Of a stretch of DNA of 51,717 nucleotides, positions 1 through 51,717 are shown piece by piece. Location of the stretch: positions 1 to 51,717 of the forward strand of contig DAIDHS010000019.1 in assembly GCA_027451985.1 (NCBI GenBank). Reading direction: 5' to 3'. Under the pieces are notes generated by a model that worked only from the letters and a program-made list of their open reading frames with translations, made no database searches and was not told the origin of the DNA. Source of the stretch: Elusimicrobiota bacterium (GTDB lineage Bacteria > Elusimicrobiota > Elusimicrobia > UBA1565 > UBA9628). The position numbers were made by a program, and so were the translations under genes. How positions within the stretch are numbered: the stretch's first letter is position 1; each line of letters opens with the position of its first letter.

Positions 1-60
1 GAAAAAGGAGCAAAAAGAAAAAAGGAACGGCCGACGACGGCTACTCCTTCGGTAACATCC

Positions 61-1077
61 TTAACTGATTTGACAGGTGGGCTGCAGGGTTTCGGGAAGG
101 GGGGCGCCGGGGGCCTGGGAGGAGGGCGCCGCTTCCTTAATAACGGCGGCCGCTTGCCGGCGCTTCCAGGCGAAAACCAGAAAGCCCGCCGTGGCCCAGG
201 TGAGCTCCCGGATGTGGCGGATGAGGCCGAAGGCCAGGCCTTTGGCCGCCGGGAATCCCAGCCACATGAAAATGGCCGTTTTCCCGGCTTCCTGCGTGCC
301 CACCTTGGCGGGCACCATGAAGAAGATGGAGTCGATGATATTGGAGAGCACCTCGATGGCCAGGGCCGTCGCGGCGGTGATGTGCATGCCCAGGAAATGG
401 CAGATGACGAAGGCCTCTAAGGCTCCGGCCGAGTAGCCGACCACGAAGAGCATCAGGCTGATGGAAAACCGGATCGGGTGGGACACCAGGTAATCGGCCA
501 TCCCCTCCTTGGCCTCGCGCCACTTGCCCTTGGTGAAGAATATCGATTTGGGGCTGGCCGCCAAATAAAGCGCCACGCATAGGAAAATGAGCATGCCGAA
601 AGCCGCCAAGGTCGCGTACTTGCGCTCCCGCAAGGACAGGAAGCTCAGCCGATCGTCCAGCACGAAAATAATGCCGCACAGGATGAAGAGCATCTGCGCG
701 ATGGATTGGGAAAACTTGGCCACGAACACGCTGGCGTTTTTGACGGTCTCCGGCGCGGCGTCGCCCAGCACCACCGGGCGGATGAATTCCCCGGCGACGC
801 TGCCGCTGGGCGTGAGGTAGTTGACGCCGTCGCCGGCGATGCGGCCCAGGAACAATTTGTAGAGCGGGATGCGGCGCTCGTCCTGGGGCTTGAAGCAGAA
901 GCGCCAAGCCTGGGAATTGAAGAACTGATCGCAGAACTGCAGGGGCAAAACGGCGGCGAAGCCCCAGCCGAAGAGCCGGATCTGCGTGAAAACGACGTGC
1001 GGGTTGAACTTCCAAACGAGATAGCCGATGGTGGCAAAGCCCGCGACCAGGATGACCCGCTCAAGCCACTTCATCAT
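61..1077 (-). CDS. HpnL-like / UPF0104 polytopic membrane protein
   Basis: A 338-residue integral membrane protein with about eight hydrophobic segments. It resembles the lysylphosphatidylglycerol synthase/UPF0104 transmembrane family, to which the hopanoid-associated protein HpnL belongs. The stretch GRIAGDGVNYLTPSGSVAGEF (roughly residues 78-98) is the typical conserved Gly/Pro segment of that family. Members are thought to move or handle lipids in the inner membrane, but no biochemical role is established for HpnL. The start ATG overlaps the hpnI stop codon as ATGA (1074-1077), so the two genes are translationally coupled. Assignment to HpnL rests on the family resemblance plus the hpnI/hpnJ context. 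Confidence 0.75.
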   Translation of the reverse strand: MMKWLERVILVAGFATIGYLVWKFNPHVVFTQIRLFGWGFAAVLPLQFCDQFFNSQAWRFCFKPQDERRIPLYKLFLGRIAGDGVNYLTPSGSVAGEFIRPVVLGDAAPETVKNASVFVAKFSQSIAQMLFILCGIIFVLDDRLSFLSLRERKYATLAAFGMLIFLCVALYLAASPKSIFFTKGKWREAKEGMADYLVSHPIRFSISLMLFVVGYSAGALEAFVICHFLGMHITAATALAIEVLSNIIDSIFFMVPAKVGTQEAGKTAIFMWLGFPAAKGLAFGLIRHIRELTWATAGFLVFAWKRRQAAAVIKEAAPSSQAPGAPLPETLQPTCQIS

Positions 1078-2300
1078 GTCTTCGCCGCCGCCATCAGGGA
1101 GCGAGCCGCTCCGGCGCCGCGCTCATCCGAGGCGACGAGCCGTCCGCCGGATCCGATTTGGTAGGGCCTTCCGCGCCAGACCACGGGCGAGGATTTCCAG
1201 CCCTGGAACCAGGCCAAAAAGCCGAGCCACTCGCCGACGGGCAGAAGGAGCGCGGTCTTAAGCGGCGGCGCGGCGCCAAATCCCTCCGCGGACAAGGCGG
1301 TCATGCCGGCCGCTTTGGCCAGCAGAAGGGCGCAGGCCAACTCCGCGGCGGGCAGGCTCCAGCCCGCGAGAGCGACGCGCAGCGTCAGCAGCGAGAAGCC
1401 TTGCAGAAAAAACGTTCCCAGGTAGCCGCCCGGCTGGCAGACGCGGATGGTGCGCGCCCATCGTTCCTGGTGGCTCAGGTAATCCGAGAAGCGCGAGAGA
1501 TGCGGCACGGATTCGATGAGCGCGCTGGAAAACGCCACCTGGTAGCCCGCGACTTCCATGAGCCGGCCCATCAGAAAGTCCTCGGCCAAATGGTTCGCGA
1601 GGCTCCGAAATCCCCCGATTTTTTGAAACGCCTCGGCCCTCACCGCGATGGCCGCGCCCATGGCGAAGGTCATGCCGAAGCTGGCGGCGGTCAAGGATTG
1701 CGGCAAAAACTGGGCGTTGACCGACAAGGCTTCAAGGCTTTCCCACGGGTTGGACGGGCTGGCGATGCGGTAGAAGCAGCTGGCCAGGCCCACGCCGGGG
1801 TCTTCAAAGGCCGCGGCGCAGCGCCGCACGAAGTCGGGTTTGACCCGCACGTCCGAGTCGGCCATGAGGACGATGTCCGCCGTAAGGCGCTCCTCGGCGC
1901 CGGCCAGGCTGTTGATTTTGGGGTTATAGCCCACCGACGCCTTCGAAATGACGACTTCGCTCGGCACGTCGGGGAAGTCCCGGCGCACGCGCTCGATGAC
2001 GGGCAGGGCCGGATCTGCGGGGTCTTCGAGCGTGAAGTAAACGCGCAGGCCCGGATAATCCTGCCGGAAAAAGCTGGCCAGGTTCTCGTAGAGGTTGCGA
2101 TCAAGCCCCCTGATGGGCTTGAGGACCGCCACGGAGGGGGTGAAGTTCCGCGCGGCCGGCTTGACTCGGAGCCTGCGCAAAAAGCGCAGCGCCGCGAAGG
2201 CGGAGAAGACGGCAAAGGCCAGGGAGAAAAAACCCGCGACCCACGCGACGGCGTCCAAGGACGCCCCGGCCATCCGCAGCAAGTGATGAACGGCTGGCAT
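1074..2300 (-). CDS. hpnI: HpnI-type hopanoid glycosyltransferase
   Basis: A 408-residue family 2 / ceramide-glucosyltransferase-like enzyme. It has an N-terminal membrane anchor (about residues 12-40), a GT-A domain opening with VLKPIRGLD, the metal-site region LMADSDVRV, the AEDFLMG segment, the QERWAR motif (the (Q/R)xxRW signature of GT21-like enzymes) and C-terminal membrane helices. In the known pathway HpnI adds N-acetylglucosamine to bacteriohopanetetrol, HpnK deacetylates it and HpnJ converts the glucosamine to a cyclitol ether. The gene lies 6 nt after hpnJ and overlaps the downstream hpnL-like gene. Identity is strengthened by hpnJ next door; a generic GT2 would be the alternative. 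Confidence 0.85.
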   Translation of the reverse strand: MPAVHHLLRMAGASLDAVAWVAGFFSLAFAVFSAFAALRFLRRLRVKPAARNFTPSVAVLKPIRGLDRNLYENLASFFRQDYPGLRVYFTLEDPADPALPVIERVRRDFPDVPSEVVISKASVGYNPKINSLAGAEERLTADIVLMADSDVRVKPDFVRRCAAAFEDPGVGLASCFYRIASPSNPWESLEALSVNAQFLPQSLTAASFGMTFAMGAAIAVRAEAFQKIGGFRSLANHLAEDFLMGRLMEVAGYQVAFSSALIESVPHLSRFSDYLSHQERWARTIRVCQPGGYLGTFFLQGFSLLTLRVALAGWSLPAAELACALLLAKAAGMTALSAEGFGAAPPLKTALLLPVGEWLGFLAWFQGWKSSPVVWRGRPYQIGSGGRLVASDERGAGAARSLMAAAKT

Positions 2301-2306
2301 TGCCGT

Positions 2307-3797
2307 CTAGGCGGCGATCTTCTCCGGTTCCGTTTTGGCCTTGTCGGTCTGCGCGGTCGCCGCCGCGGCGGGAGCGTGGTTGCCCCGCTTGCGCAGATAG
2401 TTCAAGAACTCCTTGCCTTCGCGCAGGCGCCGCTGGCGCTCGGCCGAGTCCTTGATCATCCCGCCCAGCATGCGCAGGATGGGCTTGGGGCGGAAGTAGA
2501 ACTTGGAGTACATCTTCGAAACCGCGTCGTTGATCTCCTCGGCGCTCAAGTGCGGGTACTGCAGCGTCGCTTCCTGGAAGCCGTCGCCGCGGACCATGGA
2601 GTCGTTCTTGAACCACTTGTTCTGCGTAGCCTGGCGGTAGAGCTCGGTGCCGGGGTAAGCCGCGGCCAGGGAGACCTGGATGGTGTTGACGTCCAATTCC
2701 TGCGCGTAGCGCAGGGTCTCCTGCATGGTTTCCTTGGTCTCGCCGGGCAGGCCCAGGATGAAGGTGCCGTGGATGACGATGCCGAGCTTGCGGCAGTTCT
2801 TGGTGAACTCCTTGGCGATGTCGATGCGCACGCCCTTCTTGATGTTGTTGAGCACCTGCTGGTTGCCGGACTCGTAGCCGACCAGGAGAAGGCGCAGGCC
2901 GTTTTCCTTAAAGGTCTTCAAATACTGGTAGGGCACGTTGGCGCGGGAGTTGCACGACCACATGATGCCGAGCTTGCCCAGGCCCTTGGCGATTTCGACC
3001 GCGCGCGGCAAATCGGCCGTGAAGGTGTCGTCGTCGAAGAAGAATTCCTTGACCTGCGGGAACATCTCCTTGGCGCGGGCCATCTCCGCGATGACGCTCT
3101 TGGCGCTGCGGGTGCGGTAGACGTGTCCGCCCACGGTCTGGGGCCACAAGCAGAACGTGCAGCGCGCGGGGCAGCCGCGGCCGGTGTAGATGGAGACGTA
3201 GGGGTGCTTCAAGTAGCCGATGTAGTAGTTCTCGATGGTCAAGTCCCGCTTGTAGACGTCAAGCACGCTTGGCAGCGCGTCCATGTCGGGGATGAACTCC
3301 CGGTCGGCGTTGTGCTCGATTGAGCCGCCGGGGGCGCGGTAGCTCAGGCCCCTGATTTCGGCGTAGGGCTTGCCTTGGGCCACTTCCAAAAGCGTGTAGT
3401 CGAACTCCTCGCGGCCGACGAAGTCGATGGCCGGAGCGCCCTTCAAGGACTCCTCGGGCATGACCGCCACGTGCGCGCCCACCATGCCGATGACCATCTC
3501 GGGGTAGGCGTCGCGCAGGGCCTGGGCCACCTTGGCGTCGTTCTCGAAGGAGGGGGTGGAGGTGTGCAGCACGCACATCTCGAAGCCCTTGGCGCGCTGA
3601 AGAACCTCGGCCAGGCTCAGGTCGTCCGCCGGGGCGTCGATGAGCTTGGAGTTGGAGATGAGCGCCGCGGGCTGGGCGAGCCACGTCGGATACCAGAAGG
3701 ATTTGATTTCCCGCCGCGCCTGATAGCGCGAGCCCGCGCCGCCGTCAAAGCCGGAGTAGGACGGGGGATTCAAGAAAAGCGTTCTCATCGTGGACAT
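2307..3797 (-). CDS. hpnJ: HpnJ-type B12-binding radical SAM enzyme
   Basis: A 496-residue protein with an N-terminal cobalamin-binding-like Rossmann domain (about residues 1-160, MRTLFLNPPSYSGFDGG at the start) and a radical SAM core bearing the CxxxCxxC cluster motif in GRGCPARCTFCLWPQ. The opening and the CLWPQ context match HpnJ, which forms the bacteriohopanetetrol cyclitol ether head group. First gene of the leftward hopanoid operon. Translation may start at Met1 or at Met4; an AGGAG lies 12 nt before Met1. The last 35 residues are Ala/Lys-rich and probably disordered. Confidence 0.88.
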   Translation of the reverse strand: MSTMRTLFLNPPSYSGFDGGAGSRYQARREIKSFWYPTWLAQPAALISNSKLIDAPADDLSLAEVLQRAKGFEMCVLHTSTPSFENDAKVAQALRDAYPEMVIGMVGAHVAVMPEESLKGAPAIDFVGREEFDYTLLEVAQGKPYAEIRGLSYRAPGGSIEHNADREFIPDMDALPSVLDVYKRDLTIENYYIGYLKHPYVSIYTGRGCPARCTFCLWPQTVGGHVYRTRSAKSVIAEMARAKEMFPQVKEFFFDDDTFTADLPRAVEIAKGLGKLGIMWSCNSRANVPYQYLKTFKENGLRLLLVGYESGNQQVLNNIKKGVRIDIAKEFTKNCRKLGIVIHGTFILGLPGETKETMQETLRYAQELDVNTIQVSLAAAYPGTELYRQATQNKWFKNDSMVRGDGFQEATLQYPHLSAEEINDAVSKMYSKFYFRPKPILRMLGGMIKDSAERQRRLREGKEFLNYLRKRGNHAPAAAATAQTDKAKTEPEKIAA

Positions 3798-3868
3798 GTC
3801 GTTTGGCGTCTCCTTGCGTCTGTTCCAAGGCCTTATGTAGGGCGAGCCGAGGGCTTGTCTATTTTACC

Positions 3869-3892
3869 AAAAAACAGGCTTTAACGCGCCTG
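3869..3892 (-). terminator. Rho-independent terminator after the Arg-rich lipoprotein gene
   Basis: On the minus strand CAGGC, an 8-nt loop, GCCTG and then six Ts. It lies just downstream of the lipoprotein stop codon (3911) and upstream of hpnJ. It should separate the lipoprotein transcript from the hopanoid operon. The stem is only 5 bp. Confidence 0.6.
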
Positions 3893-3910
3893 GAATTTTC
3901 CGCGAGCAGC

Positions 3911-4816
3911 TTAGTCGTCCCGCCGACGCCAGCGCTTGGGGCGCCGGGGGCGGACGACGCGGGCGTGGCGGACGGGGCGGCGGCGCCGCTGGAACCATCG
4001 TCTGCGCGCGGGCCTGTAGGGGCGGCGGACGCGGTGAATCGGCCGCTTGAACGCGCGGGGGAAGCGCTGCCGCACGCGCGGCTCGATGGTGGACCACGTC
4101 GTGCGCGTGGTGCGCAGCTGCGGATGCTGGACATAATAAGCCCGCATGGGCCGGGCCACGGCGGTGACGTTGTTGATGTAGGTTCTGGCCGCGACGGAGC
4201 CGGGCGCGTAGACGTAAGTCGGCGACAAGATCACGATCTGCTTTTGATAGGCCACGTACTGCCGGGCGAAGAAGAAATTGACGTCGTCCGTCACCGGGGG
4301 CGGCGCGGGCGCGGGGGCCGCGGAGGCGGACGCCTCGGCCTCGGGATTTTGCGCGGAGGCGAAGCTCGTGAGCTGCGGCGAGCTGCCGATGAAGTCCTGA
4401 TAGCGCTTCAACTCCTCCATGAACGGAGCGCTGGCCAGGGCCTTAATCTGCGCGGGGTCGACCGTGTTCTGGGCCTGCACGCACGCGTCGTAGTTGATGG
4501 CGACGGTGGCGTAGCCCTCGAAGCTCCCGTTGGCGTCCGCCACGTAATGGTTCTCGACGCGGGCGCGCTTGGGCACGAACGAGCATTCGTTCGCGAGGTC
4601 CTGGATGGCCATGCCCTCGGCCGCGAATTGCGCCTGGTTGGGGTTGAACTCCTGGGCTTCGCCGAGGTAGACGATGTAGCCGTTGTCCACGAGGCGCGCC
4701 GGCTCCTGGGTCCAGGCCGGCCGGCGGGGGACGCTCGCGCAGCCGCCGAAGACGGCGATGAGCGCGAGGAAAATCGCGGCGCGCGTTTCTGCGGGATGGC
4801 GGGCTATTTTCCCCAC
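3911..4816 (-). CDS. LPP20-like lipoprotein with an Arg-rich tail
   Basis: A 301-residue predicted lipoprotein: basic n-region, hydrophobic core, lipobox-like FGGC with the lipidated Cys near residue 26. The following ~100 residues (AWTQEPARLVDNGYIVYLGE onward) resemble LPP20/Plp-type lipoprotein domains with a YLG/EAQ pattern. A low-complexity Ala/Pro linker sits near residue 165. The last ~60 residues are extremely Arg-rich (for example RRRWFQRRRRPVRH), which is odd for an envelope protein. The start is GTG at 4816, placed where a promoter would start the RNA. Function unknown. Confidence 0.7.
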   Translation of the reverse strand: MGKIARHPAETRAAIFLALIAVFGGCASVPRRPAWTQEPARLVDNGYIVYLGEAQEFNPNQAQFAAEGMAIQDLANECSFVPKRARVENHYVADANGSFEGYATVAINYDACVQAQNTVDPAQIKALASAPFMEELKRYQDFIGSSPQLTSFASAQNPEAEASASAAPAPAPPPVTDDVNFFFARQYVAYQKQIVILSPTYVYAPGSVAARTYINNVTAVARPMRAYYVQHPQLRTTRTTWSTIEPRVRQRFPRAFKRPIHRVRRPYRPARRRWFQRRRRPVRHARVVRPRRPKRWRRRDD

Positions 4817-4822
4817 GCGGGA

Positions 4823-4828
4823 ATTATA
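4823..4828 (-). promoter_or_regulatory. -10 box (TATAAT) of the Arg-rich lipoprotein gene
   Basis: A perfect TATAAT on the minus strand ends 6 nt before the GTG start at 4816. No convincing -35 is visible at 16-18 nt. The transcript would begin at or next to the start codon, leaving no leader. Confidence 0.5.
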
Positions 4829-4937
4829 CTACTTGGCGCTCTCTTCTTGAGTCCGCCGCCGCCTGCGGCCCTTGTCTAAGGTCACAAATTGGGGATGCGG
4901 CTTTCGAGCGCGTCGGCCGGAATGAGGGCGTCCATGC

Positions 4938-5204
4938 TCAGGCCTTGGGCCTAGGGCGAAAGCGCGCGTTGAGCCGGTCCTCGATCCACATCTTGATGAC
5001 CGCCTGCCGGGAGACGTTCAATTTCACGGCCTCGCGGTCCAACCGGGCGACCATCCAGGCGGGGAAATCCACGTTGACGCGCTTGACCGCCGTGGCCTTG
5101 CCGAAGTCGAGGTAGGGGAAAAGGTCCTCGCCCCGCTCGAACTTGGCGTCGAAGGCCGCCGCCGATATTTTTTTAATGGCTTTTTTCCCCGATGAACGCT
5201 TCAT
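4938..5204 (-). CDS. brnA: BrnA-family ribbon-helix-helix antitoxin
   Basis: An 88-residue protein starting at MKRSSGKK. The C-terminal part (VNVDFPAWMVARLDREAVK, then NVSRQAVIKMWIEDRL) is the ribbon-helix-helix module of BrnA/CopG-like antitoxins. A GGGAG-type ribosome-binding site lies just upstream, inside the toxin remnant. BrnA antitoxins neutralise BrnT, a RelE-fold ribonuclease, and repress their own operon. The reading frame stays open further upstream, but this Met is chosen because the overlap with the end of brnT is the usual BrnTA arrangement. The partner toxin here is broken, so this is an orphan antitoxin. Confidence 0.8.
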   Translation of the reverse strand: MKRSSGKKAIKKISAAAFDAKFERGEDLFPYLDFGKATAVKRVNVDFPAWMVARLDREAVKLNVSRQAVIKMWIEDRLNARFRPRPKA

Positions 5205-5313
5205 AAATTCTCTCCCACCGGCCGTCGGCGCGGTGGCAGCTGATGAGCCTGATGACGGCGCCCCGCCGCGTGTTCGCGGCGTCCTTCGCCGGATCGTATT
5301 CAAACGCGTCCAT
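5173..5313 (-). pseudogene. brnT: Internally deleted BrnT toxin remnant
   Basis: A 46-codon frame too short to be a working toxin. Its start, MDAFEYDPAKDAANTRR, matches the N-terminus of BrnT (family pattern FEWDPxKAxxNxxKH). After GAV it continues as IRLISCHRADGRWERIYEAF, matching the C-terminal RIISxRxAxxxERxxYE part. About 50 central residues are missing between them, yet the frame stays open and its end overlaps brnA as in intact loci. I infer an in-frame internal deletion that disarmed the ribonuclease while keeping promoter, operator and antitoxin. Confidence 0.75.
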
Positions 5314-5318
5314 AGTAA

Positions 5319-5333
5319 GTATAACAGTTATAC
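5319..5333. promoter_or_regulatory. Palindromic operator upstream of brnTA
   Basis: GTATAAC-A-GTTATAC is a perfect inverted repeat with 7-bp arms around one base, 5 bp upstream of the brnT start. It contains a -10-like element. BrnA-type antitoxins autoregulate through such palindromes, so this is the likely operator/promoter. Seen directly; the binding is inferred. Confidence 0.6.
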
Positions 5334-5439
5334 CATCATGAATCAAGGCGTCCCGCTTTGTCTACGACTTGCCCCGCGCGAAAGTTCCGCCGCCAAAAGA
5401 GTCCGGCGCGCCCTTGAAATCGGGGGGATTGCCGCCTAG

Positions 5440-5630
5440 ACCTGCCTAGACACCACCCCACCTATAGGTCTACCTACCACCCCCCACCTAGGTGGGGGGT
5501 GGTAGGGGTGGTGGTATACACCCCCCTAGACATGTCTGAAAGGGAAAATATAAGCGGTTATTTGGGGGGACCACCCTAGACACCACCCCCACCTAGGTAG
5601 GGGGTGGTGGGGGTGGTAGGTGTCTAAACC
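5440..5630. repeat. Cluster of GC-rich palindromes
   Basis: This non-coding stretch holds a perfect 34-bp palindrome (5473-5506, centred on CCTAGG, arms of C-runs pairing with G-runs). A second imperfect hairpin (5581-5609, also centred on CCTAGG, one bulged base) is flanked by inverted TAGACACC (5577-5584) and GGTGTCTA (5619-5626). The block TAGACACCACCCC recurs at 5447 and 5577 as a direct repeat. G-runs on the right arms could also form G-quadruplexes. No coding potential was seen from 5314 to 5652. Confidence 0.8.
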
Positions 5631-5652
5631 CGATCACCGCCTTTGGCGGGTC

Positions 5653-6072
5653 CTAGGGCGGCTCCATGATCTGGCGGATGGCCTCAAAGAGAGACAGGAT
5701 GTGCTTGTCATGTCTTTTCAGCTTCCTATCCATTTTCCGCTCAAGATCCGCCAGCTTTTGCGCCAGTTCCTTGTGCGTGGAGATGATCTCCCGCAGCCGC
5801 ACGAATGCCCGCGCGATCTGGATGCTCGCCTCGATGGCGATGGGGGTATGCAGAACGGACGAAAGCATCACGGTGCCGTGCTCGGTAAAGACATAAGAAA
5901 GATGGCGCCGCCCGCCGCGCCCGCTCTTTGAGATCGCGGATTGCGATCTCAAAGACATGGTCTCCTCTTTCGTCAGCCGGACGTCCTGCCCAAGCTCGGC
6001 TGGTCGCAGCCGTAGAGTTGGGCGATTGAGCGGCAAAAAACTTCCCTTGAAAACGCGGCGTGGGAGGGCCAT
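5653..6072 (-). pseudogene. Truncated/frameshifted ORF6N-domain protein
   Basis: The frame from RLTKEETMSLRSQ through GGRRHLSYVFTEHGTVMLSSVL, the amphipathic IQIARAFVRLRE helix, to the closing FEAIRQIMEPP is the C-terminal two thirds of an ORF6N-domain (phage antirepressor-like DNA-binding) protein. The first ~45 residues of the open frame do not fit the family. In another frame just upstream the sequence reads IAQLYGCD, like the family's DLAxLYGV motif. The N-terminal part has therefore been shifted out of frame and partly deleted. I call it a decayed gene; a short product from an internal start cannot be excluded. Confidence 0.7.
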
Positions 6073-6147
6073 AATTACAAAACGTGGCTTAAGCTTGAGA
6101 AGCGAGTGCTGAAAATTAGCTGAACCACTAAAGTAGAGGAGGCTTAG

Positions 6148-6378
6148 ATGGGGATTGTTGTATTCGGCTGGATCGCCGGGACTATCGTTAATGGGATGGT
6201 CGCTGAGGAAAAGGGGAGGTCGGTAGGATGGGCGATCGCTGTGTCCCTGCTGTGTTCGCCCCTGACCTCATACATGTATTTGCTTGCCGTGCCTCCTATC
6301 GACATCGCAGAGGATGAGTCCGAATCGGATGTATCTGGGAGGACTCAAGAAAATCTTAAAGCGCAGAGCGCTCATTAG
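6148..6378 (+). CDS. Small membrane protein (76 aa)
   Basis: Preceded by an AGAGGAGG ribosome-binding site 6-7 nt before the ATG, which makes this short frame believable. The product has two hydrophobic segments (residues 3-18 and 28-50) separated by EEKGRSVGWA, similar to the KGRSxxGW loop found in many small two-helix membrane proteins of unknown function. The C-terminal 25 residues are acidic and polar. It stands alone between the ORF6N remnant and a non-coding stretch. Confidence 0.6.
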   Translation: MGIVVFGWIAGTIVNGMVAEEKGRSVGWAIAVSLLCSPLTSYMYLLAVPPIDIAEDESESDVSGRTQENLKAQSAH

Positions 6379-7013
6379 GCGAGGAGCGATTGAGCGGCGC
6401 AGAAGTGAGCTCTCGGAATTAGCTGAGTCGCTATACTCATCGCAAGCAGTCTATCAGCCAGGATTTTTTTTGTCAAATTTCTTTCGGGGGCCATTTCTGC
6501 TTCTGAAAATAGATGGCCTAGGGCGAACTGAGCGAAAATGGTTCGGTGTTGTGTGGTCGTGGTTGCGGCGGGGAATAGACAAACTGTGAAAGAAACTCGG
6601 TGAGGAGCGATTCCGTTTACTCCACAGTGCAGGGACTGGCCATTTCGGATGTTTGAAGCGGAGCGCGCAAATCAAAACTAGGACTGGGATGAAGACAACT
6701 GACCAATAGGCAAAGGATAAATGGAGAAGCGAGGCTGATATGGTCAGGTTTAGATTAAGTTGAGGTGCAAAAACAATCATACTCTTATATACGTGAAATC
6801 TGATCTTTTTATACTTTCTTTGATTGTTAGGGACAGAGGTCTATTTCATCATAGAGCAAGTAATTTAGATGTCAAGAATATATTCTGTCCCGGTTGAAAA
6901 TATTTTTGTCAATCATTTTTTAACTGTACTAGCGGGGACCTTGAAAAAATGCGCGGAACGGGCTATACACATTTGTCGGAATCACGATATTGGCCTTTCA
7001 AGGGGGCTAAACT
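6379..7013. other. Non-coding stretch in the accessory island
   Basis: No frame here has convincing coding character. The composition is AT-richer than the flanks, especially 6760-6960. A sequence around 6402-6432 resembles 6099-6129 (both include AATTAGCTGA), and GCGATTGAGCGGC occurs at 6022 and 6386, so the small membrane gene is bracketed by diverged direct repeats. A GGGGGC element lies shortly before the phosphoesterase start. Confidence 0.5.
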
Positions 7014-8423
7014 ATGGCGGCCGGCCAAGCGCAGGATCCCATCAAGCACGTCGTCGTCCTGATTTTAGAGAACCATTCCTTCGATCAAATGCTGGGCGGG
7101 CTCAGGGCCGTCAACCCGCAGATTAACGGCGTCGACCCGCAAAATCCAGGCATCAATCTTGATCCGCAGGGAAATAGCTTCAAACAGGTGCCCACGCAGA
7201 TGCGCCAGATTTTCGATGACCCGCACCACGAGGTCGAGCACGTCTGGACGCAGCTCTCGGACAACAGCGGCGGCTTCGTGCGCGATTTCGCGGACGCTTA
7301 CCCGCAATCCTCCGCGGTCGAGCGCGCCTACATCATGGGCTACTACGAGGCGGGATTTTTGCCCGCGCTTCACGCTTTGGCCCAGGAGTTCACCCTTTGC
7401 GATCGCTGGCACGCCGCCCTGCCCGGTCCCACCTGGCCCAACCGCTTCTTCGCGCTGGCGGGAACCTCCTGCGGCAAGGTGGACATGCCGGACGACGGCG
7501 AACACAGAGCGGACATCAAAGGCTATTTCGAGCAGGACCAAACGACCATTTTCGATCGGTTGAACGAAAAGAGCGTTCCGTGGAAGTGCTACTTCAGCGG
7601 CATTCCGCAGAGCATCGTGATGCTCCATCAGCGCCGGCCGGAGAATTTTGCGCGCTACTTCGACATGGCGCAGTTCTACGCGGACGCAAACGCCGCGAAC
7701 GCGGAACAGGATTTTCCTGCTTTCTCGCTCATCGAGCCGGACTTCTTAGGCGTGGGGGAAAACGACGATCATCCGCCGCACGACGTCATGAAGGCCCAGA
7801 CGCTGGTGGCGGACGTCTACAACGCGTTGCGCGCCAACAAGCCGTTGTGGGATTCGACCCTGTTCGTGCTGTTCTACGATGAGCACGGCGGGTTTTATGA
7901 TCACGTCTCGCCGCCGCCGGCGCTTCCGCCGGACGAATACGCGGGCTATCCCTTCACGCGCTATGGCGTGCGCGTGCCCGCGTTGCTTATCTCCCCGTGG
8001 GTCGCGCAAACGATCTCTTCGACGCTCTTTGACCACACCAGCGTGCTCCGCTATCTCATTGACAAGTGGGGGCTCGGCTCCTTGGGCAAAAGAGCCGCCG
8101 TCGCCAACAGCATCGGCGCGCTCATCACCGACACCAAGCGGAGCGGGACGCTGCCGAGCATCACTATTCCGCAGAATATTCTTGCTTCGCTTGCCGCCAG
8201 CAGCGCGCAAGCAGCCGCCGTCGTCAGCGGTCACCACAAGGCGCTGGTGCTGCTGATGAATAGTCTTGAGGAAGAAGCGACGGATCGGGGTGGAAACTGG
8301 ATCACGCGCGCATGGCGAAACTTATATCGTCCTGCGGCCAAGGTCGGTGCGATTCTGCCAGCCGATGTGGCGCAGGCGCGGGCAGATTTCGGGCAGTATT
8401 TTAAGAGTAGAAAGACCAGTTAA
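7014..8423 (+). CDS. Phosphoesterase family protein (phospholipase C / acid phosphatase-like)
   Basis: A 469-residue protein of the PF04185 phosphoesterase family. The metal-binding opening KHVVVLILENHSFDQMLGGL is at residues 11-30 (Asn20 the likely nucleophile-region residue, Glu19 a metal ligand). It is followed by LPGPTWPNRFFALAGTS, a central IEPDFLGVGENDDHPPHDV and the C-terminal metal motif FYDEHGGFYDHVSPP. Unlike secreted family members it has no signal peptide, so it appears cytoplasmic. The family hydrolyses phosphomono- or diesters; the substrate cannot be read here. It lies 18 nt upstream of the ATPase gene in the same direction, suggesting co-expression. Its GC content is close to that of the chromosome, unlike its partner. 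Confidence 0.85.
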   Translation: MAAGQAQDPIKHVVVLILENHSFDQMLGGLRAVNPQINGVDPQNPGINLDPQGNSFKQVPTQMRQIFDDPHHEVEHVWTQLSDNSGGFVRDFADAYPQSSAVERAYIMGYYEAGFLPALHALAQEFTLCDRWHAALPGPTWPNRFFALAGTSCGKVDMPDDGEHRADIKGYFEQDQTTIFDRLNEKSVPWKCYFSGIPQSIVMLHQRRPENFARYFDMAQFYADANAANAEQDFPAFSLIEPDFLGVGENDDHPPHDVMKAQTLVADVYNALRANKPLWDSTLFVLFYDEHGGFYDHVSPPPALPPDEYAGYPFTRYGVRVPALLISPWVAQTISSTLFDHTSVLRYLIDKWGLGSLGKRAAVANSIGALITDTKRSGTLPSITIPQNILASLAASSAQAAAVVSGHHKALVLLMNSLEEEATDRGGNWITRAWRNLYRPAAKVGAILPADVAQARADFGQYFKSRKTS

Positions 8424-8441
8424 AAATACGGGGGTTTTGGT

Positions 8442-9968
8442 ATGACTGAATGGGGACTTGCTGATGATTTGCAAATAATTAAACTTGGATCAGGCATCGC
8501 AGAAAATGACGATTTGCTTATGGAATGCACTGTTAAGACCCCACACTTTTTAGGTCTTTATGATGATCGTATTGATTTAATTCTGGGTAGTAAGGGCGCT
8601 GGGAAATCATCTCTTTTCCGTATTTTTGGTGAATATCAAGTTAATAATTTACTTAACAAAAAGAAAACAGTTGTGGTAACTGGTGTCGAAACCAGTGGCG
8701 AACCTGTATTTAAACAATATGAGAACGAATTTAACGAATTTTCGGAAAGCCAGTTCGTCACTTTTTGGAAAATTTATATTCTGAGCCTAATTTACAATCG
8801 ACTTATTAATGACCCCGGAATCACATCATTATTAAACAGCAGCGCACCTGCTGCCGTAGATGCCTTTAAAAAAGAGTGTGAAGCACTTCATATTATAGAC
8901 GTTGGCAAAATAACATCTGCTACTCAGCTTTTAAAAACTGCCTGTGCATTCGCAGTAGCCACCATTCAAGGAGTACGGGTGGGCTGGGACTATAGTACCA
9001 ATAGATTCGTTTTCGATTACAAACCCACGGGTGCTTTACCTGGGAAACTAAAGGAGATTACTGTCCCAGATACAAAAAAGTTGGATACGATACTTTGTAT
9101 TGATAGTCTTTTTAATGTCGCGAAGTCTTCAGGCTATAAAATATGGATACTTCTCGATCATCTTGATGTCGTGTTCAAACGGCGTTCCTCAGAAGAGAGC
9201 CGTGCCCTACGAGCGCTACTAAAGGTCGCGCAAGTCTTCTCATCTCCAGAGCTTAGACTTAAAATATTTTTGAGAGATGACATCCTGGACGCAATTACAG
9301 TTGATGCCCCAGAACCATTTGCAGGACTCTCTCATGCGGCAGGTAGACCTGCTTCAAACCTAACGTGGTCTGGAGAATCTCTCTGTGTGATGATCGTGAA
9401 GCGACTGGCTTCAAATCAATGGTTGGCGAATCGTTATGCATTGGACACAGGGAGGCTTGATGATGTCACGTACGCTCGGCAATGTTTTCACAGCTTGTTT
9501 AATTTCAAATATAAGCGCCAACTATCGTTCGATTGGATCTTGAGTTTAATTTCAGATGGCCGGGATATCGCTACTCCTCGCGATTTGATCGATCTGTTAA
9601 CACTTGCTTTCCAGATTCACTCAGGCTATTTGCAAAAACATCCACAAGAAAAAAATTTTATGTCAATAAGGTCTATACAAGCCGCACACTCTGAACTATC
9701 GAAGAATCGGCTAATAACAGTTCTTAAAGCCGAGTTTCTCCATCTTATGCCGTGGATAAATAAATTAGAGCACGGTAAGGAAAAGTACACACGTGACGAA
9801 GCTGCTTCTCTCTTTGGAAGCAATCATGAGGAAACTGTTGAAAAATTACTCGCTGTTGGTGTCCTGCGGCACAATGTGAAGAAAGCCATTTATTCGGTAG
9901 CCAAACTCTACGCGCCTGGCTTAAATGTTTATGCAACAGTGACGCGGAGAAGGAAAATGTCAGCGTAA
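8442..9968 (+). CDS. P-loop ATPase, Sll1717-like, AT-rich (putative defence or regulatory ATPase)
   Basis: A 508-residue protein with a Walker A motif GSKGAGKSS (residues 49-57), a Walker B-like WILLDHLDVV (about 234-243) and a sensor-like IFLRDDILD about 40 residues later. The order and spacing resemble P-loop ATPases annotated as the Sll1717 family (KAP/STAND-related). The C-terminal third (about 400-508) looks helical, with a possible winged-helix EEAxxLFGSNHEETVEKLLAVGVL-type segment. Codon use and composition are markedly AT-rich against a GC-rich chromosome, which indicates recent acquisition. It follows the phosphoesterase closely, so a two-gene unit is possible. No effector domain of known type is fused to it. 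Confidence 0.65.
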   Translation: MTEWGLADDLQIIKLGSGIAENDDLLMECTVKTPHFLGLYDDRIDLILGSKGAGKSSLFRIFGEYQVNNLLNKKKTVVVTGVETSGEPVFKQYENEFNEFSESQFVTFWKIYILSLIYNRLINDPGITSLLNSSAPAAVDAFKKECEALHIIDVGKITSATQLLKTACAFAVATIQGVRVGWDYSTNRFVFDYKPTGALPGKLKEITVPDTKKLDTILCIDSLFNVAKSSGYKIWILLDHLDVVFKRRSSEESRALRALLKVAQVFSSPELRLKIFLRDDILDAITVDAPEPFAGLSHAAGRPASNLTWSGESLCVMIVKRLASNQWLANRYALDTGRLDDVTYARQCFHSLFNFKYKRQLSFDWILSLISDGRDIATPRDLIDLLTLAFQIHSGYLQKHPQEKNFMSIRSIQAAHSELSKNRLITVLKAEFLHLMPWINKLEHGKEKYTRDEAASLFGSNHEETVEKLLAVGVLRHNVKKAIYSVAKLYAPGLNVYATVTRRRKMSA

Positions 9969-9983
9969 GCTAATTTCTTCACT

Positions 9984-12854
9984 CTATCGTGCCGCGCTTG
10001 CAGTGCGTGTAGCGCGGTGAGAAGAGGCCGTCGCGCCTAATCCGCTGATGTAGCGCCCGGTGTGCGAGGCGGGGTTCTTCGCGATGTCGGCGGGCGTTCC
10101 GGACGCGACCAGCTCTCCGCCGCCGTCGCCGCCTTCGGGCCCCAGGTCGATGATCCAGTCAGAGGTCTTGACCACGTCCATGTTGTGCTCGATGACGAGC
10201 ACGGTGTTCCCGGCCGACACCAGGCGGTGCAAGACCTCAAGGAGCTTGGCCACGTCCGCGAAGTGGAGCCCCGTGGTGGGCTCGTCCAAAATGTAGAGCG
10301 TGCGTCCGGTGTCGCGGCGGCAGAGCTCGGCCGCGAGCTTGACGCGCTGGGCCTCTCCGCCGGACAACGTCGTGGCGCTCTGCCCCAAGGCGATGTAGCC
10401 CAGGCCCACGTCCGAGAGGGTCTTAAGCGTGCGCGAGATGGCCGGGTGCGCCGAGAAAAACTCCAGCGCTTCCTCGACGCTCAAGGCCAGCACCTCGGCG
10501 ATGCTCTTGCCCTTGTAGCGCACGGAGAGGGTCTCGTCGTTGAAGCGCTTGCCGCCGCACTCCTCGCAGACCACGTAGACGTCGGGCAGAAACTGCATGG
10601 AGATGCACAGCGTCCCGTCGCCCGAGCAATGCTCGCAGCGGCCGCCCTTGACGTTGAAGGAAAAGCGCCCGGGCTTGTATCCCCGCGCCTTGGCCTGCGG
10701 CAGCATGGCGAAAATTTCGCGAATGGGCGACCACAGGCCCGTGTAGGTGGCGGGGTTCGAGCGCGGCGTGCGCCCGATGGGGGACTGGTCCACCACGATG
10801 ATTTTGTCCAGGTTCTCGATGCCCTTGATGGCCTTGTGCTTGCCCGGCGCGTCCTTGAGCCCGTGGAGCTCTGAGGCCAGCGCCTTGTATATGATTTCGT
10901 GGATGAGAGTGGACTTGCCCGAGCCCGAAACGCCTGTCACGCTCACGAACATCCCCAGCGGCACGTTGACCGTGATGTCCTTCAAGTTGAACTGCTTGGC
11001 GCCGATGACTTTGAGCCAGCCCTTGGGCTTGCGCGCTTGGGGCGCGCGCGGCACTTCCATCTCGCCGCGCAGATACGCCCCGGTCTTGGATTGTCTCTCG
11101 GCCACGATGGTCTCGATTGGTCCCTGGGCCATGATGCGTCCGCCGTGCGCACCCGCGCCGGGGCCCAGGTCGATGATCCAGTCCGCGCTGCGCATGGTTT
11201 CCTCGTCATGCTCGACCACCACGAGCGTGTTGCCCAAATCGCGCAGGGTCTTGAGCGTCGCGATGAGGCGCGTGTTGTCGCGCGGGTGAAGCCCGATGGA
11301 GGGTTCGTCCAAAACGTAGAGCACGCCGGTCAGGCCCGAGCCGATTTGCGTGGCCAGGTTGATGCGCTGGGCCTCTCCGCCGGCCAAGGTCTCGGACGCG
11401 CGGTCCAAAGTCAGGTAGTTCAAGCCCACGCTGTTCAAGAAGTTTAAGCGCGAGGAAATTTCCTTCAAGATGGGCTTGGAGATGATTTTCTCGCTTTGCC
11501 CGAGCGTCAGCCCCGAGAAAAACTCCGCGGCCTTGGCCACCGAGAGCGCGGTCAGCTCCGTGATGTTCTTGCCCGCGATGCGCACGGCCAAAGGCTCGGG
11601 CTTCAAGCGCGCGCCCTTGCAGTCGGGGCAGGTCTTCTTGCGCATAAAGCGCTCGGCGATGGACTCTTTGACGAACTCGGACTCGGTCTCCGAGATGCGC
11701 CGCTCTAAATTGCGGATGACGCCCTCGAACTCCTGATCGTTCTTCGCCCAGCTGGGCTTGTAGGTCCCGCCGCCGTTAAGGATGATATCCTTGTGCTTGG
11801 GCGGCAGCGACTTCCACGGCGCGCGCGCATTGATGCCGTGCTGGCGGCAGACTTGATCCAAAATTTCCGTGTAGTAGCCAGACCACGAGCGCTTCCAGCG
11901 GTTGGTGCGCGTGGTGACCGGGTCGGCCCACGCCGCCAGCGCCCCTTCCTCGATGGACAAGGACGGATCGGGCACCACCAGGTCCGGGTCGATTTCGCTT
12001 TTGATGCCCAGGCCGTCGCAGCCAGGACACGCGCCGTAGGGCGAGTTGAAGGAGAAAAGCCGGGGTTCCAATTCGGGCAGGCTGATGCCGCAGTCCGGGC
12101 AGGAGTGGTGCTCGCTCATCAAGGCGCCCGAGGCGGGCGCGGCGGAGGGCTCGATGCGCACCAGGCCCTGGGCCTGCTTGACCGCGATTTCGACCGAGTC
12201 GGCCAGGCGCTCCTTCTCCTCCGGGTCGGCCTTTAATTTGTCGACGAACAAGTCGATGCTGTGCTTTTGGTAGCGGCTTAGCGAGGGGATTTTGTCCAGT
12301 TCCAGCGCCTTGCCGTCCACGCGCACGCGCGCAAAGCCCTCCCTCTTCAAGCGCCTGAAGAGCTCCTCGTAGGAGCCCTGCCGGCTGCGGATAATCGGCG
12401 CGTAAATGGAGATGGACTGCCCGGCGTATTGCTTGAGCGCTTCGTTCACGATGGACTGCTGGGACTGCTTGCGCACGCGCTTGCCGCACTTGGGGCAATG
12501 CGGCGTGCCCACGCGCGCGAACAAGAGGCGCAGGTAATCGTAAATCTCGGTCGAGGTCGCCACGGTCGAGCGCGGGTTGCGCGAGGGGTTTCTCTGCTCG
12601 ATGGCGATGGCGGGGGAAAGGCCGTCGATGGAATCGACGTCGGGCTTGTCCATCATCTCCAAAAACTGGCGCGCGTACGCGGAGAGGCTCTCCACGTAGC
12701 GGCGCTGGCCCTCGGCGTAGAGCGTGTCGAAGGCCAAGGAGGACTTGCCCGAGCCGGAGAGCCCGGTCACGACGACCAGCTTGCCGCGGGGAATCTCGAG
12801 GCTGATGTCCTTGAGGTTGTGCTGCCTGGCGCCGCGGATGATGATCTTGTCCAT
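9984..12854 (-). CDS. uvrA: Excinuclease ABC subunit UvrA
   Basis: The 956-residue DNA-damage recognition ATPase of nucleotide excision repair. Start taken at [15 protein letters not shown], the canonical UvrA N-terminus; the open frame continues upstream but that part is unrelated. It shows two ABC modules: GLSGSGKSS (about residue 31) and [10 protein letters not shown] (about 640), signatures LAGGEAQRI and LSGGEAQRV, and zinc motifs CPDC...CPGC and CEHC...CEEC. Length is normal for the family. It is divergent from the AsmA-like gene with a 36-nt gap. A TAAAAT element lies 8 nt before the ATG. Confidence 0.97.
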
Positions 12855-12862
12855 AAAAGTAG

Positions 12863-12868
12863 ATTTTA
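12863..12868 (-). promoter_or_regulatory. -10-like element upstream of uvrA
   Basis: TAAAAT on the minus strand ends 8 nt before the uvrA ATG. It would place transcription start at or next to the start codon. No clear SOS box was seen in the 36-nt intergenic gap. Confidence 0.35.
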
Positions 12869-12890
12869 GTATTTTTATGGGGCGACTCTC

Positions 12891-15467
12891 ATGAAGAAGC
12901 TCTCGACCTACCTGTGGCGCGCGGTTCTGGCCGCTCTTGCGCTCTTCTTGATCGCCCTGGTTTCGGCGCCGTTTATCCTGGGGCGGCTTTTCCCGCCGGC
13001 CAAAATCCGCGCGCTCGTCGCACAGCAGGCGAAGCAGAACTTGGGCCGCGACGTCAAAATCGGCGGCGTCGGCTGGAGCCTGATTCACGGCGTGACCATC
13101 ACCGATTTCGCCATCTCCGAGCGGCCTGATTTTTCCGCGGGCACCTTCGCGGCGTTTGATTCCTTAAGCGTCCGGGTGAAGCTTTGGCCCTTGCTGCACC
13201 GCCGCCTGGTGGTGGCGAGCTTGGAGGCGAAAAATCCGCAGGTCAGCGTCGTGCAGCACAAGGACGGGACCTTCAATTTCTCCGACATGCTGTCCTCGCC
13301 GGCGCAAAAAAGCGCGGCGCCCGCCGCGCCCGCCGCAGCCCCGTCCGAATCTTTCAGCTACGTCGCGGGGAAAATCGAAATCTCCGGCGGACATGTGATT
13401 TATCGGGATGAAGCGGCGGGCCGCGAAGTCGAGGTTTCCAACCTCGACGCCGACATCCGCCATTTCAGAATCGCCGGGCCGGTTGACGCGTCCGTGTCCG
13501 CCGCGTTCGCGGTCAAACAAGGCGAACAAGCGCGCAACGGGACGTTCTCCTACGACGGCACCGTCGATTTGGGCGGCGGAAATCCGGCGCGCATGGACTT
13601 CGAGTTCCGCAAGATGGCCGCCGCGTTTGCGGGCTGGAGCGCGCGCTTGTCCGGCGGCGTGAAGAGCCTGCAGTCGCCGGCCTTCGACGTGAAGGCGGAC
13701 GTTTCGCGCGGCGGAACGGACCTCGCCTCGGGCCGCGTTTCGGGCGATGCGGCTTTGACCAAGACGTACGGCCTCAAGAGCGTCCAAGCCTCGCTCGATT
13801 TGAAGACCCCCGGCTTCAAGGCCTCGGACGCCGGGCTCACCGGCGCGGCGGCCGGCCTTGCGGTGCCGCCCTTGTCGCTGACGGGGCAAGCGAGTTTCGC
13901 GGGCGGGCGCCTGGGCTTGAAGGGCGTGTCCGTCGCCTCGGCTCAATTGGGCAGCGTCAACGTGGACGGCTCTCTCGCCGGTTTTGGCGCACGCGAGTGG
14001 AATCCGGATTTGGCTTTGTCCGCGCACTTAAACGTGCCGCAGTTGGCGGCCTCTCAAATCCCGTTTCTGCCGGCGAGCGTTCCGGCGAGCCTCATCGTCC
14101 CGCAGGCCGTGTTGGACTTAAAGGCCGCCGTGTCCGGCGCGCAGGCCAAGATTTCGACGCTTGACGTAAAGACCGAGTACGGCGTCGTCTCGGTCGCGGG
14201 AACCGTGGGGAATATCTGGCGCGCGCCCGCGCCGAACTTGAGCGTGTCCGCGAAGTTGGACGTTCCCAAACTGCGCGCGGACGAGCTGCCGTTTTTGGAC
14301 GCGCCCGCGGACTTCGTCCTGCCCGCGTCCAAGTGGAACGCGTCTCTGCAGGCGGACATGAGCCGAATCGACGTCCATGCTCTGCGCGCCGTGGTGGGGG
14401 ACAACGATTTGCAGGTCTCGGGCTCCGTTTCCAATTGGAATAAGGCCGACCGCTCCGTTAATGCGATGCTTACCTGCCGCCGCTTCGTGCTGGGGGAAAT
14501 CACGCCGCTGGTCCCGACGCTTGCGCCGCTGCATTTGGCGGGCAACGGCTTCTTCGTCCTGGCCGCGCGCGGGCCGCTCTTAAAACCCTTCCTGGCCGGC
14601 AAGATGAAGTTTGACGGCCTGGGCGGCGACGTCTCGGGCCTCAAGTTCGCGGGCTTCGGCGGCATCGCCACCTTTGACGCCCAGCGCATCGATATTCCGA
14701 ATCTGGACGGCAGCTTCGGCAGCGGCGACTTGCAGGCGAACCTGACGGTCTTGAACTACGCGACGAATCACCCCGCGGTCGACGTGCAGGCCGAACTCAA
14801 CACCCTTGATTTGGGGCAATTGCAGGCGGCGCTGGCATCCGCCTCGGCGTCCGAGCATAAAACCGCCGCGCCGTCCGCGCCGGCCAAGCCCGCGGCCCGC
14901 TCGTCTTTCTTCGCCAACGCCAAAGGGCAGATGACCATCGGCCGTCTCATCCACCCCAACATCAAGGCCGACGACGTCCGGCTCTATTGGAACCTGACCG
15001 GCATCGGATCCGATCTGTCGAAGCTCAACGGCTGGGCGCGCCTCAAAGTCTCGGGCGGCCGCTTCGACGGCCTGGGTAACGCGGCGGAAAAGTCGAAAGT
15101 GGTCAAGGTGCTCGTCTTCCCGTTTTTGATCTTCCAGAAAATCGGGAGCTTGGGCGGCATCCGGCTCTTCCCCAACTTCGATCACATCGCCTTCTCGGGC
15201 CTGGATGGGGACTACGCTTTCAACAACGGCGTGATGACCGTCAAGGACAGCCGGTTCTCAAGCGAGGTGGCGGATTTGGACGCGCATGGGACCATCGATT
15301 TGGTCGCGCAAAAGCTCGATCTCTCCATGAACACGCAGCTGGCGAGCCTGGCGCCTTTCCCCATCGACGTGACCGGCACCTTCGACAAGCCGAAGATTCA
15401 CGCGCAGTTGGCTCAGCTGCTGGTTCAGCCCGCCAAGCAGCTCATCCAAGGGCTGTTCGGCCGCTGA
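12891..15467 (+). CDS. AsmA-family envelope protein
   Basis: An 858-residue protein with one N-terminal transmembrane segment (about residues 9-30) followed by a large periplasmic repeat-rich beta domain. The segment [26 protein letters not shown] is the typical AsmA N-terminal pattern, and the C-terminal region resembles AsmA_2 ([19 protein letters not shown]). AsmA-like proteins are thought to bridge inner and outer membranes and help move phospholipids. Low-complexity Ala/Pro/Ser linkers occur near residues 140 and 660. It converges on the LPP20 lipoprotein gene with a 9-nt gap and no visible terminator. Confidence 0.85.
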
Positions 15468-15476
15468 TCCGCGCTT

Positions 15477-16538
15477 TTACTGGGCGGCCAGATAATCCGA
15501 GACGGCCTTCTTGATCTGCTCGGCGCAGGCTTGGGAAAGCGAGTCCTGGCTGCGCTGCACCGCGGTCTGGTAGTCCCGGGAATCTTCCCGGACCGAAGGC
15601 TTGATGGCCGCGATGATTTTGGAGTCGGACGCGTCCATAATTTGGATGTCCGCCTCGCTGCGCGCGCGCTTCCAGGGGCTGCCGTCGCCCAGGTTCTCGC
15701 GGGAGGTGAAGACCGAGCCCGTGACCGAGATGTCCAGGCCCTTTTGCGACGGGTCTCCCTGCCGGGCCTGGATGCCCAAATCGTTCAAGCCGCGGATGAG
15801 CCCGTTGGCGACGACGCCCGAGCCGTCGCCGCTGATGTTGACGACCACGTTGAGCGCGGCCAGGGCGCTTTGAGCGTCGCTTTGGGCCGAGGCCGCGTCG
15901 ACGGGCGCCGGGACGCTTTCTCCGCTTTGCCCGACCACGCGGAGCTCGGCGGAGAGCTCGCGCCGCTTGGCCAGGTCCGTGACGATGCCCATCGCGTCCT
16001 TGGCACGGGCCAGCTTGTTCGCCGATTGCGTTAAGCCGGACTTTTGCTGCTCGATTTGGGAGTCCAAATCGCCGATTTGCTGGGACAAGGACGCGGAGGC
16101 CTTTTGCCGATCCAAAATCGCCAGCGCGTAATATTGGCCGCTTTGAGGGTCCTGCCAATCCTGGGCGATGCGCGAGTCCTCTAGGACCTTGTGAGACGCC
16201 GTGCGGACGTTCTGCGAGGCCGAGGTCAGCAGCGAGGATGATTCGCCGTTGCCTCCGCTCCGATCCGTTTCCATCTGGGAGGCGCTTTCCTGGACGTTGA
16301 CCTGGGCGGAGAAGATTTTTGCGATCTCGCCGCGGGCGAAGTCCTCGGCGGAGGAGCGGGTGTATCCGATGCCGACGCCCGCCAGATATTGGGCGCTAGG
16401 ATACTGGGCGCTCCAGTTCTCGATCCAATCGGGCCGCGCTGCGCTTGACGCAGTATGGCGCGCGGTCAAGAAGGCGCAGCCGCCGAGGGCGGAGAGCGCC
16501 AGGAGAGTTGCGAAGCACGACGCGATTTTTTTGTTCAT
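15477..16538 (-). CDS. LPP20-family lipoprotein (distal gene of the cluster)
   Basis: Starts at MNKKIASCF with a lipoprotein signal and lipobox LGGC, giving about 353 residues. An LPP20 domain follows (PDWIENW, YLAGVGIGYT, EDFARGEIAKIF). A Gln/Ser-rich, probably coiled-coil, middle region then leads to a C-terminal domain (VVVNISGDGSGVVANGLIRGL, DIQIMDASDSKII) that looks like a second assembly domain. The ATG follows the stop of the preceding gene by one base. Role unknown; it likely works at the outer membrane with LpoB and the COG3014 protein. Confidence 0.75.
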   Translation of the reverse strand: MNKKIASCFATLLALSALGGCAFLTARHTASSAARPDWIENWSAQYPSAQYLAGVGIGYTRSSAEDFARGEIAKIFSAQVNVQESASQMETDRSGGNGESSSLLTSASQNVRTASHKVLEDSRIAQDWQDPQSGQYYALAILDRQKASASLSQQIGDLDSQIEQQKSGLTQSANKLARAKDAMGIVTDLAKRRELSAELRVVGQSGESVPAPVDAASAQSDAQSALAALNVVVNISGDGSGVVANGLIRGLNDLGIQARQGDPSQKGLDISVTGSVFTSRENLGDGSPWKRARSEADIQIMDASDSKIIAAIKPSVREDSRDYQTAVQRSQDSLSQACAEQIKKAVSDYLAAQ

Positions 16539-16539
16539 T

Positions 16540-17919
16540 TTAGAGGGCCGTCCTGAATGCAAGATAGGTGCGTTTGCCCGGCTTGATGACGACGTCCTTG
16601 AAAACGTGGGACATGACGACGGCGCCCTCGGCGTCGCGGAACTGCACGGTGACGTCGTGCGCGCCCGCGGGCAGCTCCTCGCGCGCGATGCGGATTTGCG
16701 AGGGCAAAGTCGTCCAGCAGCGCGTGTCGGCGACTTCCGTGCCGGCGGCCAGCCCGAAGGCGGCGCCGCGGCTGAGCAGGCGGCAGGACAAGTCTCCCAT
16801 GTTGCCGGTCCCGAACTTCTTGTCGCAGTAGTCCGCCGCCGCGTCCGACGCGGTCTTGGCCAGGATGAATTTGACCGCGGCGCGGGCGATGGCCCGGGTC
16901 ATGATGAGAGGCATGTTGTCCCGCAGGCTTTTGAAAGCGATGGCGGAGATGTCTTCGGCCAGCTGGGTGTCCACGGCGGGTCTTGAATCCACGAGCACGT
17001 CGGAGGAGACGATGGAAAAATGGTCCTGGACGTACTCGGGATAGGCGACGGTGATGGCGTTGCCCAGAAAGCCGGCCCGGAGCGCGTTGCCCACGCGGGG
17101 ATCCCGGTTTTCCTCTTGACGATCCTGCTTGAGCGCCACCAGCGCGTCGCCCCAGGCGACCTGCACGGTCTTGGAGATTTTGCGCGGCGCGACGCCGTTG
17201 TAGTGGATGAAGACGAGCTCGCCCGTGCCGGGGTCGATTTGATCCTGATCGAGAGGGGGAAACTTGGGCATGGGCGTGTTGTAATCGGCGGCGTACCACC
17301 CGTACGCCTTCTTGGCCGCGTCCATGGAAATCCGCGCGTCGTCGTTCATGCCCTCGTCGGAGTAGTACAGGGCGTCCAAGTAGCGGGCGAAGGCGTCGTC
17401 CTTGTAAATGTTGGACTTTCCGGCGTCGGCGTTGAGATTGTCCAGGAAGAGCTCGACCTTGCGCGACTCGACCAGGGCGTCGTCGACGTCTCCCCGGAGC
17501 GCGTAGTTGAGCGAGCGCAGAATGTGCTCCAGAACGCGATCGTAGGGAGTCCCCGCGAAAGGCATGGTGTTGTCGTTTAAAATCAGCATGCCGGCCATTT
17601 TTGTCACGCTTTTGGTGTAGAGGTCCTCCATTCGGTGCTCGGCCGAGGCCAAGTCCCGGTCGCTTTTCGCGTACCAGCCGCCGTAGTGCTCGACCGCGCC
17701 CTTGTCGAGGTAATAGAGGACCGCGTTTTTGCCGCCGAACTGCGTGTACTTGACGTCGTCGAGGTAGGAGTCGGCGCCGGAATAGTTTTGCGCGGCGATC
17801 AGGGAGTTAAGCTTCTTCTCGACGCTGATGGAGGGGCCGGCGCAGGAGCAAAGCAGGAGGGCTGCGGCAGCGGCCCCTAAAACGAATAAGCCCCCTTTCG
17901 GGGGCTTATTGTCTCGCAT
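16540..17919 (-). CDS. COG3014-type lipoprotein
   Basis: A 459-residue lipoprotein with a short basic n-region, hydrophobic core and lipobox LCSC (Cys about residue 26). The helical N-terminal half (NYSGADSYLDDVKYTQFGGKNAVLYYLDKG onward) is a TPR-like region typical of COG3014 proteins. The C-terminal half is beta-rich and ends in FKDVVIKPGKRTYLAFRTAL. COG3014 genes commonly sit beside LpoB and LPP20 genes, as here. Codons 4-12 form a strong hairpin (17885-17910), which may limit initiation. Function not established. Confidence 0.78.
   Translation of the reverse strand: MRDNKPPKGGLFVLGAAAAALLLCSCAGPSISVEKKLNSLIAAQNYSGADSYLDDVKYTQFGGKNAVLYYLDKGAVEHYGGWYAKSDRDLASAEHRMEDLYTKSVTKMAGMLILNDNTMPFAGTPYDRVLEHILRSLNYALRGDVDDALVESRKVELFLDNLNADAGKSNIYKDDAFARYLDALYYSDEGMNDDARISMDAAKKAYGWYAADYNTPMPKFPPLDQDQIDPGTGELVFIHYNGVAPRKISKTVQVAWGDALVALKQDRQEENRDPRVGNALRAGFLGNAITVAYPEYVQDHFSIVSSDVLVDSRPAVDTQLAEDISAIAFKSLRDNMPLIMTRAIARAAVKFILAKTASDAAADYCDKKFGTGNMGDLSCRLLSRGAAFGLAAGTEVADTRCWTTLPSQIRIAREELPAGAHDVTVQFRDAEGAVVMSHVFKDVVIKPGKRTYLAFRTAL
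17885..17910 (-). promoter_or_regulatory. Hairpin in the first codons of the COG3014 gene
   Basis: A perfect 11-bp stem closed by a GAAA tetraloop on the mRNA strand; the right arm ends TTATT and is followed by CGTTTTA. It covers codons 4-12. It could work as an attenuator or partial terminator, or hinder initiation. Coding use and RNA structure coincide here. Confidence 0.55.
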
Positions 17920-17930
17920 GACCGCCTGGC

Positions 17931-18533
17931 CTAGAGGCCGAAGGCGGCGCGCGTAATGTACTTGTTGATCTTGTGTTCGCCGTTCCAGACGATGACGTTG
18001 GTCTCCATGTTGACCAGCTTGAGGTTCACTTGGAACGTCACGACGCTGCGTCCGCCGACGGTGTCCTTCATCTCGTTGATGATGCCCTGGAGCATGAAGT
18101 CCGCGCCGGTCTCCTGCCCGTTGGCCTTGCGCGTCGCCGCGGAGGCGTTGACGTCCTGATCAAGCCTCTCGGAGCGCACGCCTTGGCGGCTCTTGGCGCT
18201 GGCCACGAACTGGACCTTGCCCGAGTTGATGAGCTCGCTCTGCAGGCTCTCGATGAAGGAGTCCGTGTCGATGTGCTCGAAGCCCATGTTGCGGACGTCG
18301 CCCACGATGACGACGGGCGGATTGGAGTGCTTGGCGTTCCAGTTGTCCAGCCAAGCGCGGGAGAGGCAGTCGGAGATCATCGCGTGAGCCACTTGCCGGG
18401 AATCCTGCTCGTTCCAGCGTCCGCTCAAGTCCTGAACCTGGGCGGAGCCTTCCCTCTGCACGCTGATGGAACTGCATCCCGAGAATCCGGCGGCGACGGC
18501 TGCTGCTGCGGCGCACAATAATGCTTTTTTCAT
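17931..18533 (-). CDS. lpoB: LpoB-like penicillin-binding protein activator
   Basis: A 200-residue lipoprotein with lipobox FSGC (Cys about residue 20). The body matches LpoB/PBP1B-activator proteins: DLSGRWNEQDSRQVA, PPVVIVGDVRNMGFEHIDTDSFIESLQSELINSGKVQFV, GADFMLQGIINEMKD and a final beta-rich NMETNVIVWNGEHKI. LpoB reaches through the peptidoglycan from the outer membrane to stimulate a bifunctional PBP in E. coli. It is the second gene of the lipoprotein operon. Confidence 0.85.
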   Translation of the reverse strand: MKKALLCAAAAAVAAGFSGCSSISVQREGSAQVQDLSGRWNEQDSRQVAHAMISDCLSRAWLDNWNAKHSNPPVVIVGDVRNMGFEHIDTDSFIESLQSELINSGKVQFVASAKSRQGVRSERLDQDVNASAATRKANGQETGADFMLQGIINEMKDTVGGRSVVTFQVNLKLVNMETNVIVWNGEHKINKYITRAAFGL

Positions 18534-18565
18534 GGTCTGCTGAAAACGCGCTCCTTTCGGCGGGT

Positions 18566-19165
18566 TTAGTTCGCCGCGTTGTGCTTGGCTTCCTCGGCGC
18601 TCAGGGCGTCGAAAGCCTTGTTCGCGTCATTCTTGACGTAGTCCCGGACCTGGGCGTTCAAGTCCTTGGACTCATTGAGGCTCTGCTGGACCGCGTTCAT
18701 GTCCAGCTTGCACAGCGAGTAGTAAACCGGAGGATTGACCGAGCGGTCGACCCAGCGATCCACGATGACCGCGCCGTGAAGCGTGAACTCGGCGAAGTTC
18801 TTCATGGTGCTGGAGACCATCTGCTCCTCGGAAGACTTGGTCATGTCGCCGGCGGTGGTCGACGCCATGTAGTCCTTGGTCAAGGTCGCCACGTAGTCGT
18901 TCATGATTTTGGCGAGCTCGCCGCGGGCGCGGTCATCGGCCGACATCTGCGCCAGGGGGATGTTGCGGATGCCCTGGACGCTGCCCACGCCGTAAAACAC
19001 GCTCTGGCCGCCGTCCTTGAAGGCGCCGTTGCCCTTGTTGACCCAATCCGGGGCGTTCTTCGCGATGGGGGAGACCACGTAATGGTGGCATCCCGCGAAG
19101 AGAGCCAGGCCCAGCCCGGCCGCCAGAAATCCTGCCCACGAGACGAACTTGTTCTTGAGATTCAT
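18566..19165 (-). CDS. LPP20-family lipoprotein (first gene of the cluster)
   Basis: Starts at MNLKNKFVSW after a GGGAGG ribosome-binding site, giving 199 residues. Lipobox FAGC places the lipidated Cys near residue 26. The LPP20 pattern is clear: APDWVNKGNGAF, VFYGVGSVQGI, DDRARGELAKIM. It is the promoter-proximal gene of a four-gene operon (LPP20, lpoB, COG3014, second LPP20) transcribed leftward. The same frame stays open upstream through antisense of orn but is not coding there. Confidence 0.82.
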   Translation of the reverse strand: MNLKNKFVSWAGFLAAGLGLALFAGCHHYVVSPIAKNAPDWVNKGNGAFKDGGQSVFYGVGSVQGIRNIPLAQMSADDRARGELAKIMNDYVATLTKDYMASTTAGDMTKSSEEQMVSSTMKNFAEFTLHGAVIVDRWVDRSVNPPVYYSLCKLDMNAVQQSLNESKDLNAQVRDYVKNDANKAFDALSAEEAKHNAAN

Positions 19166-19207
19166 GATTTTTCCTCCCTTCATCAACGCCGTTGCTTCGA
19201 TTCCGGC

Positions 19208-19236
19208 AGTGTAGTAAAGTGCCCCCGTGTTGTCAA
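19208..19236 (-). promoter_or_regulatory. Sigma-70 promoter of the lipoprotein operon
   Basis: Minus strand: -35 TTGACA (19236-19231), 17-bp spacer, -10 TACACT (19213-19208). Transcription would start near 19201, giving a leader of about 35 nt with an SD before the LPP20 start at 19165. It overlaps the upstream region of the divergent orn gene. Confidence 0.75.
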
Positions 19237-19253
19237 GATTAGGCAAGGATGGT

Positions 19254-19823
19254 ATGATGTTCGGCGCGATGCAGGACGAAAAAAACCTGGCGTGGCTTGA
19301 TTTGGAGATGACGGGCTTGGAGCCCTGCACGGCGACCATCCTCGAAATCGCCACCGTGGTCACCGACAGCGACTTGAACGTCCTGGCGGAAGGCCCGGTC
19401 ATGGCCATCCACCATGACGACGAGGCGCTGGCAAAGATGGACCCGTGGTGCGTGGAGCAGCACGGGAAATCCGGCCTTACGGACCGGGTGAAGGAATCCG
19501 CCGTCACGGTGGAAGAAGCCCAGGCGCGGACCTTGGAGTTCATCGCGGAGTGGTGCCCGGAGAAGAAGGCGCCCTTGTGCGGCAACACCATCGGGCAGGA
19601 TCGGCGCTTCCTGGTCAAGTACATGCCCAGGCTCCACGACTACTTTCATTACCGCTCCGTGGACGTGAGCACTATAAAGGAACTGGTCAAGCGCTGGTAT
19701 CCGGACGAAAAGTACGTCTATTCCAAAAGCAAGCAGCACGAAGCCCTCGCCGACATCCGCGAGTCCATCGCGGAGCTTGCGTACTACCGCCGGACGATTT
19801 TTAAGAAGTGCCCTGAACTCTAG
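19254..19823 (+). CDS. orn: Oligoribonuclease
   Basis: A 189-residue DEDDh 3'-5' exoribonuclease that degrades 2-5-nt RNA and pGpG. The catalytic motifs are visible: [11 protein letters not shown] (DxE, Exo I), [12 protein letters not shown] (Exo II) and [13 protein letters not shown] (Exo III, HxxxxD). Start taken at the first of two ATGs (19254 or 19257) behind AAGGA. The TAG stop shares the CTAG tetramer with the stop of the convergent cold-shock gene. Confidence 0.95.
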
Positions 19824-20023
19824 GCTTTTCGGACGTTGGCCGCCTTAGGCCCTTTCTCCGTTTGCTCGACGTCGTATTCCACGGCCTGATTCTCGGCGAG
19901 GCTCTTGAAGCCGCCTCCTTGAATCGCGCTGAAGTGCACGAAGAGATCCTTCGACCCGTCGTCCGGCGTGATGAAGCCGTACCCCTTCTGATCGTTGAAC
20001 CACTTCACTTTCCCTTTCGGCAT
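19820..20023 (-). CDS. Cold shock protein, CspA family
   Basis: A 67-residue single-domain nucleic-acid chaperone. Both RNP motifs are present: KGYGFITPD (RNP1) and LFVHFSAI (RNP2), with the usual opening GKVKWFN. A leader of about 70 nt precedes it: a TATACT -10-like box lies at 20099-20104 and an AGAGGGA SD just before the ATG. A long leader is usual for csp genes. Confidence 0.96.
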
Positions 20024-20132
20024 TGCATTCCCTCTTTCCGCTTCCGGTCCACGGGGCCTTCACGGCGCGCCCCGCACGCGCGACGGCGCCTGCTTTTAAG
20101 TATAACTCCCCGGCGGCGGGGGTCAAGGGGGG

Positions 20133-21752
20133 TTAGCGGTCCAGGGCGCGCAGGGAGTCTTGATAGACCCGGAAAAGGTGTGTCGGCCTGCCGCCGGGGG
20201 GCAGCATCTGCTCCAGGGCGTACCAGAAAAAGCCGCCGCAGACGGACTGGGGCGCGGCGGCGCAGGCGGCCGGGGTGTAGAGGCTGACGAGGTCTTCCCG
20301 CGCGCCTTCGATGTCGCCGGGGGCGAGCCACCAGTAGCCCCGCTGCCGCCCCTGCTGGCCGTATTCAAAATCGCCGATCATCAGCGTCTTGCCCGGCAGG
20401 AATTGGGCGGTCTTTTGGAAGATGGGCTCGAACGCCAGTCCGACCGGATTGTCCTCGGGCTCGAGGCTCAGCGCGACGGCGTCGAGGTTCTGCCCGAAGC
20501 CCAGAGGAACGTAGCGGGAGAGCCAGCCCTCCAGGGAATGCCCGAAATCGGGGGCGGTCGGGCCCCACCAGTAGAGCGTCGCGACGGTCTCCAGCCGCGG
20601 GTCGATGCCCTTGATCGCGGCCGCGGCGGCCTGCGCGATGGCGAAGGTCTGATCGGTCGAGAGAGGCGCCTTCATGCCGCCCAGCCAATTCCCGTTGATT
20701 TCGTTGCCGATTTCCCAGCTGGGGATGAGGCCCTCGTAGTGCAGCGCCAGATTTTTGGCGCGCGCGGTGTAGAGCGCGGGCGTTAATCCCGGCGGCCAGC
20801 TGGCGGAGTCGAGGACGCAGCCCATGATCTTGATGCCCGCGCGGTTCAAGGCGTGGACCACGGCGTCGTAGGTGTCGAAGGAGTCCGCCTGGGAGTAGGT
20901 GAAATCGGCGGGGTCGAGCGCGAAAGCCAGCCGCACCCAGTTGACGCCGGCGTCCTTGAGGGCCGCGATCGTCTTCTTGTAGTCGGGCAGGCGGTTCAAG
21001 ACGGAAGCGTCCAGCGTGACGCCGAAGCGCAGCGACTTCTTGCGCGAAGGGTCGGCGGCGATTTGGAGCCCGTGCTCGAAGAGCATTTGCTGCCAAGCCA
21101 AGGCCGTCGCCTGCAGAGCCTTGGCCGCCTCGCGGGCGCGCGCGGCGCCGCTTTTGGCCTCCTTGGTCTTGAACACGAACTTTTCCGCCTCGGCCTCAAG
21201 GCGCTTGGCCTTGCGGCTCGGATGGTAAGGCGGCCGCATGGAATCGGCGTGGCGGAACCACGCGTTCCGGAACAAGCGGTACTCGGTGAAGGCGATTTCT
21301 TCGTTGAGGTAAACGGCGTCGCCGGAGCCGAAGCCCGCGCCGCCGTTGTCCGCCGCGACCGTGGAGAACCCGTCGCCCGGGACGGGCCAGGTCAGCGCGA
21401 TGGAAATCCGGGGCGCTCCGGTCCAGGAGAGGCTCAGCCACGGTCCGGACTGGGTGAGCTGCGGCTTCTGGCCCGAAAGGCCGTCGATGCCGGAGACCAT
21501 CACGGCCGGGCCGCTTTGGCCTGGCAGCGAACTGCGATCGTCGCGGCCCGTGAAGGCGAGAAACTCCTTCAAGTCCATCAGCTTGCCGCTGGAGTCATAG
21601 ATGAACAGTTTGAGGCTTTGCCCCGGCGCCGCGGCGCCGGGCTGGGATTGGACGTCTTGGGCTTTGGCGGGGACGGCCGCGCCGGATAAAAGCGCGGCCA
21701 GCAGGAGTCCTGCGACGGCCCAGGCGCGGGCCGGAATCTCAGTAGCGGCCAC
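20133..21752 (-). CDS. Secreted (beta/alpha)8 glycoside-hydrolase-like protein
   Basis: A 539-residue protein starting at GTG with a signal peptide (hydrophobic core AVAGLLLAALLSGAAVP, cleavage probably after AKA). The N-terminal ~200 residues have no recognised fold. From about residue 240 it looks like a clan GH-A TIM barrel: GVTLDASVLNRLPDYKKTI, AGVNWVRLAF, AGIKIMGCVLDS, WEIGNEINGNW (acid/base Glu near residue 350) and LMIGDFEYG (candidate nucleophile Glu near 462). The exact GH family and substrate cannot be assigned by eye. It overlaps the end of the rhomboid-like gene by 14 nt. Confidence 0.65.
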   Translation of the reverse strand: MAATEIPARAWAVAGLLLAALLSGAAVPAKAQDVQSQPGAAAPGQSLKLFIYDSSGKLMDLKEFLAFTGRDDRSSLPGQSGPAVMVSGIDGLSGQKPQLTQSGPWLSLSWTGAPRISIALTWPVPGDGFSTVAADNGGAGFGSGDAVYLNEEIAFTEYRLFRNAWFRHADSMRPPYHPSRKAKRLEAEAEKFVFKTKEAKSGAARAREAAKALQATALAWQQMLFEHGLQIAADPSRKKSLRFGVTLDASVLNRLPDYKKTIAALKDAGVNWVRLAFALDPADFTYSQADSFDTYDAVVHALNRAGIKIMGCVLDSASWPPGLTPALYTARAKNLALHYEGLIPSWEIGNEINGNWLGGMKAPLSTDQTFAIAQAAAAAIKGIDPRLETVATLYWWGPTAPDFGHSLEGWLSRYVPLGFGQNLDAVALSLEPEDNPVGLAFEPIFQKTAQFLPGKTLMIGDFEYGQQGRQRGYWWLAPGDIEGAREDLVSLYTPAACAAAPQSVCGGFFWYALEQMLPPGGRPTHLFRVYQDSLRALDR

Positions 21753-22374
21753 GGTTTTTCAAGCGCCGGATCCAGAATCGGAAATCCTGCCAGTGCGCCG
21801 GCCCGAAAAACAGCGCGTAGCCGAAAAGCCCCGAAAGGAGTTCCAAGCGCCAGACCGGGCCTGAGAACAGGAAGCTCACCAGCAGGTAGGCCCAAACCGC
21901 GGCGCCGATCCATTTGATTTTGACCGGAAAAAAGAAGAAGAGCAGAATCTGCGTTTCGGGATTGAAGCGCGCGTAGGCAAGGAACAAGGCGGCGTAGATC
22001 GCCGTGTTGGACAAAACGGCGCCGTAGAGCGCCGAAGCGGCCGCGGTCGCCAGGGCGCTGACCAGGCAGATCAAGGTAAAGCCGAAGTCGCCCATCATCC
22101 ACTCCAGCTGGGGCAGGAAAACGAAGAGCCAAAGAATCCAGATGAGAAGCCCCAGAGCGTCGAAAGCCTGGGGAACGAACAGGAACGTGACGACGCGCCA
22201 GATTTGCCCGCTCAGGAGAAGAGCGGGATCCAGGATCAGCTGGGCCGGAAACTGCGGGTTGAAAAAACTGAGCAGGCCGACCGCGGCGTTCATCCCGATG
22301 AGGAACTTGGCCAGCCCGGGGATTTGGATGAAGCCGAGGCGTTTCTCCGCCTTGGCGAGCCATGAGGGAATCAC
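21739..22374 (-). CDS. Rhomboid-like membrane protein, probably inactive
   Basis: A 211-residue protein with six membrane segments and rhomboid layout: N-terminal amphipathic region, QIWRVVTFLFVP after the first loop (the WR motif), and LELLSGLFGYALFFG as last helix. The catalytic GxSG is replaced by VLSNTA, and the position of the catalytic His in the last helix is not His. It is therefore likely a pseudoprotease. Start is GTG at 22374 with TATGAT six nt upstream. Divergent from murB. Confidence 0.7.
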   Translation of the reverse strand: MIPSWLAKAEKRLGFIQIPGLAKFLIGMNAAVGLLSFFNPQFPAQLILDPALLLSGQIWRVVTFLFVPQAFDALGLLIWILWLFVFLPQLEWMMGDFGFTLICLVSALATAAASALYGAVLSNTAIYAALFLAYARFNPETQILLFFFFPVKIKWIGAAVWAYLLVSFLFSGPVWRLELLSGLFGYALFFGPAHWQDFRFWIRRLKNRGRY

Positions 22375-22380
22375 GGGCGC

Positions 22381-22401
22381 ATCATACTAATTTTGTATAA
22401 A
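22381..22401. promoter_or_regulatory. Back-to-back -10 elements between the rhomboid gene and murB
   Basis: TATGAT on the minus strand (22386-22381) ends 6 nt before the rhomboid GTG, and TATAAA on the plus strand (22396-22401) ends 6 nt before the murB ATG. Both would give transcripts that start at or near the start codon. The -35 regions are weak. Confidence 0.4.
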
Positions 22402-22407
22402 GGAAGC

Positions 22408-23319
22408 ATGGCGGCGCGCGGCGGCTGGCGTGAAAAAATCAGCGTCCGGTTTTCCGGAGCCAAGCTGGACGAGCCGCTTTCCCGCCACACCACGTTTCAT
22501 ATCGGAGGCCCGGCCGACTGCTACTTGGAAATCGGCAATTCCGCGGATCTCCGGGATTTCGCGGCGCTGGCCGCCGAACAGGATGTGCCCGTCTTTTTTC
22601 TGGGGCAGGGCTCGAATCTTTTGGTTCTGGATCGAGGCATTCGGGGCGCCGTGGTCCGGCTCCGAGGCCGTTTCGAGGACATGGAGCTGTTGGCGGGCGG
22701 CAGAGTCCGCGCCGGCGCCGGGCTTCGCGTGCCCAAGCTCGTGAGCTTCTGCGCCCAGAAAGGCCTCGCGGGCCTTGAGCCGCTCATCGGCGTGCCGGGG
22801 ACCGTGGGCGGGGCCTTGGCCATGAACGCGGGCACGCCCCAGGGCGAGATCGGTCCGGCGGTCGCGGAGGCGGAAATTTGGGACTTGCAAGAGCGCCGCC
22901 CCCGCGCGCTGCCCCGCGAAGATCTGCGCTTTGAATACCGCTCCAGCAGCCTCGCCGGACGAATTATTTTGGGCTGCGTCCTGCAATTGAAGCCCGGGGA
23001 CAAAGTTGATATAATGAAGCGCATTCAAAGCTATCAGCGAAAGCGCTTTCAAACTCAGCCCATCCATACTTACAACGTGGGATCCGTTTTCAAGAATCCG
23101 CCCGGCCAGTTCGTGGCCAGGCTCGTCGAAGAGGCAGGCCTCAAGGGCCGGGCCGTAGGCGGCGCCCGCGTCTCCCCGAAGCACGCCAACTTCATTGAAA
23201 ATTTTTCCGGTGCGACGGCGCGAGACGTGCTTGAGCTCATCGATCTGATCCGGGGGGAAGTGCGTAGGATTTTCGCCATAGAACTCGAGCTGGAAGTGAA
23301 GGTCGTCGGTGAGGCTTAA
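22408..23319 (+). CDS. murB: UDP-N-acetylenolpyruvoylglucosamine reductase
   Basis: About 303 residues; flavoenzyme that makes UDP-MurNAc in peptidoglycan synthesis. FAD-binding signatures FLGQGSNLLV and PGTVGGALAMNAG, the catalytic-region NVGSVFKNPPG and the C-terminal SPKHANFIEN are present. Start chosen at ATG 22408; a TTG five codons upstream is also open. First gene of the rightward division/cell-wall run. The next gene begins at GTG inside its last codons. Confidence 0.96.
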   Translation: MAARGGWREKISVRFSGAKLDEPLSRHTTFHIGGPADCYLEIGNSADLRDFAALAAEQDVPVFFLGQGSNLLVLDRGIRGAVVRLRGRFEDMELLAGGRVRAGAGLRVPKLVSFCAQKGLAGLEPLIGVPGTVGGALAMNAGTPQGEIGPAVAEAEIWDLQERRPRALPREDLRFEYRSSSLAGRIILGCVLQLKPGDKVDIMKRIQSYQRKRFQTQPIHTYNVGSVFKNPPGQFVARLVEEAGLKGRAVGGARVSPKHANFIENFSGATARDVLELIDLIRGEVRRIFAIELELEVKVVGEA

Positions 23320-23959
23320 GTCCCGCATCCGCCGCGGCCGTGCGGCGTCCCGGCCCAGGCTCCAAAAGCAGGCCCGCCAAAAATTCATGGCGGCGGCCGC
23401 CGTCCTCGTCCTGGGCGCCTGCGCCGGCGCCGCGGCGTACCACTTCGGCCGGCAATGGCTTCGCGAGAGCGGGCCGGTCGCGGCGAACGCTCCCAAGCCG
23501 CGCGGGCCCCAATATTATCCCAAGACCGCCGCCGCGCGCGTGACGCAGAAAGGCAAACCGCTGGGGTTCCTTTCCGAGGACGGGCGCGTGTTCCAGGCGC
23601 CGGCCTCGCTTTATCCCAATGCGATTCCCCAGGTTGAAATCGGCAAGCTGGATCCCTCCGAACTCGGCGGAGTCGCCCAGTTTCTTGAAGCCGTGGCCGG
23701 CTCGCGCGACGCGCCCTCCGCACTGGTCCGCCTGAGCTATGTCTCGCGGCAAGACGGCTGGAAGGCGCTCTTCGCGGACGGGACGCGGGCGGAGTGGGGG
23801 GATTTCCGGTGGACGGACTTGAAGCTTGAGCGCATGCGCCAGGTTCTTGACGACGCCAAGAACGACTTGAGCGGCCCCGCGAACGTGGACTTGCGCTATT
23901 TTGGCGACGGCCGTATCATTCTGCGGACGGCCCCGGAAAAATCGGTTTCCATGAGGTAA
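23309..23959 (+). CDS. ftsQ: FtsQ/DivIB-position division protein
   Basis: A 216-residue single-pass protein: very basic N-terminus (residues 1-26), a transmembrane segment (about 27-47) and a periplasmic part. The position between murB and ftsA is that of ftsQ, and topology fits. A C-terminal beta-like part (YVSRQDGWKALFADGTRAEWG, then LRYFGDGRIILR) resembles the FtsQ beta domain; the POTRA domain is not obvious and the protein is shorter than most FtsQ. The GTG start overlaps murB and the TAA stop overlaps the ftsA ATG as TAATG. Assignment rests mostly on context. Confidence 0.65.
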   Translation: MRLKSRIRRGRAASRPRLQKQARQKFMAAAAVLVLGACAGAAAYHFGRQWLRESGPVAANAPKPRGPQYYPKTAAARVTQKGKPLGFLSEDGRVFQAPASLYPNAIPQVEIGKLDPSELGGVAQFLEAVAGSRDAPSALVRLSYVSRQDGWKALFADGTRAEWGDFRWTDLKLERMRQVLDDAKNDLSGPANVDLRYFGDGRIILRTAPEKSVSMR

Positions 23960-25206
23960 TGGGCATGGCCAAACAAGACGTGATCGCGAGCCTCGACATG
24001 GGCTCGAGCCGCGTGAGCTGCCTTATCGGCTCGGCGGAGAGCAACGGGTCCATCCGGATTTTAGGCGGCGCCAGTTCCGCCTGCCGGGGCATCAAGGGCG
24101 GGGTGGTCATCAACATCCTGGAGGCCGCTCAGACGGTCACCCGCGTCATCGAAGAGGCGGAAGCCGCGGCGAAGGCCGTGGTCCGCAGCCTCTACCTGGG
24201 CGTGCGCGGCGCCCACCTGAAGTCGTTCAACAATCGCGGCGCCTTCAATATCGCGCGGACCGATCGCGAAATCACGCAGGAAGACGTGCAGAGCGTCTTG
24301 TCCAACGCCAAGGCCGTGCCGCTGCCGGGCGACCGGGAAATCCTGCACGTCGTTCCCCAGGGATTCTCCCTGGATAGGCAGCGGGGCGTTCCCAATCCCG
24401 TCGGCATGGAAGGTTCGCTTTTGGAGGTGGAAGTCCACATCGTCACGGCTTCTTCCGCTCATATCAACAATTTGGTCAAGACTGTCAATCAAGCCGGCTT
24501 CGAAGTCGCGGACGCGGTTTACGGGCTCTTGGCCTGCGGGGACATGCTCGTGACGCCGGAGGAAAAAGATTTGGGCTGCCTGCTCATCGATTTGGGAGGA
24601 CAGTCCCTGTCCCTGGGCGTTTACTCGGAAGGTTATTTGCGCTATTCCAAGGAGCTTCCCATCGGCGCGGATTTCATCACGCGGGACTTGGCCATCGGGC
24701 TCCACACGTCTTTAGTGACGGCCGAGAATCTCAAGAAAGATCACGGCGTGGCGCATCCCTCCCTCCTTAACGGAGACAACGAGATCGCGTTCAGCGGCGT
24801 GGACGGAAGGACGCCGGGCCGCATCAAGACCTCGAACGTCATGGGCATCATCCTGCCGCGGGTGGAGGAAATTTTCTCCCTGGTGTCCGACGACCTGCAG
24901 GGCTCGTCCTACGCCGACGTGGTGGCCCCGGGCGGCGCCGTCTTGACGGGCGGAGGAGCCTTGATGAAGGGCATTTCGGAGGCCGCGCGGCAGGTGCTGG
25001 ACATGCCCGTGCGCCTGGGCATGCCTCACCCGGATTTCTTCATTGCCGGCGACGAGTGGATTTCGCCGACCTACGCGACGGCTCTGGGGCTTCTGCGCGC
25101 CGCGCAGGGGCCGTCCTGGAACTCCCTGAGCCGCGGCCGGCAGGTGGCGCGTAAGCGGCCCATGTGGATCCGGCGCGCGGCTTCCGTCCTCGAGGATCTG
25201 TTTTGA
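23959..25206 (+). CDS. ftsA: Cell division protein FtsA
   Basis: 415 residues; actin-like ATPase that tethers FtsZ to the membrane. Phosphate-binding motifs SLDMGSSRVSCLIG (about residue 11) and LLIDLGGQSLSLGVY (about 213) and the adenosine motif VLTGGGALMKGI are visible. The 1C subdomain lies between. The C-terminus RRAASVLEDLF is a likely membrane-binding amphipathic helix. A second Met (residue 3) is an alternative start. Coupled to ftsQ (TAATG) and ftsZ. Confidence 0.95.
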   Translation: MGMAKQDVIASLDMGSSRVSCLIGSAESNGSIRILGGASSACRGIKGGVVINILEAAQTVTRVIEEAEAAAKAVVRSLYLGVRGAHLKSFNNRGAFNIARTDREITQEDVQSVLSNAKAVPLPGDREILHVVPQGFSLDRQRGVPNPVGMEGSLLEVEVHIVTASSAHINNLVKTVNQAGFEVADAVYGLLACGDMLVTPEEKDLGCLLIDLGGQSLSLGVYSEGYLRYSKELPIGADFITRDLAIGLHTSLVTAENLKKDHGVAHPSLLNGDNEIAFSGVDGRTPGRIKTSNVMGIILPRVEEIFSLVSDDLQGSSYADVVAPGGAVLTGGGALMKGISEAARQVLDMPVRLGMPHPDFFIAGDEWISPTYATALGLLRAAQGPSWNSLSRGRQVARKRPMWIRRAASVLEDLF

Positions 25207-26354
25207 GAATACAAATCAGCGAAGACTTGGCCGAGCATTCGGCCGTCATCAAGGTCATCGGCGTCGGCGGCGCCGGCGGTAACGCCATCAACCGCATGTC
25301 CGAAGCCGGCATCCGCGGCGTGGACTTGGTGGCGGCCAACTCGGACGCGCAGGACCTGCGCCGGAGCCTGGCCCACGTGCGGGTGCAAATCGGCGACAGC
25401 CTGACCCGCGGGCTCGGCGTGGGCGGCGATTCGACCAAAGGCCGCATGGCCATGCTGGAGTCCGAATCCCAAGTCAAGGAGATTCTCAAGGGCACCGATT
25501 TGGTCTTCATCACGGCGGGCATGGGCGGAGGAACCGGGACCGGGGGCGCTCCTTTGGTGGCGTCCTGGGCCCGGGAGATGGAAATTCTCACCATCGGCGT
25601 CGTGACCCGCCCATTCTCGTTCGAGAAGACCACGCGCGCCGCCATCGCCGAGGAAGGCATCGGCGAGATGCGCAAGAGCGTCGACACCCTCCTGGTCATC
25701 CCCAACCAGCGCCTGTTCGACATCATTGATTCGGACACCACCACCGAGACGGCCTTCCGCATGGCCGACGACGTCCTGCGCAAGTCCATCCAATCCATTT
25801 CAGACGTCATCACCACTCCCGGCATCATCAACATGGACTTGAACGACATCAGGGCCGTCATGAAGGACGCGGGCGACGCCTTGATCGGCATGGGCGAAGC
25901 CTCAGGTCCGGGGCGCGCCGAAGAGGCCGCGCGGGCCGCGATCCACTCTCCGCTCTTGGAGAACGCCGCCATGGACGGCGCCAAGCGCCTGAGCGTGAAC
26001 ATCACCGCGCGCAAGACCAGCCTGCGCATGGCCGAAATCGACGAAGCCATGAGCATCATCGGCGGAGCGGCCAGCCCGGACGCCAAGATCAAGGTGGGCG
26101 CGGTCTACGATGAGGGCATGGAAGACGCGCTCCGCATCACGGTCATCGCGACGGGATTCCCGGGAACGAAGCCGCACCGCCGGGGCGCGACGCTCGGGCA
26201 CCTGTCTGCCGAGGGGGGCGGGAAAATTTTGGGTTCGGAGACGGCCCTCGAGACCGCGTTGGCCGATTCCGGCGCCGACGGCTCTTCACCGGCCGATCCG
26301 GCGGAGTGGCTCAAGCCCGCGTTTTTGCGCTTCAAGGCGAGGAAGATTAAATAG
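25203..26354 (+). CDS. ftsZ: Cell division protein FtsZ
   Basis: About 384 residues; tubulin-like GTPase forming the division ring. Seen: IKVIGVGGAGGNAI at the N-terminus, AGMGGGTGTGGAP (tubulin signature), TRPFSFE and the T7 loop NMDLNDIRAVM. The C-terminal EWLKPAFLRFKARK fits the conserved FtsA/ZipA-binding peptide. No ATG lies at the expected place. I take TTG 25203, which overlaps the ftsA stop as TTGA and has GAGG 7 nt upstream; an in-frame ATG at 25164 inside ftsA is the alternative. Confidence 0.95.
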   Translation: MRIQISEDLAEHSAVIKVIGVGGAGGNAINRMSEAGIRGVDLVAANSDAQDLRRSLAHVRVQIGDSLTRGLGVGGDSTKGRMAMLESESQVKEILKGTDLVFITAGMGGGTGTGGAPLVASWAREMEILTIGVVTRPFSFEKTTRAAIAEEGIGEMRKSVDTLLVIPNQRLFDIIDSDTTTETAFRMADDVLRKSIQSISDVITTPGIINMDLNDIRAVMKDAGDALIGMGEASGPGRAEEAARAAIHSPLLENAAMDGAKRLSVNITARKTSLRMAEIDEAMSIIGGAASPDAKIKVGAVYDEGMEDALRITVIATGFPGTKPHRRGATLGHLSAEGGGKILGSETALETALADSGADGSSPADPAEWLKPAFLRFKARKIK

Positions 26355-26355
26355 C

Positions 26356-27438
26356 ATGGATTTCCCGGCGCTCATCCAAAAGCTCGTCTTGAACCGCGGC
26401 AGCGATCTCCACGTCCGCTCCGGCGGGCCGGCCTACATCCGCGTGGACGGCGAGCTCTCCCAGGCGGCCCCGGACGCGTTTTCCGAAGAGCAGATCGCGG
26501 CGATGCTGGCGTCCGTCGCGACGCCCAAGGCCAAAAAGGCGTTCGAGCAGCGCGGCGAGTGCGACTTTTCCTTCGAGGTCAAGGACGCCGCGCGCTTTCG
26601 GGTCAACGCCTTCCGCCAGCGGCAGAGGCTCTGCCTCGCGGTCCGGCTCATCCCCATGCGGGTGCCCACCATCGAAGAGCTGCGCCTGCCCGTCGCCACG
26701 GTCAAAAAGATTTCCGACAACAGCCGCGGCCTGGTGCTCATGACCGGGGTGACGGGCTCGGGCAAGTCCTCGACTTTAGCCGCCATGATCGACTACATCA
26801 ACGAGACGCGGGCCAACCACGTCATCACCATCGAGGATCCCATCGAGTTCGTGCACCGGGACAAGAAGTCCATCATCAGCCAGCGCGAAATCGGCGAGGA
26901 CACCGCGGATTACGCCGAGGGCCTGCGCATGGCCCTGCGCCAGGATCCCAACGTCATCATGGTGGGCGAGATGCGGGACTTGGAGACCACCTCCGCGGCG
27001 CTGACCGCCGCGCAGACCGGGCACTTGGTTTTCGCCACGCTGCACACCATCGACGCCATCCACACGATTTCCCGCATCGTGGACCTTTATCCTCCGCACC
27101 AGCAGCATTTGATCCGCGTGCAGCTGGCGGAGAGCTTGAAGGCCGTGATCAGCCAGCGCCTGGTCAAAGGCGCCAAGGGCGGGCGTGTGCCGGCCCTGGA
27201 AATCCTCGTGGTGACGGCCCACGTGCGCAAGCTCATCGAGGACAACAACACCGTGGGCATCGTGGAGGCCTGCGCGAAGGGGCAATTTTACGGTATGCAG
27301 ACGTTCAATCAATCGCTGGTCAAGCTTTTCAAGGACGGACTCGCGACCGAGGCCGCCATCATGGAGGCCGCGACAAGCCCGGACGACGTCAAGCTGGCGC
27401 TGCGCGGAATCGAGCAGGAAGTCAGGCAAGGGGGATAA
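26356..27438 (+). CDS. pilT: PilT/PilU-type type IV pilus retraction ATPase
   Basis: 360 residues; hexameric secretion-superfamily ATPase that powers pilus retraction. N-terminal PAS-like domain (SDLHVRSGGPAYIRVDG), Walker A GVTGSGKSST (about 131-140), Asp box TIEDPIEF, Walker B region DPNVIMVGEMRD, His box QTGHLVFATLHT and a C-terminal GMQTFNQSL are present. The start lies one base after the ftsZ stop. Finding it in a division operon, away from other pil genes, is notable but not unique. Confidence 0.92.
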   Translation: MDFPALIQKLVLNRGSDLHVRSGGPAYIRVDGELSQAAPDAFSEEQIAAMLASVATPKAKKAFEQRGECDFSFEVKDAARFRVNAFRQRQRLCLAVRLIPMRVPTIEELRLPVATVKKISDNSRGLVLMTGVTGSGKSSTLAAMIDYINETRANHVITIEDPIEFVHRDKKSIISQREIGEDTADYAEGLRMALRQDPNVIMVGEMRDLETTSAALTAAQTGHLVFATLHTIDAIHTISRIVDLYPPHQQHLIRVQLAESLKAVISQRLVKGAKGGRVPALEILVVTAHVRKLIEDNNTVGIVEACAKGQFYGMQTFNQSLVKLFKDGLATEAAIMEAATSPDDVKLALRGIEQEVRQGG

Positions 27439-27441
27439 GCA

Positions 27442-28170
27442 ATGTTCGCCGAAGGCTACATCGGAATCGCAGGAACCATCGGGGTGGGCAAGTCCACGTT
27501 GACCGTGGAGCTCGCGCGCGCTCTCAATTTCGAGCCCATCCTGGAGGAGGTCGACGGCAACCCCTACCTGGAAAATTTCTATCACGACATGAAAACCTAC
27601 GGGACGATGATGCAGGTCTGGCTCCTGAACCACCGCTTCCGGCAGCACCGCGAGTTCGTCACGCGCATCAGCCTTGGTAAAATCCGCGGCGTGGTGCAGG
27701 ACCGCACCATTTGGGAGGACACCATCTTCGCGCGGATGCTCAACGCCCACCCCGACAAGATCATCTCCGACATCGACTACAACACCTACCTGGATCTCTT
27801 CGACAACATGGTCCTGCGCGAGCTGGTGTTTCCGCAGCTCCTGATCTACCTCGACTGCCGCCCCGAGATGGCGATGGAGCGCATCAAGATGCGCGGCCGG
27901 CCCATGGAGCAGAGCATCGACTTGGAGTACCTGCGTTTCCTCAAAACGAACTACGAGCAGTTCATCGGGGAAATGGAGCGGGCCGGCGTGCGCATCCTGC
28001 GCATCAATTGGGAGAAGTTCATGCCGATTTCCGAGGTGGTCCGGATGGTCCACGAGTATTCGCTTAAGCCGTCTAGCTTCACCAAGTGGGTGCGGCCTCT
28101 GCGTCGTCCGCCGACCGACGGAGGCGCCAAGACGACCCGCATTGCCGCGCCCGGGAAGGTGAATGTCTAG
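27442..28170 (+). CDS. Deoxynucleoside kinase (dAK/dGK/dCK family)
   Basis: 242 residues. P-loop GIAGTIGVGKSTL (residues 8-20), the catalytic EEVDGNPYLENFY and DRTIWEDTIFA (the DRS-like motif) and lid Arg residues in ERIKMRGRP identify the family that phosphorylates deoxynucleosides for salvage. Substrate preference cannot be read. The last ~30 residues are a basic extension beyond the usual fold. Its stop overlaps the start of pgeF by 8 nt. Confidence 0.88.
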   Translation: MFAEGYIGIAGTIGVGKSTLTVELARALNFEPILEEVDGNPYLENFYHDMKTYGTMMQVWLLNHRFRQHREFVTRISLGKIRGVVQDRTIWEDTIFARMLNAHPDKIISDIDYNTYLDLFDNMVLRELVFPQLLIYLDCRPEMAMERIKMRGRPMEQSIDLEYLRFLKTNYEQFIGEMERAGVRILRINWEKFMPISEVVRMVHEYSLKPSSFTKWVRPLRRPPTDGGAKTTRIAAPGKVNV

Positions 28171-28897
28171 CGCCGCGGCCCAAGACGCCGCGGCCTGGAC
28201 CGCGGCGGAGGGGTTTTTTCGCGAGGAACGCCTGGCCCGTTTGGGCGTCGCCCACGGCGTCACCACGCGGGCTTTGGGAAACATGAAAGACGCCAAGCTG
28301 CGGGCGGCGGCCATGGAGAAAGCCGGTCTTGGCGGGCGGCCCCTGTTCGTGCCGCACCAGGTCCACGGGACGCGCGTGGAGCCCATTGAGAGCGCGGCGC
28401 TTGGGGAGGCGCCCAAGGCGGACGGCTGGATTTTCCGCCGCAAGGACGTCGCCGCCGCGGTTTACGCTGCCGACTGCCTGCCGATTTTCATCTGGGAGCG
28501 TTCCGGCGCGGCCTTAGGCGTTTTCCATTCCGGTTGGCGCGGCACCGCGGCCGGCATGCCGGAGACGGCTGCAGCTGCTTTCCGCAAGCACTACGGGCTC
28601 GGGGCGGATCGGCTGTGCGCCGCCGTGGGGCCGCACATCGGGCCGTGCTGCTACAAGGTGGGCGCGGACGTGGCCGGGCGCTTCGCCGCGGCGAGCGTGT
28701 CCCGCCGGAGCGGCGGGCTTTACCTCGATTTGGGCGCCGAGGCCAAGACTCGGCTCGTGCGGGCCGGCCTTGCACCGGAGGCGGTTTCGGTGTGCGAATC
28801 CTGCACGTGCTGCGAGAGCGCGACGTTCTATTCCTTCCGGCGCCAGAAAGAGGACTGCCGCATGATGGCGTTCTGCGCGTATGGCCATGGCTCTTGA
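28163..28897 (+). CDS. pgeF: PgeF/YfiH multicopper-oxidoreductase-fold protein
   Basis: 244 residues. The zinc ligands typical of the family are visible: PHQVHGTRV, AADCLPIFIW, FHSGWRGTAAGM, GPHIGPCCYKV and CESCTCCES near the C-terminus. Members act as purine nucleoside phosphorylases and, in E. coli, as peptidoglycan editing factor PgeF removing L-Ser from UDP-MurNAc. Position near murB/ftsZ genes supports an envelope editing role here. Confidence 0.9.
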   Translation: MSSAAAQDAAAWTAAEGFFREERLARLGVAHGVTTRALGNMKDAKLRAAAMEKAGLGGRPLFVPHQVHGTRVEPIESAALGEAPKADGWIFRRKDVAAAVYAADCLPIFIWERSGAALGVFHSGWRGTAAGMPETAAAAFRKHYGLGADRLCAAVGPHIGPCCYKVGADVAGRFAAASVSRRSGGLYLDLGAEAKTRLVRAGLAPEAVSVCESCTCCESATFYSFRRQKEDCRMMAFCAYGHGS

Positions 28898-30014
28898 GAT
28901 TAGGCCCCGGCCCTGCTTGTCCCGCATCGCCGCGTACGTTCCGGGAAAATCCATCGCGTCGGTCGAGCGGGAGTACGGCTTGAAGCGCGTGATCAAGCTC
29001 GCTTCCAATGAGAACCCGCTGGGCCCCTCGCCCAAGGCATTGAAGGAATTCCGCAAGTCCGCCGCCAAGGCGTTTTTGTACCCCGAGGGCCGAAGCCCCG
29101 AGCTGCGCGAAGCCGTCGCCAAGCTCCACGGCTGGAGCGCCGCGGGCGTCATCGTCGGCAACGGCTCGGACGAGATCATCCGCCTGGTGTGCGAGGCGTT
29201 CCTGGATCCGGGGGACGGCGCGGTCTTTTCCCAGTATGCCTTCCTGCGCTTCAAGCAGCAGGCCCTCCTGATGGGGGCGGAACTGCGCGAAGTTCCGATG
29301 AAGGATTGGAAGCACGACTTGAAGGCCATGGCCGCCGCCGCCCAGTCCGGCGCCAAGGTCGCCTTCGTCGCCAGTCCCAACAATCCGACGGGCACCTACA
29401 GCACGGAAGCGGAGATCTCGGAGTTCCTGCGCGCCGTTCCGTCCTCGGTGGTCGTCATCCTTGATGAAGCCTACTGCCAGTTCGCCGCGGCGCTCGGCGA
29501 CTATCCCGAGAGCCTTCCCGGTTTGGTGCGGCGTCATCCCAATTTAATCGTTTTGCGCACTCTCTCCAAGGCCTATGGACTGGCCGGCCTGCGGCTGGGT
29601 TACGGCGTGGGGCATCCCGAGCTTATCGGCTGGCTCGACCGCATCCGCATGCCCTTCAACGTCAATTTGCCCGCCCAGAAAGCCGCGCTGGCGGCCTTGG
29701 AGGACAAGGCGTTCGTGGCCAAGAGCGTGGCTTTGGCGCGCCGGGAAGGCGCGAAGCTGGCCCGAGCCTTGAACGGCTGCGGCTTGGACGTCGTCGGAGA
29801 GAGCGCGGCCAATTTTTTATTCGCGCGTTCGCCGATTCCCGGAGCCGAGCTGTTCGAGTCCTTGCTCCGGCTGGGCGTCATCGTGCGCCCGCTGGGCGAG
29901 TACGGCCTTGCGCACCACGTCCGCGTGAGCATCGGCAACGCGGCGCAGAACAAGGCCCTGGTTTCGGCCGTCAAAATCGTTTTGGAGAAAACACCCGCGG
30001 CGCTTTCCGCTTAA
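28881..30014 (+). CDS. hisC: Histidinol-phosphate aminotransferase
   Basis: 377 residues; fold-type I PLP enzyme. Features: KLASNENPLGPSP, GNGSDEIIRLV, SPNNPTGTYS, DEAYCQF and the PLP-lysine segment RTLSKAYGLAGLRLGYG. HisC and closely related aromatic or MurNAc-pathway aminotransferases are hard to tell apart; no other his genes are in the window, so substrate is tentative. It overlaps the end of pgeF by 17 nt and is followed 3 nt later by cmk. Confidence 0.88.
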   Translation: MAMALEIRPRPCLSRIAAYVPGKSIASVEREYGLKRVIKLASNENPLGPSPKALKEFRKSAAKAFLYPEGRSPELREAVAKLHGWSAAGVIVGNGSDEIIRLVCEAFLDPGDGAVFSQYAFLRFKQQALLMGAELREVPMKDWKHDLKAMAAAAQSGAKVAFVASPNNPTGTYSTEAEISEFLRAVPSSVVVILDEAYCQFAAALGDYPESLPGLVRRHPNLIVLRTLSKAYGLAGLRLGYGVGHPELIGWLDRIRMPFNVNLPAQKAALAALEDKAFVAKSVALARREGAKLARALNGCGLDVVGESAANFLFARSPIPGAELFESLLRLGVIVRPLGEYGLAHHVRVSIGNAAQNKALVSAVKIVLEKTPAALSA

Positions 30015-30017
30015 GAC

Positions 30018-30713
30018 ATGGCTCGGAAAAAAAGAAGAAAGGGATTCGTCATCGCGATGGACGGGCCGGCCGGAGTCGGCAAATCGGCGGTCGGCCATTT
30101 GATCGCGAAGAAGCTGGGCTACGGTTTCCTCAACACGGGGGAAATGTACCGGGCCCTAACCTGGAAGGCGCTGGAACGGGGGTTCGCTCCGGAGGACGGC
30201 CCCGCCGTCGTGGCTCTGGCTCAAAAGCTGAAATGGGAATTTCGGACTACGGCAGACGGGAGGCTCAAGACCTACGTGGACGGAGAAGACGTGGGCGCGC
30301 ACATCCGGGACGAGCGGGTCAGCGCCAACTCCAGCGTCGTCGCGGCCCACGCGGGCGTGCGGCGCCTCATGTGCCGGCTGCAGCGGCGTCTGGGCAAGGA
30401 CGGCGGCGTGGTCATGGAAGGGCGGGACATCACGACCCACGTCTTCCCGGACGCGGAGTTCAAGATTTACCTGGACGCCTCGGTCGAAGAGCGGGCCGAC
30501 CGCCGTTACCGCCAGCTTAGGGCCGCGGGCAAGCCCGCCGACCGGCAAAAAATCAAGGAAGGCATCTTAAAGCGCGACTTGAACGACTTGCAGCGGAAGA
30601 TTAATCCTCTCTCGCGTGCCGCGGACGCGATGGCCATCGACTCGACCAAGTTGACTTTGCATCAAGTGGCCAATAAAATATTGAGAGCCGTCAAGAATGC
30701 CTCTTGCGCATGA
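30018..30713 (+). CDS. cmk: Cytidylate kinase
   Basis: 231 residues; phosphorylates CMP and dCMP. P-loop AMDGPAGVGKSAV (about residues 13-25), NTGEMYRALT, CMP-binding segment MEGRDITTHVFPDAEFKIYLDAS and the closing INPLSRAADAMAIDST are canonical. The order cmk, plsC-like, rpsA-like is a widely conserved arrangement. It overlaps the next gene by 17 nt. Confidence 0.96.
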   Translation: MARKKRRKGFVIAMDGPAGVGKSAVGHLIAKKLGYGFLNTGEMYRALTWKALERGFAPEDGPAVVALAQKLKWEFRTTADGRLKTYVDGEDVGAHIRDERVSANSSVVAAHAGVRRLMCRLQRRLGKDGGVVMEGRDITTHVFPDAEFKIYLDASVEERADRRYRQLRAAGKPADRQKIKEGILKRDLNDLQRKINPLSRAADAMAIDSTKLTLHQVANKILRAVKNASCA

Positions 30714-31299
30714 TCGCCTGCCTCCGTTCCACCGCGTCTGCCGATGGGTCATCAATGCCTCGGCGCGCGCCTTCTGGGGCCTCCGGGTCAGCGGCCTTGA
30801 GCACATTCCGGCAGACGGCCCGCTCATCATCGCGGGCAACCACGCATCCTTGGCCGACGCGCCTTTTTTATTCTGCGCCGCCGGCTCCAGGCGCCTCGTG
30901 TCCTTCCTGGCAAAGGCCGAGCTTTTCCGCAACCCCGTTTCATCCTGGTTTTTCACGAACAGCGGCTGCATTCCTCTTGACCGCAGCCGCGGGGACGTCT
31001 CCGCGATGCGCGGCGCCCTGGAGTTTCTCGGACGCGGCGGCTGTCTGGGCTTGTTTCCGCAAGGAACCCGCGCGCGGCCAGGCAAAGAGCCCAAGCTCAA
31101 GCCGGGCTTGGGATTTTTGGCCGCGCTGGGCAAGGCTCCGGTGGTTCCAGCCCGGCTCGTCGGCATGGACCGGTTCCCGTTCGCCAGGCCTTTGTCGATC
31201 CGTTTCGGGCCGGCCATGGAGTTTTCGGGCGATCCGCACAGCCGCGAAGACTGCGTCGCCTTCGCGCAACGCGTCATGACGCGCATTTTCGAGCTTTAA
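30697..31299 (+). CDS. plsC: 1-acyl-sn-glycerol-3-phosphate acyltransferase
   Basis: 200 residues. The LPLAT motifs are clear: NHASLAD (NHxxxxD catalytic), SGCIPLDR and FPQGTRARPG, with the late VPARLVG motif. It acylates lysophosphatidic acid at the inner membrane to form phosphatidic acid. Start overlaps the end of cmk. In several phyla plsC lies between cmk and rpsA, as here. Confidence 0.92.
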   Translation: MPLAHDRLPPFHRVCRWVINASARAFWGLRVSGLEHIPADGPLIIAGNHASLADAPFLFCAAGSRRLVSFLAKAELFRNPVSSWFFTNSGCIPLDRSRGDVSAMRGALEFLGRGGCLGLFPQGTRARPGKEPKLKPGLGFLAALGKAPVVPARLVGMDRFPFARPLSIRFGPAMEFSGDPHSREDCVAFAQRVMTRIFEL

Positions 31300-31317
31300 A
31301 ATTAGGGGGAGACTGAC

Positions 31318-32460
31318 ATGAAAGAAGGAATGGGAGAAAAATCGGGCGAGGAGACTGCCGCGGAGGGCGGGGAAAGCATGCAATCCCTGCTGGAGCAGCA
31401 GGACATGCTCTCCAAAAAGCTTTCGGAGCACCAAGTCGCCTGGGTGAAGGTCATCCAGGTCACCGACAAGGAGGTTTTGGTCGACGTCGGGGAGAAGCAG
31501 GACGGCGCGGTGGCTCTTTCCGAGTTCGAGAAAGCTCCCGCCGCGGGCCAGCGCGTGGCCGTGGTCCTCATGTCCAGGCGCGGCGGCATATCCCTCTCCC
31601 ACAAGCGCGCGACCCTGGAGCTGGGCTGGCAGGCCTGCCGCAAAGCCTACGAGGAGAAAGCCCGCGTGCGCGGCCGCATCAAGTCAGCGATCAAGGGCGG
31701 CTTCCTGGTGGACGTGGGCGGCGTGCCGGGCTTCATGCCGGCGTCGCTCTCCGACTTGCGGCCGGTGCGCAACCCCGAGCGCATGGTCGGTACCGGGGTG
31801 CGCTGCACGATCATCGAATTGAACGAGGCGAAGAAGCAGATCGTCATCTCCCGCAAGGCGGTACTCGAGGAAGAGGCCGGCAAGCGCCGGGAGAAAATCC
31901 TCTCCGAGTTGAAGCCCGGCCAAGTCCGCATCGGCCGCGTCGTCCGTGTCGGTCCTGCGGGCGTGAGCGTGGACATCGGCGGCCTGGAGGGCTTCGTGCG
32001 CCTCTCGGATTTAGCCTGGGGCAAGCCGGACATGAAGGCGTTCGAGCGCGGCACGAAGCTGAGGCTTAAAGTCCTTTCAAAACCGACGGAAGGGGACGAA
32101 CCCGTGCTTTTCGGCGTCAAGCAGCTCCTGCCCAATCCGGCCGACGCCGTCGCCAAGAAGTATCCCGTCAAGATGATTGTCAAGGCGGAGGTCCTCGAAG
32201 TCCTGCCCGAGGGAGTCAAGCTCAAGATCACCGACAAGCAGGCCGGGTTCTGCCCTTTGCGCGAATGCGAGGAAGGTTCGACTTACAAGCCGGGGGACAG
32301 GGTTTCGGCCGTGGTTTTGGGCGTGCGTCCGGAAACCTTCGATGTCGCCGTCTCGCTCAAGCGTTACGCGGAAATCGAGGGGCGCAAGAAGGCCGCCCAA
32401 TACCTGGCGCCACCCAAGCCCTTGACGCTGGGCGATTTGCTCTCGCCCGGAGCTGAATGA
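31318..32460 (+). CDS. rpsA: Ribosomal protein S1-like protein with four S1 domains
   Basis: 380 residues. Four S1 OB-folds can be traced at about residues 38-100, 112-185, 198-270 and 282-362; the second (GRIKSAIKGGFLVDVGGVPGFMPASL) is the most canonical, while the first and fourth are divergent. Shorter than the six-domain E. coli S1, as in many phyla. S1 helps mRNA bind the ribosome. A GGGGGAG SD precedes the ATG. A strong hairpin follows the stop. Confidence 0.9.
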   Translation: MKEGMGEKSGEETAAEGGESMQSLLEQQDMLSKKLSEHQVAWVKVIQVTDKEVLVDVGEKQDGAVALSEFEKAPAAGQRVAVVLMSRRGGISLSHKRATLELGWQACRKAYEEKARVRGRIKSAIKGGFLVDVGGVPGFMPASLSDLRPVRNPERMVGTGVRCTIIELNEAKKQIVISRKAVLEEEAGKRREKILSELKPGQVRIGRVVRVGPAGVSVDIGGLEGFVRLSDLAWGKPDMKAFERGTKLRLKVLSKPTEGDEPVLFGVKQLLPNPADAVAKKYPVKMIVKAEVLEVLPEGVKLKITDKQAGFCPLRECEEGSTYKPGDRVSAVVLGVRPETFDVAVSLKRYAEIEGRKKAAQYLAPPKPLTLGDLLSPGAE

Positions 32461-32466
32461 AGACCG

Positions 32467-32485
32467 CGGCGGCCGTCGGCCGCCG
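32467..32485 (+). other. GC-rich hairpin between rpsA and lysA
   Basis: CGGCGGCC, loop GTC, GGCCGCCG: an 8-bp stem 6 nt after the S1 stop, without a following U-run. It is more likely an mRNA-processing or stability element than a terminator. Confidence 0.5.
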
Positions 32486-32512
32486 TAAGACGCTTCTTCG
32501 CGCCGGAAGGCA

Positions 32513-33748
32513 ATGATCGCTTATCGCGGCGGCAGGCTTCAGCTGGAAGGCTTGCCGGCCAAAAGATTAGCGGCCCGGTTCGGCACGCCGCTCTACGTCT
32601 ACTCCCGAAAAACCGTCCTGGAAAAGCTCGCGCGCATGCGCGCCGCCTTCGGCGGCCTCTCTCCGCTGATTTGCTACGCGCTTAAGGCCAATTCCAACCG
32701 CGCTTTTTGCCGCATTCTTTCGGGCGCCGGCTGCGGCGCGGAAGTCGTGTCAGGCGGAGAAATCCTGCGCGCTCTGGCGGCGGGATTTAAGCCCGGGACC
32801 ATCGTCTATTCCGGAGTGGGGAAAACCCGCGAGGAAATCCGCCTGGCGCTGCGCCGGAAAATTATGGCTTTCAACGTCGAATCCCGGGAGGAGCTTTTTG
32901 CCATCGAGCGCGAAGCGGCTAAGCTGCGCATCGTCGCGCCCATTTCGCCGCGCATCAACGCCGACATCAAGGCCGGCACGCATCCCCACGTGGCCACGGG
33001 CGAAGCGGGAAACAAGTTCGGGGTGAGCCCCGAGGAAGCGCTCATCATCACCCGGCAGGCGCTTAGAAGCCGTCATCTCCGCGTCGTCGGTCTGCAGTCG
33101 CACCTGGGCTCGCAAATCGCGTCCTTGCGGCCCTACAGGGAGCTTTTAAGCGCCCTCGAGAGACTGGCGGCGGCGCTCAAAGGAAGCGGGACGGCGCTTG
33201 AGTTTCTAGATATAGGAGGAGGATTCGCGGTCGATTACGATGAGGGGGGTAAGATTCTGGATTTGAGGGGGCTGGCCTCGCTCGCGAAAAAAACCATGAA
33301 AGCCTGTCCCGGCGCGCGGCTCGTCATCGAGCCGGGACGCTATTTGTCGGCGGACGCGGGCGTTCTGCTCTCGCGCGCGCTTTATAGGAAGGAGAGCTTC
33401 GGCCGCAAGTTCCTGATTGTGGACGCGGCCATGAACGACTTGGCCAGACCCGCGCTCTACGGAGCCAAGCATCCCGTCTGGCCGGAAAAAAAAGACGGCA
33501 AGCGCGAGAAAACGGACGTCGTCGGGCCGATTTGCGAGTCCGCGGACTTCCTGGCGCGCGGTATTTGGCTGCCTAAAACCATGCCGGGAGACCTTATCGC
33601 CGTCTCAAAAGCCGGCGCGTACGGCTTTTCCATGAGCTCGCAGTACAATTCCCGGCCCCGCGCCGCCGAAATCCTGATTGAAAACGGGAAGGCGAGGCTC
33701 GTGCGCCAGCGAGAAACCCTGAAAGAGCTCTTGGGCCCGGAAATCTAG
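32513..33748 (+). CDS. lysA: Diaminopimelate decarboxylase
   Basis: 411 residues; PLP enzyme of the alanine-racemase fold that makes L-lysine from meso-diaminopimelate. PLP-lysine motif YALKANSNRAF (about residue 60), HLGSQI, GGGFAVDY, IEPGRYLSADAGVLL and the C-terminal GAYGFSMSSQYNSRPR are all present. A GGAAGG SD lies 4 nt before the ATG. It ends the recognised part of the long plus-strand run. Confidence 0.95.
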   Translation: MIAYRGGRLQLEGLPAKRLAARFGTPLYVYSRKTVLEKLARMRAAFGGLSPLICYALKANSNRAFCRILSGAGCGAEVVSGGEILRALAAGFKPGTIVYSGVGKTREEIRLALRRKIMAFNVESREELFAIEREAAKLRIVAPISPRINADIKAGTHPHVATGEAGNKFGVSPEEALIITRQALRSRHLRVVGLQSHLGSQIASLRPYRELLSALERLAAALKGSGTALEFLDIGGGFAVDYDEGGKILDLRGLASLAKKTMKACPGARLVIEPGRYLSADAGVLLSRALYRKESFGRKFLIVDAAMNDLARPALYGAKHPVWPEKKDGKREKTDVVGPICESADFLARGIWLPKTMPGDLIAVSKAGAYGFSMSSQYNSRPRAAEILIENGKARLVRQRETLKELLGPEI

Positions 33749-33754
33749 CCTTGC

Positions 33755-33760
33755 TATAAT
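33755..33760 (+). promoter_or_regulatory. Extended -10 promoter of the 93-aa membrane protein
   Basis: TGCTATAAT: a perfect TATAAT with the TG extension, TTGGGC 18 bp upstream as a weak -35. It ends 8 nt before the ATG at 33769, so RNA would start at or near the start codon. Confidence 0.55.
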
Positions 33761-33768
33761 GAAAACCC

Positions 33769-34050
33769 ATGGGAAAGAAGAGTAAGAGAAAGGAAAAAGC
33801 CGCCCAGGCGCTCAATTCGGCCGCGCCCGCGGTCGTTGAACCCATTTCCTCGCGCGGCAAGATGGTGATTGGCCTGGGAATCGGCGTTCTAGCCCTTGGG
33901 TTTTTCGTGTTGACACTGACGGACCGTATGGGGCGCAATTGGGCTTCCAACTTGGCGCCTTTCCTCATCTTGGGCGGCTATGCGGTCATCGGTCTGGGCA
34001 TTTTCCTGCCAGAGCGCGCCGCCCCGTCCCCGGAGCAAAAACCCATCTAA
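33769..34050 (+). CDS. Small two-helix membrane protein (93 aa)
   Basis: Lys/Arg-rich first 11 residues, then a soluble stretch, two hydrophobic segments (about 34-50 and 58-79) joined by TDRMGRNWASN, and a short Pro-rich tail. Not recognised. It has its own -10 box directly upstream and no visible ribosome-binding site. The stop codon is embedded in a terminator-like hairpin. Confidence 0.6.
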   Translation: MGKKSKRKEKAAQALNSAAPAVVEPISSRGKMVIGLGIGVLALGFFVLTLTDRMGRNWASNLAPFLILGGYAVIGLGIFLPERAAPSPEQKPI

Positions 34051-34060
34051 GGGTTTTTTT
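34037..34060 (+). terminator. Terminator-like hairpin at the end of the plus-strand run
   Basis: AAAAACCC, 6-nt loop, GGGTTTTTTT. The loop contains the TAA stop of the 93-aa gene. A-run and T-run flank the stem, so it could act in both directions. Confidence 0.5.
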
Positions 34061-34246
34061 GGCGCCGCAGTCCGGCGTCCACCGCGATTCTTTCCGGTTT
34101 TTTGACCGCCGATCCTTCGGCGGTTTTTTCCCTCGGATCTTTCCTGGGTTTTTTGGCGCGTCCAAATGAGCCAAATTGTTTTCTGGTTTTTTCCGGCCGG
34201 GGCCTATTCTTGGCAACTTTTACGTCCTTTCTTTCCTGGGTTTTTT
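34051..34246 (+). repeat. Degenerate GG-T6 repeat family
   Basis: Runs of six or seven Ts directly after GG occur at 34054, 34098, 34124, 34149, 34187 and 34241. Several share a longer context close to TTTCCTGGGTTTTTTsG. Spacing varies (25-54 bp). The stretch shows no coding character. Confidence 0.5.
34106..34129 (+). terminator. Rho-independent terminator
   Basis: CCGCCGA, loop TCCT, TCGGCGG followed by six Ts. A standard 7-bp intrinsic terminator about 55 nt after the last plus-strand gene. Confidence 0.8.
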
Positions 34247-34294
34247 CGGCCTGCTCCGGACAGCCTGATTTTTGCCTGAAAGTTGCCAATTTTT
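34210..34294 (+). terminator. Long-range inverted repeat ending in a T-run
   Basis: TTGGCAACTTT (34210-34220) and AAAGTTGCCAA (34279-34289) are perfect 11-bp complements separated by 58 nt and followed by five Ts. It could be a backup terminator or the 3' end of a small RNA; nothing else identifies an RNA gene. Confidence 0.4.
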
Positions 34295-34482
34295 GAGGTG
34301 CGCGCGTTCCTCGGTTTTATTTTGCGAAAATTTTGGGAGAAATTTTGCTTTGATTTTGAGTGCTAATTTTAAAAATAGATAAGATTTAGCGAAATATTAA
34401 AAAATAACTTATAAATAAATATAAATTTACTAAATAATAATAGTATTTATAGGTTTATAATCATGATGCTGTGTGGTATATT

Positions 34483-34510
34483 AGGTAACATAATATTTAT
34501 TATCAGTAAT
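34483..34510. other. dif: Candidate dif (XerCD recombination) site
   Basis: Two 11-bp half-sites flank a 6-bp centre. On the minus strand the right half is TTATGTTACCT, close to the conserved XerD-binding half TTATGTTAAAT; the centre is TAAATA; the left half ATTACTGATAA ends in the expected ATAA but is otherwise divergent, as XerC halves often are. It lies in the AT-rich gap where all flanking genes converge. Candidate only. Confidence 0.4.
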
Positions 34511-34555
34511 AATATAAATATCCCCTTTTGAGGGATTTGGCTGGATTGCGGCGAA

Positions 34556-35104
34556 TTAGGCCCTGCCGGTGATGGTCCGGCTGAGCTCGTGGGCCAGTAG
34601 ATAAGCCTTTATTTTGCCAGGACCGGTGAGTTCGTAGCGCCGGGCGCGCTTGGAGCCTGAAGCGATGATTTGGCCCTGCGAGAGCCCTTCCTGGATGGCC
34701 CGGTCTATCCTTAATATGGCGTAACCCGAGGCCCTGAGCCACTTAGCCAGCATTGTAGCCAATGGTTTTGGCTCATTTAAAAGCCTTTCCGCCGCGGCCA
34801 GGAGCACCAGGCAGGCTTCTTTTTCGGAGTGTTCGGCCTTTAATTTGCCGCGCAGCTGGATCTGGCGGTCGCCGCGACGCTCGATAATGGCGTCCCAGGC
34901 GATGTCCGGGACGGCGCCGAGAGCTTGCTGGACTACTGGTTTGCGCTGGATCTGTTCGGGTGTACCGGTGGCTGTGCGTTCTCCAAGTTCCGACAGGAAG
35001 ACGTCTTTTTCTTCGGTGATGAAACTGCGCGGTCCCTCGGCTTCGAATTCGGCGCCGCTGGGCAGCCTAAAGCGCAGGCGCAGGTTCGGTTCCTTGTGTT
35101 CCAT
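34556..35104 (-). CDS. Unrecognised 182-aa protein with a possible winged-helix C-terminus
   Basis: GC-rich coding sequence inside an AT-rich gap. The N-terminal ~45 residues (RLRFRLPSGAEFEAEGPRSF) look like a small beta domain. The C-terminal ~75 residues (LATMLAKWLRASGYAILRIDRAIQEGLSQGQIIASGSKRARRYEL) fit a winged-helix pattern ending in a hairpin and helix. A good sigma-70-like promoter lies just upstream. Not identified; position next to the dif-like site makes a DNA-binding role possible but unproven. Confidence 0.65.
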   Translation of the reverse strand: MEHKEPNLRLRFRLPSGAEFEAEGPRSFITEEKDVFLSELGERTATGTPEQIQRKPVVQQALGAVPDIAWDAIIERRGDRQIQLRGKLKAEHSEKEACLVLLAAAERLLNEPKPLATMLAKWLRASGYAILRIDRAIQEGLSQGQIIASGSKRARRYELTGPGKIKAYLLAHELSRTITGRA

Positions 35105-35302
35105 GACGGGACATCATTGTGGCATAAGAATATATTTATGTCAATAACATGTTGATAACTAATTTTAAGCAATTAAATGTACCTATATTAGACATATAAA
35201 TATTTTATAAGCCGGATTAATGCCGTAATAATGACAGGCAGGTGTGAACAGGCTTGTGGATGGATGGAGGGCAGACGGCCTCAGGCAAAAGGGGTGAAGC
35301 GC
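35105..35302. other. AT-rich intergenic region with a sigma-70-like promoter
   Basis: Upstream of the 182-aa gene, minus strand: -35 TTGACA (35144-35139), 17-bp spacer, -10 CACAAT (35121-35116). The rest is AT-rich to about 35225. TGTTGATAA (about 35150) and TGTGGATGG (about 35255) each resemble a DnaA box, but too poorly to call an origin. No T-run terminator was seen for the porin gene ending at 35303. Confidence 0.5.
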
Positions 35303-36757
35303 TTAGAACCGGCCGGAGACGGCCACGTCAATCTTGTTCGCCGTCCCCCCTCCCGGGTTGATGGCGGGGCCGATTTTGAAGAGGGCGTAGGTGAGAGAAC
35401 AATCCAAGGTGCTGGTCAGGTCGTAGCGCAGGCCGATGTCCCACTCGTTGCCGAGCGTTCCCGAGGTGTTGAGCACGCGATCGGCCTGAAAAAAGTAGTA
35501 ATCGAGGTCCAGGGCCACGCCGTGATAGGCGGGAGGCGTGTAGCCCGCGCCCACGACGTCGATGCCGCTGGCATTGGCGGGCAGGCCGCTGGGGTTGCCG
35601 GTGGGCGTATAGGAGCCGCCAAAGGCGCTGTAAGGAGTCGCGCCGAAGAATTCTCCGAAGCCGTCGCGCGTCAAGCCGCTGAACTGGTGTCCGTGGGACG
35701 GAAAAAACGCGGTGTCCGTGGTGCTGCCGCCGGGGTTGTAGCCGCTGCCGTGGGCCACGGTGATGCGGGCGATGCCTTCGCCCACGCGATAAAGCGGCTG
35801 CTTCCATTTGGCGCGCAGGACCTCGGCGTTGCCGTCGTAGGCCACGCGGCCCAGGGAGTTTCCGGAATTGTCGACCGCATTGTAGCCGTAGCCCTTCTCG
35901 ACGGCGCCCTCGCCGTCAAAGAACAGCGGGCCCACGTTGATGGTGTAGCGCACGCTGGTGAAGCTCCTAAGCGCGTGCGAGACCGTGCAGGCGGCCGGGT
36001 CGCCGCCTGAGCCAGAGACGCAGCCTGGAACCGTTTCCGGCGCCGGGTCGTGCTCCACGAGTTCGTTTAACTGCCAAAGGCCGTCCGTGGGAAAGGCGAG
36101 CGTAAAACCGAAGAGGTCGAGGCTGTTTCCCCCGGCCGGGCTAAAATACCCCCCCGCCGGCGCGCTCGACGCGCTAAAGGCGTCGGTCTTAAAGACGAAG
36201 AGTTCCGTTTTCATGGTCCACCAGGGCAGGGGGATGAGCAGCGTAGCGCCGGTCAGGCCCGCGCCGTCGTCGTCCAAGAGGAGCCCGCTGCCCAGCTTGA
36301 AGGAGCGCCGGCCGATGGTGGCGACCATCCGGGTGTTCAAAAGATTGTGGATGCGGATATAGGCGTTCTCGATGAACGGGGTGAAATCGGTGCTGGGGTA
36401 GTTGGCGGCGACGCGGCTGAAGGGAGTGGGCATGGTGTTCAAGCCGGGCGCCCCAAGGGCGTGTAGCAAAAGTTTGACATCCATGGCTTGATCGCCGCCG
36501 CCCAGGGACCCGAGGTCGATTTGGTTCACGGCAAAGCCCAGGCGCGCGTCGTCGGCCATGAAGGAATGGCTGTTCGAGGCGTGCGTGGTCATGCCGAGGT
36601 TGTCGTAGGCGATGGAGTCGAACTTGTATTGGGCGGTCAAGTCGAGGCTGGCGGCGCGGGCCGCGGATGCCGTGAAGCCAATCGCTGCGAGGCATAGTGC
36701 GGCGCAGAATAGGGTTGAAAGCGGTCTCAAAGGATTGTCGGTCCGTTTTAACGGCAT
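35303..36757 (-). CDS. Outer-membrane beta-barrel (porin-like) protein
   Basis: 484 residues with a signal peptide (LFCAALCLAAIGFTASAARA, cleavage near residue 36). The mature part alternates short beta strands with Gly/Asn-rich loops, begins with LDLTAQYKFDSIAYDNLG and ends in a phenylalanine (VAVSGRF), the usual barrel C-terminus. ENAYIRIHNLLNTRMVATIGRRSFKLGSGLLLDDDGAG resembles alginate-export/porin-type barrels. Substrate unknown. Two cysteines (near residue 240) lie close together in one loop. Confidence 0.7.
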   Translation of the reverse strand: MPLKRTDNPLRPLSTLFCAALCLAAIGFTASAARAASLDLTAQYKFDSIAYDNLGMTTHASNSHSFMADDARLGFAVNQIDLGSLGGGDQAMDVKLLLHALGAPGLNTMPTPFSRVAANYPSTDFTPFIENAYIRIHNLLNTRMVATIGRRSFKLGSGLLLDDDGAGLTGATLLIPLPWWTMKTELFVFKTDAFSASSAPAGGYFSPAGGNSLDLFGFTLAFPTDGLWQLNELVEHDPAPETVPGCVSGSGGDPAACTVSHALRSFTSVRYTINVGPLFFDGEGAVEKGYGYNAVDNSGNSLGRVAYDGNAEVLRAKWKQPLYRVGEGIARITVAHGSGYNPGGSTTDTAFFPSHGHQFSGLTRDGFGEFFGATPYSAFGGSYTPTGNPSGLPANASGIDVVGAGYTPPAYHGVALDLDYYFFQADRVLNTSGTLGNEWDIGLRYDLTSTLDCSLTYALFKIGPAINPGGGTANKIDVAVSGRF

Positions 36758-36826
36758 AACGAAGCTATCCTATCAAAAACGGCAAAAAATGCCTATTGGA
36801 AACGAATGTGGCGAGAGTATTAAACG

Positions 36827-36866
36827 AAAGCCCCCCCGGCGCAAGGCCGAGGGGGCTTTGTTTGTT
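36827..36866 (-). terminator. Terminator of the major porin gene
   Basis: AAAGCCCCC pairs with GGGGGCTTT around a Gly/Cys-codon-like GC loop, just past the porin stop at 36885; on the minus strand the T-rich tail is short (TTTCGTTT). Strong stem. Confidence 0.7.
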
Positions 36867-36884
36867 GACGCTAGGTTAAGCTCT

Positions 36885-38285
36885 TTAGAACTTGACCGAA
36901 ACGTTGGTGCTCGCCAGGAACGCCGGGCTGACCGCACCGCCGTTCAGGTTGTTGATCGCACCGCCGGGCTGGAACGTTCCGATTGCGCCGTTGATGCTGA
37001 CGTTGTCGGACTCGGCCCAGGAGCCGGTCAGGTCGATTTCAGAGCCGATGTGGGAATTGCCGAGAGTTCCAGCTCCAACGTTGGCTTTTTCGCCAGCCAC
37101 GTTTTGATAGCCGTAGTCCCAGTAAGCGATCCCCGCAGTGAGCTTGGAGAGCGCCGCCGGGGTGGTCTTGACGCCGATGCCCCAGATGGTTTGGTTGCCA
37201 ATCTGGTTCAAGGTGCCAAGGCCGAGGCCCGTGCCGCTGCCCAGCGTCGCGGACGCGCCTGCGTATCCGGCAAAGAGGCCGTAGATGCCGCCGGGGCGAT
37301 AGTCCGTGTTGATCGGGGTGAAGTAGCTGTTCAGGCCCGAGCCTCCGGAGAGGTCGGTGAACTCGGCCCAAGGAGAGACCGAGGCTGCAGCGAGGTCAGC
37401 CTTGTAGCCCAAATCCACTTTCAAGGCCCAACCGTTGTAGTTGCTGCTGACGGGTCCCGCAGTGCGATATTCACCGAAGTTCTTGTCGAACTCGGCGCCG
37501 AGAGTCGCGCCCTGCATCATGTATTTGCCGCGCAAGCCGGCGACGAAGAGGTCGTTATCGCCCGCCGCGGTGGTCACGCCGCCATTATGGGTCAGCGAGT
37601 TGTAGAGGTAAACGCCGCCGTTGTACATCTCGTTGCCCTTAGCCGTAACGTTGATGCCGCGCAGGTCAACGTCGCTCTTTTCACTGCCCGCGCCTAAGGC
37701 GGTGACGGTTCCCGCAGTAGTCTTACCCGCGATGCCGGTCACGCCGACCATGTCGTTGGACCAGTCGAAGCGGAAGGCATCCAGGGCGTTGACGGCCAAA
37801 CCGTAGATGTTGTCCTGAGGGCCGTAATAAACCACCAAGTCTCCGGGGTTGCCGTAGTACTGGCGGCCGATCGTGGTGTCCAGGGCGCCGAAGAGCTTGT
37901 CGATCTTCAGGTAAGCCTGGGTCAAGAACGTGTTGCCCAGAAGGCCTGTCGTGCCGTCCAGGGGCTGGCCAGCAACATTGCTTCCGACATTGTTGACACC
38001 GGTCTTATCGGCTACGCCGTAGAGCGAGTTGTTGTTGACCACGCTCGCCATGGCGTGCACGTTGTCGAGCATGTCCCAGCCGGCGTTCAACTGTACCCGG
38101 GTCTGGGCGTCGCCGATTTGGTCGTATGCCTTGCTGTTGAAGTCCGTAACGTTGTTCGCGGAAACGGCCTGCACATCGACTTTGCCGTTGAAGGTGAGGT
38201 TCTTCAACAGCGTATCGGCATTAGCGGCTTGGCTATAAGCGGCGAACATAGCCAGGGCCAATGTCGAGCCTAGGAGCTTCTTCAT
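36885..38285 (-). CDS. Major outer-membrane porin
   Basis: 466 residues: signal peptide MKKLLGSTLALAMFAAYSQAANA, then an amphipathic beta barrel from LTFNGKVDVQAVSANN to the terminal NVSVKF. Repeated strand patterns such as TQAYLKIDKLFGALDTTIGRQYYG match Gram-negative porin-like proteins. Codon use is less GC-biased than that of neighbours, with a consensus promoter, strong SD and structured leader, all signs of very high expression. It follows a different barrel gene (35303-36757) but has its own promoter. Confidence 0.8.
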   Translation of the reverse strand: MKKLLGSTLALAMFAAYSQAANADTLLKNLTFNGKVDVQAVSANNVTDFNSKAYDQIGDAQTRVQLNAGWDMLDNVHAMASVVNNNSLYGVADKTGVNNVGSNVAGQPLDGTTGLLGNTFLTQAYLKIDKLFGALDTTIGRQYYGNPGDLVVYYGPQDNIYGLAVNALDAFRFDWSNDMVGVTGIAGKTTAGTVTALGAGSEKSDVDLRGINVTAKGNEMYNGGVYLYNSLTHNGGVTTAAGDNDLFVAGLRGKYMMQGATLGAEFDKNFGEYRTAGPVSSNYNGWALKVDLGYKADLAAASVSPWAEFTDLSGGSGLNSYFTPINTDYRPGGIYGLFAGYAGASATLGSGTGLGLGTLNQIGNQTIWGIGVKTTPAALSKLTAGIAYWDYGYQNVAGEKANVGAGTLGNSHIGSEIDLTGSWAESDNVSINGAIGTFQPGGAINNLNGGAVSPAFLASTNVSVKF

Positions 38286-38309
38286 TGACGTTTGTCCTCC
38301 TTAATTTCG

Positions 38310-38367
38310 CGTCCGTAAGCCCCGCCTAAGGCGGAGATACGCTTTAATCCCCCGCCTTACGCGGGGG
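38310..38367 (-). promoter_or_regulatory. Structured 5' leader of the porin mRNA
   Basis: Two strong hairpins: CCCCCGC/GCGGGGG (38349-38367) and CCGCC/GGCGG (38322-38334). They lie between the promoter and the AAGGAGG SD (38294-38302). They may stabilise the message or bind a regulator. No known riboswitch was recognised. Confidence 0.6.
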
Positions 38368-38406
38368 CCTACGCTATCCCCAAGGTCGCCCTTGAGGACT
38401 TCCCGG

Positions 38407-38436
38407 ATTCTAGCCAAAGCCCCTGTTTTATGTCAA
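38407..38436 (-). promoter_or_regulatory. Consensus sigma-70 promoter of the porin gene
   Basis: Minus strand: perfect -35 TTGACA (38436-38431), 18-bp spacer, -10 TAGAAT (38412-38407). Predicted start near 38400 gives a leader of about 115 nt. Confidence 0.8.
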
Positions 38437-38459
38437 GAGCTATGATTTGTTATTGAGTG

Positions 38460-39110
38460 TTATTGACTGTTTTTCTGAGCCAGGGCCGCGAAGGAGGTTC
38501 CGGGGTATTCGATGGCGATTTTCTGGTAGTCGGCTTTGGCCTGGACCTTGTCGCCGAGGGTGTCGAGACAGCGGGCCAGGGAGAGGTGCACTTGGGGAGC
38601 CAGGAAGTTGTCCGGATAGGTGTCCAAGAAGCGCTGGGCCGTGGCCGAGGCGTCTTGGCAGTCTCCCATGGCCTCTTGGGTTAGGGCGGTGTCGCCTAAG
38701 GCGAACGGCAGGATGACCGTAGGGCGGCCTTGGTCCAGGACTTTCTGATAGTAGGAGAGGGCATCCTTATATTGGCCCCCCTGATAAAGAACGTCGCCCC
38801 CGAAAAGATCGGCGTAGGCCGTGGCCGGCTGGCCCGGATAGTCGTTTTCCATGCGCTGGATTTCTTCTAAAGCTTCTTTGGCGTGGCCGCTATAGGCTAG
38901 GCTGCGGCTGATAAACAGGCCGTTCCAGGCCGCCGTGGCCTTTTTATGGGCCGTATAAAGGATAAATCCCCCTACCGCGGCCAGGACAAGGATTCCACCG
39001 GCAATGGCGGCCGCTTTTTGGCGATTGAGGCGAATCCAGGTCATTCCCAGGACGAGAAAGTCCTCCAACTCGTTCTGATTCGCCTGCTGCTTGGCCCAGT
39101 GTTTTCCCAT
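38460..39110 (-). CDS. TPR membrane protein (YfgM-like)
   Basis: 216 residues: hydrophilic N-terminus, one transmembrane segment (about 35-53), then TPR-like repeats in the periplasm (ALEEIQRMENDYPGQPATAYADLFGGDVLYQGGQYKDALSYYQKVL and following). Such YfgM/DUF2133-type proteins assist secreted protein folding at the Sec translocon in E. coli. Located just downstream of a tRNA-Arg gene on the same strand. Function by family only. Confidence 0.72.
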   Translation of the reverse strand: MGKHWAKQQANQNELEDFLVLGMTWIRLNRQKAAAIAGGILVLAAVGGFILYTAHKKATAAWNGLFISRSLAYSGHAKEALEEIQRMENDYPGQPATAYADLFGGDVLYQGGQYKDALSYYQKVLDQGRPTVILPFALGDTALTQEAMGDCQDASATAQRFLDTYPDNFLAPQVHLSLARCLDTLGDKVQAKADYQKIAIEYPGTSFAALAQKNSQ

Positions 39111-39156
39111 GACTATCTCCAGTATGCGTCGTTAAAAAGCAATTGAAGCACAAAAG

Positions 39157-39228
39157 TGCCCCGAGAGGGAATCGAACCCCCATCTTCTCCTTAGGACGGA
39201 GTAGCTCTATCCATTGAGCTATCGGGGC
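39157..39228 (-). tRNA. tRNA-Arg(CCU)
   Basis: Full cloverleaf on the minus strand: 7-bp acceptor (GCCCCGA/TCGGGGC), D-arm GCTCAATGGATAGAGC, anticodon loop GTCCTAA with anticodon CCT, T-arm with GGTTCGATTCC. Discriminator A; CCA not encoded. Confidence 0.95.
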
Positions 39229-39249
39229 GTGAATTCGGACGCCTCCGCG

Positions 39250-39777
39250 TCAATAGGCCAGGAGCGCGCGGATTTCGCGGCCGTCGAGCTTGGCGCGGCC
39301 GCGCAGGAATGCGAGCTCCATGAGAAATGAAAGCCCTTCTACGGATCCGCCCAACTTCTCCACGAGCTGGCAGGCGGCCGCGGCGGTCCCCCCCGTGGCC
39401 AGCACGTCGTCAACTACAAGCACCTTCGTGCCCGCCGGCACGGCGTCGGCGTGGGCTTCCAGGCTGTCCTCGCCGTACTCAAGACTGTAGGTGACGCCCA
39501 CGGTCTTGCGGGGCAGTTTCCCCTTCTTTCGGATCAAAGTGACTCCGGCCTTCAAGCGCTGGGCCACGGGACCGGCCAAAAGGAACCCGCGCGACTCGAT
39601 GCCGGCCACCAAAGCGATGCCCCGATCGGCAAACGGCGCCGCCATCTGATCGATGGCGTCCGCGAAGGCCTGCGCGTCGGCCAAAAGCGGCGTGATGTCC
39701 TTGAAGACGATTCCTTTTTTCGGGAAATCCTGAACGTCCTTGATGAGCGAGCGCAGGTCGCGCGCGGCGGATTTCAT
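39250..39777 (-). CDS. apt: Adenine phosphoribosyltransferase
   Basis: 175 residues; salvages adenine to AMP. PRPP loop [17 protein letters not shown], the N-terminal [15 protein letters not shown] and [14 protein letters not shown] are canonical Apt motifs. Its ATG overlaps the sigma-factor stop as ATGA (39774-39777), so it is translated from the sigma-factor mRNA. Confidence 0.96.
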
Positions 39778-40799
39778 TTGGACCCGCGCTTTTTCTTGAC
39801 GATGCGGCGGATGCCGGAGACCATGACGCGGCGGCGGATGACCTGCGGCATCAGGTTCTGCGAGCTTTTCTGCCGGCCGATGGGCTGGCCCAGGATGTTG
39901 GTGCGCACCTGGGGCATGTGCCAGCCGGGCTGCAGGTTGGGGGTGGCGGGCCGAGTCTCGTTGATTTCGATGAGGCCCATTTGATTCGCGATGCGGCGCA
40001 GGCGCAGGAGGGCGCGCTCCTCGATTTGGCGGATGCGCTCGCGGGAAAGCTTCAAGCGCTTGCCGACTTCCTCCAAGGTCATGGGGACCTTGCCGGTCAG
40101 GCCGTGGCGCAGCTCCACGATCATGCGCTCGCGGTCGCCGATTTCCTTGAGCGCCAAGCCCAGCTCGTCGTGCAGCTTCAAAACGGAGATGAGGTTCTCG
40201 GGGGACTGGTTGTCCGACTCGGAGATGGTGTCCTCGATGGTCATGGTCTCGTTGTCGCTGTCGATGGGGGTCTCAAGCGACCCGATGCCCTTGGCGGCCT
40301 CGGCGGCGTCCAAGACCCCGCGCACTTGGCGGGCCGTCCAGTGCATCTTGCGGGCCATCTCGGCCAGCGTCGGGTCGCGGCCCAGGGCCAGGTGCATCTT
40401 CTCCCACTGCTTGAGCCACTTGCGCAGAGCTTCCCAGGCGTGGGGCGGGATGCGGATGGTCTTGGACTGCTCCTCGACCGCGCGGCGGATGGACTGCTCG
40501 ATCCAGTAGGACGCATATGTGGAGAAACGGTAGCCTTTTTTGGGCTCGAACTTGTCCACGGCGTGCATAAGCCCGAGGTTGCCTTCCTCGACCAAGTCCA
40601 GGAAGTCGATGCCCTGGCGGTGATACTTCTTCGCGATGGGCACGACTAGGCGCAAATTGGCCTCCATGATGCTCTGCTTGGCCGCGTGATCGCCGCGCTT
40701 GGCCTTGCGCCAAAGCTTGTGCATCTCCTCGCGATCGACGTTCGCCAGTTTTTGTATGCCCCGGAAATATTGGGTCGTGATGTCCGTCGTTGGTTCCAT
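39774..40799 (-). CDS. Sigma-70 family RNA polymerase sigma factor with a basic C-terminal tail
   Basis: 341 residues. Region 2 is clear ([38 protein letters not shown], then [29 protein letters not shown]), followed by region 3 and region 4.2 ([29 protein letters not shown]). Region 1.1 is absent, so it looks like a group 2 (RpoS/RpoD-like) factor. After region 4.2 a 72-residue tail follows, ending in a very basic [20 protein letters not shown]; sigma factors normally stop near region 4.2. Could be primary or alternative factor; not decidable here. Confidence 0.88.
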
Positions 40800-40845
40800 G
40801 TCTCAGCGCTCCTTGGCTGCGCTCGGGATGAGAATTGCGAAAGAG

Positions 40846-41121
40846 TCAGCGGATTTCAAAAGGAGCCGCCTCCGTGACGGGTTTAAGGTCCTTTTCTTCC
40901 ATGCTGTCTACGCGAGCGAACGGATGACCGGTCTTGATCATGTTCTTAAATCGGGCCAAATCCTCGTTGCGTCCCTGGACTTCCATCTCCACGCTTCCGT
41001 CCGTCCGGTTGCGCACCCAGCCCGCGAGACCCAGGCGCCGGGCGTTTTCCAAGACAAACATCCGGAATCCGACGCCCTGCACGCGGCCGCGGACCCGCAG
41101 GTATAGACGCGTCAAGGGCAA
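40846..41121 (-). CDS. acyP: Acylphosphatase
   Basis: About 90 residues. The signature RGRVQGVGFRMFVLENARRLGLAGWVRNRTDGSVEM holds the catalytic Arg and Asn. The frame is open far upstream into tRNA-Pro, so that part cannot be coding; no ATG fits and the start is taken as TTG 41121 (TTG 41115 is the alternative). It hydrolyses carboxyl-phosphate bonds. Confidence 0.85.
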   Translation of the reverse strand: MPLTRLYLRVRGRVQGVGFRMFVLENARRLGLAGWVRNRTDGSVEMEVQGRNEDLARFKNMIKTGHPFARVDSMEEKDLKPVTEAAPFEIR

Positions 41122-41183
41122 AGCGACATGAATTCTACTATATATTTTCCGCGCCGCGGCCAGATCGGAATCGGAAAAAAGAA

Positions 41184-41256
41184 TCGGGGTACTCAGGCTT
41201 GAACTGAGAACCTCCTGGTCCCGAACCAGGCGCTCTGCCAATTGAGCTATACCCCG
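41184..41256 (-). tRNA. tRNA-Pro(CGG)
   Basis: Cloverleaf on the minus strand: acceptor CGGGGTA/TACCCCG, D-arm with TAGCTCAATTGGCAGAGC, anticodon stem CCTGG/CCAGG with loop TTCGGGA (anticodon CGG), T-arm GTTCAAGCC. Discriminator A; CCA not encoded. Confidence 0.94.
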
Positions 41257-41265
41257 TCAAATCCA

Positions 41266-41337
41266 TCGGGGACCCGGGAATCGAACCCGGAACCTCTCCC
41301 ACCCCAAGGGAGCGCTCTACCATTGAGCCAGTCCCCG
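41266..41337 (-). tRNA. tRNA-Pro(GGG)
   Basis: Cloverleaf on the minus strand: acceptor CGGGGAC/GTCCCCG, D-arm GGCTCAATGGTAGAGC, anticodon stem CTCCC/GGGAG with loop TTGGGGT (anticodon GGG), T-arm GGGTTCGATTCCC. Only 9 nt separates it from tRNA-Pro(CGG). CCA not encoded. Confidence 0.94.
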
Positions 41338-41388
41338 TCTTAGCCGCGCCGACGCACGAGAAGACGGCGCGGGTTTCCTGCAAACGGC

Positions 41389-41772
41389 CTAGCTGGAAAG
41401 TTCCGAGACCAGGCTTTGAATCTCCTGGCGGATTTCCCGCAAAACTTTCGTCGCTGTCCCGGAGACCGCGACGTTTTGGGCCAAGGGCAAATCTCCCGAG
41501 GACGTCTTTGCGCCGCGTTTTCTTTCCAAGAGAGCTTTGCGCGCGCCCTCCAGGGTCAGGCGCCTTTTGTAGACGAGATCCCGGACCAATCCGATGGTCT
41601 CCACGTCCGCGCGGGTGTACCGCCGGTGCCCGCTGGGCCGCCGCGATGGGCGCAGAACGCCCAAGCGCGATTCCCAATAGCGGAGCGTATAGGCCGGCAC
41701 CTGCATCAGGCGGCTAATTTCCCCCATGGTGAAAAACTGCTTGTCCGGGAGGGGCGGAATCTCTAAGGGCAT
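41389..41772 (-). CDS. MerR-family transcriptional regulator
   Basis: 127 residues. The winged HTH runs from FTMGEISRLMQVPAYTLRYWES through RPSGHRRYTRADVETIGLVRDLVYKRRLTLEGARKALLE, typical of MerR/HspR-like proteins. No effector domain or Cys ligands; a short C-terminal helix (REIRQEIQSLVSEL) probably dimerises. It lies 7 nt downstream of the HU/IHF gene, in the same transcription unit. Confidence 0.88.
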   Translation of the reverse strand: MPLEIPPLPDKQFFTMGEISRLMQVPAYTLRYWESRLGVLRPSRRPSGHRRYTRADVETIGLVRDLVYKRRLTLEGARKALLERKRGAKTSSGDLPLAQNVAVSGTATKVLREIRQEIQSLVSELSS

Positions 41773-41779
41773 CGCGGTC

Positions 41780-42049
41780 CTAGTCGCCGGAATCCAGAAG
41801 ATTGCGCGAGGCCTTGAAGCGCACGCCGCGGCGCGGCGGGACGGACACGGATTTCCCCGTTCGCGGGTTGCGGCCCTGGCGCTCGCGGCGCTCCTTGACC
41901 CGGAACGTTCCGAAATTGGAGATGACGACTTTCTCCCCTCTTTGGAGAGCCGCCCGGATCGTGTCGAACGTGGCCTCGACGGCCTGGGCCGCCTCGGTTT
42001 TCGTTCCTAAAATTTTGGAGACTTCCTTAATGACGTCAAGCCTGTTCAT
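41780..42049 (-). CDS. HU/IHF-family DNA-binding protein
   Basis: 89 residues. Matches the family throughout: helical N-terminus, GEKVVISNFGTFRVKERRERQGRNPRTGK with the arm, and the terminal PPRRGVRFKAS. The RNPRTGK arm and length lean towards IHF-alpha-like or HU. It overlaps the upstream bifunctional nuclease gene by 14 nt. Confidence 0.94.
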   Translation of the reverse strand: MNRLDVIKEVSKILGTKTEAAQAVEATFDTIRAALQRGEKVVISNFGTFRVKERRERQGRNPRTGKSVSVPPRRGVRFKASRNLLDSGD

Positions 42050-42626
42050 CCCCGCTCCCTTTTCCCTTTTTGTCGTCCTTCCCGCCGTTGCCCTCTTTCT
42101 TTTCCTTGATGTCCTTGAAGATGTCCTCGGGTTTGAGGTTCTTGAGTTCGGACTTGAACTTGCTGACCTCGTCCTCCGTAATGGGCTTGACCATCGTCTG
42201 GCAGCGGTCGAACACCTTCTCCTCCACGAGGATATTGCATCCGGCCCGCACGGCCAAGGCGATCGCGTCCGAGGGGCGAGAGTCCAGAATCGCGCCGCTG
42301 GCGCCCTTGTGAATGTAGATTTTAGCGTAAAAGGTGTTGTCTTTGATGTCCGAGATGACGACCCGGTCCACTCCGTAGCCCATGGTCTTCAGGGCGCTCA
42401 GAAGCAGATCGTGCGTGAGCGGCCGCGGGAGGACGATGCCGGAAAAACGGATGGCGATGGCCTGGCCTTCCCCCAGCCCGATCCAGATGGGGAGCAGACG
42501 GTTGCCGGTGACTTCTTCCAGAAAGATGATGCACTCATTGGCCGTCGTGGCCAGCGAGTAGATGCGGACTTCCTTTTCCTTGGCCTCCCCGGGCTCTTTA
42601 GGCGAGCCCTTGCCGTTCTTTGCCAT
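42036..42626 (-). CDS. Bifunctional nuclease family protein (DUF151)
   Basis: 196 residues. The core (IIFLEEVTGNRLLPIWIGLGEGQAIAI, PRPLTHDLLLSALKTMGY, SRPSDAIALAVRAGCNILVEEKVFD) is the BFN domain known from plant and bacterial bifunctional nucleases. The C-terminal 45 residues are a charged Lys/Glu/Gly tail. It heads a unit with HU/IHF and MerR. Biochemical role in bacteria is uncertain. Confidence 0.88.
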   Translation of the reverse strand: MAKNGKGSPKEPGEAKEKEVRIYSLATTANECIIFLEEVTGNRLLPIWIGLGEGQAIAIRFSGIVLPRPLTHDLLLSALKTMGYGVDRVVISDIKDNTFYAKIYIHKGASGAILDSRPSDAIALAVRAGCNILVEEKVFDRCQTMVKPITEDEVSKFKSELKNLKPEDIFKDIKEKKEGNGGKDDKKGKGSGDEQA

Positions 42627-42746
42627 CCCTATTCGTTCCCCCGAAATTTTAACTCTGATTGTTGTTGCCGCGCCCGAAGCGGCGGAAGCTTGGTATGTCG
42701 CATGATTTTAATATTTTTCCCTACCGTAAGGAAATAGTATCACGAT

Positions 42747-43847
42747 TTAAGGCTTGATGCCATCGGCGGCGCGGAGATCCAGGGCGCTTTGGATGCGCCG
42801 GATGAGATCCGCAAGGCCGCGTCCTGAAACGGCCGAGACTAAGAGACGGTCGGGGTAGCGCCTCGCCAATTCCGATTCGCGCGCGGCGTCAAGCGCGTCC
42901 GCCTTGTTGAAGACACGAATGGCGGGAATCGCGCGCGCTCCCAATTCGGCCAGGGTCTCATCGACGGCCCGATCGTGCGCCTCCAGGTTCGCGGCGGTCG
43001 GGTCTGAAACGACGACGAGGCAATCGGCGGCGGCGGCCTCCTCCAGGGTCGCGCGGAACGCGGCGATGAGATCCGTGGGCAGGTTCTGGATGAAGCCTAC
43101 GGTGTCGGTCAGCACCGCGGGAGCGCCGCCGGGGAGGCGCACGCGCCGCGAGGTCGGATCCAGCGTGGCGAAGAGCCGATCATCGGCGTAGACCTGGGTC
43201 TTGCCGGTCATGGCGTTGAGCAAAGTTGATTTGCCGACGTTGGTGTAGCCCACCAGCGCGATTTGCGCCACCGGCACCGAGAGCCTTTTTTTGCGGCGCA
43301 CGGCGCGCTCCCGGCGGATGCGCTCCAGGTCCTTCTTTAAGTGTTCGATGCGGTACTGGACGTGGCGCCGCTCGTACTCGATTTTGCGCTCGCCTGGGCC
43401 GCGCGTGCCGATGCCGCCGACCTGCTGGGAAAATCCGCGCCACGATCCGGTCAGGCGGGGCAGGAGGTAGGACAACTGGGCGAGCTCGACCTGGATGCGT
43501 CCTTCGCTGGTGCGCGCGCGCCGCGCGAAGATGTCCAGAATGAGCCTGGTTCGATCGATGATCTTGGCCTTGATGACGGCTTCCAGATTTTTTTGCTGGG
43601 AGGCGGAAAGCTCCCGATCGAAAATCACGGTGCGCACGCCCGCTTTTTTTGCGGCTGCGGCGATTTCGGCCGCTTTGCCCGAGCCGATGAGCGTGGCGCT
43701 TTGGTAGCGTTCGATCGCCTGGAAGAATTTCCCGGCCACGCGCGCGCCCGCGGTCTGCGCCAAGCCTTCGAGTTCGGCGAAGCTCGCGAGACTTTCTTTC
43801 GTCCGGCCCTTGATCCCGACCCCGACCAAGAAAGCGTTTTCGCTCAT
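42747..43847 (-). CDS. hflX: GTPase HflX
   Basis: 366 residues from MSENAFLVGVGI. The N-terminal HflX domain (ATLIGSGKAAEIAAAAK, VIFDRELSASQQKNLEA, RARTSEGRIQVELAQLSYLLPRL, GIGTRGPGERKIEYERR) precedes a Ras-like G domain (GYTNVGKSTLLN, DTVGFIQNLP, NKAD). HflX splits stalled or heat-damaged ribosomes. Its ATG overlaps the miaA stop as ATGA (43844-43847). Note that no hfq lies between miaA and hflX. Confidence 0.95.
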   Translation of the reverse strand: MSENAFLVGVGIKGRTKESLASFAELEGLAQTAGARVAGKFFQAIERYQSATLIGSGKAAEIAAAAKKAGVRTVIFDRELSASQQKNLEAVIKAKIIDRTRLILDIFARRARTSEGRIQVELAQLSYLLPRLTGSWRGFSQQVGGIGTRGPGERKIEYERRHVQYRIEHLKKDLERIRRERAVRRKKRLSVPVAQIALVGYTNVGKSTLLNAMTGKTQVYADDRLFATLDPTSRRVRLPGGAPAVLTDTVGFIQNLPTDLIAAFRATLEEAAAADCLVVVSDPTAANLEAHDRAVDETLAELGARAIPAIRVFNKADALDAARESELARRYPDRLLVSAVSGRGLADLIRRIQSALDLRAADGIKP

Positions 43848-44863
43848 GAGACCGCGGGTTCGGATCGGGACGAGGCCAGGAAAGGACGCGCCCGTAAAAG
43901 CGCTTGGCGGGCCATCTCCTCGGCGCTTGCGCCGGCAATGGAGACGCAGTTTTCTTGATGCCGGAACCACGTGCGTTGGCGCTTGGCGTAAGCCGCGGTG
44001 CGTTTGATGAATAGCTCCAATCCTTCCTCTTGGGATATCTCGCCGCGCTCCGCGGCCAGGGCTTCACCGTAGCCGAGGCTTTGAAAGCCCGGCTCGGTCC
44101 CGTCGTAGCGCGCGGGCACCAAGTCGCGGATTTCGCGGAGAATGCCGGGCCACATGCCCAGGCAGCGTTCTTCGATCTGTCGCCGCAGCTCCTCAGCCGG
44201 CCAATCGATGCGCAGAAACAAAGGCTCCCAATGCCGCGCCGCATCCGCCGGTTTTCCCCACAATTCGGAAATGGGTTGCCCGGTAATTTCCAGCACTTCA
44301 AGCGCACGCACGAGGCGTTGGATGTTGTTGGCCGGGATTTTCGCGGCGGCGGCGGGGTCGCGCTCGGCTAGGCGGGCATGCAGAAAGGCGCGGCCTTTGT
44401 CCCGCGCGAGATCCTCCAGGCGCCGGCGCACGGCCGCGTCTCCTCGCGGCAGAGGCGAAAGGCCGCCGAAGAACGCCTTAACGTAGAGTCCGGTGCCGCC
44501 GGCAAGGATCGGAAGCTTGCGGCGGCGCAGAATGTCTTGCGCGGTTTCGCGCGCCGCATCGGCGAAACGGCCCGCGTCGAAGGATTCGGAGGGCTCCGCG
44601 ATGTCGATGAGATGGTAGGGAACGCCTTTGGCACGGCCGGAATTATCCCGTTCCGGCTTGGCCGTACCGGCGTCGAGGCGCCGGTAGATTTGGCGCGAAT
44701 CCGCGGAGATGATTTCGCCGTTTAATTGCCGGGCCAAGGCCAGGGCCAATTCGGTCTTGCCGGACGCCGTCGGGCCGACGACGCAGATGATTTTAGCGGC
44801 GGCGCTTATTTTTTCCAATACGCCGCTTTTTGGGGTTTGGCGCAGAGGTGGTGGAATCGGCAA
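43844..44863 (-). CDS. miaA: tRNA dimethylallyltransferase
   Basis: 339 residues as the longest frame. P-loop CVVGPTASGKTELALALA, SADSRQIYRRLDAGTAKP, LPILAGGTGLYVKAFFGGL and the C-terminal TAAYAKRQRTWFRHQE are diagnostic. It adds an isopentenyl group to A37 of tRNAs; MiaB then methylthiolates it, and miaB is two genes upstream. Start uncertain: the ATG at 44863 overlaps the PilZ gene by 58 nt, while TTG 44818 would overlap by 13. Confidence 0.95.
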   Translation of the reverse strand: MPIPPPLRQTPKSGVLEKISAAAKIICVVGPTASGKTELALALARQLNGEIISADSRQIYRRLDAGTAKPERDNSGRAKGVPYHLIDIAEPSESFDAGRFADAARETAQDILRRRKLPILAGGTGLYVKAFFGGLSPLPRGDAAVRRRLEDLARDKGRAFLHARLAERDPAAAAKIPANNIQRLVRALEVLEITGQPISELWGKPADAARHWEPLFLRIDWPAEELRRQIEERCLGMWPGILREIRDLVPARYDGTEPGFQSLGYGEALAAERGEISQEEGLELFIKRTAAYAKRQRTWFRHQENCVSIAGASAEEMARQALLRARPFLASSRSEPAVS

Positions 44864-45264
44864 TCGCGCACGCAGACTTCGGGAAGCTTCAGGGCGATGC
44901 GGATGTCGCAGTCCTGGTTGTCCAGCGCCATGCTGTCGATGAGAGCTTTGTGCTTCTTGTCGATTTTCGTAAACGAAATGCCGACCTTGTAGGTCTGTCC
45001 CTTCTCGATGACCCGGGCGACCTTGCCTTCGACCGATACGGATTTAAGGCCGGGAAGGGAAAGGATCATCTCAATTTTTTTCGAGTGAGGCGGCTCGATG
45101 AAGGTCACCAGGGAAAGCCCGCCGGCGGAGAGATCGGTCAGTACGGCCGGTTGAGAGACTTTGTCCCGGGAATCCAAACGCAGGGTGATGGGGCCGACGA
45201 ATCCGCCGACCGGAAACCGGGCGTAGCGCCGCTTGTCCGCGGAATCAGTCCGTTTTTCTTTCAT
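44806..45264 (-). CDS. PilZ-domain protein with a Cys-rich tail
   Basis: 152 residues from MKEKRTDSADKRRYARFPVGG. The c-di-GMP motifs RRYAR (RxxxR, about residues 12-16) and DLSAGGLSL (D/NxSxxG, about 43-51) are intact, so it probably binds cyclic di-GMP. The last ~35 residues hold four Cys and a His pair (CDIRIALKLPEVCVRDCRFHHLC), an unusual addition that could bind metal. The ATG overlaps the miaB stop (ATGA, 45261-45264). Confidence 0.85.
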   Translation of the reverse strand: MKEKRTDSADKRRYARFPVGGFVGPITLRLDSRDKVSQPAVLTDLSAGGLSLVTFIEPPHSKKIEMILSLPGLKSVSVEGKVARVIEKGQTYKVGISFTKIDKKHKALIDSMALDNQDCDIRIALKLPEVCVRDCRFHHLCAKPQKAAYWKK

Positions 45265-46541
45265 GCTATTTCCCCCAGCAAAGTTCTCTTGGTCGCTCCA
45301 GTGACGGCCAAGGAAACGGCTTCTCCCGGCCGCGTGACGCCGGCCCATTTCGCATTGAAGCCCTGCCGGGTTCGGCCGAAGCCGGGCTCCTCGCAGAGGA
45401 CCTCAACGGTTCTTCCAATATGCGCGTTCAAAGCTTTGCTCGTCAATTCGTCCATGAGCCGGTTGAGCCGGCCGAGCCTGTCTTCCTTGACCTCCCGGGA
45501 AACATCGTCCGGCCAGGAGGCGCTTCGGGTGCCCTCCCGCGGCGAATACTTGAAGCAGTAGGCCCAGGCCGGACGGACCTCCTTGAGAAAATCCAAAGTC
45601 TCCTGGAAATCGTCCTCGGTCTCGGTAGGGAATCCTACTATAATGTCGGTGGAAATCACAATGCCAGGCACGGCCGAGCGCGCGGCGCGGACTTTGTCGA
45701 GATAGGCCGCCGGCGTGTAATTGCGGCGCATGAGCTTGAGCACGCGCGCCGAGGCGGACTGGAGCGGAAGGTGAAGATGCTCGCAGACCGCGCGGCATTC
45801 GGCCATCGCGGAGAGCATTCTTTCGTCCACGTAGTAGGGGTGCGGGCTCATGAAGCGCAGTCGCTCAAGGCCGGGCGTTTGATCCATCAGCCGCAGCAGA
45901 TCGCCGAAACCGACTTTTCCGCCGTCGTGCTCCGACTCATAGCTGTTGACGGTCTGGCCGAGCAGCATGATTTCTTTGGCTCCCGCGGCGACCTTGGCGC
46001 GGGCTTCGTTGAGAATGTCTTCAACGGGCCGGTAGAGCTCCCGCCCCCGCACCGAGGGGACGATGCAGTAGGAGCAGGAATAGTTGCAGCCGCGCATGAT
46101 GGTCAGATAGGCCGAAACGGGCGAGGCTTCGGTCGGCGCGGCTTCCGGCGCGAAGCTTTCCCGCTGTTCGCGAAGGGCGTCAAAGCGGGCGTCGAGGGCC
46201 TCCCGCACGAGCTCAGGGAAGCGCGCGATGGATTTGGCCCCGACCACTAGGTCCACGTAGGGGAATTTGCGTCGGATGGAGTCCCCCGCGCGCTCGGCAG
46301 CGCAGCCGCTGACGATGAGCACTCGGTTGGGATCGGCCGCTTTCCAGGGCTTGAGAGACCCGATCAGGGAAATCGCGCGGTCCTCGGCGTGCTGCCGGAC
46401 GGTGCAGGTGGAGATGAGGATGGCGTCGGCTTCGTCCGGGCTTTCGGCGCGCGAGAAACCGCGCGAGGCCAGCGGCGCGGACATTTCCTCCGCGTCGGCT
46501 TCGGACATCTGGCACCCGAGAGCGATGGTGTGAAGCTTCAT
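45261..46541 (-). CDS. miaB: tRNA-2-methylthio-N6-dimethylallyladenosine synthase
   Basis: About 426 residues. Radical SAM methylthiotransferase: N-terminal MTTase Cys residues in LGCQMSEAD, TCTVRQHA and VSGCAAER; radical SAM cluster RGCNYSCSYCIVPSVRG; C-terminal TRAM domain (RTVEVLCEEPGF). CQMSEAD replaces the commoner CQMNxxD. Start set at ATG 46541 because a TATAAT (46571-46576) sits too close to the upstream ATG 46568. First gene of miaB-pilZ-miaA-hflX. Confidence 0.93.
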   Translation of the reverse strand: MKLHTIALGCQMSEADAEEMSAPLASRGFSRAESPDEADAILISTCTVRQHAEDRAISLIGSLKPWKAADPNRVLIVSGCAAERAGDSIRRKFPYVDLVVGAKSIARFPELVREALDARFDALREQRESFAPEAAPTEASPVSAYLTIMRGCNYSCSYCIVPSVRGRELYRPVEDILNEARAKVAAGAKEIMLLGQTVNSYESEHDGGKVGFGDLLRLMDQTPGLERLRFMSPHPYYVDERMLSAMAECRAVCEHLHLPLQSASARVLKLMRRNYTPAAYLDKVRAARSAVPGIVISTDIIVGFPTETEDDFQETLDFLKEVRPAWAYCFKYSPREGTRSASWPDDVSREVKEDRLGRLNRLMDELTSKALNAHIGRTVEVLCEEPGFGRTRQGFNAKWAGVTRPGEAVSLAVTGATKRTLLGEIA

Positions 46542-46570
46542 GGGCCGGATTTCGGCGGGCTGATCCATCG

Positions 46571-46576
46571 ATTATA
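46571..46576 (-). promoter_or_regulatory. Extended -10 box upstream of miaB
   Basis: TGATATAAT on the minus strand: TATAAT with a TG extension. The expected transcript start is near 46564, giving a leader of about 22 nt before ATG 46541. It overlaps the stop codon of the transporter gene. Confidence 0.55.
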
Positions 46577-47894
46577 TCATACCCATCCGGCTTTCCAGGG
46601 AGAGGATGGCCAGCGCCGCAATGAGGGTGGCGGCGGTCACCAGTGCTCCCACGCGTACAAAACGCCAAAAGCCGATGGCGGCTTTCTCTCCGGCTTGCTC
46701 CAGAACGATGAGATTGGCCATGGATCCGATGGGAGTGAGGTTCCCGGCCAGGGTACTCGACGCCGCGACCGTCAGCCAGAGCATACGGTTGTGGCCGGCC
46801 GCTTCGATGACGGGATGAGCCAGGATGACCGCGGGGACGTTGCTGACCAAATTGGAGAGCACGAGCATGGCTCCCCCCGCCGCTGCCAGGCGCGATCCGG
46901 CGGAGCCTTTGAGCGCGGGGGCGACCAATCGCAGAAGGACGGCGGTGGCGCCGGAGGCTTCGAAGCCTTGAATGAGGATGAAGAGCGAGGCGAAAAACAA
47001 GAGCAGTTCCCAGTCCACCTGGGCGTGGATTTCCGCCGTTTTGACGCGTCCTATGACGAGAATTAGGGCGGCGACGGCCGCCGCGGCGAGCGGGAAAGAA
47101 AAGCCGGCGGCCCATAAGCCGGCCAAAACGGCGGCCGCGAGCGCGCATTTGACCAGTAGGGTCTTGTCCAAGGGGGCCTTGATTTTCCCCGCCGCCCGGG
47201 AGAGATCGGGATGGCCGAAAAGACTCTTGCGGAACATGAGGGCCAGGGTCAAGGCGTCCAGGGAAAGCCCGACGAGCGAAATCGGCGCCATACGGACGAG
47301 GAAGTCGAAGAAGGAAAAATGCGCGGTAATGCCGATAAAGGCGTTCTGCGGGTTTCCCGTCACGGACATGACGGAGCCGATATTGGCGGCGGTGACCAGG
47401 GCGGTCAGGTAAGGAATGGGAGGCAGGTCCAGTCGCTCGGTGATTTCCAGGACGACGGGCGCGAACACGAGGCAGATGGTGTCGTTGACGAAGAAGGCGG
47501 ACAGGAGGCCCGAGGTGAAGACAAGGAACACCAGAAGCTCGACGCGCGTGCGCGCCAGCGCCGCCGTGCGCGAGGCGACCCATTCGAAGAAACCGGAAAT
47601 TTGGAAGTGCGCGACCAGAATCATGATGCCCAAAAGGAACAAGATGGTGTTCCAATCCACGCACAGGTAGGCCTGGTCCAGGCTGACGGCTCCCAAGAGC
47701 ACCATAGCCACTGCGCCGCAGAAGGCGGCGGCCGCTCTGTTGATGTGGGTGCCCACGCCGTTTTCCACCGCGATGAGCACGTAGGCGCAGGCAAAAACGG
47801 CGATGAAGACCCAGCGCAGGTGGACGGCCGTCAAGGCGTGGGTCAAGTTTTTCGGCAATCCCGGCACAGCCCGAAAATCTCGTGCCGATGCCAT
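46572..47894 (-). CDS. ArsB/NhaD-type (ion transporter superfamily) permease
   Basis: 440 residues with 11-12 membrane segments. Two repeated ion-transporter signatures stand out: FFVNDTICLVFAP followed by NIGSVMSVTGNPQN in the first half, and NLVSNVPAVILAHP followed by STLAGNLTPIGSMANLIV in the second. This is the ArsB/NhaD arrangement. Substrate (arsenite, Na+/H+ or dicarboxylate) cannot be decided. The start overlaps the end of the fur-family gene by about 50 nt, so both are probably co-transcribed. Confidence 0.82.
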   Translation of the reverse strand: MASARDFRAVPGLPKNLTHALTAVHLRWVFIAVFACAYVLIAVENGVGTHINRAAAAFCGAVAMVLLGAVSLDQAYLCVDWNTILFLLGIMILVAHFQISGFFEWVASRTAALARTRVELLVFLVFTSGLLSAFFVNDTICLVFAPVVLEITERLDLPPIPYLTALVTAANIGSVMSVTGNPQNAFIGITAHFSFFDFLVRMAPISLVGLSLDALTLALMFRKSLFGHPDLSRAAGKIKAPLDKTLLVKCALAAAVLAGLWAAGFSFPLAAAAVAALILVIGRVKTAEIHAQVDWELLLFFASLFILIQGFEASGATAVLLRLVAPALKGSAGSRLAAAGGAMLVLSNLVSNVPAVILAHPVIEAAGHNRMLWLTVAASSTLAGNLTPIGSMANLIVLEQAGEKAAIGFWRFVRVGALVTAATLIAALAILSLESRMGMI

Positions 47895-48319
47895 TGCGGG
47901 GCGAAGCCGAATTTGCGGCAGGTGTCTTCCTGGATTTTCTCGAGCTTGGGCCAGCGCATCTCCTGGATGCGTCCGCAGGAGATGCAGATGAGGTGGTCAT
48001 GATGCGGGCGCTCGAGATTGACTTCGAAGCGGCGCCGGCCCGATTCATCCGAAACGTGGTTGACTAGGCCGCATTCCTCGAGCATCTTGAGCGTGCGAAA
48101 GACCGTCGCGCGGCCCAGGCCGTGCGGGCGCATGGCCTGGGAGATGTCTTCTTGCCCGAGGTGCCGGTCGCTGTTAAGCATGAAATCGAGGATGCGCCGG
48201 CGCTGCGAGGTCAGACGCAGGCCGCTCTGAGCCAAGTGCTTGCGGAAAACTTCGTAAACCCGCTCCGCGTAGCCGCCTTGCGCGTTGGTTTTGGACGGCC
48301 GGTAGTCTAGTTCCTTCAC
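47843..48319 (-). CDS. Fur-family metalloregulator
   Basis: About 158 residues starting at GTG 48319 (a TTG ten codons upstream is also open). N-terminal winged helix (LTSQRRRILDFMLNSDRHLGQEDI, ATVFRTLKMLEECGLVNHV), hinge, and a dimerisation domain with RPHHDHLICISCG and a terminal CRDC that together bind zinc. TAAAAT ends 7 nt before the GTG. It could be Fur, Zur or PerR. It likely controls its own unit with the transporter. Confidence 0.88.
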   Translation of the reverse strand: MKELDYRPSKTNAQGGYAERVYEVFRKHLAQSGLRLTSQRRRILDFMLNSDRHLGQEDISQAMRPHGLGRATVFRTLKMLEECGLVNHVSDESGRRRFEVNLERPHHDHLICISCGRIQEMRWPKLEKIQEDTCRKFGFAPQWHRHEIFGLCRDCRKT

Positions 48320-48326
48320 GCCGGTA

Positions 48327-48332
48327 ATTTTA
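48327..48332 (-). promoter_or_regulatory. -10-like element upstream of the fur-family gene
   Basis: TAAAAT ends 7 nt before GTG 48319, which supports that start and a leaderless mRNA. No convincing Fur box was seen. Confidence 0.35.
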
Positions 48333-48367
48333 CTATTTCCGGGCCGCAAGGAAGCGGCGGTTTGGGT

Positions 48368-48613
48368 TCAACCGAGTTTCGCGTGCGTTCCGTCGCAGTA
48401 AGGTTTTTTCGATGAGTGCTTGCAGCCGCACCAAGCGACGGTCTTCGCTTCGTTAATCTCCACGCGGATGGGCGTCATCCCGGTGTTGAGCCGCGAGTGG
48501 GATCCGTCGCAGTAGGGCTGGTTCTGGGAATGTCCGCAGGCGCACCAGAATTTGACGCCGGGTTCTTCCTTTTTGACGTAAGGCGCTTTTTGGGCGATTT
48601 TAGGTTCGGGCAT
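48368..48613 (-). CDS. Double CDGSH iron-sulfur protein
   Basis: 81 residues from MPEPKIAQK after a GGAGGA ribosome-binding site. Two CDGSH motifs follow one another: CACGHSQNQPYCDGSH and CGCKHSSKKPYCDGTH, each of which ligates a 2Fe-2S cluster through three Cys and one His. A tandem small CDGSH protein of the bacterial mitoNEET-like type; likely a redox or Fe-S sensor. Lies between aspA and fur-family genes on the same strand. Confidence 0.93.
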   Translation of the reverse strand: MPEPKIAQKAPYVKKEEPGVKFWCACGHSQNQPYCDGSHSRLNTGMTPIRVEINEAKTVAWCGCKHSSKKPYCDGTHAKLG

Positions 48614-48654
48614 TGAATCCTCCGTTTGTTGTGTCTTTATCAACTGTTTTCGTT

Positions 48655-50064
48655 CTACCGGTCGTTTCCATCTAGGGCGCCGGTGACGGCCTTGGGATCG
48701 AATAAATCTTCCAGTTCCTTCTTCGATAGGATTTTCTTTTCCAGGACTACGGCTCCAACGGTCGTCTTGCGCTTGACCGCTTCCTTGAAGACCTCGGCCG
48801 CCTTCGCGTAGCCGATTTTAGGATTGAGGAGCGTGGCCAAAGACGGGCTTTGCTCGAAGTATGAGCTGCATTTTCCGGCGTCCGCCGAGATGCCGCGCAC
48901 GCAGCGCTGATCTACCACGGGCAGGTAGTTGACGAGCAGCCGGATGGAATCGAGCAGATCGTAGGCGACCAGGGGCGTCATGACGTTCAAGTCCATCTGG
49001 CCCGCCTGGGCGCAGAGCCCCACGGCCAAGTCCCGGCCCACGATCTGGAACGAAATCATGTTGAGGCACTCAATCATCGAGGGATTGATCTTGCCGGGCA
49101 TTATGGAGGACCCGGGCTGCACTGCCGGCAAAGTGATTTCGGCAAAACCCGTGATGGGTCCCGAACACATGAGGCGCAGGTCGTTGGAGATGCGGATAAG
49201 CTCCAGGGCCAACTCCTTCAAGGCGCTGGAAACCGCCGCCAGAGGCTGGTGGCTCTGCAGAGCCATGCGCGGATCGCGCGCGACTTTGAGCGGGAGATTC
49301 GTGATTTGTCCTAGGTGCTTGACCGCCTTTTCCCGGAATCCCGGCGCGCTGTTGATGCCCGTACCCGCGGCGTTTCCCCCCAGCGCCACATGGTGCAGAA
49401 GCTCCGAACGGCGCGCGATTTCCTCACGGCAAGCCGAGAGCGCTTGGGCGTAGGCCGCGAACTCCTGGCCCAGGGTGATGGGCACGGCGTCCTGCAGGTG
49501 CGTGCGCGCCGACTTGATGACGCCAGCGAATTCCTCGGCTTTTTGACCGAAGGTTTGGGCCAGCGAATCCAAGACCGGCAGGAGCTTGCGGGTCTCCATA
49601 AGCACGGCGACGTAAGTCGCGGTCGGGAAGGTGTCGTTGGTCGACTGGGCCATGTTGACGTGGTCATTGGGATGGACGAGTTTGTACTCGCCTTTTGCGC
49701 CTCCTAGGATTTCCGCGGCGCGGTTGGCGACGACCTCGTTTGTGTTCATGTTGAAGGAGGTTCCGGCGCCGGCTTGGTAGACGTCGATGATGAATTCCGC
49801 GTCCCACCGGCCGTCCAACACCTCGTTGCATGCCTTCACGACGGCCTCGGCTTTGTCCTTGGCCAGCGCCCCCAATTCGCCGTTAGCCATGGCGCAGGCC
49901 TTCTTAATGGAAGCGTAGGCGCGGATGAGGGACGGGTGAGCCCTTAAGCCGGAGACAGGAAAGTTTTCCGACGCCCGAAGGGTTTGGATGCCGTAGTACG
50001 CCTGGGCCGGCACCTTTTTTTCTCCCAGGGAGTCCTTCTCAACGCGGGTTTCCTGTTTTGCCAT
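48655..50064 (-). CDS. aspA: Aspartate ammonia-lyase
   Basis: 469 residues from MAKQETRVEKDSLGEKKVPAQAYYGIQT. Fumarase/aspartase superfamily features: TNEVVANRAAEILGG, HPNDHVNMAQSTND, ALGGNAAGTGIN and the signature GSSIMPGKINPSM. Length and N-terminus fit aspartase rather than FumC, but the two families are close. It converts aspartate to fumarate and ammonia. Confidence 0.88.
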   Translation of the reverse strand: MAKQETRVEKDSLGEKKVPAQAYYGIQTLRASENFPVSGLRAHPSLIRAYASIKKACAMANGELGALAKDKAEAVVKACNEVLDGRWDAEFIIDVYQAGAGTSFNMNTNEVVANRAAEILGGAKGEYKLVHPNDHVNMAQSTNDTFPTATYVAVLMETRKLLPVLDSLAQTFGQKAEEFAGVIKSARTHLQDAVPITLGQEFAAYAQALSACREEIARRSELLHHVALGGNAAGTGINSAPGFREKAVKHLGQITNLPLKVARDPRMALQSHQPLAAVSSALKELALELIRISNDLRLMCSGPITGFAEITLPAVQPGSSIMPGKINPSMIECLNMISFQIVGRDLAVGLCAQAGQMDLNVMTPLVAYDLLDSIRLLVNYLPVVDQRCVRGISADAGKCSSYFEQSPSLATLLNPKIGYAKAAEVFKEAVKRKTTVGAVVLEKKILSKKELEDLFDPKAVTGALDGNDR

Positions 50065-50102
50065 CGGAGCATGACCTCTTGTGAGCGGAGATTTTTTGGT
50101 CT

Positions 50103-50867
50103 TCACACGCCTTCCACCGAGTCGGACTTGATCCATCCCTGGACGCCTTCCTTCAGCACGCCGATTTCAAGCCAGCTGCCCTGCGGGGCCAGGATTTCCA
50201 CCCGTCGGCCTTCTGGAGCTGTGAAAATCACGTTGAATCCGCTCCCGGGTCCGCTGCGGATTTCAGCCGATGGGCTTACGATGATTCCGAGGCGCGTGGG
50301 CCCAAGGCTTTTCCGCACTAAAAACCAGCCTCCCCAGAAAATCCAAAGCGCCAGGGCGGCGCCGGTCCAAGGCGTGAGCTTAGCCCGGGTCTTGGGCATC
50401 AGAACCCATAATCCGCAGAGGAAGAGCGCCAGCCAGCACAGCGCCCACTGCAGGCCGGCAAGCTCCGGCAGACTGAACCAATAGAAAATGTCGAAAAGGA
50501 CCGGCGGCACTCCGGGAGGAACCAGGGTTTCTCCGGCTTTCTTGAGCGCGAAATTAAGGTTGTAGCGGATGTTGGAATTGCGCGGATCGAGATCGAAGGC
50601 CTTCTGATACGCCGCGATCGCCGGTCCGAGCTTTCCCTCTTTGAATAAGGAGTCGCCGAGATTGTAGAGGTAGGCGGAGTTGCGAGGATCTTGAGCGGAA
50701 AGCAGGGAGTAGACCGATGCCGCCGCTGCGTAGTCTCCCGCATCATATTCTTTCTGCGCCTGCGCGAACTCCGAGGGCGGCGCAAACGCCGCGACGCGCG
50801 CGGGCAGCCACGCGGCCGCCGTCATGAGCGCAAAGACCGCGCCGCATCTTTTCATCCAAGGCTTCAC
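50103..50867 (-). CDS. batE: BatE-like TPR and SH3 protein
   Basis: 254 residues: signal peptide (about 1-27), TPR repeats (EFAQAQKEYDAGDYAAAASVYSLL, AYLYNLGDSLFKEGKLGPAIAAYQKAFDL), two membrane segments (about 135-190) and a C-terminal bacterial SH3 domain (SPSAEIRSGPGSGFNVIFTAPEGRRVEIL). This is the BatE layout of Bat (aerotolerance) operons. Start overlaps the batD stop as ATGA (50864-50867). Confidence 0.82.
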   Translation of the reverse strand: MKPWMKRCGAVFALMTAAAWLPARVAAFAPPSEFAQAQKEYDAGDYAAAASVYSLLSAQDPRNSAYLYNLGDSLFKEGKLGPAIAAYQKAFDLDPRNSNIRYNLNFALKKAGETLVPPGVPPVLFDIFYWFSLPELAGLQWALCWLALFLCGLWVLMPKTRAKLTPWTGAALALWIFWGGWFLVRKSLGPTRLGIIVSPSAEIRSGPGSGFNVIFTAPEGRRVEILAPQGSWLEIGVLKEGVQGWIKSDSVEGV

Positions 50868-51717
50868 GCGTCGAGCTCCTTTTCCAGGGCCTTAAGTAGT
50901 TCGGGCAGATCCACGGTTGTTGCCTGAGCCGGCCCGGTATGAGCGGCGGGAGCGAATCGGCGGAGGTCGAACTCTTCCCAGGCGTTTCTAATGCGAGCCA
51001 AGGTTCCGTCGCTGAGTTTTGGATAGCGCTGGCGCAGGAGTTCCTGCGCCCGGCGCAAGGTCAGTCCGGCGGGCGGCTCGCCGATCTTGTCCGCCAGATA
51101 GTTGCACAGGGCCTCGCTCAGCAAGTCCGCCGATTCCTTGGAATCTTGCGCGGCCGACGCCTGCGCGATGAGCGAGAGCGCGGCTTTGTAGGCTTGACGC
51201 GCGCGCAAGCGCTTGGGATCTGAAAGTCGACGGCTCTCCGCTCCGCGCCAAAGCAGGCAGGCGGCGAAGAAAATAAAGGGGATTGCGTTTTGCGGCCCGC
51301 CGCGCCCGAGCTTGCGCAGGAGGTCCGCGATGGGCGACTTGGCCGGGTTCACGTTTAGGTAGCGGATGTCTTGGGATATTTCGGTCAGCCCCGGCTCCGC
51401 CGCGCCCGATGAAATGGGGCCGATCGTTTGGTTCGCGGGTCCGGGCTTTACGCTGACCGGAAGAGGTTCGGTGCGGGCGGTTTCGTAAGCGCCGCGGACG
51501 GGATCAAAATAGGAAAATGAAATGGGCGGGATGGAGAGCGCCCCCGAGACTCTTGGTATGAGGACGGTCTTGTATACTTTGGAGCCTTCCACGATATCGT
51601 TTTTCTTATCGAGATTGAGGGAGCTGACCGTTTCGTAGGTCCTGAAATTCGGCAATGCCGGCATCGCCAGGTCGCCGACGGCCCTTAAGTTGCCCTGCCC
51701 CTTGACGGTCACGGTGA
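50864..51717 (-). CDS. batD: BatD-like protein, N-terminal part outside the window
   Basis: The visible C-terminal ~284 residues run off the right edge. Beta-rich repeat domains (KVYKTVLIPRVSGALSIPPISFSYFDP) precede a membrane segment (AIPFIFFAACLLW) and a helical cytoplasmic domain (KAALSLIAQASAAQDSKESADLLSEALCNYLADKIGEPPAGLT). This is the BatD oxygen-tolerance protein layout. batA/batB and a MoxR ATPase would be expected beyond the edge. Confidence 0.82.
   Translation of the reverse strand, partial: TVTVKGQGNLRAVGDLAMPALPNFRTYETVSSLNLDKKNDIVEGSKVYKTVLIPRVSGALSIPPISFSYFDPVRGAYETARTEPLPVSVKPGPANQTIGPISSGAAEPGLTEISQDIRYLNVNPAKSPIADLLRKLGRGGPQNAIPFIFFAACLLWRGAESRRLSDPKRLRARQAYKAALSLIAQASAAQDSKESADLLSEALCNYLADKIGEPPAGLTLRRAQELLRQRYPKLSDGTLARIRNAWEEFDLRRFAPAAHTGPAQATTVDLPELLKALEKELDA

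Follow-up and report, generated by a model that had tools for sequence, protein, structure and literature searches.

Whether orphan antitoxins are junk or antidotes that have been kept is a question on which one group of loci, described here, bears. The locus that raises it lies in an Elusimicrobiota contig of 51,717 nucleotides (hereafter the window, 51.7 kb), where a complete brnA antitoxin gene adjoins a brnT toxin frame of no more than 46 codons. We asked what was lost from this module, what was retained, and whether the same has happened in related genomes.

Anatomy of the residual brnT frame and of brnA

Analysis of the minus strand of the window indicated a residual brnT gene of 46 codons and a stop (5173..5313, start at 5313, stop at 5175-5173), in which the start, with FEYDPAKDAAN, is joined in frame to TRRGAVIRLISCHRADGRWERIYE... 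and 48 core codons are gone. Alignment with ten full-length relatives revealed that the gap is exactly 48 columns wide, lies between the conserved N15 and T64, and leaves the invariant residues of both retained pieces in place. The original prediction had described a toxin frame that keeps both BrnT ends while its centre has been removed in frame, and the single 48-codon gap between two significant pieces agrees with it; it had put the loss at about 50 central residues, of which the loss itself stands and the size is to be corrected to 48. We rejected the idea that the gap arose from a frameshift followed by a restart, since the alignment requires one gap and no change of frame.

The score of the N-terminal piece was reached by none of 100,000 shuffles, and no other of the 80,598 six-frame windows attained 70% of that score. 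For the C-terminal piece, which was matched by the full-length BrnT of the relative G017 (E=8e-8), none of 20,000 shuffles reached the score. The prediction was to be given up if neither half resembled BrnT; both halves match the BrnT of relatives above shuffled sequences. Neither Pfam nor NCBIfam made a BrnT call for the 46-aa frame, so its identity rests on these relatives, and the alignment to PF04365 that had been proposed as a check gave no match to the family model. Sequence searches of Pfam, NCBIfam and the PDB with the frame gave unrelated matches only, for example xylanase repeats. A search of the whole genome (a 95% complete assembly) with PF04365 returned no match at E<=1.

A complete PF04365 fold carries all invariant positions; in the window 48 residues are absent, and six of the 14 positions that are invariant in 29 full-length relatives fall in the missing part. 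The predicted structure of a relative's full-length BrnT (mean pLDDT 92.8) consists of a strand, two helices, four strands and a last helix; on this model the loss takes the whole of helix 2, together with the end of helix 1, two of the strands and the greater part of one more. A model of the 46-aa chain alone, which is weak (single sequence, pTM 0.40), combines a helix with a hairpin. For the ribonuclease activity of Brucella BrnT the residues D6, E7, K9, R41 and E78 are reported to matter (PMC5086665). Judged from the models, the 46-aa product is expected to be non-toxic and incapable of adopting the BrnT fold.

The antitoxin gene brnA (4938..5204, minus strand; codons 5204-4941, stop 4940-4938) encodes 88 aa and is full length. 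Its product matched NF047399 over residues 13-78 with 89.1 bits (E 1.5e-25), against a curated cut-off of 60, and its frame shares an overlap of 32 nt with the brnT remnant. The expectation of an intact BrnA beside a disarmed toxin, with the overlap kept, was thus borne out. A type II module has toxin and antitoxin both open; here the toxin core is deleted, and the locus is a disarmed toxin with an orphan antitoxin. The window comes from a draft assembly of 107 contigs, in which 144 bp might have been dropped during metagenome assembly; we regard such an error as extremely unlikely, given that the junction is clean and in frame and that comparable deletions occur in many other assemblies, including the strain-titled record of Acidithiobacillus sulfurivorans RW2.

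Operator, promoter and translation signals

The perfect 15-bp palindromic operator named in the original prediction is retained at 5319-5333 as GTATAAC-A-GTTATAC (GTATAACAGTTATAC), with two 7-bp arms around one central base, and is conserved across the phylum. It is the sole match in the window at <=2 mismatches, the mean of 100 shuffles being 0.00. Three further motifs were read by eye on the minus strand: TTGATT (5341..5346), TATACT (5318..5323), which overlaps the operator, and GGGAGAG (5210..5216), which lies within the retained 3' end of brnT. By their resemblance to consensus sequences, we take these to be the likely -35 element, -10 element and BrnA ribosome-binding site, respectively. 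The spacer between the two hexamers is 17 bases, and TTGATT is present in eight of nine orthologous loci of the genus g64 and reads CTGATT in the ninth (L042).

The operator and promoter-like hexamers are both present, and the operon may be autoregulated. A repressor bound at the operator would block polymerase, since the predicted -10 element overlaps it. The ATG of brnT lies near the expected start of the transcript, which would be near-leaderless.

Distribution of brnT losses in Elusimicrobiota and beyond

A BrnA profile search gave 50 matches in 43 of 340 Elusimicrobiota genomes. All 50 loci were inspected individually, and the upstream stretch of each was scored with a purpose-built BrnT profile. 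The gene brnT was open in 31 loci and broken beside a full-length BrnA in 15, and both genes were damaged in the other four (L024, L025, L037 and L038). The profile itself rates 32 loci as full; L008 has a stop near the start, which leaves 31, among them L019, where the contig ends within BrnA. Of the BrnT matches in these genomes, 24 exceed 100 bits; every one of these adjoins a BrnA match, and the next match below them (G093:C33) stands at a contig end, so that its BrnA status cannot be known. Outside the phylum, 61 loci were considered, namely the best 80 of at least 350 confirmed minus 19 Elusimicrobia-type duplicates; among these best loci BrnT was full in 47 and not full in 14.

The genus g64 holds nine orthologous loci with similar BrnA, of which L041, L043, L047 and L049 keep brnT and L040, L042, L044, L045 and L046 are without it; the breakpoints of these five all differ, and the 15-bp operator is unchanged in all nine. 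Inspection by eye indicated that in L044 the start codon was removed along with the deletion, that in L045 the start is changed, and that in L046 the frame is shifted, with the 6-base repeat AAGCGG at the junction. The losses of brnT in Elusimicrobiota were shown to be many, independent and parallel. In L038 (G054:C111) an open 80-aa frame results from a deletion that has joined the beginning of BrnT, without a change of frame, to the C-terminal portion of BrnA. Shuffled flanks at the g64 loci had suggested integron cassettes; no integron recombination site was recognised there by eye, and the idea was dropped.

Constraint on BrnA after toxin loss

Omega was estimated for BrnA with a purpose-written codon model on the g64 tree, broken tips being compared with the rest. 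The two values were virtually the same, 0.123 for the broken tips vs 0.121 for the rest, and omega=1 on the broken tips was rejected (2dlnL 25.5). The upper limit of about 0.25 implies that at most about 15% of the broken g64 branches can be unconstrained. For the single tips L044 and L046 omega=1 was not rejected (2dlnL 2.78 and 2.64). A model of 34 loci, 13 of them broken, gave omega 0.080 vs 0.083 and an upper limit of 0.10; its branch lengths were fixed in proportion to the nucleotide tree, which makes its limits rough, and it excludes L024 and L025, the two loci of clade 1 whose BrnA is damaged, as well as the 14 clade-2 loci. The operator of clade 1 is perfect in 11 of the 13 broken and in 18 of the 21 intact loci. 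The retained brnT pieces of the window gave a tip omega of 0.036, with omega=1 rejected (2dlnL 14.4) on a tip that is saturated; that these pieces still look constrained hints at a recent deletion in the window.

Two explanations fit the constraint: BrnA remains in use, or all losses of the toxin are very recent. Our preferred reading, to which we give a probability of roughly 70%, is that the locus is a type II brnTA module deleted of its toxin core, in which BrnA is probably a self-repressing orphan antitoxin kept, at least for now, as an antidote. The deletion would have left the promoter, the overlapping BrnA operator, both brnT ends and brnA, whose translation would rely on a separate ribosome-binding site within the residual brnT. 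Repression of its promoter by BrnA most probably continues, and the protein may have been kept for the time being as an orphan antitoxin able to neutralise an incoming BrnT, that is, for anti-addiction. Two findings stand against the antidote: the 95% complete assembly is without any BrnT for BrnA to neutralise, and the four loci with both genes damaged indicate that BrnA does decay in time.

By the established logic of such modules, loss of the antitoxin before the toxin would harm the cell, so the toxin would go first, and this order needs no function of what is left. It is possible, at somewhat less than even odds, that the locus is in plain decay: the toxin was lost recently, BrnA and its operator are a functionless remnant that has not yet eroded, and the rapid removal of orphan loci means that all those observed are young. 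The four doubly damaged loci, the little change in the brnT pieces of the window since the deletion and the internal deletion, noted by eye, of the neighbouring ORF6N gene all agree with decay. However, decay requires that all 13 independent broken tips be very recent, under omega limits of 0.25 (g64) and 0.10 (34 loci), and it has to account for an operator that is still perfect at 11 of 13 broken loci.

The 46-aa short form

The original prediction had also raised the possibility that the short peptide is itself selected, with conservation of the short form among relatives as its sign. Among the 50 Elusimicrobiota BrnA loci no relative shares this short form, and sister lineages have gutted brnT by frameshift (L021 and L046) or by loss of the start codon (L044 and L045), so that this part of the prediction was not supported. 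Eleven deletion alleles with both module flanks present (L001, L004, L020, L021, L023, L040, L042, L044, L045, L046 and L122) were compared, and three of them (L001, L023 and L122, by eye) are open from the native start; about one in three is expected by chance, which speaks against a selected short peptide. The retained 3' piece of brnT is explained by the BrnA ribosome-binding site and start that lie inside it, and the 5' piece that has been kept lies next to the promoter and operator.

Retention of the 46-aa mini-BrnT for its own sake, perhaps as a corepressor or as a non-toxic partner of BrnA, has in its favour that the frame is preserved, that the invariant residues of both pieces are present, and that an in-frame mini-BrnT with these two ends, 48 aa long, occurs independently in the Acidithiobacillus isolate. 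We nevertheless consider such retention very unlikely, in view of the few alleles open from the native start, of the g64 loci that have dispensed with start codon and frame, and of a 46-aa model that is not a BrnT fold. The Acidithiobacillus locus (L122, A. sulfurivorans RW2, of another phylum), with the mini-BrnT upstream of BrnA, is the sole similar in-frame case; its genome gave three partial BrnT matches, none above the cut-off, and in a plasmid search with this mini-BrnT most of the matches were C-terminal, with many falling on proteins annotated as BrnT.

A site at which toxin-antitoxin genes are exchanged

The segment 4858..5348 of the window is absent from the sister genome G001, whose neighbouring protein is 99% identical. 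The flanks are common to both, 3885-4858 at 96.7% and 5348-5435 at 91%, and between them G001 holds 1,236 bp with other toxin-antitoxin genes. Since the same flanks enclose other such genes in the sister, the site swaps toxin-antitoxin genes, and each of the two species has an antitoxin beside a gutted toxin. The sister locus (L145, 1620-2870 of G001:C157) comprises a Gp49/HTH pair and a dnstrm_HI1420 antitoxin. Of its HI1419-type toxin the start (by eye) and the C-terminal third are left, the latter matching TIGR02683 below the cut-off over positions 62-94 of 95, and a perfect palindrome, ATTGTAGCC-TGTG-GGCTACAAT, precedes the HI1420 antitoxin module at the promoter (by eye). Among 70 HI1420 matches, 30 related loci were classified by eye: the toxin was open in 21 and broken in eight, and one was cut by a contig end.

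No BrnTA was found at the shared site in G001, and no BrnA match in its 86%-complete assembly. This bears on the proposal, made for orphan antitoxins generally (PMC7192599), that they become regulators of other host genes, to which an intact antitoxin-type protein constrained without its toxin would conform. For BrnA we consider the role unlikely, given this result in the sister genome and one operator only in the window; the domestication to a regulator that had been predicted was not borne out by any second operator there.

Returning to BrnA as a self-repressing antidote, we put forward tentatively, and with less than even confidence, the wider view that a locus reduced to its antitoxin is a recurring state favoured by selection at toxin-antitoxin exchange spots, where self-regulated antidotes would immunise the cell against addiction by mobile elements. 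If this is true, toxin-core deletions that leave operator, promoter and antitoxin protect a lineage from mobile elements with related toxins. That a single family shows so many independent losses of the toxin, with the operators unharmed, makes selection on the toxin-less antitoxin directly testable.

Comparison with known systems

The order of toxin and antitoxin, a BrnA-type antitoxin and promoter-proximal control are shared with the BrnTA module described for Brucella abortus (PMC11980606, PMC5086665), unlike which the window's BrnT is without 48 core residues, including the six invariant positions. In Pseudomonas, Table 1 of PMC7280312 gives brnT as truncated or absent with a brnA homologue kept in 10 of 43 brnTA loci; the corresponding count in Elusimicrobiota is 15 among the 46 loci whose BrnA is undamaged. 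That brnT can be lost and brnA retained is therefore already known; added here, in another phylum, are the anatomy of mapped deletions, the number of parallel losses, the conservation of the operator and an estimate of constraint from a codon test on BrnA, of a kind that our limited literature search did not find elsewhere. Degeneration of a chromosomal toxin of a different family is cited for ccdO157 of E. coli (in PMC7280312 and PMC2654758). Antitoxin genes without a functional toxin are reported as common in Klebsiella and E. coli, with anti-addiction proposed (PMC7192599, PMC10790755), in similarity surveys whose cited parts give no per-locus deletion anatomy; anti-addiction is presented in PMC2654758 as an established model.

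Sequences flanking the module

Remains of ORF6N flank BrnTA on both sides (4850-4936 and 5653-6072, minus strand). Of one, reading by eye found the start (MDALIPADALESRI) together with a piece from further along the gene; the other matches PF10543 (33.0 bits) and corresponds to the C-terminal part. ORF6N fragments resembling these also precede several BrnTA loci of g64 (by eye). Between BrnTA and the ORF6N remnant, a G+C-rich palindromic repeat (CCCCCACCTAGGTGGGGGGTGGTAGG...) occurs twice, at 5439-5617. No link between it and the BrnTA module was made. The repeat folds strongly as a single strand (z -5.4), and the matching stretch of the sister genome stops before it, at 5435.

What the first reader, a model, noticed from the sequence alone, without database searches (positions are those of the whole stretch)
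34290..34560. Candidate replication terminus with a dif-like site
Every gene from 22.4 to 34.0 kb is on the plus strand and every gene from 34.5 kb to the right edge is on the minus strand, so about 29 kb of genes converge on one AT-rich gap. In it, 34483-34510 has the 11-6-11 layout of dif, with a near-consensus XerD half. A terminus explains both the gene polarity and the site.
Basis: partly seen in the sequence, partly recalled or inferred. Interest (0 to 1): 0.62.

Follow-up and report, generated by a model that had tools for sequence, protein, structure and literature searches.

The report
Chromosome-separating site with conserved neighbours
This is a real dif site, where a bacterium of the phylum Elusimicrobiota separates chromosomes that have become joined, and next to it, at a nearly fixed distance, lies a second conserved DNA element and a one-sided row of short repeats that we have not seen described beside a chromosomal dif.

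Summary
Observation and interpretation both hold. Window 34483-34510 (minus strand) reads ATTACTGATAA-TAAATA-TTATGTTACCT. It is the only perfect match to GATAAN6TTATGTTA in its 2.4 Mb Elusimicrobiota MAG. Exactly these 28 bp are conserved at the same place across the family, and the site recurs phylum-wide. [quoted passage not shown]

GC skew does not change here, and in the family's one complete chromosome (CP096137) it shows no significant pattern. A different polarity does mark the terminus: G-runs (GGGGG, GGGGGA) point at dif on both arms. They switch at 2,507,632-2,509,359 in CP096137 (dif at 2,508,431) and at 33,266-35,344 in the window.

New, to my knowledge: (1) GATTTTN5TTAGCANTC lies about 117 bp past the XerD arm in all 31 family loci examined, in both loci of a second family and in about 15 of 24 of a third; the spacer between is unconserved. 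(2) Up to 11 co-oriented AAAAAACCATGAAAG repeats follow, on the XerD side only, over 1000-fold enriched. (3) An orphan winged-helix gene sits on the XerC side.

Best mechanism: standard XerCD-FtsK dimer resolution guided by G-run polar sequences, with an unknown factor bound to the XerD-side element and array (inferred).

The parts
34483..34510 (-). dif site, XerC arm ATTACTGATAA (34500-34510), centre TAAATA (34494-34499), XerD arm TTATGTTACCT (34483-34493)
34358..34378 (-). conserved element TTTTTAAAATTAGCACTC; TTAGCA begins about 116 bp after the last base of dif on the XerD side
34210..34294 (.). AAAAGTTGGCAA-type palindromic motifs (34279-34294 and 34210-34220)
34044..34245 (-). degenerate array of AAAAAACCATGAAAG-type repeats, all reading away from dif (copies near 34231-34245, 34178-34192, 34139-34153, 34114-34128, 34089-34103, 34044-34058)
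34556..35104 (-). u182: single-copy orphan gene next to dif on the XerC side, pointing at dif; modelled C-terminal MarR-like winged helix
1..34482 (+). arm with plus-oriented G-runs of 5 or more (48 plus, 9 minus)
34511..51717 (-). arm with minus-oriented G-runs of 5 or more (8 plus, 20 minus)
22393..34050 (+). conserved block murB-ftsQ-ftsA-ftsZ-pilT-like-dNK-laccase-hisC-cmk-plsC-rpsA-lysA-m93 on the XerD side

Best explanation
This is the chromosomal dif of an Elusimicrobiota species. XerC and XerD bind the two 11-bp arms and resolve chromosome dimers. FtsK is steered to the site by G-run polar sequences that point at dif from both arms, which puts the convergence point of the two chromosome arms here. 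Shown: the site, its uniqueness, its conservation, the polarity switch and the presence of the genes. On the XerD side a nearly fixed-distance element and a repeat array most likely bind a factor not yet identified that organises or insulates the recombination complex; only their conservation is shown.
For: Only perfect match in the genome. 37 of 44 family genomes match with at most 1 mismatch, and exactly 28 bp are conserved with unconserved flanks. Phylum-wide presence (chance matches are common there in AT-rich genomes). XerC-like and XerD-like genes and FtsK. G-run polarity: CP096137 arms 322 of 356 against 27 of 113, switch 2,507,632-2,509,359, likelihood gain 92 against at most 14.4 in 200 permutations. 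Window split at dif 48:9 against 8:20, p=1e-6; contig G024:C19 switches within about 1 kb of dif. The polarity holds whichever way genes point on the long arm. Fixed-distance element 31 of 31 and one-sided array.
Against: No GC-skew change in the window or significant in CP096137. dif in CP096137 is not opposite the inferred origin (arms about 1.1 and 2.7 Mb). FtsK's gamma domain scores below Pfam's cut-off (16 against 30.6 bits), and canonical KOPS GGGNAGGG is barely polar in the three same-family datasets. The rise of G-runs toward dif is seen on one arm only.
Confidence: 0.93

Rival explanations
1. The XerD-side T-runs and repeats are a transcription-termination zone that keeps the lysA operon's transcription out of dif; they have nothing to do with recombination.
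For: The repeats lie between lysA/m93 and dif and carry T-runs in the lysA sense; one perfect intrinsic terminator is at 34104-34125.
Against: Hairpins next to the T-runs are hardly above shuffled controls (35% against 30% below -5 kcal/mol). u182 also points at dif, from 45 bp away, with no such array. The element at about 117 bp keeps its distance across three families while the spacer diverges.
Confidence: 0.25
2. The XerD-side region encodes a non-coding RNA, with the fixed element as its promoter and the repeats as protein-binding motifs.
For: Up to 11 co-oriented repeats of one short motif; the element contains an AT-rich -10-like stretch.
Against: No Rfam match. Mean folding z -0.44 and -0.62 on the two strands against -0.12 in controls. 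A promoter does not explain a constant distance to dif across an unconserved spacer.
Confidence: 0.15
3. The polar G-runs are a passive mutational strand bias, not FtsK-orienting sequences.
For: Homopolymer-like G-runs could reflect leading-strand mutation bias; the increase toward dif is clear on one arm only.
Against: Mononucleotide GC skew is not significant in the same chromosome, and the switch falls within about 1 kb of dif although dif is far from the antipode of the inferred origin.
Confidence: 0.3
4. Chance dif-like sequence in an AT-rich gap between convergent genes.
For: The gap is 23% G+C, so AT-rich words are expected there.
Against: 46.0 bits against at most 29.5 in 2000 shuffles; conserved in 30-odd genomes where the flanks are often not AT-rich.
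Confidence: 0.01

Closest known systems
dif/XerCD of Escherichia coli and Bacillus subtilis; predicted dif of one Elusimicrobia genome (Kono et al. 2011, PMC3025954)
   Same: 28 bp, 11-6-11, conserved XerD arm TTATGT, one per chromosome, XerC + XerD + FtsK in the genome
   Different: XerC arm ACTAAYGATAA; XerD arm ends TTACAT in this family; GC skew uninformative; conserved element and repeat array on the XerD side; very unequal chromosome arms in CP096137
KOPS / Architecture Imparting Sequences (PMC5357621, PMC5993296)
   Same: G-rich, strand-biased, pointing at dif, with the switch at dif
   Different: G5 runs and GGGGGA rather than GGGNAGGG; visible without significant GC skew; FtsK gamma domain divergent; no gradient toward dif on the short arm
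Accessory sequences of plasmid Xer sites cer/psi (from general knowledge)
   Same: conserved sequence at a set distance beside an Xer core site
   Different: on the XerD side instead of the XerC side, chromosomal, different sequences, with an added repeat array; binding protein unknown
Archaeal dif/XerA with short polarised sequences (PMC2958812)
   Same: polar short words that switch at dif; one-sided conserved flank reported in Sulfolobales
   Different: archaeal dif works without FtsK; words differ (GTTG/GTTC); the flank there is a 13-bp sequence, not an array

Membership tests
chromosomal dif site | 28-bp 11-6-11 site with conserved XerD arm | tested here: met
chromosomal dif site | one copy per chromosome | tested here: met
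   for this genome; for relatives
chromosomal dif site | XerC and XerD encoded in the genome | tested here: met
   best hits TIGR02224 and TIGR02225, a little below equivalog cut-offs
chromosomal dif site | lies at the switch of chromosome strand polarity | tested here: met
   G-run polarity
chromosomal dif site | lies at the GC-skew shift point | tested here: inconclusive
   no significant skew in CP096137; in G075 GC skew flips between about 758 and 820 kb, dif at 917 kb
chromosomal dif site | FtsK with gamma domain present | tested here: inconclusive
   FtsK alpha and motor domains clear; gamma at 16 bits against cut-off 30.6 but nearly full length and in place
chromosomal dif site | recombination by XerCD | not testable with these tools
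   needs biochemistry
KOPS / AIMS | strand-biased toward dif | tested here: met
   GGGGGA 318:56, 241:111, 383:79, 96:34 in four datasets
KOPS / AIMS | abundance and bias rise toward the terminus | tested here: inconclusive
   5.1 to 7.4 per 20 kb on the long arm, no trend on the short arm
KOPS | canonical octamer GGGNAGGG strongly polar | tested here: not met
   107:76, 66:53, 72:62; 19:4 in G075 only
KOPS | bound by FtsK gamma | not testable with these tools
   needs biochemistry
cer/psi-type accessory sequence | conserved sequence at a set distance from the Xer core | tested here: met
cer/psi-type accessory sequence | located on the XerC side | tested here: not met
   XerD side only
cer/psi-type accessory sequence | bound by PepA/ArgR/ArcA | not tested
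   not searched for

The most novel reading that the evidence does not exclude
Elusimicrobia chromosomes carry a dif with dedicated accessory DNA: an element at a nearly fixed distance (about 11 helical turns) from the XerD arm, followed by an array of co-oriented repeats. An unknown DNA-binding protein bound there organises, licenses or insulates the terminus; the dif-linked winged-helix gene u182 is one candidate, but the array also occurs in a family where u182 was not found.
Probability: 0.4. Interest if true: 0.75.

Novelty: new variant of a known kind. Interest (0 to 1): 0.56.

Why it matters
dif on chromosomes is usually thought to need only its 28 bp, the recombinases and FtsK with its guide sequences. 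A second element held at a nearly constant distance across families, plus a one-sided array, would mean an extra layer of control at the terminus. Practically, G-run polarity locates origin and terminus in genomes where GC skew shows nothing, and it separates the dif/FtsK convergence point from measures based on GC skew, which bears on whether replication ends at dif.

Tried and rejected
GC skew, strand-corrected third-position skew and gene direction in CP096137: none gives a significant two-arm fit. Canonical KOPS and the B. subtilis SRS word: not the polar word. FtsK gamma tail against solved structures: no hit. u182 against Pfam, NCBIfam, PHROGs, PADLOC and solved structures by sequence: nothing. 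Non-coding RNA for the array: no Rfam match, weak folding. Intrinsic-terminator array: not supported. u182 as the obvious reader of the array: weakened, because array and fixed element occur in family f7, where u182 was not found. A first k-mer strand test stratified by gene direction suffers from wrong-strand ORF calls in GC-rich DNA; its G-run result was rechecked by sample-level gene direction.

Full report
What is there. The window is contig C19 of a 2,407,815-base MAG in 107 contigs. Relatives' records that carry the same dif are mostly titled Elusimicrobia. On the minus strand, 34510 to 34483 reads ATTACTGATAA TAAATA TTATGTTACCT. Genes to the left (22.4-34.0 kb) run on plus: murB, ftsQ, ftsA, ftsZ, a pilT-like ATPase, deoxynucleoside kinase, laccase-like, hisC, cmk, plsC, rpsA, lysA and m93, a small protein. 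Genes to the right run on minus. The gap 34310-34545 is 23% G+C.

Is it more than chance? A matrix made from relatives' sites, own site excluded, scores 46.0 bits here; the next place in the window scores 10.0 and the best of 2000 shuffles of the AT-rich gap 29.5. In the whole genome it is the only perfect match to GATAAN6TTATGTTA. In the same family 37 of 44 genomes have a match with at most one mismatch, and the conserved stretch is exactly 28 bp, with diverged flanks. Across the phylum 192 of 197 genomes match, though in AT-rich members many of these are chance, as the control counts show. XerC-like and XerD-like genes are in this genome, and FtsK too.

Is it the terminus? GC skew does not change in the window. 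GC skew, gene direction and third-position skew give no significant two-arm fit there (p 0.25, 0.12, 0.11). A search for words oriented toward dif found G-runs. In CP096137, GGGGGA and GGGGGG point forward all the way from about 3.616 Mb (dnaA at 3.599 Mb) through zero to dif, and backward from dif to about 3.616 Mb. The fitted switch is 2,507,632-2,509,359; dif starts at 2,508,431. The likelihood gain is 92, against at most 14.4 in 200 permutations, and on the long arm the polarity is the same in stretches whose genes run forward and backward. In the window the switch is placed between 33,266 and 35,344, and splitting at dif gives 48:9 against 8:20 (p=1e-6). In contig G024:C19 it is within about 1 kb of dif. 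G075, a complete 1,643,562-base genome of another family in the class (the size of Elusimicrobium minutum, from memory), switches around its dif at 917 kb, while its GC skew has already flipped by 820 kb. That last comparison rests on 20-kb samples and is only suggestive.

The whole block from murB to miaB is syntenic around dif in most relatives, so repeated convergence is not independent evidence. It is notable in itself that ftsQAZ and rpsA lie so near dif.

FtsK. The own FtsK has clear 4TM, alpha and motor domains. Its C-terminus carries a short domain where gamma should be; Pfam's gamma model aligns over 7-60 of 63 positions but with only 16 bits (cut-off 30.6). The same C-terminal domain is found in 58 of 60 phylum genomes. 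Canonical GGGNAGGG is barely polar in three of four datasets. I infer a divergent gamma that reads a G-run word; binding is not shown.

The XerD side. Word enrichment near dif led to two features. First, an element GATTTTN5TTAGCANTC. A match to TTAGCAGTC with at most two mismatches lies 115-120 bp after dif in all 31 family loci; its longer form AAATTAGCAGTC at 112-115 occurred in 0 of 6000 shuffled flanks. It is at the same distance in both loci of family f7, and a TTAGCA match with at most one mismatch occurs there in 15 of 24 loci of family f4, against at most 12% at other offsets. The roughly 105-bp spacer is unconserved (mean identity 0.33, G+C 11-54%). A nearly constant distance across an unconserved spacer is most simply explained by a DNA-protein complex that includes dif. 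Second, beyond it lie palindromic AAAAGTTGGCAA motifs and an array of AAAAAACCATGAAAG repeats, up to 11 copies, reading away from dif. At two mismatches or fewer the density within 0.8 kb on the XerD side is 247 per 100 kb. It is zero on the XerC side and 0.1-0.3 elsewhere. The window's own copies are among the more degenerate. The array also occurs in family f7 but not in f4. RNA structure and Rfam give no support for an RNA.

The XerC side. u182 (34556-35104) ends 45 bp from dif and points at it. It is single-copy and next to dif in 18 of the relatives searched in family f1 and in most f4 loci; in G050 it is 1.7 kb and in G075 12 kb away. No library names it. Its model (mean pLDDT 84) has a C-terminal winged helix most like MarR-type regulators, without a significant whole-chain match. 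It was not detected in several other families of the class.

Conclusion. Site and terminus are well supported and of a known kind. The nearly fixed-distance element, the one-sided array and the linked gene make it a variant I have not found described. The literature searched here covers open-access papers only.

Limits. Chromosomes were sampled, not read whole. Genes were called as longest ORFs. Loci for f4 and f7 reach only about 1.5 kb from dif. Enrichment in related genomes overstates independence, although the recurrence of the element in three families does not depend on that.

Noticed in passing
L149 (G175:C2:2623 + and 3121 -); L138 (G173:C90:27072 - and 26582 +): Inverted pairs of dif-like sites about 490-500 bp apart in two relatives, like pdif modules or Xer-integrated elements.
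   Followed up: no
L008 (G003:C5:1306) besides G003:C132:1555: A second dif-like site (AAGGCCGATAATACCCTTTATGTTAACT) in one genome; possibly a second replicon or an integrated element.
   Followed up: no
L098: The xerD-like reading frame follows recA directly on the same strand, with no common start codon at the expected place in its stop-to-stop frame.
   Followed up: partly
L120 (PUNF01000111.1): A contig labelled Clostridia carries an Elusimicrobia-type dif without the syntenic genes; probably a mis-binned contig.
   Followed up: no
f4 loci, 17-26 bp before dif on the XerC side (e.g. L136-L160): A conserved GGGGG...TTATTTGTC just upstream of dif in family f4.
   Followed up: no
G075 (1,643,562 bp), about 0.76-0.92 Mb: The GC-skew switch and the dif/G-run switch appear about 0.1 Mb apart.
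   Followed up: partly
G013 (CP096137): Chromosome arms from the inferred origin to dif are very unequal, about 1.1 and 2.7 Mb.
   Followed up: partly
window 7014-9968: Two plus-strand genes (a phosphoesterase-family protein and a 508-aa orphan) in a stretch of lower G+C, possibly acquired.
   Followed up: no
window 35303-36757: 484-aa orphan without a Pfam or NCBIfam match, conserved beside u182 in 20 relatives; looks like a secreted or outer-membrane protein.
   Followed up: no
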